Below, piece by piece: positions 1 to 64,000 of a DNA stretch of 64,000 nucleotides. The DNA comes from Mya arenaria. Taxonomy: Eukaryota > Mollusca > Bivalvia > Myida > Myidae. The DNA lies in the NCBI RefSeq assembly GCF_026914265.1, contig NC_069123.1, forward strand, positions 47,996,949-48,060,948. Direction: 5' to 3'. The notes beneath the pieces were generated by a model. It did not search any database. It was not told where the DNA came from and worked only from the letters and a program-made list of their open reading frames with translations. Each line of letters starts with the position of its first letter. Positions within the stretch are counted from its first letter, which is position 1. A program made the position numbers and the translations under genes.

Positions 1-216
1 TTACCCGGGACAAAACTGTTGTCAAGGACCAGACTGTTATCCAGGACAAAACTGTTGTCAAGGACCAGACTGTTATCCGGGACAAAACTGTTATCAAGGA
101 CAAGACTGTTATCCAGGACAAGACTGCCATCCAGGACAGGACTGTTATCCAGGACTAGACTGTTATCCAGGACCAGACAGTTATCCAGGACAAGACTGTT
201 ATCCTGGACATGGTAA
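1..216. repeat. 18-bp minisatellite (cut off by the window edge)
   Basis: Imperfect head-to-tail copies of an 18-bp unit close to actgttatccaggacaag run from the first base to about 210. Some neighbouring copies differ in alternate order (gtcaagg versus atccagg), suggesting a 36-bp higher-order unit. The plus strand reads as an open Ser-Arg-Thr-rich frame only because 18 is a multiple of three; there is no codon conservation or start context, so it is not called a gene. Confidence 0.9.
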
Positions 217-2007
217 AATTACATACATTCAGCCATTGTTTTGACATTGCATTACAAATACTTCATATGAAATCATACCTCTGCCTCACTATTGATAAGT
301 ATAACAACATTGACTATACAATTACAGTTTTATTTAGTGTACTTCCACCACATTTTACACAGATCAGCGAATTAACTCCAAAATGGTGTTATTATACATA
401 AGAATGAATGAAATAAAAGTGATATCGTATATCCAGCAACTATTTCCTTAAAAAGACAACCATGCGAAAGCTACACCAACTAAATAAGACAGAATCAAGG
501 TCATTATTTAAGGTAGAAATTATTCGTACATCATTACATTACACATTTACAACCTCTGGAAATCAGCAAACAAAAAGAACTGACAAATAAAAAATCAATG
601 ACCTTATCACAAGAAGCAGTAAAAAGGCACAGACAATTCATGTAGAGTAAGTCTCCACACATTACACATTCACAGCCCTACAAGTTAATACTTACGGTCA
701 GAGAAAGATATGGAAATTAATGACTTAATTCCTAAACAGCTTAATAAACATTTCATATTGCAGCTTAAAATAAGTTGTATATGTACGCTATGTGCTATGT
801 TCGTTTTTATTATAAGTATATAAGTCACAACTTTGCGCTTTTTATACTGAAATATATAAAAATATTTTAAATAAAAAAGACGTAAGTAAACACCACCATT
901 TCACAACATAGTTTACACATTTATATATACAGAGACAACCACAAACAATATGGATTTATAATATTTCTATCATGATCAGTTATTTAACATACAAGGTATT
1001 AGGCCATATGTAAATAGTATTAGACATTAGGTTACTTACGTGTATTATGCAGATATTTGTTACATATAACCAATACACAGGATTCCAAAGAAGCCCGTAA
1101 ATATTGAATATAATACACAGAAAGTAACATGAAAATTATAAAAAATGATTCCCATACATGTACATGTTGTTTTATATAAAACATTGAGTAATATGTAGAA
1201 ATCGAAATGCTCAACGGTTTAATGCTGAACAAAAAAGTTAAGGAAATGACATGATTGCATTAGTTGACAATATTGCAGGGGCCCTATCAATTAAAATTCA
1301 ATTTCAAATGGCATGAAGCACTAATCCATTCAAATAAAATTATTTGTAAACAAGCTGCATGCACACTGACATACACAAGTAAACAGAAATGTAGAGCACA
1401 AACAATGACATGATGAAACTGATAATGGTTTAAGTACAATGAAATGAAGACTTTGTATGAATGATATGAAATGAGATGGATGGGAACATTAACAATTCAT
1501 AAAGTGAGTCTAGGAATGAATGAGAGTGAAATGAAATAGCCTTGTATTCCTGTACTCAAAGCTAAGCTGCAAAATGGAGTCCAGTCTGATGGGTAGTACT
1601 ACTTTAATGTTTCTGAAAGAATGAGATGTTGTATTGCTAGCGAGCAAATTTCTAGGCTTCTTTCTCTGGATTTCATGTACCTTTGCTCTTTCCCATGACG
1701 TTTCATGAGAAGACTTACATAAACATTTCAAGCAAAACACATCTACAAAAATTAATTCTATGGCAAGTAAAATTCTGTGATCTAGACTACTTTAATGGAG
1801 GTCAATGCAAAAAAATAAATCATAAAAAGCAATTTAAACAGAACATTGTCACTAGTTTTGTATTGGAACTAAACATTCAGACAGACCAGATTTGTTACAT
1901 ACAAAACTTCGTTAAAACTCAAAATGAGCAAGTCTAAGAATAAATAGCTGTATGTCAATGACACAAGATGCAGACATGAACTAGCAGACCACAACAGCAT
2001 TAGAAGT
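217..2007. other. LLGL 3' flank and probable 3' UTR
   Basis: No coding sequence is supported here. The stretch lies downstream of the LLGL stop codon, which is on the minus strand. The part nearest 2007 is probably 3' UTR. A minus-strand AATAAA (plus-strand TTTATT at 806-811) would give a UTR of about 1.2 kb, but other A/T-rich candidates exist, so the end of the transcript is not fixed. The sequence is AT-rich and otherwise featureless. Confidence 0.4.
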
Positions 2008-5000
2008 TCAAGCTGTGACAGGTTCATTGTGGCCGTTCTCCATGGGCCCAGCATTCTTCAGTTTCTCAAGAGCAGGGTCGTCATTGTCAGCCAGTTTCAC
2101 AGAAATCTTCAGCTCTTCGACCTTCTCCGTCACTTTCTCAGTCTGCAAGGAAATATGTCGGGCTGTTAATTGTTGAAAAGACAAACTGTTTTTTGTAAGA
2201 TGAAGTTCATTTCCGTAACATTCTAAATATCTGCTAGGAGTACCAGGTACAGATGTTGATACATGCGATCTATGTATGCGTGCAATAAAGGCTATAAGGC
2301 TGCTTAGTAAAACATTAAATCATACATCTAGTATTGGTTTATGTCCTTATATCAAGTTGCATTGCCCAAATTAAACATTAATAAAGCATTCTTAATCTCT
2401 AGTATAATAAATACAGATTTATAAATCATTTCAGTATATTGTATCATATGCATGTAAGAAAAAGACAAACAAAATTATACATTCAAAAATCAAAGCAGAA
2501 TGGAAAGACAAAGCCAGGGAAAAAATGCGATGTGTGGATGATAATGGTAGTTTAAGAATGTAAATACTGGAAATTTATATATTTTTCATAGTAACCGTAA
2601 GTAAAAGATATATGAGGTATGCTTTATTTATCATACAACTATGAAAAAAGAGAAATGGAGCTTTATAAGTTCATAGCCATAGGTATGCATGTATTCTTTA
2701 TTTAATTCATTTTGATGCTGTAGTCACTGTTTTATTTCTTCTGAAATAAACTTTAGGTACTCAATTAAAAATATTATTACAATATGCATGCAATTTACGC
2801 TATATTTAATCCCTTTTAGAATACTTTGATATTTGGTTATAGCCAAAGTGTGTTGTTTTTTACACAATCGCAGACTGCAAACATAGAGCCCTTAAATTAA
2901 CAGACTCAAGATTGCTAAAGCATCTATGTTGTTTTTATTTTCAAGAAAGGGGCATAACGTAAAAAAAACAAATCAGAGTTATTGGCATAAGTCTGTCTCC
3001 GGAAGCATGTGTACCAAGTTTCATTTGAAAATCTTGAACATTTGTTCTTAGTAATGTTTTCATCGAAAAAGTGGCATAACTTGACAATTAGTCAAGTCCC
3101 AGTTATTGACCTTGCTATATACCGGGGTATGTGTGTTGCCTGGCAACATGTGTACCAAGTTTCATTTGAATCCCTCAAACTGCTTTTGAGTTATGGCAAA
3201 GGTTAATCATGTTTGCATGTTGATTATTGTAAAAAAAGAGACAAAACTCAACTAGTATTATATTCCCAGTTATTGGTCTTGCCATACTGGAGTATATGGT
3301 CTCTGGCAATGTGTATCAAATTTTCGAGTTATGGGCCTTGTTATACAAGACTATATTGTCTCTGGCTCATTTTAAAAATTTTAAAGATATTTTAATTCAT
3401 GGCCACTCTTCCAAGTATTTGCACCAAGCCAACTATGACACCAAGACTATCACAAAAGCCAAACTTTTCTCTTTAAAAAACATAACAGATAAAAATTGTT
3501 CATTTTTTTAAAGTCTTTGAAAAACTATTAAACATTGAATTTCAATTTAAAATTCAAAGAATTTTTTTAGTTCTGAGCACCATGTCCAAGCCATGGTGTG
3601 TGTTAAGGAGGGGTTTTCACGAGGACAATATTTAGACTGGGTCCTACCTCGACGGACGATTGTTCAACCTTCGCGTCATCTGTTGTGTTATCAGCAGGCA
3701 CATCTAGACATAAAACAAACAAAGCTACAACACACTTGCCAACCAAACATCAACAGATCCTTAGCATAGCTTATGAAACCAAACAGGTGGAAATATTTAT
3801 GCCATACTACCAGCAATTCATATCTGGAATGATTTCTAGCAGGAATTATTTTCTGGAATGTTAACTAGGATTTATTTTTTGCATCAACCTATAATGTGCG
3901 CCTTTAATTGAAATAAATATTTATATATGACTTTATATAAATTTCCAGTTAAACAATACTGATATATTCTACTGAGAGTGACAAATGAAATGATGTAAGC
4001 ATAACTCCACGAATGAAGTAGATATAAGCATAACTCCACGAATGAAGTAGAGGTATAAATATGGTACGTGCAGGTTAGTGCAATAAATAACAGAATAGCA
4101 ACAAAGCAAAGAAAATGTTTTACTGAACTAGCGAATATAATTTTCCAAATCAAATACACATCCTTTTAGTGCACAATTCATGTTGAAAACAACTTACATT
4201 ACATGGGACTACTTTGCACATACACATGCATGTTTTATAAGATTTAGGGACAAAATCTGTCCACTTTTATTTTTTAAGAAACTTTTACATTTGCACTTCA
4301 ATTAAATTAATTATTGCAATAATTTTTGTAAATATTGTGGAACAGTCAGAGGGATGCATCAAGATAACCACAGAAATAAATGCAGTGCTGGCAGGGTGCA
4401 GAAAATGGCCTGTCCTGCTGTTCCAGTATTACCTCCCCCTTCAGTTGGTGGCTCTTCTGTGCTTGCAGCAGTCTCAATGACAGGGCTTGCTTCCTCGGTA
4501 ACGAGGGCCTCCGAGTTGCTGCTGGTCACGCTCATATCCCCTGTATGGTCAATTCTGTACAAGGGAGGACAGGGCTTGGATATATACCAGTATGTACATG
4601 GAGCAAGACAATTACAGCTAGGCAGGCATTACTAACCTATGTTCTTTGGTTAAAATACATATTGAGTCAGGATTTCACACATCTTTTGTTGATGAGTTAA
4701 AATAAATTAACTGAATAAATTCAAATTCTCCCTGGTTTAATGGTTATGAAACACATGTCTTGAACACATGCCTATTGAACCTGATGCAAAAATACAAAGA
4801 ATAAGTCTTGGATAGATACGACAGCAATACCATACACTAGTATGTAAAAACAATTGAAATCATTTAGAAGAATATAATATTCAAGTAATGGCAGGCCACA
4901 ACATTTGTTACACCGCATCATGGGCTATATAGATGAATAGTTCAAATTTTACCTTGATATTTCTATATCTGATCTGTGAGTAATGCATATACTGGTACTT

Positions 5001-8000
5001 ATAAACTCAAAATTAATCTATAACTATTAAATCTTATTAAAACTTCATCATGCATACAATATAACACAGCACTCAGTACATGTAACAAGACTTCTGTGAG
5101 ATCAGAGAACTAACATGGGCTCTGTCTACAATATAAGGCTCTGTCTACAATATAGTTATATACTGTGTAACCATGGAGATGGAACATCCTAGAACACTCA
5201 CATGGCCACACTGTCCTGGGTGACCTCAGCTTCCATAGTAATGTCAGCTCTTGAGTCGGCAGTCTCATTCAGGGCATCAGCAATGTCCCCCGTGTTATAG
5301 GCATCCCCACCTGGTCCCTCTACTCTAAAAATCAAAATAAAACAGATGTTAATAGCTGAACATGGCTAAGAAATTGTAAATGTATATTTTTTTTGTAGGA
5401 AATTATCAACCTTAATAAGTTGATAGTTCTAATTAACATTTTTCTACATTGGGTTTGAGAACCTCAGAAATCTCCTTCCACCACTCACCCCTGCTCTGTC
5501 CCTGCAGCCTCTGGCTCCAGTTCCTCTGGCGGTTCGGGCCTCATACCCTCTGCAAGCTCCATGGTGCACTTGGGCTCCCCCTGGTAGCGAGCTGACAGTG
5601 TAACCCGCTGATACTCTGATGATGAGAACAGGTAAAAACCCTGACCAAACTTGGTGAAGATGAAGGATGTGATGCCACTGGAAAAAAGCAACAAAGGTTA
5701 ATTTATTATCCTTAAGGGTCATAACACTTTTGTTTTACTAAAACAGTGGGAATGTCGAGTAGTTTTGGAGTTTTCAGCAACAGAAATGCAAATTTTTATT
5801 AATTCAAGGCTCTTAATTAACTAAGCCCCAGGTGCACATCTTTATCACCTCAACAACATTCTGCTAAGGTTTCTTGACTCTTGGTGAAATAGTTTCAGCG
5901 ACACAAGTCAAAAAAATCTGAAATTGGCATTTTTGCTACTTAGCAGGCCATAACTCTGGTTTAACTAAGTGTAGCAGGGAATGAAAACTAAGGTGCACCA
6001 CTTCATCACCTAAACACCATTCCCTTAAGCTTTCATGACACTTGGTCATATAGTTGAGTTTTGAGTGACACAAAACCAGAAATGTAATTTTTTGATAAGG
6101 AATGAGCCATAACTCTGGTTTTACTAGGTGCAGTGGAAAATGAAATCCCAGGTGCACAACTTTAACTTAAATAACATTCCACTAAGGTTTCTTGACTCTT
6201 GGTGAAATAGTTTTGGTGTTTTGAATGACACAAGTTTGCATGATACTTACAGATGTAACCTCACACAGACAGACTATATGACCCTCCATAAGAGGTGGCA
6301 CAAAAAGAAACAAAATTCTTGAACGAATCTAACTCACTTGATGTCCTCCCGTTTGATGGCAGCTGCCTGGACTTGCTGGCGCAGTGTTCTGATGGAGTAC
6401 ACACTCAACTCTCCGAGGTTGCTGAGGCAAGCCACATCGTTTTCTTGGTAGTTGTCATCACTACGGCTACGAAAGTTCACAAATGCAACCTTCCGAATTC
6501 TAGAACCATCTGCTGCTGTCAGCTTGAACTTCCACTTGGCTTTAAGGTGGGGCAAGGTGAAAATCTGAAAGCAAATATTCATAAAAGATGAGACACAACA
6601 TTTCAATCAGTTGAGTAATTGACAACTTACTAATTTGTATTAAACATATTTTATGATAAATTGAAAAACAAAGAAGAAATCACCATGCAGAATATTTAAG
6701 CCATTTATGAACTCACTTTAAGCTGCTCTTCCGATGCAATAATGACGGAATGGTGTGATGCCATATCAGGGGCCTTGGCCCTTTCGTGTTGGACCTCAAG
6801 AGAGTCTGGCAAGATCCGGTCCTTCCCGTCCACTACCCCGATAGAGATGACTGGGGCTGCATGGCGCAGACGGATTTCCTTGGCTAGAATGCATGCCACA
6901 GCATCCTCATTACGCTTCTCACCACTTGGGACAGTAATGTTGTAGATAAACACATGGCCTCCATTGGTTCCTACCCACAAGGACGGGTTGTGTGTATGAC
7001 CTGCAAACACAAATGTGATAATGCTATCATTTATGATCCACAATTAGCCTATTTGCTTTTTATTGTTTTACATTCTGAGATGGGAAGTTATTAATCAATC
7101 AACAAGAAATATGTAGTTTATGTACTAGTTGACAGCAAAATATAACGAGGCAATCCTTTATCAATGCAATGTTACTGTTAAATACCAAAAACATTTTGAA
7201 TACTCACTATTAACAACGAATGTATCAGCAAAGTATAGGCAGCGGACCATGGACGCCATAGAGTCTTCGGTGTTACGGAACTCCACGCTGCGTTCTACAG
7301 GTTTGGGTTCGGGTGTGGTTGGTGACACCTCAATGGCTGTTGATGGGCCTGCTTCAGCTGTGGCAACCTCCTCACTGTGGGTAACATTGTTTAATGATCA
7401 TAATAATATTTTCCAGAAATTTGCACATTTCAGTCTGCAGCATTTCTATAGAAGTAACAAGTTGTTTTATCATCAAAACAAGTCAAAACCATACTAAATA
7501 ATCATTATTTTCTACAAATGCCTTCACTTAAACAAGAGCTTGTAGGTCAAGGCACTCGACTATATTATACTTTGCTTTGTCTTAGAAATAAATACAACAA
7601 TGTTGTTATATGTGCCTGTCAAAGCAAATAAAAAGTAAACAAGAAACATTGCAATGCAACGTAACCAGATTTTCAAGCATTGATAGAACTACCCTTTGTT
7701 GTGAGATTCAGTTTCAACTGTTTTTTTTTTGGTTTTATTTTAAGTAACAGTGCCCTTGACATTGACCATAGGGGCACCAAATGCAATCTCATGGAAATCC
7801 TCCATAAGCTCTTCCAACATACCAAGTTAAGTAACAATATTTTAACCCTAACTAAAAGTCTTGCAACCCTAACTTAAGTTTTTCAGTAGTGTTAGTACCA
7901 ACCATTTTTCTCTTTTCAGTAATAGTCACATTGACTCAGAGTCCCAAACACAATCTAATGAAGTCTCTATAAGCTCTACCAAATAAACCGAGTTTGATCG

Positions 8001-11000
8001 CAACATATCTTCCCTAACTAACATTATTCAGTGACCTTGACCATAGGGGCCCCAAAACCCATAAACTCTTCCTGTAAACCAAGTTTTGAAAGTTTTGAAA
8101 GTATATGTCAAAATTAAAATTTGTGAAGCATATAATTATAATACAATTGAATGAGGGGTAACAGTAAAAGTAATTAGTGCCCTAAAACTTTAGGACACAA
8201 TGTGCCATAAAACCTAAGTTCCTAAGTCAATCAGGGACCATAAATTGTATTTAGGATAATATGGAGTTATGTAACCTCATTGTGTGATGGTCCTGAACAA
8301 TTGCATGAAGTATTGAGTGAATTGAATGAAGGGTATTGGAGTAAGAAGTTAAAATGCCAACTTGCCCTAAAACTTTAACTGGACACTGACACAGACACCA
8401 GGGCAAGTTTTATAGCCTTCTTTTTCTTCAATAGTCAACCTAAAAATAAATTTGAAAATGCTTACACTTTTTTCCCCTTAGCCTCTTCTTTACCCTTGGC
8501 TCTTCTTTCCGACCTCCGTCGTCTCAGTCGCCTAAAGGACTCCCGCAGAGACTTCTTCAGGGTTTTTGTTCGAGACATCTGGGTCTCTGACGTGCCTGTT
8601 AAATCTGGAACCAATGCAATACTTGGAAATTTGGGTACAATAAGATGTCAAAATAATACAACATTGTATAATCATATTTGCTCAAAACAGTGTGCACTTT
8701 AATCAGAATTCCATTGTTTCAAACCATGACTTACCATCTGGATTAAGTGTACACTTGCTGGTTACTTCCTTCTTCTGTACATAGTCTATGAGACCAAAAC
8801 CATGGGCTGTACCAGCTCCAACCCTGTATAAATCAGAAATACATGTTGGAACAGAAATTGGGGAAATATATGGATGAAAATATATTTCATGTTGGGCAGT
8901 CTAACCGCTACCTTATAACTGCAGTTCCAAATGAAATGTCTAAACTGAAACTTACAGCTAAAATTTAGAGTGAAACATCTAGTCCCATACTATTAAACAG
9001 TCACAATTCAGCCTGGAGCGTCAAACCCCCAACTTAAGCTTCCATTAAGTGTGGAACGTAGAGCACCCAACATACAACCATCATTCATAGTGAAATGTTT
9101 AACGCCAAACTTACAGCTGCCATTCGGAGTGGAATGCAAGTGCTGTGCATGCAGCTGGCGGGTAGAGCTGCATGATGCAGGTTGGTTGGTATCCAGCTGG
9201 GTACTTCACATCTCCCTCCCGTGGGGTCACAGCCTCATGCCCCTTCCACACAAAGTTATCACGGTCACCAACAATGTTCACCGTCACCGACTTCACCTCC
9301 TGGGGGGAAAAATGAGGGATTGCAAGTGTTTTATAAATCCTGGAAATGGCACAAACATTAATAAAAGTCATACTTTTATTTAAAATTAATACATACTCAT
9401 GACTGCATAACAAACATGAATTTTGAATGACGAACCTTGAAGTACTTACTTAATAATGCATTTATGGAAAAAATTATTTACTGATAACAAGATTGTTACC
9501 GAGTATTTGATAGCAGAAATCGCAAAAATATACAGTAACTGGTGAGTCCTTAAAGATTTACAGTGATCAACACTCATCTCATAAGTTAGAAATAACTTGT
9601 TTTCAGCACCTTTCTTCCAAAAAAAACACATTATCATAAGAACCATTGTTTTCAATATTTATTCATTCTTTTCTGTGATTTAAAGCAATTGCATTAATTA
9701 AGGTACATCTTAGTAAGAGTATATCTTTAAAGAATATTTTAATAAAGAAGTGAATACATGCAGATTACTTCCAGCATGAGTACTGACCTGTTCCCTCTCC
9801 TCTCGCTCCATCTGTAGTATAATGACCTGACCTGCTGTTCCCGCCACCACCAGCGTCTCGCTGAGTGGACACAGTGCAATCTTCTGTATGCCCAGGCGTG
9901 GGTCATCACTGTATGGGTCAAATGTGCCCACCTGCCAAGAGGAAATTTTGTTAATTTAAAAGTATGTAAAATCTTTGATAAATTTTATTTGTTCATAAGT
10001 TCAAACTTTAAGCCATTGCCAAAATGAGTTAGGTGTATGCAACATTTGTTATGCATGGCATAAATCTTAAAGCTTACCTTTCTGAATGGCGGCCACTCCT
10101 CCTCCATTTCACCATTACTGTCAGGAGACTGGACATCCACATGGAAGATGGTGGATGTGGTCAGTCTGTACAGAAACTGCAGGCATGATGTAGAAGCGTC
10201 CCAGAACCGCACTGAACCATCTTCATGGCTGGAAAAAGAATAAGTTGTTGGTGACTCTTTAAGAGCGTTTTACAACTAAATACTTAAATATCTTCTTGTC
10301 ATAATCATGTGAACATCATATCATGGGACATGGCTTATATTGGCAGATTTTAAAAACTTTTCCACCATCAGGACTGTTTTCACGGACTATTACCCTGTGA
10401 GAAGTAGATCCCTGGTGAAAGAGTCTATGGTTTGTGGAGTTCCACCTGTCACTGGCCATTCCTGAAAATACACAATCACTGATGACAAAACAATACCAAT
10501 ATTTACCCTTATTCATCTATTCAGAAATGTTTTTAAAGCATCTAACAAATTTAATCATATATATGTTATAAAAGCATGGATTTACAAATTAAACAATACA
10601 CCTGTCACAATTACAAAGTCCACACAGTATCATACCCTCTTGGATAATCCCTTCTTCTGAGCATTGCCAACATCAGTGATCTTAGTCCAGAGTTGTTCGG
10701 GTACGTTAGAGATGTGCTGTGAGCATGTGATGGCAGACGAGTGTAGACTGCATACATATGGGAGTTGGAACGTTGGCCAACCTTCAGTGTCAAGGTCAAT
10801 TGCTACTATCTCCTCATCTGCCAACACCAGCAACGTGTGGGGCTCATCATGCTCTGTGGACAAGAGAGATCAAGATTAAAATAGATTATAGCATGAACAC
10901 ATTAACAAAGAAAAGCCTCTAAAAATACATCTTGATAATAAAAGTCTTTTGATCTCCTTTTTAGATTTAACAAACTGTTTACCTAATAATTCCTTGCTTA

Positions 11001-14000
11001 AAAGCGAAGATACATTACTTTTTAAGATATGTTTTAAACCTATTCTGACTATTCTATACAAATATACCATCACAAGAAACTCACCAGCTCTATCTTCATC
11101 AGTGTCGTTCTCATCGGCGCGACTGATGGTGACAAAGTCTATGACCTTGGACGTGAAGTCAAGGACAACGTGGGTCTGTCCCTGCATGATGCTCACAGTG
11201 TGCTTATCCCCATAACTAGCTCGGGGCATTCCCCCAGAGAATATGATGAAGGAGTCTCTGGGAAATAAAAGTTTATTATTTATGTATATTGATCAGAGTT
11301 TTAAACATTAATTCACGGATGCCATGGTTCCTGATATAAAGTCCAACAAGACAACATATGGGAAGCAAATACAAGAAGTACCAAATCTTTATAATATAGA
11401 ATAAAAAACAGTGGCCCTATAAGTGTATTTGTTTACGCCTTTATTGTAATGTTCTTTAATCCATGAGTGCAATATTTTCAAGATAACAATATATACTAAC
11501 GCTTTAGCCGTCTTCCAATCCATTTGGAATATGGCTTTGCAAGGGAATGGCCCTGAAAAGAGTCGGAATAATTTTAATTTCATGCAGAACACAAATACAA
11601 TGCTGCATAAAAATCTTCTGTTCAATAAGTACACTATTGCTACTAGATGAGTACACTATTGTTACAATCAATTGTTAAGAAATTTACCAGCAGGCTCTTC
11701 TATCTTAAATGACAGGCAATTTGTACATTTAAGTACCTGCCAGTAGAATTTACATTCCAAAAAAAGCACATCTAACCATAAGGTGTCTGGGCAGGTTCCT
11801 TGGGTTCTGAGGAGTTAGCGGCATCCCATGTGATGTAGCTACCATCGGCATGGGCACTCATAAACTCTTCTCCGCTGCGGGACCAGCATAGCGACTCTAG
11901 TTGCTGAAATGTAAGTAAATACTTCAGTTTGCATCTTCTAAACTTAATGTTCCTTCAGAGGACTTTGCTAAGATTTTATTTACATCCCAATGTTATAAAG
12001 ACAAAGTTGTACGTTGACCAAGCAGTGCACTAAGACAATGTGCTATAATTTATAATTGTAATCTATATCTGATGAAAAACAAAAAATCACAAACAATGGT
12101 CGTCACTGGCCTTTAATTCTGACGATATGGAAAGATAAATAAAAGATTATCTTGGTCGTGCATATGATTGCATATCTATGATCTAAATTGTAACCTTGTA
12201 TTGTTATCAGATTTCTCTTAAGTCTAAGGCAAATCACCAGTAAACAAGACAACAGATCAACTTATACTACCACTAATCGCTGATATCATATCAGCACAAA
12301 TATTTCCAAGAATTAAAGTTGCAAAGAAAATTAACAGGTAAATATCTGCTGTATTCTTTACAGTTGATATGACTTTTTTATATGATTGGTAACCTTTTAG
12401 GCTTAAACAGGTCTAATGTCCAAAATTGACTTAATTGAGTATATGTTAGGTCATAGAACCGAAGTTTGCTCACCTGTGTTGAGTTGTAAGTCTGTTCAGA
12501 GTTGCTGGCCTTGATGTCCCACAGAACTATCAGCCCTCGATTGTAACCTATCAGAAACTGAAAGCATAGGAATGCATAAGTTCATTGCATGTAACAAAGG
12601 GAGTATGATACAAAGTTCACACATCTGAATATTTTTTTTGAACAATTATGTTTTTGTTAAAAAAATTATTTTGGTACTGTTCTGTATTCTTATTAAAACT
12701 GCATTCTCACAGATTGACTGTTTTGACAACTTTTTAATATTTTGTCTTGGAATGAATCAATTTTGCGTATATGTCTGAAAAGTGGTGATATAGTACTGCT
12801 GATGAAAGTAAGTTCATAGTTTTTAATATTACGCTCTGAAATTGATGTTTTGTGGCAAAGAGCGTTACTTACGCTTTACGAGAAATGAAAATTTCGGCAG
12901 TTTTCCAAACAATTGAAATCTGTTCTATTGTTGGTTATCCTATAAAACTTATATGAAACCATTGACAAGACAAAAAATGAAAAACATTGTCAATCTTTGA
13001 GAGTGCAGCTTTTACAGTTAAAACAGTTCTTAACATCTTTATTCCTGAGGCAGAATTTCTGAAATTCCCATTACCTTGTCAGGATCCTTACAATGTACAG
13101 CAATAGACTCCACTGCACCAGGATTTACTTTGAAGTCATCTGGTACACTGGAAATGTCAAGATAAACCATTTTGATATGACCCCCATAAAAGTAGTACCG
13201 GCAGATTCAAATATTAAGAAATATATAATTTCATTACATATTGTTTTAAACACTTAAGCCATGAAATCTTAAGCATAATAAAATATGAATAATTGTATAA
13301 TATGTAAGAATTCTAACATGATCAAATAGCCATTTGCACGTAAAAAGTGCAAGCATACAGCAATATTAACCATTTAAGACCTAGAAATAACAATTAGTCA
13401 ACAGTCCCATTGAAAGATAAAGTAACCTGTCATAATCCGACCACAGCCACAGTGGTTTGACCCATTATCTTATTACAGCACATTCCACAACTTCAATTAA
13501 GCTTTAATTGGATTTAAAGAACAGCACCTACTTTGTGCAAGCTATTTTGAGATCGGACAAAGTACATTTGTCTTTATTTGTTTATTGATAGGTTCATCAA
13601 GAACGAAATACCTAAACGGTCAATTGATGAAATAAAATGGGATTAACTGTATGAGACATAAACAACAGTCAACTGGAAGTAAGTAATCAGGCTTTAATGA
13701 CAACAATCCTCTTACATCTCCAAAAATTTCCACATTTCTTGAGCAGTAATGAATGGTCATATTTATAACAGTATGTGTTTACTTATTATTTTATTTCTTT
13801 AAATGAAAGATAATACTTAGATGTTTTATTTCCAAATTTAGGCATATTAAAGGGGTCATGTTAATCTCACATTGGGCATGTGAAAGGGGTCATGTTAATC
13901 CCACATAGTGTGTGTTAAAAGGGGTCATGTTAATCTCACACGGGGCATATTTAAAGGGAAGTGTTTCCTCTACATTGAGCATATCAAAGGTGTCATGTTA

Positions 14001-17000
14001 GAATATCAAAGGTGTCAAGTTAGAATATCAACTGTGTCATGTTAGAATATCAGAGATGTCATGTAAGAATATCAAAGGTGTCATGTTAGAATATCAAGGT
14101 GTCATGTTAGAATACCAAAGGTGTCATGTTAGAATATCAACTGTGTCATGTTATAATAGAATATCAAAGGTGTCATGTTAGAATATCGAAGGTGTCATTT
14201 TAGAATAGAATATCAAAGGTGTCATGAAAGAATATCAAAGGTGTCAAGTTAGAATATCAAGGTGTCATGTTAGAATATCAGAGGTGTCAAGTTAGAATAT
14301 CAAGGTGTCATGTTAGAATATCAAAGGTGTCATGTTAGAATATCAAAGGTGTCATGTTAACCTCAGATTAAGCATAATAAAGGGGTCATGTTAACTTCAT
14401 GTTTGGCATATTGAATGGGCCATGTTAACTCTCTACATTGAAAATATAAAAGGGGTAATGTTAACCTCACGGATACTGACTTCTGCATGACGACGTCTTG
14501 GTAGATTATCTGGTCCATGAGTGTGAAGGACTTGACGTCCAGGATGAGAATGTTCCCACCCTCGGTACCCAGCAACAGTTGCTCATGGTTCGTCGTCAGG
14601 CAACACGCCGAAACAGTCTTCATCTTGCTGAAGGTGGAACATAAGTAAACTTGCAAAAGCTTTATTCAGCTTCCTTTGATGCATACAAAGGGTAAACCTT
14701 TGATAAGAATAAGAATTTGTCATAAGTTAACAAACTGTGTTCACGATTGCATAAACAGATGTACATGTTAAAAAGACTGATTCTTCAACACAATAGATTT
14801 TTAGAGAACTTTTGAGTGTAGGAAAGTGCTTCCTTATACTGAATAACTCTGTCTGGAAGATGGTAGCAAACTTTTATTAAACACTGAAAGCAAGAGCCCA
14901 ACCAGTACTTACTTGTTCTCGATGACAAAGTGTTTGACCTCGTCAAGGGAAGAGTTAGTTCCGTCGCGGTCATTGTTGATCTCCCACAGGTGGAGGCTGT
15001 TGTCTGAGCACTGCGATATCAACCGACCCTGTAAACACACAGCTACATATATATGCCCTGATGAGTGGATGGATACATACTCAACATTCTTCCAAAAATA
15101 ATAATTAGTAATTTAGTAATTACAAATATAAGTAGGGATTTATAATAAGTAATTTTGTAAGTGGGGTCTCCAGAAGGCTCTGATGTTTAAAATTACTAAC
15201 ATACTAAATTATGTATTAAAAAACAATCCCCACATGCAGCATGTTACCATGAAATTAATGTATTTGTCAAGTTTATTAATGTTTAATCAGGTATTAACTC
15301 TAGGTTAGCTAAGATGGAATCTCTGTTCAGCCATGAAAAACAAAAAATATGCAGAGATTTCTCAATTTTAAATCAGACCTACAATTAATTTAATATTAAA
15401 ACAAAGAGAGAACATTGGAAAATTCAATATCCAAGCATGTTAGTGCATATATCACATACAAAGCAAGTATTTCACCAAGACAGATTTATTGTTTCAAATT
15501 AAGGGTTTGACAGCTGTCAGATACAAATGTAGCTGGCATGCAACAATATCTGTTTTCTTATACCAATGAATTCTCAACAATATCATGGGATGAAAATTAT
15601 AAGGAATGTTTAATATTTCCATGGAAATGACTGTTTTATGAAAGCAACAAAATATTTTCCAACTGATACAGTACTTTCAGCAAATAAAACTGACTATCAA
15701 ATACTAGGGGCAAGTATCAAATTACAGGCCAATTTTAAAATTGTTTAGTTCAAAAGAATGTGGTAGTGACTGCTACAGTGGTTGTAAGAAGGGTAAATAA
15801 GTGAGAGGTCAATAACATACAAGTAACAGCAAAAACAGTTCATTTTACACCTCAGCAATGAACAACTGCTAAATTACAGACACATCAGACTTTGAACCTT
15901 GTCTATAACCAGATTTGAATCATGCTAGATACATAAAGTCTGCATGTTTGTTAAGAAGCATTTTTTACAGGGCCAGCTGTTACTACAGTAATATATCAAT
16001 CAATTGTATTAAACAGACATAGGAATGTCGGAGTTTTCTATAATGACCACAGATACATATTAATTATCTTCAATTACAGTAGTTGAGGGGTACAGGGGAA
16101 CATTTATTATTTTGTAATAAATTTACCAAATGCAAGGACTTTTGACCATAGTATGTCCTTCAATTACAATGATATTCGTCTACTTTGGTCAAACCATGTT
16201 TTTCTGACTTATTGCAGTGTTTTTTCCACCATTTTGGGAATGAGGCCGGGCCTTTTTGATTGGGAAAAATTAGTTATTTTGACAAAAAATGAGGAATTCT
16301 TATTTTGTCCAAAAAAACATAATGATCAACAATGCTTTAAAAAATGGAAAATATATTTATAACAATGTTACATAGTTTGTTTCTTGAAGATTGCACTAGT
16401 TCTTCCATAAGAAAATGGTTTAGGGGTCCAATTCTTTTAAGATGTCAAATCTTCTTTTTTCCAATTTTGAAAACAGAAACTTAGAACTTCATTTACATTT
16501 TTGGGAAAAGATTGTTTTAGCATTGGAAATTTGCGGAAATTTCAGCCTTAAATTGGTCAGAAGAACATAAAGTGAATTACAATCAGTAATTCATTATCAT
16601 AATTAATACAGGTATTGTACAATTAAACTGCCGATTCAAACAGTAACCTAAATAAGCCACTTCTTTGTTGTTTATCTATTAACAAGCTCCAATTAATTCA
16701 ATAACAACAAGCACTGAAGAATAGCACTCAATTACTAAGCCCAGAATGCATTATTGAACAAAAGTCACAGCAGATGCAACAAGACACTTGACCAAAACTA
16801 ATACAAATTTTCCAGTCATTGTCCCTAAAGGTGAATATTTGTACAATGGCCTTATGGACCTTTACACCATTCAATAGCTCTATTGTATTTAGACAACACA
16901 TCAGGTAACACAGACCCAGAAATTGCAGTAGCGGAGGTTTGTGTTTTTCTTCAGGGAAAGCGGCTTTCCACTAATATGGAATTTTATGGGCCATTACAGC

Positions 17001-20000
17001 ATCATTTTCAAAACATTTTTGCAACAGCTCTTTCCATACATAACAGTGTAAAACGGTATCGATTGTTGCCTAATTGCCTTGCCCTAAGAAAATAAATACA
17101 GCAATACGGAAGTTGTCGTAATCATTTATGCTGAAAACATAATTGTTCTGAGTATCCTAATGAATTGAACCACTTTTATTATTTTAGAGCAGTAATATTT
17201 CCCATTTAATACCCTACTTGGCCAACAATTCATTGTCAGTCGCATGCTAATGGGACATCCTGGTGACAAACATGCATAATCATGCCTTGATAGTTGAATA
17301 CTGTCTGCAGCCTATCACATAAAATTCATATTCATAAACATGGTTTATCTGACGCTAAGCTTGTTATTAATAATGTATGCTGTAGATTTTTCATAAAGCA
17401 TTTATCTCTGTTGGACTGACCTGTTCCGGAAGGAAGTAGAGTTCTGCGACAGTAACATCTTCCTTGTGTTGCCCAGTCCACTCGACACCAGCTGCTCCAA
17501 ATCTAAACAGGACCAGTTAAGGAAAACTGTGCTCCACTTCATAATGGGAAAATAGTACATAGTCAGTTACAGGGCAGAAAAACAGAGTTGCCTTGATGGA
17601 TCAAAGTTGTGTACCTTTGATGTTCCATAACCAGCTATGAATTACTTTTAGTACCTAATTCTTAAAACAGGAACTTGCTATTTTATTAAAAATTGTAAAT
17701 GGAAGCACTTTATTTGTACAATTTGACATACCAAAACAACATATTTAGTCATAGTACTGGGCAATTATCTTGATACAAATAGACAAGATACTTTAAGCCA
17801 GAGGTATAGCAGCTATGGACCACACATGACCTCGGACTATCCTAGATGACAATTACTCCTACCAGAGCAATGTTACCAGGGCTAATGAATTTCCATAAAT
17901 ATTGCTCTATACACTTGACCGAAGCTTCACTACAGGTCGTCAACTGATAGCGGCCTTTAGACAATGCTCACCTTAATTGGCAATAATTGTTATCCCTCAA
18001 CAGCTCACACAAGGACTGATAAAGAAGGTACTAAGTTTACAAACTTTACTATCAGGTTGTAGTATCCTTGTAAACATTTAGCAGGCCTATAATCAGAAAC
18101 CTAGTCACTGACTGAGAGGGTTTGTCAGCCAGTGTCCACTGGCCAATTTATCATGACTTTATGTACAGACATGAGTCATTGCGCTGATAATCAGCATATT
18201 GATAATCTTGAGTCAACATGTGATATGCTCCTCATGTAATAAATATACACATCATATTTATGATATTAGAATGCCCAAATTTCACATATGTTCATCATTT
18301 TTTTTATTTTTCAACCCCTCTAATGAAGTTAAACTGTGGTGACAGAGCATACACTGGCCTTTCACAGTTTCAGTCAATTAACTCTATTATACCAGCTCTT
18401 TCACCAGGATAATGATAGACATCTATGAAAAACAAGGGGCTCCAGTTACACTGATAACATACTTCTAGCAACAAAGGGGGCCCTTAGCTAACATAAATAG
18501 TAAAGGACAGTGAATAGCATGAGCGCTGAGATCATAGGGACATTTGTTTAAAATTAAGTCCCCACCATGCTTGGCTAATGTGACATTAATTGGTCAGCAA
18601 TGATTCAGTATGACTGCAGGCTACAGTATAAATTGTACAAGACCATTCTAATTGGACAATGATGAAGATCAGTAAGTAACAAATGTAAGATTGCCTGACT
18701 AAAGGTAGGACAATGCTCTCTCGTATTTTCATGAAATTCTTGTTTGTAAGTATTCCTGTTCCTCATGCCAATTTTATAATAAAGTGAGAAACAAATATGA
18801 TATTAGATTATAAATTTACATAGATTTTGGGAGAGTGATCAAAGAAAGATAAAGTAAACCAATTTTTTAGTTATAAAGCATGTCACTTTTTCTCTCAAAA
18901 AAATCATGTAGACAGTTTGCCCTGTAACTGTTGGTGGTGAAAAACAATTGATCCTTGGCTGAAAACTTGTCAGACTATTGCTCCAGTCCATGTATTGATC
19001 TGCAGTTAAACCAACATACAAACTACCATTTTTACAGAAACAAATGTTGAAGGTAATAAAATCTAACAGATATAGAATGCAGCTCTATCTATATTTCGCC
19101 CTCATCATGAAATAAAACACTGTAAACATCTGCTATATAAAAAAGCATTTAAGCTCTTTTTTCTAAGTATTAAATGTTGCTTACATTTAAGTGTCATTCT
19201 ATTAAAGGGACTAGACACCAGATGGTTGAAAATCGGCAAATTTGGTATTTCCTCAAAACAAGCCTAGAATTGTCAATGCGAGCTAGTAGGAAACAGATAA
19301 TACCTCATTTTACATGATTATAAGAAAACGCAACCATCATGTTGCTGTCTTATCTGAGTTTTCCCCATTAAAAATTGTGCACAATGGTTTCCCAGGGTTT
19401 ATGAGCATAGATAAATGTCCCAAGGCTTTTTTAAAATTACTGGAATTTACGTGATTGACAAACCCAGTAAATTTCGAATTAGAAAAATGCACAAAAGCTA
19501 CAAAAGACGCATGTGTAGTAAGCAATGGGATACATCTGTAAGCAAGATTCGATGCATTCAATGTCAATTTTATGTAAGTGTTTGACAATTTTCCTTTATT
19601 CTTGCAATCATCTGGTGTCTAGTTCCTTCAAAGGCCTGTCCCCTAAGCATTACATAAATCAGGGCTTTTTCTGCCCATTTTGGGAAAAAGACCCTAGACA
19701 TTTTTGGAAATTTTGCGTCGTGAAAAGTCGAAATTGGGAAATTTTACAGTTAAAAGAAAAAGCTGTCTAGTCTCCTGCGAATTAGGAAATTATTTAATAT
19801 TAGTTTATTTTCCCTTTAAAAGACCTACAATGGCTGAAATATCAATCCTTGGGGTGTAAATATCTATTGCAATAAATCATGACAGATAATATTTCATATT
19901 TCAGTTCTCTGAATGTGATGAAAATCAATGATTTCTGAGTTCAATTACCAAAAAAAATTCACATAACATAATTTATTAGGATGTTGAAAATGAACCAGTA

Positions 20001-23000
20001 TGGGTATAAAAAAATTAAAAAATAATAATTTGGATTTGGATTTTATTCTTTGTGAATGGGTCCGATAGTCGGACCCATGGGTACAATAGGAAAAGCCCTG
20101 TAAATAGACTGAAAAGTTGAAAATAAAACATTAACAGAAAGGTAATGTAGGATACCATTCCTACCCCCATCCCCAAGAGTTGAATAGCTACCCTCATGTG
20201 TGAGTAGGGGCAGGTATGTATATGTTTTCCCATGTTTGTCCCAGTACAGTGCCTGTCTAAAGGCCTCCCCTTGCATGTCGACTGGGACGTTTATCCCATT
20301 AATACCTAGACACATCCATGTGCTACTCTGATTACATCATCAACTAACAACCTGACCTAATCTAAGTCAATCAATAAGTAAACTAGCATTTTCTCCAACA
20401 TCATTGATCAATAAAACACCTCTCTATCGGAACCTTACTTCAATTTGCATGCAGTTAAAATCACCTTAGTTTCCAGGGCATTTCCAGCCATGGCACAGTT
20501 TTCTGTGACAGAGGCCATTAAGTTAGTGATACACTCATTTCAGACAGGCAAATCTACCCTAATGGGACTTTCCATAATTGACGGTGGGTTGGTGTTTATG
20601 ATAAAACATATTACAGGTTTTTGTTTTCTTGTAAAACATGTATTGAAGTTTCAATATGTAGGACTTAAACTATGAGGTTGTAAGCCAACACCCTCTGGTT
20701 TTACTACAAAGACTTAAAATTAATGACAGTTTTAAGATGTACATCTGACCAATGACATTAACAGGCAGTACTGAAGACTGTACCATAATTGAATCTTACT
20801 GTACCATAACTGAATGTTAATGTACAAGCTTTGAACCATGTAAGTGAGTAATTACTGGACTTGCGTCATATCAGCCAAATACTTGCTATTGCATTATACA
20901 TAATGGAACATATCACTATCATGATTTAACTATTAATGAACCTTTTTTACCACAAAAGATGTCTAGTCTCCCCCACATACTTTCATGTCACATTGTACAA
21001 TGAATACAGCAGCCTCAGGCTGATTATTTGCTCCATCAACGGCAACATGACCTTATAATAACATCTGTTACAAACTGGGCACAGGGCCAAGGTTACTTTT
21101 GACTGCATTGATATAGAATGGTGGTGTCACATTCATGTTTTGATTTTCATTATAATAAACCTAGTAGTATATATTGGGGGAAAGGGGGGTGGGGAAATAG
21201 GGTGTAAAATGATCAGCGTTCACAACACCAATAAAATATTTAGGAATTTAAAACCTACATGTATAACAGATTACTGCTGATATTTGTGTAAAGTATACTG
21301 TACATTATTGTCATAAATATTAAATAACCTCCTATTTTTTGTAAGTATAAAGAGAAGAATTGTTTACATTCCTGCTAAAGGATACTTTAGAGATACAATT
21401 CTTACTACAAATATTTCATTAATGATATCAGTTTCTGTATAGAACAGTATGTTAGAGGGACCATCCTTTTTTAAATCAAAACATATTTCAATAGAGGAAT
21501 GTGGTCATGTTTAAACTGTTTTATAGATAGCATCTGTTCTGTATCATTCGTTGGAACAAGGTTAAAAGTACTGTAAAGAGGATAAAATTAATGGCTGATA
21601 TTAAACCACTATAACAGAACCACAAAGATTTTACAATCAGAACACAAAAAAGCATACATGTGTCTTATTATAAATTACAATTCTGAAGGTCAAACTGACC
21701 CAAAACAAAAGCTGTCACCATAAGTGACAAATGCTCCCCAAGTGGTACTAACAGTGATTTAAATGTCAATTAAAGTCTATGTCCTTATAATGCAGCATTC
21801 CATAGTAGACAAACACTAACTGACTAAGTTTGACCTTGACCTTAGAAGTAAGGACGCAGGTTGGACAGTTGCAACACATCATCTTGGTATGTTGAACACA
21901 TGTGGCAAGTTAATTTAAAATCTGTCCATAGTTCATACATGAGTTCATTACAGCCCCGGACACAACCATCTATACTGATCAACTGTATGTCCTGATATGC
22001 AGCATGGGGGGGGGGGGGGGGCATAAACACCAGCTTGTAGAGCCACTGTACAGGTAGTTGATTTCTCTCACAACCGGTGTGGAGTCATTGGATTATGCTA
22101 TGCATGGAATGTGAAATATTGACTATAATTGTACCATATTGATGTAGGTCACAGATAATACTATAATTCTTTTATACAAACACTTGTTGTTCAGAAGCCA
22201 TCTGTTAACTTCATCACATTATTTCTGCAATTGTAGTTTAAAAAGAAACATCAGACAACAGAAGGGGCATAATTATAAATTAACAAAATTAATTAACATG
22301 TATGTGTTAGAAACAGGCCGTTAGTATAATTGCTTTCAGCACACAACTGTGCACGCTTTGAATGCAGATTGAGAAAATCAAGTGAAAATTTACTTTACTT
22401 AAAAACCAAAGATGCAACTGGCTTCAGTAACTTGACTTTTGAAGTAGCCCTCGCCACATTAAGCACTTCTAATTTATATACTTAAGTTGTAACTGGTTAA
22501 TTGGCTTTAATTGCTAACTATTATTAAGCTAATGTTAGACATACAGCTACTGTAGAAGGAAGACAAGACATTTCCATCTTGACCATCTTGTACCCGCCTT
22601 AACAAAACATCTAGTAATAATATCAATTCTGATGTCTGAAAATTCAAAAGCTATCAAACAATTTCCCCGCTCTAACAAGAATTCAAACAGCCCATTGACT
22701 AGTGCACTGTCAGACAGATAACCTTTATTCTGTTTATAGGAAAGCCCACATTGAGTCGACACTTTATTTTCCCACATGACAGGCTAACAATGAGTTGACT
22801 TTAAAACCATTATACTGAATCAAACTGCGCAAAAAAGATAACCATTAACACAAACGTAACAGATAACAGATTTCTTTTGACTCAATTTAACTCTTAAATC
22901 AATATGCTCATGTACCACATAAGAACAAGATATAAAGGCTAAACGGCAGTTGGACATTACAGCAAATATTGCATGTGTACAGGGATCTTTTCTAAGACAG

Positions 23001-26000
23001 ACAAACTAACCCAAAAATCTGTCACAAACGCCATCTACAAATCCTGTCAAGATATATCTTTATTACGGTATGCAAGAAGAATTTGTCATAATCAGAGCTA
23101 CATTGATTTTTACCTGGCACTTCTAGCTTAGCACAGCAATAAAAGGAGCGATTAGTCACAAGCACTTTCCCTGTCATCAATTATGCATTAATAAGATTTG
23201 ACAATAGTAACTCAATTTTCTATGCAAATAATAATGACACTTAAGTAGATTAAAAATCAACTGAATTCTCTTGCTACGATTTTAACTTTTTTGCGAAACC
23301 ATGCTGTACACAAGAAACCTACCATTTTATCTTCTGGTCACTATGCGAAAGTTTTGCAAGTACACAAAGGATACATTCGAATGGCACCAGTTTTGGTCCC
23401 AATTGCCAACAGTTTCAGCTTAGGGTCAAAGGCCAAGGCTGATGGCTTGCTTGGAAAACCATGCTCACCTAACTGAAAAAGACAGAAAGTTTCCACTTAA
23501 ATCACCCTGTCATTTTGTTTCTTACAAAATAATGTGAATACATGATCCTCACATCATGAAAAAGATATCTGTTTTATTCAGTACAAAAAGAATGATAAGA
23601 AAAATACTCATATCAAATCAAACAAAGTAACATTGTTCACTGTAATTATTCATTATTATCACTTGCAAATAAACTTAATGAAAAATGTTTGTCAATCCTT
23701 TAAACAAAGCCTATCATATTGCAATTTTGCACCAATGACATTAATGGAACAATCAGATATTCATATTGTTCAACCATAACATTGAGGTTGTAGATAATTT
23801 TAATTATTTAGGTACTGTTATTAACTATACTGGTACTTTTGTATTGAACCAACAACATTTAGTTGGAAAAGCCCTCAAGGCTATGAACACATTGTTATAT
23901 AAATGCAAGCAATTTGATCTTAAACCTAAAATATTTTGTCAATTATTTGATGCCTTTGTTGGTTCTATACTTAATTATGCATCCGAAATATGGGGTTTTA
24001 GTAAATCCAAAGAAATAGAACGCATCCATTTGAAATTTTGTAAACGATTGTTACAAGTGAAATTTAATACATGTAATGCTGCTGTATATGGCGAACTAGG
24101 AAGATATCCTCTATATATTAATAGATATGTACGCATTATTAAGTACTGGTTTAAAATTGTTAATAGCAATAATATTTTTCTGAAGTCTATGTATAATCAT
24201 GCACTTGATGATCACAATAATAAGGGTTATACCAACTGGGTTTCAAATGTGAAAACTTTGTTAAATAATTATGGTTTTGCATATGTGTTTGATAATCCCA
24301 ATGCGATACATGTTAATACATTCATTAGTGAATTTAAAAGTAGAATTGTAAATACATTGTTCTGTTCTGTTCAAACGGCTTTAAAGTCACCATTTATTGT
24401 TGGCATTCACAGTTGGAACTGTCAATAATAAAATCATTCATAGTACACTGACATATCAGAGCAGTCTGGATGTTTAAACTTCACTTAGCTTTTTTCAAGT
24501 AATACTACTGTGTGCCAATGACCTTAATATCATTTCATGGTTTCAAGCACATTGTTATGGGTCTGTGTGAATTTCACATCAAGTGCAACAACTAATTTTT
24601 ACTATGTATGGCTTGTCAATCTACATCACAATGACATCAGTGAAAATCAAAAATCAGCGATTTAGTGTACTCTTTTTTGTTTCAAGTCAAACTTACTACT
24701 AACGAGACAGCTTCATTACACCACAAAGCATCCAAGACATTGCGAAAACTGTTGGTCTGACTGTCCTGACCGGCAAGTTTGTACATTGTCAGAATTAAAT
24801 TTTAAGGGGTTCAGTCTACATGACACTTTTCCTGCTTAGATGAGGTAAAAAAATGAACATTTTTCATTTGTTAATTATAAAACAAGTGCAAATAATCATT
24901 GTTTAAAATAAAATAAACTTTTAAATTCATCTCTTGGAACATGCTATGCCATTACTCAGGACGGGACGGTCTGAGAAATACACATTTCCACAATTTTAAT
25001 GACAAGTCCAGGACCGTCAAAAAATCATGCTGTAAATTTTTTTTTCAGATCGACAAAATTCTTTCAGGCTTAAACAAATCAGAGGCTGTCGGACCGAATG
25101 ACTGATACTTTTTTAACTTTTGCAATGTCGGCCATACATGTACGGTTTGCGTTGGTTTCATTTCATCTAACCAATTAAATCATAGCTTACAATTATACCC
25201 CAAATTTATGACAATAGAAAATCTTTGAATAGCTGAAACTGACTTTACGAAACCAACATTGAATGATTGATGTAATACCATTGGACTGCCACGTTGGTGC
25301 AATAATGCTTTGTTTCACTGATTGACAAACATGTCTTGCAAAGTTTATATGCAAGAAGTACTTTAACACTCTACTATTTCCTCGAAACTTAAATAATTCC
25401 GCATTTTCTGAATGGGTTGAGTCAGAGTTTACTTTGCCAATATTCAATGCAAACTTAATATTTTTACACTTACATCTCTACAGTAGTATATTTTATATTC
25501 TTTACAGAAATCAACATATTAACTGATAAGTTCAAATCACCATCTATCATCAAATTTTACTCTTTTCAATCTATCATCAGAGACACAATTTCCCAACAAT
25601 AATATTATATGTCATATTTTAGACCTAACGATGACAATTAAACATAATCAGAACGATGACAATTAAACATAATCAGGATAGTAATGATATCATATGCCAT
25701 TATGATTACTACAGTACAGGTTAAACAGTTATATTTAGAAAAAATATATAAAGGAATCAATGGTTGTAATGATTCAAGATAATTCACAAGATAATTCAAA
25801 GTGTTTATATTTAAATATTGAAATAACCACTGTTTGAATGGTTCTTGGCTGTCATTTGAACTATGCAAATATAATGACTAAATTATAAATGAGTCATCGC
25901 TCCATCAATATGGCCGACGTAACAAAGAAATCGCTTACCCGTCGAAACCCAAACAATTCCTTTTTCTGGCTCTCTCGTCCTTCACCTTCCTTAGGAGGAT

Positions 26001-26022
26001 GCCTCCTCAAAAATCGCATCAT
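2008..26022 (-). CDS. LLGL: Lethal(2) giant larvae homologue (LLGL), 25 coding exons, 1107 aa
   Basis: Cortical scaffold of basolateral polarity that works with Scribble and Dlg, is excluded from the apical side by aPKC, and has links to exocytosis. Coding exons in transcript order: 26022-25939, 23472-23375, 17502-17421, 15028-14913, 14627-14481, 13147-13075, 12557-12474, 11903-11777, 11552-11501, 11257-11085, 10853-10636, 10461-10394, 10228-10078, 9931-9788, 9299-9115, 8823-8735, 8595-8466, 7374-7208, 7000-6717, 6564-6338, 5677-5489, 5324-5202, 4554-4433, 3703-3648, 2142-2008. All junctions are GT-AG and in phase. Family hallmarks: start [53 protein letters not shown] (residues 490s), WKGHE, and [14 protein letters not shown] near residue 828. 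The body is the double WD40 beta-propeller. The basic aPKC motif (about 638-653, [13 protein letters not shown]) is present. Length is close to vertebrate LLGL1/2. An acceptor-like site at about 26048 suggests a separate 5' UTR exon. The last four exons, rich in acidic residues, Ser and Thr, are the least certain. Confidence 0.95.
2940..3370. repeat. Degenerate tandem repeat, period about 150 bp, in LLGL last intron
   Basis: Three diverged units share the blocks gtgtaccaagtttcatttga (3008 and 3149) and agttattg..cttgcc/gct (about 3110 and 3270), together with a tggcataac or gagttatgg block. Small plus-strand reading frames here come from the repeat and are not genes. Short blocks of this kind recur elsewhere in the window (5.8-6.2 kb, 7.5-8.4 kb). 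Confidence 0.6.
3996..4049. repeat. Short direct duplication (25 bp, period 29)
   Basis: The 25-mer beginning taagcataactccacgaatg occurs at 3996-4020 and again at 4025-4049, separated by four bases. It lies in an LLGL intron and looks like a recent replication-slippage duplication. Confidence 0.85.
5745..6245. repeat. Degenerate tandem repeat, period about 165 bp, in an LLGL intron
   Basis: Three units each contain caggtgcac or aaggtgcac, then cattcc/ctg..taagg/ctttc, ttgactcttggtgaaatag (or a diverged form) and aggccataactctggttt. The units start near 5825, 5990 and 6150. The array fills most of the intron between the exons at 5489-5677 and 6338-6564. Short reading frames on either strand follow the repeat period and are not counted as genes. 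Confidence 0.7.
7525..8430. repeat. Dispersed/tandem repeat filling an LLGL intron
   Basis: It begins with an aacaagagct..gtc..cactcgactat head (about 7533-7570). Diverged units around gaccttgaccataggggc follow (7756 and 8033, with a related block near 7925). Related heads, with agctgtcac..aagtgacaaatgc, occur near 21703 and 48779, so this is a family with at least three members in the window. No coding potential was seen. Confidence 0.55.
12693..13013. mobile_element. Foldback MITE, family A, copy 1 (LLGL intron 6)
   Basis: Terminal inverted repeats read aactgcattctcacagattg at the left end and, reverse-complemented, agctgcactctcaaagattg at the right end. The left end is preceded by TTAA. 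Inner arms (tttttaatattttgtcttgg and its partner) continue the inverted homology towards the centre. The element is non-coding and diverged from the other three copies at 44378, 45251 and 62138. Confidence 0.75.
13845..14480. repeat. Two-tier minisatellite ending at the LLGL exon 5 splice donor
   Basis: Two related units are present. A long unit of about 37 bp, built on aaaggggtcatgttaatctc plus a cacattgggcatatt tail, occupies 13849-13985 and about 14350-14470. A 22-bp unit, close to atatcaaaggtgtcatgtta plus ga, fills 13985-14358 with roughly 15 copies. The short unit looks like the long one with its tail deleted and then amplified inside it. The array ends about ten bases from the exon boundary at 14481, so the donor site of exon 5 sits at its edge. 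Confidence 0.9.
19202..19634. mobile_element. Foldback MITE, family B, copy 1
   Basis: The left end reads ttaaagggactagacaccag (then atg). The right end, catctggtgtctagttcctt followed by caaagg, is its near-perfect reverse complement. The interior is non-coding. A second, shorter copy with the same termini lies at 57904-58189. No internal transposase was seen, so it would be non-autonomous. Confidence 0.8.
22006..22021. repeat. 16-base G homopolymer
   Basis: An uninterrupted run of sixteen G follows agcat in LLGL intron 2. Its true length is likely to vary between individuals and be error-prone in sequencing. On the transcribed minus strand it reads as poly-C. Confidence 0.9.
23760..24440 (+). 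mobile_element. LINE fragment: C-terminal part of a reverse transcriptase ORF
   Basis: An uninterrupted frame of about 220 residues (23766-24428) carries features of the region C-terminal to the catalytic palm in non-LTR retrotransposons. These are [12 protein letters not shown] near the start (the YLG..I...G block), GKALKAMN, then [19 protein letters not shown] and a [18 protein letters not shown] block. The palm itself with its FADD motif is absent, so this is a 5'-truncated copy. It lies in LLGL intron 1, antisense to that gene. The protein is clearly related to the reverse transcriptase at 27622-28720 (shared FNYLG, AGKALRSMN, LGRFPLYIERHIRIIKY blocks) but is not a duplicate of it. The frame is surprisingly intact for a truncated element. 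Confidence 0.85.
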
Positions 26023-26400
26023 TTTTAGGAAGGTCTTCAATGTTCAACCTACAATCAACAACACAGGATGTAAATAAAACCAGTCACGCATCGTGCACAC
26101 GTAACACGCATCCAAAATTATTCTTAATGAGCTTTTAATTGGCAATTTTGCGCTCTTTGATAAAAATGAGAAAATAGATCCAGCATAATTTTTAAGAAGA
26201 AAACAGAAACTTATTAATTGCAAACCTCGTATGATTTTATATTTCCGAAAAACACAGGTTTGGTAAACAGCCGGCTTTTCACTGCTTTCGTTTTAAATCC
26301 CCGCCAGAGGGCTGTCGCAGTCAACTCCGTACTTCTTCTTTCGCCGTCGTGTATTCATTCGCATAAGAATTACTCGAGTCTAAAACTTAATAGTTGATGA
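26023..26400 (-). promoter_or_regulatory. Probable LLGL promoter/5' UTR region
   Basis: Lies immediately upstream of the LLGL start and is less AT-rich around 26270-26360. A CTCF-type core motif, CCGCCAGAGGGC, occurs at 26301-26312. A minus-strand polypyrimidine-AG at about 26048 could be the acceptor of a 5' UTR intron, which would place the real promoter further upstream. No TATA box was recognised. Confidence 0.35.
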
Positions 26401-27621
26401 TACTTTTCCCGACTTATATTTAAAAAAGTAATTTTCGGCTTTTGGTTGTCTACAATATAAATATGATAAATATTTTGCTGACTATTTTGAAGTTGTTTCA
26501 CGAACTATTTGTTTTTTTCGTGACAGGTGCCATTATTTGAATGAGGGGTCGTTTCAAAACAATGATATCGTATCGGCTGTGATCGCCAGTTTTGGAGTCA
26601 CGAAAAATGGGACCAATAACAAATTCTACGCACAGTAAACCATTTAAATATTAATTTACAATTTATTTCATTCACAAATGAACGCCATAATTCAAAAGTG
26701 CTTGAATAGTTATTTTCATTATGTTATATAAATTAAGTCAGGTGTATATCTGATAGATGAGACTCAACGATCACTCTCAATAATACTGATGATTCGATTT
26801 ATCACAAAATATAAACCTGAAAACTAAATAAACATGCAGTGACCAGCCGCTAGCGGGTCTAAGTCCCCATAAAGTCGTCCAAGTTTACTTTTTATTTCAA
26901 TGTAGGAGAAACAAGTAACATAATACGCTAAAAATGCAAGACAAAAGGTTACGCCCATATCGTACGCCCCCTCTAACGTCGAATCCTAGATGCGCTCCTG
27001 CCAGCTTTATAATATTGACAAGCGCATCAGCCAACAAATCCATTCAGAAGACTCCAAATAAGAGTTTCAGCCTTCTATAAAAGTGACAACCCCTCAATCC
27101 GAGTACTGAATTACACATATAAGTCCTGTTAATTGATCTTAATCTTTATTGCCCCACCGCCCAAGCTGGAAAAAGTCACAGAAGGAAGTAGTTAATCTGA
27201 GCCGAGTTTAATATTGTTTTAAATTTCAAATAATAATAAAGACATACCTTTTGCATTATTATGCACCTGAAAACACTTATTTCATCATTATTTTACTCTG
27301 TGATATCGAAATTGCAGAAAAAAATATGATGAAGTATAAAACATGAGGTGTATTGGTTTTAGTGGGATGCGAAGCCATGTAGTAAAGCGAAGTTAAAAAA
27401 AAAAACGAAAAAAAGCGCCTTGTTAATTTGGCCATTAGGACTTTTACAAAAGTAAATGGATGATTTTGACGCTTTAACAATATATTAATAACCGTGATCA
27501 CGTGATAATGTCACTGATGATGAACCAATCATGCGAACATGAAATCGCCCAATGCCGTTTAATTATTACGCGATTGAAACTTGTGGTCGTCATGCAGAAA
27601 CTATATTTGAGCAAATATCAA
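26401..27621. other. Intergenic, nothing recognised
   Basis: AT-rich sequence between the LLGL upstream region and the LINE remnant. Short reading frames have no recognisable features. No repeat with clear ends was seen. Confidence 0.5.
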
Positions 27622-28720
27622 CTATTGACGAAGTTCCCGGTATTGTTCTGTAATAATTGCCATGAGAATACAGTTATCTTGTTTCTCATTGTATAACTTG
27701 AGAAAATACTTAATAATACGAATATGTCGCTCAATATATAATGGAAATCTGCCTAGCTTGTAGAGCGTTTGACATTTAGGAGCACTTGCAAAATTTTCTA
27801 TGTACTCTTTCAATAACCTCTGTCTGGATGTAGCCCCATACTTCAAAGTTATAGTTCAAAATAGACAAAACAAGTGCATCAAACAGATTAAACGTAATAT
27901 CAATAGGGACGCGGTTATGCTTGAGCAGAGCCTTAAGTGCATTCATAGAGCGCAATGCCTTTCCCGCCAGCGTGGTAGCTGCCTGCATGAAAGATCCACC
28001 ACTGGAAAATACAATACCGAGGTAGTTAAATGAATTGACTATATCAACAGCCTGATCGTTATAAGTCCACTTATCGGATTTTCCTATACGCCCCCCTTTT
28101 CTAAATACCATTATCTTAATTTTTTCCACATTGACCGTCAAATTCCATTTGCTACAATAAGTACTTAAATTATTCAAGGATTCCTGTAACCCCTCCCTCG
28201 TCTCTGACAGAATAGCGGCGTCATCTGCAAACAGCAATAAATATATTGAGATCTCATTGACTGTGAGACCTGCATTTAAGCTTTGTTGTAAATGGGGTTC
28301 GATATCATTGAGGAAGAGAGAGAAGCAAATCGGGGAGGTTATTTCCCCCTGGAACAAGCCAATGTTACTTTCAAAGAGATCAGACAAAGACCCCAAGTGT
28401 TTTATGCACATTTTCACCTCGTTATACATCGACCGCAACAGGGACAAAAACTTTCCATCTATACCAAGTTTGATTAGCTTATACCAGAGGCGCCCCCTAT
28501 CAATGCAATCATATGCCTTACGGAAGTCAACAAAACAGCAATACAATTTTTTCTTCTTTCCTAATTGCATTTGTATAATTGAGTTGAGTAAAAAAAAAAC
28601 GCATCAACCGTACTGTACTTGCTTTTGAAACCAAAGTGAGCATCAGTCAGAATATCTTGCTCTTTAACGTCTGTTAACGTCTTTTCAAACCAAACAAAAT
28701 TATCTTTGATCATTAATCAT
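27622..28720 (-). pseudogene. Broken LINE reverse transcriptase
   Basis: Read on the minus strand, the order is: LTDAHFGFKSKYSTVDAFF (RT finger region, about 28655-28599); a frameshift at a ten-base A run (about 28589-28598); then a 264-residue frame (28570-27776) with FVDFRKAYDCIDR (first catalytic Asp), GLFQGEITSPICFSLFLND and LLFADDAAILSE (the FADD active-site box), followed by FNYLGIVFSSGG. A second frameshift near 27780-27846 moves the LGRFPLYIERHIRIIKY block into another frame. No endonuclease domain or ORF1 is nearby. It is a non-LTR element of the same family as the fragment at 23760-24440. With two frameshifts and both ends missing, it is not expected to be active. Confidence 0.9.
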
Positions 28721-28732
28721 CGGTTAATATCT

Positions 28733-29071
28733 CATTCGGAGCTCCTCGGCCATTTTATCGAAAACAGCCTCGGATGTATACAGGTACATCAGTTGAAGTA
28801 GTTCGTAAAATTTTGAATTATATCATTAATTAAATGTAGTGTTTTAAAGTTGTATTTATTGATCTAAGTTTAAACTGATTGCCATTGAATTGTATTATTG
28901 CAAACATAATTAAGAATCCCAAGAGTTAAGTCACAAAGTTTAACTGCTAAATAAAATTACTACGCGATCTACTTGCAGCGGACTTAAACGTACCACCTTT
29001 TGAGTATGTAAACCGTCCAAATACATCCGAGGTTGTTTTTGAAAAAAAAAATGGTCGAGGAGTTCCGAATG
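28733..29071. mobile_element. MULE-like MITE, 339 bp, with 9-bp target duplication
   Basis: The left terminus cattcggagctcctcggcca and right terminus tggtcgaggagttccgaatg are inverted copies. The inverted repeat continues for about 50 bp each side, through a catccgagg/cctcggatg block. The element is flanked by a perfect direct repeat, ttaatatct, at 28724-28732 and 29072-29080. A 9-bp duplication with long terminal inverted repeats is what Mutator-like elements produce. It has no coding capacity. Confidence 0.9.
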
Positions 29072-29080
29072 TTAATATCT

Positions 29081-29955
29081 ATGAGTTTGGCTTAGATCAC
29101 AGTCGTAACCTAAGTCATCTACAACAAACAAATACTTCAGTGCATGCTGCGCTTTGATCACAGAAGCGATATCCTATAATTTATCAGTGTCTATTGAAAT
29201 GTAATTGTTCCTGAAATAAAAGCAGAGACTCTAGAAAACGACTAATTGTTCGAGGTATGAAACACTTCAGTGCCGCGAGTTCGTTAAAAAATGATTTCGT
29301 GGTCCCTTCAAGCTTGAATTCAATCAAACTTCATACTTGTCTATATGCCAAAGATTGCCAGTGAAACAAGTTATTATAGCATCACATTTATGTCGCTTGT
29401 GGGCATAACTTTTCGCGGTTATGTGGTCTTGTGTTGTGGCGCCGGTTGAGACCGACTTCCACTCTGACCAATTTTCATCCTGACGAACAGATCACTGCGT
29501 AAGGGATTTTCATCGAGTTATTGCGGATCCTTTTTCAGAGTGTTGTGACCCCTGGATTGGTACATTTAGAACACGTAATATGTTGACTGAGCAATTGTTT
29601 GTAAATGCAAGGTGCACCGATTTAGCTCATAATGCCTGCGGACTACAATTTACCTCCTTTAGCCACGACTGTCGTTTGCATTTATCTTTGAAATCTAGAT
29701 CATTTCGTTTAAAGTCATTCGCACAAGGAATGGGATGATAACGATATAAGGAAATTTCATAGCGTTGTATAGTGTTACCACATCCACTAGCAAGGTACGT
29801 ATGGCTTTATTTTTATTCAATTACAACGGGTTAAAAATGGTATGTATATATACATGTATGTTCCTTTTATTTGAGACTAAAAAAATAGGCCAGATTAACG
29901 TTCAACATATTGACACTTGTGTATACATCACTTTAATGTTGATGCCGTTTATAGC
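29081..29955 (+). promoter_or_regulatory. SORD upstream region with probable 5' UTR exon and intron
   Basis: Contains no coding sequence. A good donor, CAAG|GTACGTATG, at 29794/29795 and an acceptor ...GTTTATAG at 29954, one base before the SORD start codon, suggest a non-coding first exon ending at 29794 and a 160-bp 5' UTR intron. The transcription start is not defined, and no TATA box was recognised. Confidence 0.4.
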
Positions 29956-30073
29956 ATGGCGACAGAGAACCTGGCTGCGGTGCTGCACGGTCCGCTCGAC
30001 GTCCGCTTTCAGCAACTTCCGATCCCAGACCTCGCACCTGACGGTAGGTCGCAGGCTGCGAGTATAGCAAGAG

Positions 30074-30115
<42 letters not shown>

Positions 30116-33100
30116 CGCACGCGCACGCGCACACACGCACACACACCCACACTCGCCCATGCTTTGCAATACCAGTGAAGGTTTAGTTTCAAACAAAGTC
30201 AAACATTTTGTTGGCAGAACATACTCTTTAGACAGCTGGTTTGAAGGGACTTTAATTCATATCTTATAGGGTTTTAATCTCGTCTATATTCTTTTATATA
30301 TTCATGGCATAAATTATATATACTTTATTTTGCCCCAAAGCGTATATATGTAATGCTATGAAAACATCACGAACCATTTTAGGCCGGTTCTGAACAACTA
30401 GATTAATGTCAGTTACTCTTTAGTGTTTATCACATACTGATTAAGTAAATAACCGTATAGATCTGAACACATGCTAAAAAAGAGCCACGTTATAAATACG
30501 GTATACTCGTACAATGTTCTGAACACATTTTACATGTAAGTAATATTCCACCTACAGATGTGCTTATCACGATGGGGTCTGTCGGAATATGTGGGTCTGA
30601 CTTGAAGTATTGGCAGACGGGCAAGTGTGGGCGGTTCTCCCTGGATGCCCCCATGGTCATGGGCCACGAGGGGGCCGGTACCGTTCTCAGGCTGGGGTCC
30701 AGGGTGAAAGACCTCAAAATAGGTAGGCCAAAATGTGAATAATGTTGTTTACTTGAAACTGAAGTTTAGGAACACAGTGTATCTATACATTGAATCCAGA
30801 GACAGTTATTTCAAAGTTACCAAAATGCTCATCAATGACCAGGGAACGAATTCAATGTTTGACTCATCAAAGTTCTTGCACACAACATCCCGTCTTCCCA
30901 TGGTGAACATTTGAGGCAATTTATTTTAAAATCCGGTGGTACATGGCATCCCTAACAATCCGATATACAACGAAAATTGATCCGGATGACCCCGTGTGCG
31001 ACCCGGCTTACCTTTTGACCCACCGACACGTGTCTAGGACGCGACACGCAGACTCACTATGGTAAACATTTGCGTCAACTCTTTTCAAGATCACCTAACA
31101 CATGCCCAAGTTACATCCGAATAAGTCAAATACAAAGGGTTTTGATCAATGGCCATTGAGTGTGTCCTTGACATTTCATATGCAGACATAGATCTTGCAC
31201 ACGACACGCCGTCTTCTAATGGTGAACATTCGAACACGTTTGACCAACGATCCTAGTGAAGTGTAACTTTGACATTAAAACGGATCTTGCACGAGACACA
31301 CTGACTTTTTATGGCGAACATTCGGCCAAGTTAAATTAAAATCAGTATATGCGTGCTAATGTTACAGTCCGGACAACACCTGATGCACGCACTGACAAAC
31401 ATACGACCTCCAGCGATCTCGACTTTAAGAATCAACATTAATGGAGGTTTGATTAATATAAGTAAGACTTATTTAATTTATCCTTTAGTGTTAAAAGAAC
31501 AGCTTTTGTCAAACCTTTGAGGAGGACTACATCATTTGCGCCATACATTAGGTGACAGTGTGGCGGTGGAGCCGGGTGTCCCGTGCCGCGTGTGCCGGCT
31601 CTGTAAGTCAGGCCGCTACAACCTGTGCAAGGACGTTACCTTCTGCGCCACCCCACCCGACCATGGCAACCTGTGCCGTCTCTACAAACATCCGGCAGAC
31701 TTCTGCTTCAAGTACGATCGCTGTTCTCAGAATTATTGCAATTCAAAGAGTGCAAATAATAACAAGACGTTGTGTAATTATATTTTACAAATTCGCACCT
31801 ATTTTCCGCGAAAATTATTGTTCAAGACTTCCCAGCGTTGGGTAGCCTTTATAAATACACGTTATATCTTACTTTTCCAGTTTAACAAGGATCGTCAAGT
31901 ATTTAGTTTATTCTTGATTTGCGCATGTTAGTGGGTTTCTATAATCCATTTGTTCACAGACTTCCTCCACACGTTAGCCTAGACGAGGGTGCTCTGCTGG
32001 AGCCGTTAGCGGTGGCCGTCTACAGCTGTCAGCGGGGAGGCGTCACCGCCGGTTCAAACGTCCTCGTCTGCGGAGCAGGTAGAAACGTGCTGTTATGCCA
32101 GACAGACAAGCAGTCGCCATGATCTTGATCTTTCAAATATGTTAACCCAAGGTTTAAATAGTAGAAAGTTTTACACAACAGTCAAGTAGTGGATCCGTTG
32201 TCTAGTGGTAACACACGACTGTCAATCCAAGGGTCGCAGGTTCGATTCACCGCCGCTTCACTAAAACAAATACTAATATTTTTTCGGGAGAAACGTTAAA
32301 TGGGTTTGCCGTGTGACAGTGTACACACAGGTGCACGTTAAAGAACAAGGGTAGCTTGCATTCTGTCAGTGCACTATGGTACAAAAACCTAATATGACTA
32401 ACCATCTTATCGGAACTCTCTCCAAATGGGCCTTGTCCGAGTATAAATAAACTACCCCCGCCCCACTTTCTTTCGGTCTTGATTCCAGATTTATACCGAG
32501 ATTGTTTTCCCTACGGGGTACCGACACTAGCACTAAATCATCTCATTTTTTATAAAGGTCCGGTGGGGGTTTTGACGATGTTGGTTGCAAAACGTATGGG
32601 AGCAGCCCAAGTGATTGCTACTGGTAAGTGCTTTCCAAAGTCACAGGATGCTTTATTTGGACATGTATATAGAACGTTTGCAAACCTGGCTTGGTTGGCT
32701 CGTTTGCATACACTAAACCATTAAAGGCCTGACTAACTTCGAAGGAATAAAAAGGCATAGAAACTATCATATCCGCCACGTTGAGTTTCGCTTAAAAATG
32801 AATATATGCCCCCTAATTCTACCATCAATATTTTCCTTAGACATTTCCGACCACCGTCTGGCTCAAGCCATGTCACTGGGTGCTGACCACGTAATCAAGG
32901 TCAACACCGATGACCCCAGAGAATTAGCCAATGACATCGCGGAGACGCTTGGAGAGCAGCCTGACGTCAGTGTTGAGTGCAGTGGCGTCGACTTCAGCTT
33001 TCGGACAGCTATACACGTGAGCAGTTGACACGTGCAGTTAATGGGCTTTTCAGCTAACTCATATACACATCAGAATTAAATTAAACATTTCTTTGAAGTA

Positions 33101-33676
33101 TGAAATACCCAGTGCTCTCACCAAAGTACAGTAAGTCATACAATTTCTATACTGTGTTGACATTGTAGGCGACGTATCCAGGGGGCAGTATAGTGATGGT
33201 TGGGCGGGGCTCGTATGACGTCACCATCCCCTACACCGTGGCCGCCACCAAGGAGGTTGACATCAAGGGCATTTTCAGATACGCAAACAAGTACCTACCA
33301 TTGGGCTTCACTTGAACCGGGTTGAAAAGCCTAGTACCTTTGTTCAACAAGTATTTTCTACGAAATTGTTTAATACCAGTACTTGAAACAAACAAACATG
33401 TGAATGATTGGGATGCCACATCAGCAGCCTTATCTATAGAACATATTATATAATATAATGGTTATTATGTAAATGTTCAAGTTTCTACTACTCATTTCAA
33501 CTTTTTTTCCGTCCTTTAGTTACCCAGCAGCCCTCGACTTCGTGTCCAGCGGGTCAGTTGACGTTCGCTCGCTCATTTCCCACCACTTCAGTCTAAAGGA
33601 GACAGTCCAGGCCTTCCAGACCGCTCGAGACCCGGACGCCCACGCCATGAAGGTCATCATACACTGTGATCAGTAA
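29956..33676 (+). CDS. SORD: Sorbitol dehydrogenase (L-iditol 2-dehydrogenase), 8 coding exons, 350 aa
   Basis: Zinc- and NAD-dependent oxidation of sorbitol to fructose, the second step of the polyol pathway; cytosolic. Exons: 29956-30043, 30558-30722, 31552-31711, 31960-32078, 32558-32623, 32841-33016, 33169-33290, 33520-33676. All junctions are GT-AG and in phase. Catalytic zinc ligands Cys41 (GICGSD), His66-Glu67 (MGHEGAG) and Glu152 (LLEPLAV) are present. The Rossmann GAGPVG is at 176-181, with Asp200 placed to bind the NAD ribose. [20 protein letters not shown] and VDIKGIFRY are family signatures. Cys96, 99, 102 and 110 (C-x2-C-x2-C-x7-C) form the structural zinc lobe of the medium-chain family, which mammalian SORD has largely lost. 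Length equals the family norm. It converges on CLUAP1 downstream. Introns hold a CA repeat, a tandem array and a SINE. Confidence 0.97.
30072..30150. repeat. (CA)n/(GC)n microsatellite in SORD intron 1
   Basis: A nearly pure alternating purine-pyrimidine tract of gc, ac and mixed gcgcac steps that starts about 28 bases after the exon 1 donor. The small Cys-Val and His-Thr frames across it come from the repeat. Such a tract is prone to length change and could adopt Z-DNA. Confidence 0.95.
30870..31330. repeat. Degenerate tandem repeat in SORD intron 2
   Basis: The block cttgcacac.acac..cgtctt followed by atggtgaacatt recurs near 30875, 31036 (diverged), 31193 and 31286, at intervals of about 160, 157 and 93 bp. 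The last interval indicates a deletion. No coding potential. Confidence 0.65.
32191..32465 (+). mobile_element. tRNA-derived SINE in SORD intron 4
   Basis: The 5' head resembles a tRNA. An A-box-like ttgtctagtggtaac lies near 32198, and a perfect B box, GGTTCGATTC, is at 32239-32248. The acceptor-stem ends do not pair and the sequence runs on into an unrelated body (aaacgttaaatgggtttgcc, then ggtgcacgttaaagaacaag), so it is a SINE and not a tRNA gene. The right end is placed by loss of recognisable body near tataaataaactaccccc. Confidence 0.75.
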
Positions 33677-34250
33677 CATGACATCATAGTGGTGTACTCA
33701 TTATGACCATTGCCATAATATCAAAGTGGCGTCAATGTGATCTTAAACGTTAATCAATGTTAAAGACCACCATATTTTCCCAATGTTTTGTGGTAATTTA
33801 AATATTGTTTGAGTATCATTAAAATACTTGCATTTTATTCATACATGTATTTGTGCTATTTCCATGTAACGATGATATCCTTGTTTATTAATCTAGTACA
33901 GAAAAAAGGAGTCAAGGAACAATCAACCACGATGCTGGTACATACATTAATTTTATTCAATAAATAGCAAACACAGATTTTACTACCTACATGGACGGAA
34001 TGTTAAGAAATAATTTTTGTTGTCTATTTGACACTTCTGTCGGCAAACATAACAAGGTATGAGTAGCATAAAACTGGCCCATATCTAACTGTTGTCTATG
34101 TTGTACTTGTAATACATTACAAAAAACACAGTAATAAATCCTTGTTTATGATGTAATGCATCTTTTTCCACTTCAAAATTTAAAACATCGACCTCTAAAT
34201 AAACATCGACCTCTAAATACAAATGTCTATTCCCTTTATCAACTGAGAGA
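33677..34250. terminator. Convergent 3' ends of SORD and CLUAP1 with back-to-back poly(A) signals
   Basis: Only 574 bp separate the two stop codons. A plus-strand AATAAA for SORD is at 33959-33964. A minus-strand AATAAA for CLUAP1 (TTTATT on the plus strand) is at 33952-33957, one base away. Either choice gives a 3' UTR of about 280-300 nt. Another minus-strand candidate lies near 33834. No other genes fit in this gap. A 17-bp direct duplication (acatcgacctctaaata) occurs near 34185-34220. Confidence 0.6.
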
Positions 34251-37200
34251 CTAGAAGTCATTGTCACTATCGTTGAGTTCTGCAGGATGTGGGTGTCTGC
34301 GGCGAGGGTTCTGGGTGCCAGCGCCCATCTGAATGTCATCGTCGCTATCACCGTCATCATCATCATCATCATCGTCCTGCTCATCCTCATCCAGGTCGAT
34401 ATCAGAGTCCCCAGACTCGTCCGACCCTGACTCCTACAGCAGAGAGGGAAAAGTGTAACCGGTGTAACAATATTGTAACAAAATATATAAGACTCAGATG
34501 ATCAGATCTATTGCATATTTTTTTTGGTTTCATGCATTAAACAAGTCAGGCTGATGTCCAAACATGTACTGCATTCTACAAGACATTGACAAGTGTTTCT
34601 AAAAATATCATATACTCCAGGTATACAAAATTATCAGCTACAATAACAGTTACAAGTGTAAGTAGCTGTCCATTACAGGATCCAGTATATGATGTGTACT
34701 GTACATACCTCACTGATGTTGCCCATCATGTTACCCTGGACACGCCCACCAGTCCCAGCAGCTGTAATGTACACACAGATCATATGATAAACAATACACA
34801 TTCTCTACAGCCAAAAACAAAACTAACACGGATAAATGTAGGGAGTTCTTTTAAATCTATTTCGATGGAACGACTGTTGCTAGCAAAGGACATATGATAA
34901 TGTAGCGAAAACTTGAAACTTTAGACTCAGTTTCTATGTATATTAACTTGAGAACAATAACTTTTACATGCTTCTAGCCATGCCGTATATAACAGGGCAA
35001 ATAGGTTCATTGTATCTTCTGATTTATACATGGAAATAAAATACATTCGAGTGAACTTTAGACTTATTTTCTAATATCTACAAGTAAAGAATATACACTT
35101 CATGCTCATCTAGTTGAGTCTTTACGCTAGGATAGATTGTATAAGGAAACAACATCTGGGTCTATCTCACACTGCCAAGGCTTGGACATTTAAAAGGATA
35201 AGTAAAATATAGGAGAGAACCCAACACCAGTAAACTGAAGGCTAACTAATACATGATACATGATGGATATTGTAACAATCTGGTAATATGTGTTCTCAAA
35301 TGTACAGAATGATGATAACTGTGTTGCTATGTTTTACACGCTAAATTATCTGAAAGAATCAACTACAAAGCAGAGGATGTAAAACGGTCTTAGAAAAATG
35401 CAAAATGTATTTGGAAAATAAAGTCCTTGTAAATCCGCAGTCCTGGAAGGAGACCTGCAACTAAGCTACTGGATATATTGTTCACACAGAGTGCTATAGG
35501 CTTACCAATATCCATTTGTTGATCTACATATAGAATAAGGAAAAATCACTTGATATCAATAATACTTGTGAGGCTTTGTAAAGAATTTGATATGAATTAA
35601 AATGAAGATAAGAAGTGAGTTCAGTTGTTAAACTTCACAGTGCAGAATATTCATTGAATGCTATATAGATACACAAGGAACATAGTAAGATTATTAACAC
35701 CAACAACAGATTAATTATTCCACAAACAAGGCCAATTGTTCAGAACTTTGCTTAAATAAACAATGAAATATTTTATGGTGTCCTCATATATTGAAATAAA
35801 ATAATTGTCATCAATCTTGTTAGAAATAAAGCAGATCAGAAATGAAGTTCACAATTTTCTGAACAATGGGCCAAATTAACATTGATATTATACAATGGCA
35901 ATAATAATACAATGCTAATAACAACTTCAGCCGCACAGTGACAAAACTTCCACATTAGCATACTCAGTCTACCCCACTCTATAATAATGGAACCCTGGTT
36001 TTGTGGCTTACCTGTGGGTCTGTTTCGTCGGGCGTTGGGCCGGTCCTGGTTTTCTGCGTCTTCATCATCCTCCTCGCTATCAGTCTCACTCTCATCCTCA
36101 TCTGCAGCAGTAAAGAAATAAATGTACTATTGTAAGCTCAATCAGCAAACAGCTGCATGTTTGTGTCATTTCTTAAAATGATTTTAAGAACAAAATCATG
36201 AAATCCTAATTAAGAAGGCAGCTAATTAACCTGAGAATAGCCAATGACCCGGCCATAATTGCCGGGGGATATCCCCGCCTCGGGTCTTATTGAGAGCCCT
36301 GCTGTTTGTAGAAACCAACACAATTGTCTATTACAAAGGTCTACAAATATCCTTGTCCTGTATTCTCACATAATAGAACTATATTATGCATATTTTTATA
36401 AGGATCTTCAGTCTTGTCTTGCAAAATGACAAAACACTTTCATGACATCCATCATGATGTTTATTTATAATGACATCAAATATTATTATCGAATATTTAC
36501 ATTCTCCTGGTCCTTCCTATAGATAAAACTTAACATTCATATTGTTTAACATCCAGAGGATTGTAAAATCATTCTTTAAGTCAATATTGCGCTCTTATTG
36601 GATTAGCGTGACATCATTTAACCAATGATATACAATGTTACAAAAATCAGCTATTCTTTTTTTGTAAATTCAATGTTAGAAAATATCATTTGTTAAAGAA
36701 AAACTTCTAATTTGCAAAAGACACTGCTATTTTTTAATCATAATGAATACTTATTCAAAATGTAAATATAAGTATTGATCCCATTATTTATTGTGTTGTT
36801 GCTGTATGAACGCAGTAGGGAAAGTGAGCAAATGAGCATTAGCTGCTTCAAGGAATTTGATTGCATGCTTTACTGGTTTCTTACATGATAAATGCAAGAA
36901 TAAATGTGATCAACCCTTAAGCATAGTCTGCAGCCTCCATTTAATGAATGGCTCTTTAAAGCTCAAGGTCCAAAAGTTTGCTTTTTGTCTGTTCACAATT
37001 ACCGTAAGTAAACTAAGAATGGTTCTTGACTGGCAAGCTTGTTTATTATTAAAGTATGACTGTCTACATACATGAACATACTTGTCTATCATTAAAGTTA
37101 TGTTTTGCAAAGAGCTATTAACAGGGCTTGAAATTACTATATTGCTGTCAAACTTTTATCATTAAAATAGTCATGAAAGAATGCCTATTGCAGTACCACC

Positions 37201-40200
37201 CAGCGTACCTTCACCCCGGTTGTCAAGGAACAGGCTCTGTTTCTCCTCGCTCTTCAGCTTCATTGCCATCTCATTCAGCTTCGACTCGGTTTCCTGATTC
37301 ACAGAATAAAGACATTGTTTTTTAGTAAAATAATAAAATCTAATATACTTTTCTGTTTTGTTTAATTTGTTCCCTTTAAGAATATTGTATGCATGTAGTT
37401 AGATGTATCCCGTAGTAAGCAAGCTAGTAAGCCATGGAATAGGTATATCAATATTTTGAATCCACCAATAAAATAAAAACGTAAACAAAGTCAATGGAGC
37501 CTCTGTGTTTTGACTGCCTTTCTTCCACAGCTATTCCATCAAGAATTTGATGAGCAACTTCCTAGGAGATATTTAAAATATGATAAAGAAGTTCGCAATT
37601 TTAATATCTCTCACTAGTTATTGTATGACACACTGTCATTATACCTCAGACTTGTCCTGCTCTACTCGGTTGTACTCCTCCAGCTGGGACTCCAGGTATG
37701 CCTGGTTACGGAAGCGTATCAGGTAGGCATCGTACAGCTTCTGTAGGTCCTCCTCTAGCTTCTCATACTCGTCCATGTATGCTGGCCTGCAATCACAAAT
37801 ACACACACATGGTACACACATTATACTATAGGTAGTTTTAGGTATACACATGAACTACACTCCTTGATAGAGACATATACACGGTTATCAACTGATCATG
37901 GTTAGCCTTGATATTTGTCTGAATCATGGAGAATATCAAGATCAAAAGATACATGCATAGGTTAAAAGTTTATTTTCAAAATAAAAATGACTTGTTGTCT
38001 GAAATTGTATTCATACTGTGTTTAACATGGGGAAAGTTGAAAGAACAGCTGGAAATAAAAAAACAAACTTAAAAGACTCAAACACTCGTGCACTCCATGG
38101 TGGCTGCGGAAATATAGGTGTCTTTATACAGTGGTGATTCCCTACAGCCACAAATAGAATGTTTGGCTAGATTTTTTTTCAAAAGGAATTTTGATGCCAG
38201 GAGCACCTCCAACCCATAAGATTTCCTGTTCCCCTTTGTGTGTCCATGGCAAACAAGGTGCATGCCAACATACCTGACGCTCTGGAGGGTTTGGAGACGT
38301 TTCTGGTTCCGTTCCAGCTCATTTCTTTTCTTCTCAATCTTTGCCTCCAAGTTTGCCTCGTCTGATGCCACATTGTCCAACATGTGCAATGTCTTCCGGA
38401 TCTCATTCTACAAACAGCATAACTTTACATTGAAGGCCAGCATTGTTTAAAGCTTCACAAAACATTGATTGCTTTCTTTTTATCATATACAGTCTACACA
38501 ATTGCATCTATTAAACTGCAATTTATCCATGCTGAAGGGTGACTACATGATGGTTTACTGACAAAGGTTTTTTATTATATTTATGAATGAAAAGAAAAAA
38601 AAAGAGTGAGGAAATGTAAAACTCCTGGTGTGACTGTTAATAAACACACAATGTACCTCAACTGCCTTGATAGAAGCTCCAAGACTCGACTCCACATCGT
38701 TGATTTCCAACTGTCGCGCTATCACCATTGTTCGCTGCTCCTGTTCATAAAAAACACAAATAATGTACACTTAGAGAGATTTCTAAAAAGTAAAAGCAGT
38801 TGTATCAAACTTTCCTTTTTTTCCTGATAAATTCATATCAAAATGATAAATAATTGTGTAATTGGTCAATAAATAGATTTGCTATTCAAAAACACAGAAG
38901 TTGCACTATTTAGAATTACGTCAAGCAAACTATTCCTCAGCAACAATTCAATAAATTTTGTCAGAGAGGAGACAAGTTGGAGCTAACCCTGAGGTCGACT
39001 TCCTTGCCGAGCAGGTCGTACAGTCCCGCCCCTTTGCTGGTGATCTCCGACGCCAGTCTACGAGCCTCTTTTAGCTCACTAATCTGTGAAATACACAGGC
39101 ATAATGTTATTACTGGGTACTGACAATCAATAACAAAAACTTGCGTATGTCAACATTTTGATTTATCGCAGTACCACTCAAGAATTATCAAATGAAGGAC
39201 CATTCACATTCCTTAATTGTCTTATCAATGAAGTAAATACTGTTAGTGTTGGTGATATATACCCTGGATGAGATGTCAAATGTAATGGAGGTGTTTTCAT
39301 CATCACCAGTGCTGTCGTCGTTCTCTGTGATGTTGGTCTTCATGGCGTTGTAGAGCACAGATGTTACCTTGAGCAGTTCCTTCACGGCGTACCCATCAGC
39401 CTGGTACAGCTTTTTGGTGTTCAGCTTGATGTGAGCTTTTGTGGCCTATAAGGTGAAAAAATAACTTGCTAAAAATATTCTACTTTCTAAAAAATAAAAT
39501 AAGCAAAGCATTAACATTAGTGTTCAAATTTAGGAAAAAATACCATTAAAACATAATTCTGTTTCAAATTTTATGGTAGAATTGAAAGTAAATATCTGTT
39601 CAATATAGCCTACATTTGTATATTGGCAGAACATGATATGTCAGTAAGATTTCATTAAATTAGTCTGGTTTACCATGAACTCTGCCACTGATTTGATGAA
39701 GATAACCCTGTCCTGCTCTGTATCTGTGTCACTTGGAATATCGGCACTTGGGTCATATCTGTACAATATATTGGAACCAGTTATACTATTTAGCAAAAGA
39801 ATAAATAGGATTGGAATCAAAGGGACTACAATTTGTAGGTATTTTAATGTATCAGCTGATGGCTACAATTTAATTTTTAAGATCGGTGTTAGACACTAAC
39901 TGTTGTTGCATAGACATCTGTCGGATTCCCTTTACTGTCAAACCCTGAATGATGATGATTTTTTTTCATTATAAGGCATGATTTTTTGTAAACAAAGTAA
40001 TACAAGGTGTGGCTTTATAATGCTCACCTTTTAACAAGCCATTTTAAAACTTCTGCAACCAAGGGGAAGTTTGGATTTCTAAAGTTTTCCATTGATATGA
40101 GCCTGACATATCCTAAACCTCTCATCATTTCAGTGAAATCTGAAATATATACAACAAATACATTAAAAAGATCAATGACTTAAAAGATTTATCAGTCAGC

Positions 40201-42632
40201 AGATGATTGAGCAAGTTTTCCAGTGGTTGTGGCAGTGCATTTGAATCGTGCACCTGAGACACTTTTCTTAAGTTTACTAAAGTGACAGCCATTATCAAGT
40301 TCAACCATTCACTCAAAGTAAAGATCCAACCAAAAGGGAAACTCTAGCATATGTAGATTAGGTAGTACTTGAAGAAACTTTGTATCTTTTAATGTTCCCC
40401 TACTGTTTGCAAATAAACTAAACAAAGCATACTCATCAATCAGCTATTAAAAGTTTGATCAAAAAGCCCTTTTGTCAACCTAGAGACAGCCCAAATTATA
40501 CCACCACCTTCAGCTTTATGCCACAAGTGAACATGCAACACAAAATGAATGTGAAGTCACTAGAGGGTTGCAACGTTGTCTCATCCATCTAAGGTGGTTT
40601 ATCAAGCATATCTCACTTTTCATGGTACATGAATTTGTACAAAAGATCAATCTTGGGACAAAAAAGTCACATCATAACTTGCTTTTAACATTCACTTGGT
40701 GCATTTAGGTGGAGCAAAAGCCATAATAATTCAATGCTCCAAAGTTGTCAAATGCTCAATTCATTTGCAAACACTGAAACAACAGAAAACAACAGAATTG
40801 TTGCACAAAGAAAGGGACAAAGATTAATGTTCTGTATATGTGAGTATGAATCAGGCGCCGGTTAGCTCAGTTGGTTAGAGCACTGGGCTAGTGTTCCGGC
40901 AGTCATGGGTTCAAGCCCCACACCAAGTGCACTTTCCTCCCAGGTTTACTTTAATGATGGCAGAAGTAAATGACAGGAATGCCTCTGTCCAGGTTAATTT
41001 GATTGAGTGTGGAGTGCAGTGTGTGGGGGTAGGAACCAGCCACCCTGTAACAACAATTGGTTAGAGCACTGTTCTAGTGTTATGTCTGTCATGGGTTTAA
41101 GCCTCTCACCAAGTGCACTTTTCCTATCAAGTCTAATTTCATGGTGGCAATAGTTTACGGTAGTCAAACAAATTGTACCGTGACAGATTTTTTTACGATT
41201 TCTGATATGGCAAATTCTTCACGTATTAATTGTTTTGTACCAAAAGTGGGTAGTTATCCCGATCGGGATTCTGGGTTAAAGCATATTGCGTCTATATAAA
41301 ATATCATAAAAACAAGAAATATTACGAGATTGTATTATTTTATATTAGTTCCGTACACAAAAAAATAACATCCAACGAATAATTATGAGTTTGATTTTTT
41401 TTTCTTCATTTCATACTGTCAAAACATAACGATATATACATAAAGGACACCTGCAAGGCTGCAGTTCACAGTTTTACAACAATCGGAACACGTTGGATAT
41501 GGCCAGTTGTTACGATTGTATTAATGAGGTCCATCTCGAAGCTTGCCGGAGATGGCTGAGTTGTAACCATTGGGTCAAGTTGTTACGCTTGGCATAATTG
41601 TTGTCTGTTTCAGTCCAGTTTCGTTTAATGGAGAGGTGAATCCTGTGTTTTAATGCATTTAATGCTTGTTTTGTTCAAAATATCTTTGTACTTACAAGGT
41701 AAAATATCAATATAAACCTTAAATATCTATTTTAAACATGAAATACCTCTCTAAATACAATTTTAATATTTTTCAAAATCCCCCTGTTCTTACACAAACC
41801 CGTTTAGATGTTAGAGTTTGGAAGAATCCCGTATAACACGTCAATTATTTTAGACTAAAGTAAACAGCAGGAGTGCCTCCATCAGCCTTAAAGGTTCATT
41901 GGGGGCGGAGTGTAGAGTGTGTGGATCGGAACCAGCCAGCCTGTCACCTAAATTGGTCAGAGCGCAGCTCTAGTGTTCGAGCGGTTGTGGGTTCGAGCCC
42001 TGATTCTGATATTTAATGTTTCGCTGAGGTAATATCATATGAAATCGAACGTCTAGAGTTTATGCACCAGTCAATTGTAACCACGGCCCCCCAGGCATGG
42101 GGAATAGCGGGGACTTTGACTTTTGGCCAGCCAAGCCCGGGCAAAGTCCCCACCCTGTGGGAACGAACTGCTTGTGAAGCCCCCGCCAAATGCCCCCGCA
42201 CCCAAGGGACTCTAGATAAGGCCCATTCCCCGCTATATTTGGCGTAAAGACAAAACCACCGCATTCACCTGGCACTGCGGGGCCACCTGAAAGGTAAAAA
42301 CAAGGCCCATTTCCCCGGCTATCCCGGTATACCCCCAGACCTGGGGGGTGCTGTGGTTACAATTGACTGGTGCATTAGTTATACGATTATACTGCTAGGG
42401 GCGGAAGTAACATATTAAGCTAAATATTAAATATCAGGACAACACCAAGAGTCCTTTTCCTCCCAGGTTTACTTTAGTACAAGCCTAAGACTAGGAGTCT
42501 TTTTTTTGTTTTAGTTGAATTTACCAAAAAACAATAATCATCAACATGTTTTATGTATCATAAAGAAATAACACCACTATAGATCGTATGTTCATACAAA
42601 CACTGCTTACTTCTTAAATCCCTGTATGACAT
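34251..42632 (-). CDS. CLUAP1: Clusterin-associated protein 1 / IFT38, 13 coding exons, 428 aa
   Basis: Component of the intraflagellar transport B complex, needed to build cilia. Exons in transcript order: 42632-42611, 40139-40028, 39758-39674, 39445-39263, 39083-38988, 38740-38657, 38407-38274, 37786-37645, 37293-37209, 36101-36012, 35523-35506, 34761-34709, 34433-34251. The protein starts MSYRDLR and continues [30 protein letters not shown] and [20 protein letters not shown]; this is the CH-like Cluap1 domain (about 1-160). A coiled-coil follows (about 165-310, with [19 protein letters not shown] and [19 protein letters not shown]), then an acidic tail with eight consecutive Asp (388-395), ending DSDNDF as in vertebrates. 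The first exon has only 22 coding bases and was located by the MSYRDLR match and phase. The 2.5-kb intron 1 is loaded with SINEs and a MITE. Human CLUAP1 is of similar length (413 aa). Confidence 0.96.
40855..41140 (+). mobile_element. tRNA-derived SINE, tandem copies 1 and 2 (CLUAP1 intron 1)
   Basis: The head gcgccggttagctcagttgg has a canonical A box (TAGCTCAGTTGG, about 40863-40874) and B box GGTTCAAGCC at 40908-40917. The two acceptor-stem ends cannot pair, so this is not a tRNA gene. A body follows (cctcccaggtttacttta, ggaatgcctctgtccagg, gtaggaaccagccaccctgt). A second, diverged head begins near 41045 (aattggttagagcactgttc to ggtttaagcctctcaccaag). This gives a head-body-head arrangement with a period near 190 bp. 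Confidence 0.75.
41861..42510 (+). mobile_element. SINE copy 3, interrupted by a MITE
   Basis: A body segment (about 41862-41945, including aggagtgcctcc and cggaaccagccagcctgtca) is followed by a third tRNA-like head (about 41953-42000, aattggtcagagcgcagctc to a perfect B box GGTTCGAGCC). The matching body block, cctcccaggtttactttagt, does not reappear until about 42460. The intervening DNA contains the MITE at 42063-42374. This is the same family as 40855-41140. Confidence 0.6.
42063..42374. mobile_element. PIF/Harbinger-like MITE, 312 bp, TTA target duplication
   Basis: The left end tgcaccagtcaattgtaacc and right end ggttacaattgactggtgca are perfect inverted copies. Inverted homology extends to about 40 bp with one interruption (the accac..gccccccagg region). 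It is flanked by TTA on both sides (42060-42062 and 42375-42377), the 3-bp TWA duplication typical of PIF/Harbinger elements. The interior is GC-rich, unlike its surroundings, with no convincing coding frame. Confidence 0.85.
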
Positions 42633-43950
42633 TTTTATCTGTCAAAATTATTCTGAAAATATTATTGTTTTCACTAGAAACTATTCGCGCATGCGCATAT
42701 GGATAAAATATATTCCAATTGTACTTTTTGCAAAAAACGGGTATATTATACTATTTTATGCGCTTGATATAGCACCATTTTCTGTTTTAATATTAATTAT
42801 ATTCTTCTTCCAGATAGATACAGTCCACACTCTGGTTGGTCGTCGTACCGTGATAGTGGACGATATGATAGAATAGGTCACATGAAAATGTGTGTAAAAA
42901 ATCCTTAGTTGATGAATTAACGATACTATTAAATGTACCCACTTTATTGTCATTCTCGTTCACCACAGTGATGTTGCCATGTCTTAGATTGAGAATGTTT
43001 AATGTTTAACTGAGAAGAAAAGACATTCAACATATTCTAATACCATGTTGTTGTTTTTGTATTTGCTTTTTTTCTTTAAATATTCAAGTTCATGCAAATA
43101 TGCACCCCAATTCTGCGCATCTTGTTTAAACTTAATCTGTTGGATATGTTTCCTTGTGTTCATGTTGTTATGTGCTTTGTTACTGATGCACACATGGTCC
43201 TAATTCTTAAATAAAAATTCTTCCTTAATGAAATTCTTGATGCCCAGAACATCTCCAACCGAAGCAATTTTGACAAATTTCTCTGCTGGAGGGGTGTGAT
43301 CATGACAACTCAGCCAATATAAGCAAGTGTTTTTCCCTGGTTATACTCGACTTATATTAAAGTTATATGCTATGCCATCGTGTGGCTGTATATAGATGGT
43401 AAATTGGTTTATTTTTTTGTATTTTCTAGAAATATCATAGTTCAAGTACACACAAGAAAAGTCATGCAAAATTTGGCTACACGTTAGTACAAAGTTAATT
43501 GCAGCCATTTGCCGCTGTTTCAGCCCTTCCCGTCACAATCTGTTGTTGGGTTTGTTGGGCTATATGAAGTGACTGAGTCAATTGTCAATTATTTTAAAAT
43601 TATGAAAACTGATATTGACATGTGCAAAACAAATGTAAAATATTTTGGTCATTGCTTACATTAGATAATGGACTGGTAGACCGGGGTGCTATACACAAAA
43701 GGCCGTATTACCAGTTTAGCGACATGTAGACATGTAGTATATCACAGATTTGGTTTCCAATGCCCAAATACGTCTAAAATGTCATTGACAACGTCTCTTA
43801 AACAAAACTGAAATATTATTGCCTATAAGAAAATTTTATTTCTGTAAAACGCAGTGTTGTAGAAAGATTTCCAAGTTTTAAAATATTTAAATTATTAAGT
43901 ACCTAGTTAAATATTTTTTATTAATTTGTTTCATTTTTTAAAAATAACAA
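42633..43950. promoter_or_regulatory. Head-to-head intergenic region between CLUAP1 and the Cys-rich secreted-protein gene
   Basis: The two divergent start codons are 1.3 kb apart. A palindromic NRF1-type site, CGCGCATGCGCA, lies at 42686-42697, about 54 bp upstream of the CLUAP1 start codon. A half X-box-like GTTGCCATG lies at about 42970. A short plus-strand stretch after a polypyrimidine-AG (about 42813-42876) can be read as protein but joins nothing recognisable. The rest is AT-rich and featureless. Confidence 0.45.
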
Positions 43951-46197
43951 ATGGATTTAAAACGATTTTCAAAAGGATTAATTATATGTGCTATCGAAAT
44001 GATACTTATCTTGAAAGGTAAAGTAACCGGAGGCAGATTTAGTTTTTTTTTCTGTATTAACGAAAGTAAATCATATTCAACTTGTATAATTTAGTCAGCC
44101 CCTAACGCCCTACAAACATAATTTGAAATAATTATTTAAGGGGCAGACACATGATTTAAAAATCTATGATTTGGCACAGCGCTTTTATTTAGTCGTTTTA
44201 AGTAAAAAAAAAACACGCGATTTGCCCGCCGGTCATCCAACCGGGGTCTTGGGCTCAAGCCAAATCAAACAGGGTCACTTTTAAAACCATGTTTTATTCA
44301 TAGCTCGTTCATAATCTAGACTAACAGCTTGTTTATGAATTGCTTAATTGTGTTGTTCCTATTGCATACCAACTCCGTTAAAGCTGCACTCTCACAGATT
44401 AAACGTTTTAACATTTTTTTTGTCTTGGAACGAGCCATTTTTTTGCGAAAATCCATGGAAACCAGTGATATAAGACTGTGACAAAAAATTAGATCGCAGA
44501 TTTTTATATTTAAGTTCAAACAATGATGTTAGTAACGGTTTAAGCCATAAAACATTAAGTTTTGAACAGAAATATGAAAATCTACGATCTGAACTTTTGT
44601 CAGCAATCTTATATCATTGGTTTGCAGATAATAACGCAAAAATTTGCTCTTTCCAAGTCAAAACAAATGAAAAAAGTTGTAAAAATGGTAAATCTGTGAG
44701 AGTGCAGCTTTAAACATCAACCATATCATTATATATATCTCTGTTTCACAGAGTGCACGGGCTGTAATTTCCCAAGCAGCTGGGAAGGCACGTGGTACAG
44801 CAGCACACGCGGTGACATCACGATCAACAGTACTCATCTGGCGTCAATCGATACCGTACTCACCGGTGACGTCACCTACACGTGCTACCTCAACGATGGA
44901 GACACCTATGTCATTGCGTAAGCCAGTTAATGTTATGACATTTTCAACATTTCGAAAACGTACTTATATTACAAAATTAAAGCAACTGAATCTGGGATAT
45001 TGGTGATCCTATTTGACGTTCGGTGAAGTTGCATGCATTAAATGACCCATCAGTAAAAAAAATGATGTAAGTGTTATGAAAGGCACCTTTTTTATTTGTA
45101 TTTTAAAAACAACATACACATTAAAATCACTATATTTCAACCTGAATAGTGAATGTCAAATATGTTTCAAGGTGTAAGAAGCTAGACATGCTTTCATCTT
45201 GTACATGTTTATAATGATCAGTCATTTTTAACATACTGGGTATACTTGTATCTAAGCTGCACTCTCACAGATATACCATTTTGACAACATATTTTGCCTT
45301 GGAACGAGCCAATTTATGCGGAAATTCATGTAAACCAGTCACATAAGACTACTGACAAAACACTAGATTGCAGATTTTTATATTTAGGTTCAAAACTTGA
45401 TGTTTTATGCATTTTTCTTAAACCGTTGGTAACGGTTTTAGCCATAAAACATTCATTTTGGAACGGAAATATGAACATTTGCAATCTGATCTTTTGTAAG
45501 CAGTCTTTTATCACTGGTTTGCAAATATTTTTCTGCAAAATTTTGCTCATTCCAAGACAAAAAAAAAGAAAGTTGTAATAACGGTAAATCTATGAGAGCG
45601 CAGCTTTAAAGTAGTTCTATCTTAGAATCTTATTATGTCGAAAAAATATGGTTGTTAAAAGTTGTAACTTACAACACATAGTGGCCATCAAAACGAATAA
45701 CAGTGTGCCTATGCCAGACCCCATCAGCCAAGGATCCAGAGCAAAACTAGAATGTTGATATTTGATATTCCAGTTCTGAGACGTTCCAGCTGTTCGGCAC
45801 GGACATGAAGGCGTACTTCTGTCTGGAGATGACCGCACTGTCCACCGCCTCCATCATCTACTACCACAACACAAGTATACTATAGACGCTTTATTTAATA
45901 AGTAAAATACATTCTTATATTGTTTTTTTAACATTTACACGGTATAAGGTAACGGAATCTGGCGACATTCTCAGATTCACGCGGTCGTTCATAAACAACA
46001 CAGCAGAGACGAACTATGGGTACTGTATATCTTTGTACTAATCCTTGTACCTATGTTTCCAGCCGAGAACGCCCAGGCCAACGATGAGCGCTACAAACTG
46101 TTTCCGACCTCCAACACCGGCGTTAGCCTGGCGGACGTCTGTGACGATACGGCTAATACCACCGCTTGGGAGATCCTCGTCAAACAAGGTTAGTCTC

Positions 46198-46277
<80 letters not shown>

Positions 46278-47969
46278 GCCACCACCACCACCACCACAAC
46301 CACCATCACCATTATCAGCAGCAGTAACAGCAAAAACAGCAAAAACAGCAACAACAGCACCATATAACGAGTAATAAGATGTAATTATGTAAATTGTTAC
46401 TTCTTGTTTTAGGCTCGGAGGCTACGGCGGCAGTGGACTGTCCGAGCGATCTGGAAGGGTTATATGGGTACACAATCACTTCTGGTGGAGTGACAAGCTG
46501 TGCGTTGAACGAGAGCTCCCTGGACGTGTGCACGGACGCCAGCCAGCTGAGCTCTAACATGACTCTGTGTAGCACCGAAAGCATCGCGTACACTGGTATG
46601 TATTGGAATACTGTGGCCAGATGTAGGGACATCGCGTTTTAATAGTCAAAATGATTTAATGAATACAATTATTTTAGTGGCACTACTTTTTTAGCATAAC
46701 AAATTTATGTAGTATGACTACAACAAATACACGTTACACGTAACATCATTCACATTTGGAACTGGTGTCACTGTTGTATAAATGCATTGGGTTCTCTTCC
46801 ACTTGCAGCTGACGGGGAGGCTGTATGCATATATACGACCACGGAGACGTACGACTACGCCTTGGTGCTGAACATGGACGCCTCCACAGACGAGTCCACC
46901 ACTTACCGCGTCTCTTGTCTGGTATGTGAGGGGAAAGGTCTACTTGTATTTTACGTTGTGGTTTCTTTATTTCGCCTTTGTTTTAAACCCCTTTCCAAGT
47001 ATTAGACTAGGGATTTGTTTTACTAATTCTTTGTCTAGAAACACAGCCTCAAAATTAATCTTTTCATTTAGGTGATCAGTTCGGACGCCAATAACACGTT
47101 CGTGTCACAAAGCCCCCAGGTGTGCGTGTATGGGCAAACTCCAACTTCCGTTTCCGGCGGCGCCACCGTTATCCTCGAGAAAACCGGTATGAACCATAAT
47201 AAAGTCTGGCTGTTTTTTTGAAAAATGCCACGAATTGTAATAGTCCAATATGTAATTGTTTTGAAGTAAGTTGAGAAAAAACAACAACAGCACCACCACC
47301 ACCACCGCCACCACCATCACCAACAACAACAACAACAAACACATACACAACCACATACTTTACACACAAGCACGCACGCACACACGCGCGCGCGTGCACA
47401 CGCTCATATTTCTTTTTCATTTATTTTTTACATTCAGCTGTAACGATCTGTTATACATTGCAGATCAGTGCGTGTCCACTACGACACAGGTCAGTATCCA
47501 GCTGTTCTTGTTTTAGAGTTAATCTTTTTGTAACCAGTCCTTAGTTAACACTATTGTTTCGCGAGTAAAGGACTGATATGTAACAGTTAGATGACATGAA
47601 GTAAATTCTTAATGAATAAGAATGGGTGAATAAGAATGGGTGGAGTGAGAGTAGCGAACGGGCCCTTCTTATACATTTAGAATTTACTTCAGGTCATCGA
47701 AAAATCTGAAGCAGGAGTTTATATCGGATGAATGACAGTACGCGAACCTTTAAACACCCGCGAAAGGTGAACTTCTTAATGATTAAAATTCTACATGTTT
47801 TTATACGTCAATTTCATTATGTAGGAAAAACATGATGAAGACTATGTGTGTTTTATTACAGACGACCGGAACACCGTCAACCACCACCGACCAAGACGAC
47901 GGCGCCGTCGCCATAGCAACCAGCCTCACCACTCTCCTCGCTGCCATTTTTTGCGCAATATTTCTATAA
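43951..47969 (+). CDS. Secreted, probably GPI-anchored Cys-rich protein, 9 exons, 334 aa
   Basis: Exons: 43951-44017, 44752-44917, 45774-45874, 46063-46188, 46413-46595, 46809-46921, 47072-47186, 47464-47489, 47862-47969. All junctions are GT-AG and in phase. Residues 1-22 form a signal peptide (KGLIICAIEMILILK core). The mature part opens CTGCNFPSSWEGTWYSS and has a second module, CPSDLEGLYGYTI..GGVTSCALNESSLDVC, with paired Cys (TLCST, AVCIYT, RVSCL, QVCVY). The C-FP..W.G.W and CP..L.G.Y pattern resembles the DUF7042-DUF7045 modules of secreted lophotrochozoan and arthropod proteins; function unknown. Several N-glycosylation sequons (INST, ANTT, NESS, NMTL, NNTF) are visible. The end is a Thr-rich stalk, then a hydrophobic tail (IATSLTTLLAAIFCAIFL) with no cytosolic part, typical of a GPI-attachment signal. 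Exon 1 was chosen because its phase and signal peptide fit exon 2. Introns 1 and 2 hold foldback MITEs; intron 4 holds a TCA repeat. Confidence 0.82.
44378..44713. mobile_element. Foldback MITE, family A, copy 2
   Basis: The left end agctgcactctcacagatta and right end aatctgtgagagtgcagct are inverted copies, each bordered by TTAA. Inner arms (accagtgatataagact and aatcttatatcattggt) are also inverted, so almost the entire 336 bp can fold on itself. It ends 38 bases before exon 2 of the secreted-protein gene and so supplies DNA close to that acceptor. TTAA could be a piggyBac-type target duplication or part of the repeat. Confidence 0.88.
45251..45609. mobile_element. Foldback MITE, family A, copy 3
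   Basis: It has the same termini as the copy at 44378 (aagctgcactctcacagata at the left; ctatgagagcgcagctttaa at the right). The same inner arms are present (accagtcacataagact and cagtcttttatcactggt). It lies in the intron following exon 2 of the secreted-protein gene. The left TTAA has decayed to cTAA. Confidence 0.88.
46198..46305. repeat. (TCA)n then (CCA)n microsatellite
   Basis: About 26 uninterrupted TCA triplets (46198-46277) and then about nine CCA triplets lie in intron 4 of the secreted-protein gene, starting about ten bases past the donor at 46188. The poly-Ser and poly-Pro frame across it is not coding, because the donor at 46189 and the next acceptor at 46412 bracket it cleanly. 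Confidence 0.95.
47278..47402. repeat. Compound microsatellite (AAC, CCA, CA/CG)
   Basis: Located in the intron after the exon ending 47186. Runs of aac and cca triplets are followed by acaca..cgcacgcacacacgcgcgcgcgtgcacac (split here), an alternating purine-pyrimidine stretch at about 47368-47402. The long hydrophobic or Gly/Val frames on the minus strand come from the repeat. Confidence 0.9.
47591..47698. repeat. 108-bp inverted repeat
   Basis: atgacatgaagtaaattct at 47591-47609 pairs with agaatttacttcaggtcat at 47680-47698 with one mismatch, around a loop of 70 bases. It lies in the last intron of the secreted-protein gene. It could be a tiny MITE, but no clear target duplication was found. 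Confidence 0.65.
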
Positions 47970-49621
47970 ACCTCCAAGCTTACTTAACCACTTACAATTC
48001 GATTATATCCATATGAAATAAGTCTCAATTATTAAATGATCACCAAAAAGGAGGTTTGGATGGAAGTACCAGAAGCGCATGCAAAACGTTTAAGAATTAA
48101 AAGAGTTTATAAGACACTTTTCATGTATTTATTTATTTGTGATACACATATACGCTCATATATACAATGTTTCCATAATGCCATGACTGTTACTGTATTG
48201 CACATACATTGACAAAGTTTCTAATTGGTCACCTGTGATTTTTTTGTAATAAACATATCAAGGAAACTAATACAAGTTATAACAGTTCTGTATGCATTAA
48301 TAAAGCCTGTGCATTTTTTAATACCATGGTATTGGTAAAATTAGAGGAGTATTGGTAACTTTTGTTCTGTTCTGTTCAGACTTCTGCAATGTTTTTGGCG
48401 AAACGAAATGGTTTCAAATTTTGTGTTTCTTAAATATGAATTTAGCAAATATTTCTCATTCCAGAGCAAGTATTTCATTAACAAAAAATCTCATTTAGTA
48501 TATGGAAGGGGTTATATCTCGGTAGATTTTGATGAAGATGAAAAACTGTAAGGCATATTATTCTTTTTACCTTCAATGTTATTTCTTACACACTTGCGAC
48601 TTCACATATATATATTGCAATTTGAAAGATGACCAATTAAAAAGTTGTTCAGTGTAAAGTAAAAATTGAACACAATAAAACCCAATAACAATTATTTGTT
48701 CTAATTTCATTTTTAACAATATAAACGTATAATTTGTTTATATATAATGTATATTGTAATAAAAATGTGATTGAAACAAGAGCTGTCACAGAAACGTGAC
48801 AAATGCCCCCAACTGGGCTTTAATTAATGGATGGATATCAATTAGTATATAAAATTCGTATATGTTGAATAAATGGATTGATTCCCGCTTACCTTAATAA
48901 ACACATTCAGATGCTGTAGAACTGTGTGTAGATTGTTTAAATTTCAAATATCAGTTGAGATAAAAAGTAGTGTGCACTATGCGGGACACACAATAATATT
49001 TGAACAGTAATGGCTGAGACAAACAGTATTGCTATGGTATCGTATATTGTATAACATTGTCATACAAGTGTGGCCATAACGTTTGAGGTGACAGCAATAA
49101 TCTTATGTATGAAATCCGTTACGCTGTGCTCTACATTTTTGTGACGTTTGATTGAATTTCCATATTGTAAACAAAGTAATGGCTGAGACACGAACTCTAT
49201 CAACTATAACGTTAACCTCCAAAATGCGTGCGTGACCTTTGAGATAAGAGAGCAAATTTAATGTGAGAGTTCTACAATTCTGTGAATCATCAATAATTAC
49301 AGAATACAATATGAAATAATAATGATCAAAGTTAATGCCAATACAAGGATATAACGGGCGGATGAATCTACGAAGTGATAAAACGACCGACCGGACGTAC
49401 AGTTCGAATACTCTTTGCCATCTTAGGGAGCAACCCTTCGAGGGCATAATAAAACAACAATGTGTATAGTATATAATATATGCAAATACAACAGATACAC
49501 TTCTTTTGCACTTTGAATCATGGATGAACACTGGTAGCGTCAATCTAATTATCACAGTGAGGTACTTTTGGTAGATGCCCAATATACAGTGGTGCTGCAC
49601 GGTATGTGGTGTCAGGGTTGT
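47970..49621. other. Convergent intergenic region with poly(A) signals
   Basis: Lies between the stop codons of the secreted-protein gene (plus) and the PhoPQ-related gene (minus). Plus-strand AATAAA at 48248-48253 and 48299-48304 would end the former with a UTR of about 300 nt. A member of the acaagagctgtcac..gtgacaaatgc dispersed repeat sits at about 48776-48820. A 165-codon open frame on the minus strand (49600-49103) lies in the presumed 3' UTR of the neighbour and has no recognisable domain. Confidence 0.5.
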
Positions 49622-52600
49622 TCACACGAGCGTCCCCCGGCAACCGTCGCCGCTGCATGCCGGAAACGGGTACGTGTCAGGGATGACGAGTGTCTGGGTG
49701 GTGAACTCAAGCACGGAGTCGTCCAGACCCGGGAACGTCACCTACAACCATACACGGCAAGATAAAGGTTGCATTTGGGAGAGTTTATATAGGACGCGTA
49801 CACTTCCTGTGTCTGATGTCATCAACATGGTGTTTTTAGCATATCCACTAGAGTGTAATATAAATGAACTATATTCGAGTATGATATTGAACGCCGGAAA
49901 ATCAATTATTAATTTAAATCTTTTATGATTTATCAAGAAGATGTTTGGTGTACTTGAATGAAGAACGCGGTCCAACCAACATCCGGATTTTTGAATTCCA
50001 CTTCCCAAGACAGATCACTCTGGAATAAACACAACCCGTTCAGAAAGTACATGTATTCAAAAACATCACTTATGAGTTATCATAAACGGACAACCCCGAG
50101 CATTTTAGGGATGCCTATTGTCGTTACTATCGTTACTCGTCGCATTAATGATGTTCGCGAATCCAACAAGTAACTCGTAACCCTGACATACTCACGAGTT
50201 GGCGTATAAACCGTTGTTACTTTTACTGTAAGCGTTATACAGCATTTTTATTCAGTCAAAACTGTTCAGAAACTTTGACGCAAGCACGTGCGCTATCTTG
50301 TGTTAAGTAACATCCGGATCAAGTTGAAATAATAATTATGCAATATCTGAAAATACCATGTACTCCTTATAGAACATGGAAATATACTCGATCACTGCTC
50401 GATATGAAGCGGATAGAATTTTGCCACTACCCATGTATTAAGCATTAACCCGAGTATAAATGAGAATAGGTAAGCCAAACATGTACATGATTTTGTCTTT
50501 TGTCATGTTTTAATGACTAGTTTGCTCTTTCTTTAAACAAATTCACACCTCAACCGGTTTCAATTTACATTTGAAACAGTTTAGAAATGTGCGCCTTTAC
50601 ATAATTAATCAATAAAGTTATAAACATATCTTAAATGTTTTTACTTTGAAAGGGCACATGGTATATACATAATTTGCAAGAAAACGAAACAAACTATATT
50701 ATTACGACTAATAATTAGCTCTTACCGTGGGAGTGACATACTGCTTACGCCAGATAACCGGGTGGACCTGTGGCTTTCTGGGGTCATTGGGGGTCCCGCG
50801 AAGTAATCGGAAGTCTTTTCTGAAAGTGGATCAGATGCCATTTTTAACATGTTTGGTATCGTTTTCTCTCATGCATAGGTAGATTTAATAATTTATTGGC
50901 ACTCATAATTTATCGATCAACCCAATTATTCCTACGTTACCTTTTTCCATCGAGGGTGGTGGCGTAGAAGCAGTGGACTGTAGTAGGCGTCGTGTCGGTC
51001 GTCAGGCTAATCTGTCCGCCCGTCGACGTCTGCAGATAAGTATGGCAACATGATAAACTATTTTAATGTGGCAAGCATGAACACAAACTGCTTACGATAC
51101 TACTGCGCGTATAAACATGAAATATTCTGGTTTTACCTCCATGTATTCTGATATTTGTATAGCCAAAATGGTGTCTGTCATCTCTAAAGAATTCAAATGT
51201 ACATTTAATGAAATGCGGATGTTTAAAAACATAATTTTGACACTTTACCGCCAGATTTGGACTGGATTAATTTTAAAGTGAACGTCTTCGAAAATGATAT
51301 ACAGCAATTTAAACCTAGTGATCATGTCTCAAAAAGTCCTCCTACCGTGTTAAGTTTCCAATTCAACTGCGGTAGTTTCTTATCCTGAAAAGGTTTATAA
51401 ATCTCTGTCATGTGTTTCAAATGAAAACAACAACAACAACAACATTGTTTAAAGATGAGCAACATTGATTATATTTTCTTTTTTGAACAAGTTTAACATC
51501 TTCAAAGTGATTCTCAGACTCTTCATTAACTGCAGTTTCTATGATCTGCTCTATTTCATCAATGAGACAAAATGGTGTTAATCGCTCACATTCATGACTG
51601 AGAGGTAGAATGCCCGAATGCCGAACAGTAATCCAATCTCATGGCCCGCTAAGCTGTGCTCCGCGTTAGGAACCATCCTGGAAGTGTCAATTGTAGTGTT
51701 TATTACACGTGAGTCTATTCAATTCTGATTTATAAATGAACAGCCATGATGTTACCATAAGACATGAACATTGCATTTGTTGAGTAAGGTTAGCGACCAG
51801 AAAACCTAGATCATATTTAAGATAATCATCAAAGGTAAAAAAAAAAAAATATTGTTAATGTGTTGGGAAGTATTTATTGCGAGATCAGAAAGCAAATAAA
51901 CAGACCACACACATGATAGCATCATGGAAGCGTGTTTAAATTTCATTAAAAAACTAAATCAAGTGTTAAAACTCTAGCGTACAGTATGTGCAATAACCTG
52001 GGTGTAATGATCTCTTATAAAAAACAGCAACTCAGAGTCGCAACTGGTTTAAACTTTAAATGCTGTCATGTATGGTGAATAATGCACTTTCTCCAGTCTT
52101 TGCTCTAATATGAAAATAAATCTATTGAAATCAGAATGATATAGGTCCCATTGAACTAGGTAAGTATAGCATACAAGAACGTGTTTCTAAAAACTACTTT
52201 TGTGCCATCAAAATCACAATTCGGATATTGTATAGGACAGAAAATCAGAAATTAACACCAGCGCAATCAATCGTCAATGAGCATATATTAAAAGAACAGC
52301 AATAATGACAATGTATGAATATAAACGTACCTGAGGTATTTTGGTCCCATTAGATCGTCAAAGTAGAACCTGGAGTCATCGATCATGAAGAACTCGTCCC
52401 CTCCAGTACTGATGATATATTTGGGCTTGTTCATATAACGCTCGTTGTACGCTGCAACATTAGCGGCATAGAACACGTGTTATTCAGATATCATGTAGAC
52501 ATTTGGTTGTGCACTATGAACAGGTTAACGCTGTTTACTCGCATATACATGAGATATTCTTGTAAAATAAAACCATTTTGATAGTGATAAAACACTGGAT

Positions 52601-55600
52601 AATCATTTTGTTCAAATACATATTGTTTGTATTACACTGAAAACCTACATTTGTTTAATTATAAATAAAACTGAATTGTTTATCGTACACTAATGAACGT
52701 TTTCAGGTTTTACATCAGTTTTAAAAGAGTGTGAAACAACTATTTTATCAGAACTATTTTAATTAATCATACGGCATTCGGCGGATGTATACACGGATGT
52801 TCACATTATATTGTAATGATGGCGGCAATGATATGGGATAATGACTCGATCAACTTTTTAAGTAGTCAGATGGGATTATGCTTCGTTGCAAAAAAACTTG
52901 AGCCATACACAGAACAAGGACTGAAGTATGTGCACGCGGAGGTTTCTAAAGTAATGGCCGCTGTCCCACCTTGCACAGTCCAATGCAGTCGAACATACGG
53001 CAGTAACATAACAAGGTAAAGCACCTTCATACTAATGAGATTATTGATGACAGTTCTACATCCATAATAATTATTACTATGCTAGGAAAATAATGCTTTA
53101 AACTGACTTTCTCGTGTTTCAAGATGTTTGTTTTGCTGTACGATATCTGATGTATTTAATGATTTGTAATTGTAAGATGTTTTCACTCCTTAAGCCTACC
53201 TTTTGAAATAGATAAATCAATACACATTGAATTACAATAACAATAAATCTAAAACGAACGATTATTGTATATCGATTGAATACAGTGTTTGGTATTGATT
53301 AGGCACAAATAAATCTTTCATTGATAGCTGGTGCAAAAGTTGTCGGGGTTGGAAAAAATGGTTGGACCAGTTTAGAAGAAAAAGAGTTCCATTAAACATA
53401 GCTCGATGTCATTCATGGAAATGGAACGAGTCATACCAGGATATTATTGAATTTTATTGTCCAAATGAATGGGAGACTATTCCCGGTATACGAGACATAG
53501 CTTGCAGCTGTCATATTTGGAAGAATTGCACAAAGTTTAAGATCAAGTCTTTTGTAACATCCAATGTACAGAAAGTCAGAAATAAGTATGTGGCCCACAA
53601 CCAGGATTTGAAAGTCAGCGATGATCAAAAGAGTGAAATATTCGATGCTCTACAAGACCTTGTAAAGGACAGTGACATTTCCAACATTGATACTAGAGAA
53701 TGCATAGAACAACTTATAAACATTCAAAATGGCGATGTTTGCAACGAAGTTACACGCATGTTACATATGCAACTCAAGATTGATCAGCATCAAGTGACAT
53801 TAGAAAGTATTGAGAAGACAGTTGAAAGGATATTAGCACAGACCTTTGACAGCCAACATCCTGGATTAAACGTTCGGAACATTTGCAAGACAGCATTTGG
53901 TCAGCTTACAAAGTGTTTTGTCATATGTTTTATGGTCATGATTATTGCAACCATGATTATTGCATTTACGTTCACGTACGTAAACACACCGAAACAAGGC
54001 ATCGTTGAACAGTACAGTGGTAAGGTGTTTTTTTTTTTAAATTTGAAATATCTTTTAAAATCAAAACCGATAGTTCAGCTGCAAACAATTTAGGAAAACC
54101 CCATTTATCTTTAAGATTTAAAAGATTAGTAGCAAACTAGCACACCTGCATTTTTGAATATTGATTTATCTGTAATACAAAAACCATTGTAGAACATACA
54201 ACTATGCACTTGTCTACTTGCAGATACATGTATTTCCGAGGATTATTCATTTCCAGTACCACAAGATCTGCCTTTGAACGGCTATTTTTCTAACCACGGA
54301 CCCCTCGTTGGAAGGGACTGGCTTTTTGCTGAATTAGAAAAAGATATATTTAAAGATGATAAAATGCATGGCATAATTATAAAGGCTGAACTAGGATATG
54401 GGAAATCCGCTTTGGTCAATCAAGTATTATGCGCAAAGGATGGCGAAAAGGGAAGTCACATGAAAGCGAACGTTGTTGCGTTTCATATTTGTAAGTTTGA
54501 TGTCGCAAGCACAACTAACCCGGCCAGATTTGTCACGAGAACAGCAGGACTTCTATCATCAACAATTCCAGAATATAAAACCTTTCTCAAAGAGAAGCTT
54601 CCAGCTGACTCAATCATATATGATCGGTTTGAATGTGAACGAGAAATTGAAGCATGCTTTGATCAGGCCATTACTATTCCTTTTCAAAAACTAAACAATA
54701 TCAACATGGGCGTTCGCGCAAACAAACTATTCGTTATAGATGCCATTGATGAATGTGTTGACCCTCGTGTCAATAAAAATCATATAATGGATATTTTACT
54801 TTCAAGGATGTGGAAATTTCCAAAATGGATTAAATTCCTGATTACATCGAGACATATAAATCTTTCTGAAGATATTCTCCGATATTTTCACGAAAAGCTG
54901 CTTCTTGCGCAAGATTCAAGAAATGTCGAAGATATAAATAAATATATTATAGACAACATGCCTGTGTCTGTAGATGCCGATATTCTCTTGAAACAGAGTG
55001 GTGGAAACTTTCAATATGTTATAAGTGTACTGGAGCTCGAGGAAAATATATTGAATATCAATCAAAGCTTACCCCGATCGATGGATGACATTTATAATCA
55101 TAATTTTGATAGATTGTTTCCTAACCAAGAAAGTTTTGACATGGCAAAAACGACTTTTGAAATTGTTGCAGCTTCATATTTCAGAAAACCGTCGGACCAA
55201 CTAAACGATCTGCTTTCTTGGAATAAAAACCAACTTTACGGTAAAGCTACATTACAATTTGATGTACTAAGTCATTTTATTGCAAACCAAAGTGAAGGGT
55301 TGACATTTTATCATCAGTCGCTTTTTGTTTGGTTGACAAGCAACACAAACCAAAAATACAGGATTTCTGTTCCAAATGGACATGGGATGATTTCAAACTA
55401 CTATTTGAATAAATCACTCATAAGTACAGTATCAGATCTGGTTAAACTTTCCATTCACGTTGCGGAGTCAAGGAATGAAACACTTCAGACCAGGTTTATG
55501 TCCCTTCGTTTAGGCGAATTTAAACAGAACCCTATCCACGAGTTCATTCGAAGATACTCCTCTGTAGCGGGACTAAAACTGTTATTTCACCACTTTCCCC

Positions 55601-58600
55601 GATTGAATGATATGGACAAATACGGCGAAACTATGGCGTTTATTGCAGCCAAACAAGGACATACAATGCAACTGAAATATCTGGAAACACACGGGAATAT
55701 CTTTACCTTTAGAAAACACAGCAATGATGTTTTATATAAGAATTATTTGCCAACAAGGTTAGGTCAGAACGAAACATTATCTGGATTTAATTTGTTACAT
55801 GTTGCTACGATGTATCATAGGATTGACGCAGTTAGATATTTACTTACAAAGCTTGATACACCTACCATTCAACAGAAAACTGCCATGGGTCACACTGCAG
55901 ATGAAATTGCATGCGAAAAGGGATTTTTAGACATTCTCTCTGTTCTGAAACCATCAGCCGATAAGTTTGTGAATTGTATGTATTACGCTGCTGCGGAAAA
56001 TCATATTGAATTGATAAAGATTTTATCGGAAGAAATGAAATCCTCGCAGATTGAATGCGTTTCTGACAGTGAATCACAACTGGCGTTTGACCAAGTGACA
56101 GAAATAGCTTTGGACAATTGGTACGAAAAAGACCCGTCACAACTCCTAGATTTGTCGTTGTCTATCAGAGCAATGAAAGACACACCCCTCCATATGGCCG
56201 TTAGAAGGTTCTCCGTAGACGTTGCAGAATTTTTGATAGACACATATCCTAATCTTTTGAATTGCAATAATGCGTTTGGAATAACACCAATGTTACTTGC
56301 AGTAAACTTGAACAGATCTTCCCTATTTAAAGGAATGGTTAACCAGGTTATGTTGGACAAATGCTCTGAAAGATCGTTGGTAATTAACAAAACCTTAGAG
56401 CATACCTGGATGGGTTATTCAGATATTGGCTTTATACATTACCTTGTGATGTTTGGAATATGTGACAACTTCTGCATCCCGGGGATGACATTCGCCCACC
56501 TTGCTGTGCTTCATAACAGACAACACATGCTAAAGTTTGTTCATTCTAAGTATGGCTCAATGTTTGAATGGAATGTTAAGGACTATTCAGGGAGATATCC
56601 TCATGATTACAAAGGAATATCTGACACTGTATTATACCGATGTAAGAAATTCTTCTCTCTAGTTGATTCTGGTTTACTGGAAAACCAGATACATTGATAC
56701 ATGGTATTAAACAGAAACTACGAGAGACAAGGAGGATACGTTTTCTAGTACGTTTTCATGATTCCTAGCCTCTGATCCCATTTCACAACATCTTTTGTAC
56801 GATAAGGTTTGGTCAGGTATTGAACTCTTGATCTCCAATAGGAGAAGACTCTAGATAAACCCTGTGTACGAGATAAACCCTGACAGATAAATATATACAA
56901 GTATGGACTGACAATGTTATGCGCCTTGGATTTTTATGTTTAAACTTTTGGCTACTGAGCTTGTTTCTGTAGTTTTTCACATAAGTATTAGAAGTTGTGT
57001 GGTTTGTATCATATATTACATAGACTGGATTTTTTTGTGTTCTACGTTTACAATATAATACTACTATGGCAGTAACATATATGTCGGCGGAAATGGAGGG
57101 CGGGATGCTACTCACAGATAGGGTCTATGATGGCAGCCATAGCCTTGATGTAGGGGTTGTCCAGCTCGGCAGTAAAGTTCAGGTCGTAGTAGTCGCCAAA
57201 CGCGAACGTCCATCCGCCCAGCGACCGAAAGTAATGGTGCAGGTTCTATCACACAATGTAGAATATGTGTATTTAAAAATGCAAATAAACTGAAACCGTT
57301 TGAGAAACGATAAATGCTTATAAATATAGGTTTTAAATTATCATTTGTGTTTTATTGCAATCGGTTTTGTGAATAATTAATTGTTTGTAAATTATGTTAA
57401 AGGAGTAACTGCTGATCTGGTCTAATGGCTTGATTTAGTCAAACCGAAGAAATGACGAGTTGTTTATGCATTAATAATTGGCTGCTGAAGGAAATACAGA
57501 CACATGGATATAAGTGTTTTTACCATATGCAATCTAATACAATTTTTGGTAAATCCTATTTAAATACTATAGCCTTACTGTCTGCATGTGTAGAAGGTCC
57601 ATAACGATGGGTGCTATGGCAACCACGCGCTTGTCTACCGCTCCGACAGTCCACGTGGTCCAGCCCCGCTGAAGTCACACAGTATTTGCCATATAATACA
57701 CATCGTTTACTTGAATGTTATAATTTTATAAAACGCTGGACTTGATTGTAATTGCATCAATAAGTTTGATCTTTGAAGGTCAGACAGTCAGGTCAGAACT
57801 GGCCCCAATTTTAGGATGTCTTATATCAGGATCAAGCTCAGTGCACTATTTTTGATTAAGTTTAACATGTGTAATATTCTCTTTTTGAAAGAGTGGTGAG
57901 GCCTTTAAAGGGACGGAACACCAGATGATACAATTGCAAGAAAAAAAAGAAAATTGTCAAAACTTGTTTGAAATGACATCATCTGTATATTTATCTGTAC
58001 TAATTAACAGATATGATTCATTCAAACTGGGAAACCATCATGCGCCATTTATAAGCGGGGAAACTACATGAGACAGCAACATGAGTGTTGCGTTCATTCT
58101 TGTGAAATGATGCATTATCGGCATCCTACTATGAGGAAATACTGTATTTGCCGATTGTTGGACCATCTGGTGTCTAGTCCCTTTAAAGGAAATACTATTT
58201 GTGATAAATAAGATAAAATACATTTTTGTTTTATAAAATCATATTTAAGTATGTATTTTTTCTAAATGAAATAGGATACTTAAGTGACGGGCTTTTAAGG
58301 TGTTTCTCTGAGAAACCGGGGCCTAGGTAAAACTGCCGCGAAGCGTGGTTTTCAGCAGTGTTTGCAAAAACAGAACGTTTATATCAAGTAAAAGGGTACA
58401 TACATGAGTCTGCTACGCAAATATTATAAACTACATATCCTGGTAAACATACTGACCTTGGATGCGCCGGCGACGAGGAACCTGTTGGTCGGCTGTCCGT
58501 GCTTCTTCATCGTCAAATCATTCATCGTGTCCAAGGCACGTACACCAGCCTACATCACATATAAAAATGATATAATAGCACAGAGTTCACTTATGCGGAT

Positions 58601-61076
58601 GTTGTTCATTGGAGGTAATGGGGTATTGACCGTGATCATATCCGTGTGGACATAAGGACGAGATGAAGTATATACTTAATTTCTTCATAGTGTTGAACAA
58701 TGCATGATCTGATACTATACAACCACTATGGATTTGTCGTATCCTGTATTTTCACCCGTTATGAGCGTACCTTGGTCATGGGCATGCGCAGCAGTATTTC
58801 CGGGTCGGCGCCCTGCTGGTCCACAAACGTCTTCCACGTCCACGCGATGATGGCATCCTCTGTCCGCTTCTTTTGCTCAGGGTCCGCCTGCAAAATTACC
58901 GCGTGGTGACACAGCCGCTGATGTGCGTCAATTGAACACCATTGAACCGTTATTTGCGAATATATTTCGATCAGTACATGGTCTATGATGTTACAAGTTA
59001 CGTCTGGATCATGTTCATGAGAAACATTCATCTAATCAGACATTGGTGAGTAAAAAGTGTATACCTTGAAAACGATTGGCTGGTTGGGGACCATCTTGAG
59101 GTTGGCGCCTACAGAGTTGGTGGAGACGGCCACCACCGTCGTTAACTCTACAAACGTGTCTGTGGGCTTCGGAGGTCTATGGAAGTAAAACAAAGAACGA
59201 CCAATCGTCTGTCAAAGACCAACATGCATGTCACATTGTCTTCCCTATCTTTTTCTATTTGTATAATTCAAATAAAAACCCTAATAAAGGGAAATTAATC
59301 TGGATGCTTAATTGTTTAAACCTGATCACATGTACAAATTCGCAGAGTATTTTAGCCTTAGTACAGCCCAGTATGTTGCTTACTCGTTGTTGTTAGATCC
59401 CCCGTCGATGAATAGAAAACCAGCGTTGCCGAGGTCCAGCTTGTCGGGGACTGTCACGCTCAGGTAGTGCCACCACACAGGCTGGCTTTGTATGTCTGCA
59501 ATCATCACAACAAAAATACATATGTGTAACGGATGTATATTTCATGATGTTTAAAAAAATTAAACCCTCCAAACATTTAGACCAATGACTTTTCTTGTAG
59601 AATATGTTGATCTGCATTGAAGATAATATGAAAATTGACGATGATTACCTTCCCTTAAACTTGAAATAAGTCAAATATTTCATGTACGTGAAGTTAGCGG
59701 CCTAGCGTACTTCAAGTACATATTTATAATTCAAGGTTTTCACACTGTCAGTTTGAGACGGAAAGTTGAGAGGGAAAGTATTTTGTTCCCAATGACGATG
59801 TTTTTATTTACTGTAGGACAAATAACGTTTTACATGACACTCGACAAACATGATAAAGTATGATATTTATAAGGTATACACTGTGAAATATTGTGATTTT
59901 CAATTCTAGGTTTAGTTATATTTATTATTTCCAATGTTTTTTTTTAAAGTTGTTGTTTTTTTTCCTCCCGGGACCTGAATACCCGGTCCCTTTAGTCAGA
60001 GAGAAAAACTTTTCTCACATCATAGATAATAGAGCCAAATATTTGGCCATGCTGAAAATCCTTTTCTAGTTCAATAGCAAAGTACCCGTACGCATAAAAT
60101 AAATTTAATTACATTTTTACTATATTTAAACTGTGGTGGAAGAAAAGGCATCTACCATGGCCGCTCGTGTAGGGTAGGTTCATTCCTACCCTCGCGCATG
60201 ATGTTCTACGGAAAGCTCGATAAACCCTCGATTCCGTTAATTATCCGAAATTGGGTTGGGAAACATTTATCTTTCAGCCCGACCCACGGAAGATGGTTAT
60301 ATTCTATATTAGGATTTCTCTGTTAAACGTACAATGAAAAAACTAACCTTCGACTCAATTGTATTTGTGTCACTGTTTAAAGGATATCATAAAGAAATAT
60401 AATATGTAACATATCTATTAGTTAACATTACTTTTAGGGCACCGTCACGTCCATGTAGTACCATCATATAGGCTGGCGCTTTCGGTCAAGACATCATGAC
60501 AATGTATGCGTTATACTTTATATTGTAAGTTTTAGGAGGGTTTTAGGAAATGTTACTATATTTGAGGAAAATGTGTTATTATAAATGTTGTGTATACATG
60601 CATAACGTATCCTTAACTTCCGTGTTGGTTTAATATGTAATATGTAAGTATTGGAAAATCATTGTGAATTAATCATAATACTAAACTATTACACTAAGCA
60701 CATTAGGTTAAGTGAACTGTGTTTTTAAATAAGCTTTTAAAAACATTCCAATTTTTGATTAAACCTGCTCAGATTGATTATCATTTATCTTTTGTTCTTT
60801 ATTGACTGAATAAACTCGCTATGAATGATGATATCAAAAAACAAGTTTACACTTCCTAATGTGAGAGTGAATTATAACGCTACCTGGTTTCCAAGTCTGT
60901 GACGTCATGTTGATGTTGTAGAGCGTGTAACCGGGGCCCCCGAACGTTTCCAAAATATCGTACTTGTACGTGGGGTCTGGCTTGTTCACGTAATCATCCA
61001 ATGGGGTGGCCAGCCCAGGTGGCACCATCCCCACCCCCAACAGGGCGCACAGAATTCCGGCAAGGTTACTCATCAT
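49622..61076 (-). CDS. Secreted PhoPQ-related / AprA-like protein, alpha/beta-hydrolase fold, 13 exons, 465 aa
   Basis: Exons in transcript order: 61076-60884, 59495-59384, 59176-59065, 58887-58771, 58549-58457, 57668-57579, 57245-57116, 52451-52331, 51677-51590, 51384-51346, 51029-50941, 50819-50726, 49741-49622. All junctions are GT-AG and in phase. Signal peptide about 1-23 (NLAGILCALLGVGMVPPGLA), then TPLDDYVNKPDPTYKYDIL, the start typical of this family (Pfam PhoPQ_related; also Dictyostelium AprA). Candidate catalytic residues by position are Ser208 (VAGASKRGW), Asp301 (STGGDEFF) and His330 (MVPNAEHSLAGHE). The substrate is unknown. The family name comes from a bacterial regulon and implies no pathogenic role here. 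The ATG at 61076 was chosen because no ATG precedes it in frame and it gives a clean signal peptide. Intron 7 (52452-57115) contains a complete opposite-strand gene; intron 5 holds a foldback MITE. Confidence 0.92.
52816..56697 (+). CDS. HEPN-TM-NACHT-ankyrin protein, 3 exons, 1121 aa, nested antisense
   Basis: Exons: 52816-53015, 53328-54019, 54224-56697; GT-AG and in phase. Residues 1-250 resemble the DZIP3/hRUL138-type HEPN domain: N-terminal INFLSSQMGLCFVAKKL, a WCKSCRGW Cys pair (68-75), and R151-N152-KYVA-H157, the R-x5-H motif of HEPN ribonucleases. Residues 263-285 (CFVICFMVMIIATMIIAFTFTYV, split CFVICFMVMII and ATMIIAFTFTYV) are one hydrophobic segment. A NACHT/STAND NTPase follows: AELGYGKS (Walker A, Lys358-Ser359), LFVIDAIDE (Walker B, Asp470, Asp473-Glu474) and FLITSRH (502-508). 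Its context is closest in style to TANC-like NTPases (GRDWLFAELE before the P-loop). From about 760 to 1090 there are five to six ankyrin-like units (GFNLLHVATMYHR, TPLHMAVRRFS, TFAHLAVLHNR). Predicted role by family: ligand-gated oligomerising switch controlling an RNase; inference only. The gene lies wholly within intron 7 of the PhoPQ-related gene. Exon 1 could start one codon later. Confidence 0.88.
57904..58189. mobile_element. Foldback MITE, family B, copy 2
   Basis: The left end tttaaagggacggaacacca (then gatg) and right end catctggtgtctagtccctt (then taaagg) are inverted copies. Termini match the element at 19202-19634, and both contain an acagcaacatg or catgttgctgt inner block. It lies in intron 5 of the PhoPQ-related gene. 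Confidence 0.85.
59930..60310. other. Intron 1 segment with short palindromes, unclassified
   Basis: Within the 1.4-kb intron 1 of the PhoPQ-related gene. A gggacctgaatacccggtccc-type palindrome (about 59970-59991) and a gggtaggttcattcctaccc hairpin (about 60172-60191) stand out, but no element boundaries or target duplications could be found. Confidence 0.3.
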
Positions 61077-63631
61077 CGAAAATGATGGGCAGTGCAATAG
61101 TAATGATGCCCTAGTAATGATGTCCTATTTATCGTGTGGATACCATATGATTGAGATTGTATAAGTTATCAGATAACTATTGTCTCCTATCTAATTGCAA
61201 TAGGTTGCGTAAATGATCGCTGTGATATTGAGTTATCGAAAGTTTTGATGTAAACCCGATTTAAACTCCAAGTCAGTTTTCTTCCTTTTTTGATAGATAG
61301 ATTGTGTTACAATTTATGAGTTCAGGTCTACTTCCTTGTTTGTGATACAGCGAATAATAAATCAGTACTTAGGTTTTTGTTTTAAAACAGCTGGAAACTC
61401 CAATGACAATTCAGAATACCTAATGGCAGTTTCCCCAATCGGAAAGTGCGTTTTGCAAATCCTTGTTTGCACCGAAATAAAATAAGATACATAGGCGGTA
61501 GTATCTAATGCACATAATAAGAATGACTCGTTTTTATCCTTTGTCCGAAAAAAACAATAATTTTTAAAGAAATACTTGGACTATACGTCTTTGTGTAGAC
61601 TATCATGGTCAAGTAAGATAACCAGTCTTGTATTTCATTTCCCTTAAATTTCTTAAATTACTCACCAACGTTACGGTCCGGACGCTGTTTCTTGGATAGA
61701 TCGATTATACTGGGACAAAATGAGTGTTGGGAAGAATATCTCAACTAGGTTTGATAACCAGATATGCCCCGGTCACTTAAGAGTTTAGGTTCCTGAATTT
61801 CAGTTTGTGACAGCCTTCCACTTTTGCTTAAATTAGAAATTTAAATCTAGTTATCGCAAACTATTTAATGCTTATGACTTATATAATTTATTTTTACGTA
61901 CAGGTTAAATCAAAGCACTAAAGGTGCTAAAGTGGCGGTCGTCAAGGAAATTATGCTTGCATCGTTTATGCATTAAGGATGAAATAGTTGGAACACACTA
62001 GCAGGCTAGTAGAAAGCAAGATTTAATTTTTAATAGTCAATTTGATAAAACAATATTACATATGTTTACTCGTATGATCACTAGAAAACAGCTATTGATT
62101 TATGGATTTATTTCCACCAAATCGATTATTCCATATGTTAAAGATGGACTCTCACAGATTGAACGTTTTGACAACTTTTTTAGTTTTCGTCTGGGAACGA
62201 GCCAATTTATGCGCATAAGAGGCATGGAAACCAATCATATAAGACTGCTAACAAAATATTAGATTATTATATATTTAAGTTCAAAAAAATGATATTTTTA
62301 TGCATTTTTCTTAAACTGTTAGTAACGCTTTTAGCCATTAAGAAAATCTGCGATCTGATATTTTTCAGCAGTCTTTTATAACTGGTTTGCAGATAATTAC
62401 ACAAAAATTTGCTCATTCAAAGACAAAACAAATAAATAAAGTTGTCAAAGCGGTAAATCTTTGATAGTGCAGCTTTAATTTGTTTCAGCAATCACAACCG
62501 TTTGCATTATTTAAACAACCCATGCCAACATTAAAGTGTTAATGCCTATGAAATGCGAGTGAAACATAAAAAAGTGCAAACACTTTACACCGACACTGTT
62601 ATTTGGCCCACTCACGTTGCATTGTATATAGAAAACCAACCGGCTTGAACCTACAACCTGTCAACCTGCTTATACCGACAAAAAGTTGGGACCAATCAGA
62701 ATACACTGCATCATTTAAATCAAAGTTTTTTTGGAAAGTGTTCTTGGGTTGTTTCCAGATGATTATAGATATGAACCGATATTTTTCTTCATTTTTATAA
62801 GCTTGGGCTCAAATCGGCCTTTATAAAGATGTAACGTCTGGCAAAAGGAAACACACATTAAGGACATTAGGAGTTTAGCTTAAAATGAGTATATCTTTGG
62901 TGTTGGTCCGTCTCATTGGACCAGAAACATGCCAATCTAAGTTTTTTTTAAGGAAAACCTATACTACTAAATGGTTTCAAGTGTCAAGTATCTGTTTTCA
63001 GACAACACCTACTAGTATCTACTGATGACCACCACATGTGAAGGCTCATATGAATGTATCGGATTATTGACATAATATTCGATTGCATATGTATTGCCCT
63101 TTGTCTGTAATGCACGGTGGATAAACATATTTTTGGTTGTTTTCAATGTTGATAAACTGTGAGAAGGCCTAAATCAAATCCTAGTATGACAAACAATTAT
63201 TATATATTTATTTAAGTTATTTTTATGTTGTTAACAATGGAATATTTAACAATAATATAAGCCACTATGAAGGCCTAACATGTGAATAAACGTATATTCG
63301 TCTGATTATATTGGTCAGCTATACCTTCATTCAAATCGGCTTTTTCGGACAAAATATTCTTAGACTAAGTTATGAAAATGCAACACATATCAATTTACAT
63401 TCGTACCATAATTGTAAAATAAGGGCTTTGTGTTTGTAAAAACAAGTTTTGGCTTAACATCCGTTCCACGATTTGTGTATTTGTTGAAACAGTTTCAAAT
63501 AAATTAAAAACCAATTTTATCGTTTGTTTAACAAAAACCGAAACTGTTTTTGAGAAATCGAAACCCCACCCGAAGGCGGTTTCGTCGGTTCGTTTTATCC
63601 GAAAACTCGTTTACTTTAAAATGAGAATAAC
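61077..63631. other. Intergenic, 5' flank of the PhoPQ-related gene
   Basis: AT-rich, with no supported gene. It contains the foldback MITE at 62138-62478. The stretch 63540-63630 is less AT-rich and may be the promoter of the possible gene starting at 63632. Confidence 0.5.
62138..62478. mobile_element. Foldback MITE, family A, copy 4
   Basis: Left end ttaaagatggactctcacag and right end ttgatagtgcagctttaa, both bordered by TTAA. The interior has accaatcatataagactgct and its inverted partner agtcttttataactggtttg. This is the only intergenic member of family A in the window. Confidence 0.85.
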
Positions 63632-63683
63632 ATGGCGGATAGTGATTCAACACGTTCGTTGGAACATCATTTAGTTAACACAG
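63632..63683 (+). CDS. Possible first coding exon of an unidentified gene
   Basis: ATGGCGGATAGTGATTC begins an open stretch of 17 codons plus one base (MADSDSTRSLEHHLVNT) that ends at a donor, CACAG|GTAAACG. Upstream is a less AT-rich segment without stops close by, as expected of a promoter-proximal first exon. There is no homology to name it, and no second exon was found before the window ends. It could be a chance occurrence. Confidence 0.3.
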
Positions 63684-64000
63684 GTAAACGACCATCTGCG
63701 TTATCATTGTTTTGTAGAAATTAAAAAGTAATGGCTACATGAAAAAGCTCCATCATGTTGTTGAAACTGTACATATAATCATGCATTTCTTACTTATGGG
63801 CCTTCCAAAGTACAAAAGTGGGAGGTGAAGTCCAAAATAAACCGTTTCAAATGTCCATGTTTTTTATTTAGTTTTGAGGAACGATCTTTTTCTGGTGTAA
63901 AGCTACAGTCTTTGTAACATGTTTTAAGGGTATTAAGGAGTTTTAAGGAATTTTACGAAAGAAGATTTTATCAGATTTGGGCTAAAAAGCATTCACATTT

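Follow-up and report, generated by a model that had tools for sequence, protein, structure and literature searches.

A gene of three exons at positions 52816..56697 on the forward strand of a 64,000-nt stretch of Mya arenaria DNA (the window) encodes a 1121-aa protein that combines a HEPN domain of CXorf38/DUF4559 type, one hydrophobic helix, a STAND NTPase core, a TANC1-type winged helix and ankyrin repeats. The domains, the conserved positions of the motifs and the open gene are directly supported by profile matches and translation. The best explanation, which we hold with belief and doubt in about equal measure, is a STAND-type receptor in which a CXorf38-family HEPN RNase is the effector, the hydrophobic helix an anchor, an NPHP3/TANC-like NTPase with its winged helix the switch, and the ankyrin repeats the sensor.

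Gene structure and genomic context

All three exons are on the forward strand. Exon 1 (52816..53015) encodes residues 1-66, exon 2 (53328..54019) residues 68-297, and exon 3 (54224..56697) residues 299-1121 with the stop; codon 67 is split between exons 1 and 2, and codon 298 between exons 2 and 3. Both introns are of GT-AG type, with AAG/GTAAAG and TTGATAG/CTGG at the donor and acceptor of intron 1 and AGTG/GTAAGG and TTGCAG/ATAC at those of intron 2 (the slash marks the border). The joined exons contain a single stop, at the end, and exon 3 has just that one stop in its own frame; its two remaining forward frames have 53 and 71. The 1121-aa frame and the splice sites bear out the uninterrupted three-exon gene proposed in a preliminary description of this DNA, and the motifs named there are present: RNKYVAH from residue 151, GYGKS from 355, IDAIDE from 469 and TSRH from 505.

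The HEPN match described below crosses the junction of exons 1 and 2, and no domain match crosses the junction of exons 2 and 3 in the profile scans. Sequence and domain matches together point to one gene. It seems most improbable that there are two genes here, one for a HEPN and membrane-helix protein stopping within intron 2 and one for a separate NTPase-ankyrin protein. Read-through past exon 2 does meet a stop, ending at 54093, and the second junction has no spanning match to speak for it, but the GT-AG donor and acceptor of intron 2 keep the phase, and the first methionine of exon 3 is residue 345, inside an NTPase match (NPHP3_N) that starts at residue 330. Exon 2 also has 14 internal GT sites, 12 of them upstream of the helix, and alternative donors could yield in-frame isoforms; we found no evidence favouring the use of such donors in exon 2.

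The gene is nested, in antisense orientation, in the interval that separates two exons of a PhoPQ_related host gene. Both host exons lie in ORFs on the reverse strand. Read in the direction of the host, the one in the ORF at 52291..52479 is 3' of the nested gene (PF10142, E 7.6e-11, profile positions 254-296), and the one in the ORF at 57111..57245 is 5' of it (PF10142, E 2e-5, profile positions 212-254). No second copy of the nested gene was found within the 64,000-nt window. A relic that was inserted into the host gene and is inactive or not expressed could look like this, being antisense, flanked by two host exons and the only copy in the window, but 1121 codons without frameshift or internal stop and with intact motifs make a relic very unlikely. 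Two introns are retained, so this is not a processed copy. A search for relatives in viral and prokaryotic collections, which are silent on animals, gave six pattern matches in viral contigs for exon 2 and four in genome contigs for exon 3, none of them confirmed. NCBIfam and PADLOC were queried with exons 2 and 3 alone, and NCBIfam returned two matches only, far below cut-off.

The HEPN domain

Residues 8-185 (52837..53682, forward strand, including the intron at 53016-53327) match PF15112 in a Pfam profile scan with E 1.8e-14 and 54.4 bits against a cut-off of 27. The profile was not listed in scans of the full-length protein, of 243 aa or of the piece 60-200, which we ascribe to the HMMER prefilters. 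By this match the N-terminal domain is assigned to the HEPN superfamily, CXorf38/DUF4559 family. The preliminary description had called it a HEPN domain with an intact motif; that stands, refined to the CXorf38/DUF4559 type with a probable cysteine insert. DUF4559 occurs in human CXorf38 (PMC4554924), which is listed as an active HEPN family that also occurs fused with NACHT, ankyrin, CARD and DEATH domains (PMC3710099). No RNase work on CXorf38 was found by title, and the available text of one characterisation of it (PMC12196990) does not mention HEPN or RNase.

The predicted metal-independent RNase motif, R151-N152-x4-H157, is encoded at 53578..53598 on the forward strand. Substitutions R151A, N152A and H157A lower the PF15112 score by 4.6, 3.8 and 4.1 bits, versus changes of -0.7 and +0.7 bits for the controls K153A and Y154A. 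Judged by these scores, R151, N152 and H157 are conserved profile positions, and the Rx4-6H motif sits at the conserved site of the family. The histidine of the motif is reported as essential in the KEN, RloC and PrrC RNases (PMC3710099). A possible second HEPN motif (Ex3[KR]) is E33-x3-K37, which together with H40 is encoded at 52912..52935, forward strand. The reported match is gone with E33A, K37A, H40A, H40Q or H40N and is retained with Q34A, G35A, E42A or K45A; the loss was taken as a prefilter effect, and hence as an indirect sign of conservation at E33, K37 and H40.

The domain also probably holds an inserted cysteine motif, at the place of a candidate Zn ribbon that can be traced in part, through three candidate ligands. 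These are C69-x2-C72 and C94 (53332..53409, forward strand), where alanine costs 3.7, 3.8 and 2.6 bits respectively. C134 is conserved as well (-5.3 bits), and C53, C57, C111, C126, C128 and H95 are not conserved by the same PF15112 scores. A Zn ribbon has been reported in the CXorf38 HEPN (PMC3710099).

Several other assignments were set aside. The DZIP3/hRUL138 type of HEPN, often reported in animal NACHT proteins, was rejected, as Pfam scans of the N-terminal region, run to an E of 10 and limited in sensitivity by the HMMER filters, gave no PF18738 match. DUF4461, which is not a HEPN family, overlaps the R-x4-H stretch below cut-off (E 4.5e-4 to 0.025), and matches to AbiGi, Mrpl_C and Fes1 are below cut-off too. 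HEPN_AbiU2 and HEPN-like_int also fall on this stretch below cut-off, which is consistent with HEPN and was not counted as proof. A PDB search with the first 200 residues matched no solved HEPN structure by sequence, and its best match, a tryparedoxin at E 0.016, was taken with the others as chance similarity around CxxC. Single-sequence AlphaFold models of exons 2 and 3 (mean pLDDT 40.3 and 34.7) were too poor to confirm the fold.

The NTPase, winged helix and ankyrin repeats

The STAND NTPase core spans residues 330-507 (54319..54852, NPHP3_N, E 9.4e-11), and the motifs reported earlier are all intact: Walker A (GYGKS, 54394-54408), Walker B (IDAIDE, 54736-54753) and the TSR sensor-like motif (54844-54852, in TSRH from residue 505). 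A TANC1-type winged helix follows at residues 596-713 (55117..55470), matching HTH_TANC1 (PF25521) with E 7.3e-7 and 29.5 bits in the full-length scan and with 26.1 and 29.1 bits in two matching pieces, against a cut-off of 27. Walker A, Walker B with its acidic pair, the sensor and the winged helix are the features of a STAND NTPase. NACHT itself (PF05729) reached 19.4, 21.6 and 20.6 bits against a cut-off of 26.7 (E 2.1e-4 to 9.7e-4). The NACHT domain claimed at first is thus better described as a STAND, NACHT-like NTPase that is nearer to NPHP3/TANC.

Ankyrin repeats occupy about residues 742-1082 (55555..56577), with Ank_2 at E 2e-18 and Ank_4 from residue 742 in the full-length Pfam scan, as expected from the ankyrin-like units noticed before. 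The units are in tandem and about 33 residues long, and 4 of the 7 listed exceed the 95% shuffle maximum. The whole protein has 129 PDB matches, and the 60 listed are all on the ankyrin region. A PADLOC match to PDC-M72A (E 0.0024), also on this region, was taken as a repeat effect. The NTPase, winged helix and repeats are all on the forward strand.

These matches raise a different reading, that the protein is a TANC/rolling-pebbles-like scaffold or trafficking protein whose HEPN domain serves RNA binding or protein contact, with no immune role. NPHP3_N and HTH_TANC1 are above cut-off and NACHT is below it, and TANC1/2 and rolling pebbles share the STAND NTPase with ankyrin repeats, TANC1/2 being reported as postsynaptic scaffolds (PMC5533708). 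TANC1/2, however, have TPRs of their own and the available text on them does not mention HEPN (PMC5533708), whereas no TPR family matched here in Pfam scans of the full length and pieces, and the HEPN domain retains R, N and H at the positions that its profile expects. We consider the scaffold unlikely.

The hydrophobic helix and membrane topology

Between the HEPN domain and the NTPase lies a hydrophobic helix at residues 263-285 (53914..53982, forward strand; best segment 263-282), with a mean Kyte-Doolittle value of 2.76 over 19 residues. Among the six best segments, 263-282 alone scores below zero on a membrane-insertion scale; the next best are unfavourable (3.68 at 1031-1049, and 6.04 at the N-terminal 11-29). 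One strong segment agrees with the single helix of the preliminary description. Two basic and no acidic residues lie at 247-261, and one basic and two acidic at 286-300; if anything, these sparse charges would leave the HEPN domain in the cytosol and the NTPase outside.

A single-pass helix in this position would put the membrane between effector and switch. The earlier proposal of NTPase-driven RNase activation at a membrane had the right parts, in that helix, HEPN and NTPase are all seen, but it overlooked this conflict: with the two on opposite sides, activation of the RNase by clustering requires a hairpin, a buried helix or a mechanism acting across the membrane. The helix may not be a constant single-pass anchor at all but may be buried and insert upon activation, or form a hairpin, with HEPN and NTPase on the same side. 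This reading is a variant of the receptor model and compatible with it. It removes the conflict, and a second strong hydrophobic segment is indeed absent; but the stretch is as hydrophobic as ordinary transmembrane helices, and its 20-23 or so residues are short for a hairpin. We regard it as possible, though the less likely case.

A bolder picture, which seems doubtful, is a membrane-spanning HEPN-STAND receptor with a cytosolic ankyrin-NTPase sensor and its RNase domain across the membrane, coupled by one helix like a reversed IRE1. Alternatively, within this picture, the helix might insert when the NTPase fires, so that RNase attack and membrane damage come together.

Proposed mechanism

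In the receptor model, binding of a ligand or of a damaged host protein by the ankyrin repeats would release the NTPase, which would exchange nucleotide and oligomerise. The HEPN domains brought together in this way would form active endoRNase sites and cut viral or self RNA, while the hydrophobic helix would hold the receptor at a membrane. Catalytic activity, oligomerisation, a ligand, a membrane side and an immune purpose are inferred. RNase L and IRE1 cut RNA once clustered; they differ in having a KEN-type domain with a kinase fold and no STAND NTPase. They are likewise RNases of the HEPN superfamily, RNase L joined to ankyrin repeats and IRE1 to a membrane helix (PMC3710099).

The PF15112 match with R151, N152 and H157, the published record of CXorf38, the intact NTPase motifs and the expansion in Corbicula fluminea (below) argue for the receptor. 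Weighing against it are the membrane-separated HEPN and NTPase, an NTPase nearer to TANC/NPHP3, the partly traced Zn ribbon, the absence of PF15112 from two longer scans and one piece, and the DUF4461 overlap on the motif stretch.

Comparison with known systems

Immune receptors commonly expand within particular lineages. In Corbicula fluminea, 45 of 99 NACHT proteins carry DUF4559, and these proteins (called NLRP) likewise join DUF4559 to a NACHT-type NTPase; the main text is silent on HEPN and ankyrin (PMC8298618). The CXorf38 HEPN family shares with the protein here PF15112, the R-x4-6-H motif, a cysteine motif at the reported Zn ribbon site and fusions with NACHT and ankyrin. The lineages given for it in the available text are vertebrates, Saccoglossus, Branchiostoma, Ciona and Nematostella, with no mollusc, and a membrane helix, unlike here, goes unmentioned there (PMC3710099).

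DZIP3/hRUL138-like proteins of pearl oyster also have an N-terminal HEPN with Rx4H, NACHT and C-terminal repeats, but their HEPN is of another family and their repeats are LRR, TPR or WD40 (PMC9646362). Receptor-like TRADD-N proteins of Crassostrea virginica have a transmembrane helix and, in some cases, STAND NTPases, HEPN RNases or ankyrins towards the C-terminus (PMC8195603); the Cys-rich outer domain, DED and TRADD-N on which they are built were not matched in our full-length Pfam scan.

The preliminary description knew of no characterised animal protein with this exact domain order. Fusions of the CXorf38 HEPN with NACHT and ankyrin (PMC3710099) and the DUF4559-NACHT proteins of Corbicula fluminea (PMC8298618) are in print, so the architecture is of a known kind and the helix is its unusual part. 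By its sequence, the gene looks like the kind of immune-type receptor reported as expanded in that clam.

Through this gene, the DUF4559-NACHT expansion of that clam would be tied to the HEPN RNases of the CXorf38 family, and hence to a candidate antiviral or cell-stress RNase. Its HEPN effector and STAND switch, divided by a membrane-type helix, bear on how such receptors may be wired, and an invertebrate receptor version of the CXorf38 HEPN suggests which activity to assay.

Gene model and neighbourhood

The HEPN gene lies on the plus strand in three exons (52816-53015, 53328-54019 and 54224-56697) with an intact spliced ORF of 1121 amino acids. Its coordinates were re-checked, and the residue motifs named in the preliminary description occupy the same positions in the translation. 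In a tblastn search of the window, the 1121-aa protein matched nothing beyond the exons of its gene except at chance level (three matches, E 0.14 or worse), so a second copy is absent from the window.

A PhoPQ_related gene (PF10142) runs along the minus strand at 52291-61124 as six collinear ORFs. Seven minus-strand ORFs were compared with PF10142, and six match it in order (five over the cut-off, one under); the seventh, 51420-51638, does not. Profile positions 153-211 and the profile beyond 296 are untraced. The ORFs flanking the HEPN gene, at 57111-57245 and 52291-52479, carry the adjoining profile stretches 212-254 and 254-296, and therefore the HEPN gene sits antisense between two adjacent PhoPQ_related exons, most likely within a host intron.

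Elsewhere in the window are a LINE-like reverse transcriptase fragment (27779-28603, minus strand; RVT_1, E 3.9e-23), an LLGL domain (10879-11292, minus strand; PF08366, E 3.2e-21) that is probably part of a lethal-giant-larvae/tomosyn-like gene, a zinc-dependent dehydrogenase gene in two pieces (30467-33025, plus strand; ADH_N, ADH_zinc_N), and a tandem array at 13841-14470 with related units of 22, 34-35 and 43 bases.

The N-terminal HEPN domain

The full-length Pfam scan of the 1121-aa protein returned no HEPN family. A 243-aa N-terminal piece gave weak matches only, and a 102-aa piece scored 18.6 bits against PF15112 (DUF4559), under the cut-off of 27. Five shorter or better-cut pieces were also scanned: two exceeded the cut-off (54.4 and 53.4 bits), two fell just under it (25.8 and 25.2), and residues 60-200 did not match. 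The best match covers residues 8-185 (E 1.8e-14) and extends across the boundary of exons 1 and 2; residues 1-120 by themselves align to profile positions 4-113 (1.4e-5). DUF4559 is reported in human CXorf38 (PMC4554924), and PMC3710099 names CXorf38 as a HEPN family, described there as active, that carries a Zn ribbon insertion and occurs fused to dsRBD, NACHT, ankyrin, CARD and DEATH domains. The HEPN assignment rests on this chain from PF15112 to CXorf38; the R-x4-H pattern is not enough by itself.

The profile was then used to score 29 single substitutions in residues 6-190 (unchanged, 54.0 bits). Scores fell at the R-x4-H positions (R151A 49.4, N152A 50.2, H157A 49.9), with controls inside the motif at 53.3 (K153A) and 54.7 (Y154A). 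Cysteine substitutions gave 50.3 (C69A), 50.2 (C72A), 51.4 (C94A), 54.6 (C111A), 48.7 (C134A), 53.2 (C53A), 53.7 (C57A), 57.7 (C126A) and 55.7 (C128A), and tryptophan and histidine substitutions 47.2 (W75A), 51.8 (W97A), 47.8 (W99A) and 54.0 (H95A). An inserted Zn ribbon is plausible, with the fourth ligand not found. The match, at 52837-53682, vanishes in longer scans and is lost entirely with five of the 29 substitutions (E33A, K37A, H40A, H40Q, H40N); it is retained at 52.8-54.9 bits with Q34A, G35A, E42A, K45A, V46A and K27A. We attribute the loss to prefiltering, so it does no more than suggest weight at E33, K37 and H40. E33-x3-K37 agrees with the Ex3[KR] motif described in many HEPN families (PMC3710099).

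NTPase, ankyrin repeats and hydrophobic helix

The full-length Pfam scan placed NPHP3_N at residues 330-507 (E 9.4e-11), followed at 596-713 by a winged helix of the TANC1 type (7.3e-7; 29.5 bits, cut-off 27); separate protein pieces gave 26.1 and 29.1 bits for the latter. NACHT stayed under its own cut-off in all three Pfam scans that listed it. None of the three NTPase motifs (Walker A, Walker B, sensor) is broken. Because of these matches, the predicted NTPase is of the STAND type, closer to the NPHP3/TANC line than to NACHT proper, which refines the earlier NACHT label.

The C-terminal ankyrin-like units are clear, with an Ank_2 match of 2e-18 in the full-length scan, a match to ankyrin-1 in the PDB (1.4e-12), and four of the seven listed units over the 95% shuffle maximum of 24.5, scored against a consensus.

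The single hydrophobic helix was also recovered: by a crude script, residues 263-282 scored -2.72 for insertion, the sole negative among the six best segments (next, 3.68). As a single membrane pass, this helix would put HEPN and NTPase on opposite sides, a problem that the proposed model of RNase activation at a membrane leaves unaddressed. The 15 residues before the helix hold two basic and no acidic residues, K262 also adjoining it, and the 15 after hold one basic and two acidic; if anything, these charges would put HEPN on the inside. Since an ATP-driven NTPase is unlikely to lie outside the cytosol, two readings are left: the helix forms a hairpin or stays buried until it is activated, or the flanking charges are misleading, with HEPN across the membrane from the sensor.

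Known relatives

DZIP3-type HEPN with NACHT has been reported in pearl oyster (PMC9646362), in cnidarians and corals, and in one Aplysia protein, and a Manila clam paper lists HEPN_DZIP3 among expanded families. Receptor-like proteins of Crassostrea virginica with a transmembrane helix and DED-TRADD-N are described as able to bear STAND NTPases, HEPN or ankyrins (PMC8195603); membrane-linked HEPN proteins are said to include IRE1, C6orf70 and bacterial ones (PMC3710099). The order HEPN-hydrophobic helix-STAND NTPase-ankyrin, proposed as without known animal precedent, was not found described in the open-licence literature searched, but it is less new than proposed: fusions of CXorf38 HEPN to NACHT and to ankyrin are listed (PMC3710099), and DUF4559 occurs in 45 of 99 NACHT proteins of Corbicula fluminea (PMC8298618), a paper in whose main text a term search did not find the word HEPN. 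In related proteins, too, DUF4559 may escape full-length Pfam annotation, and published counts may therefore be low.
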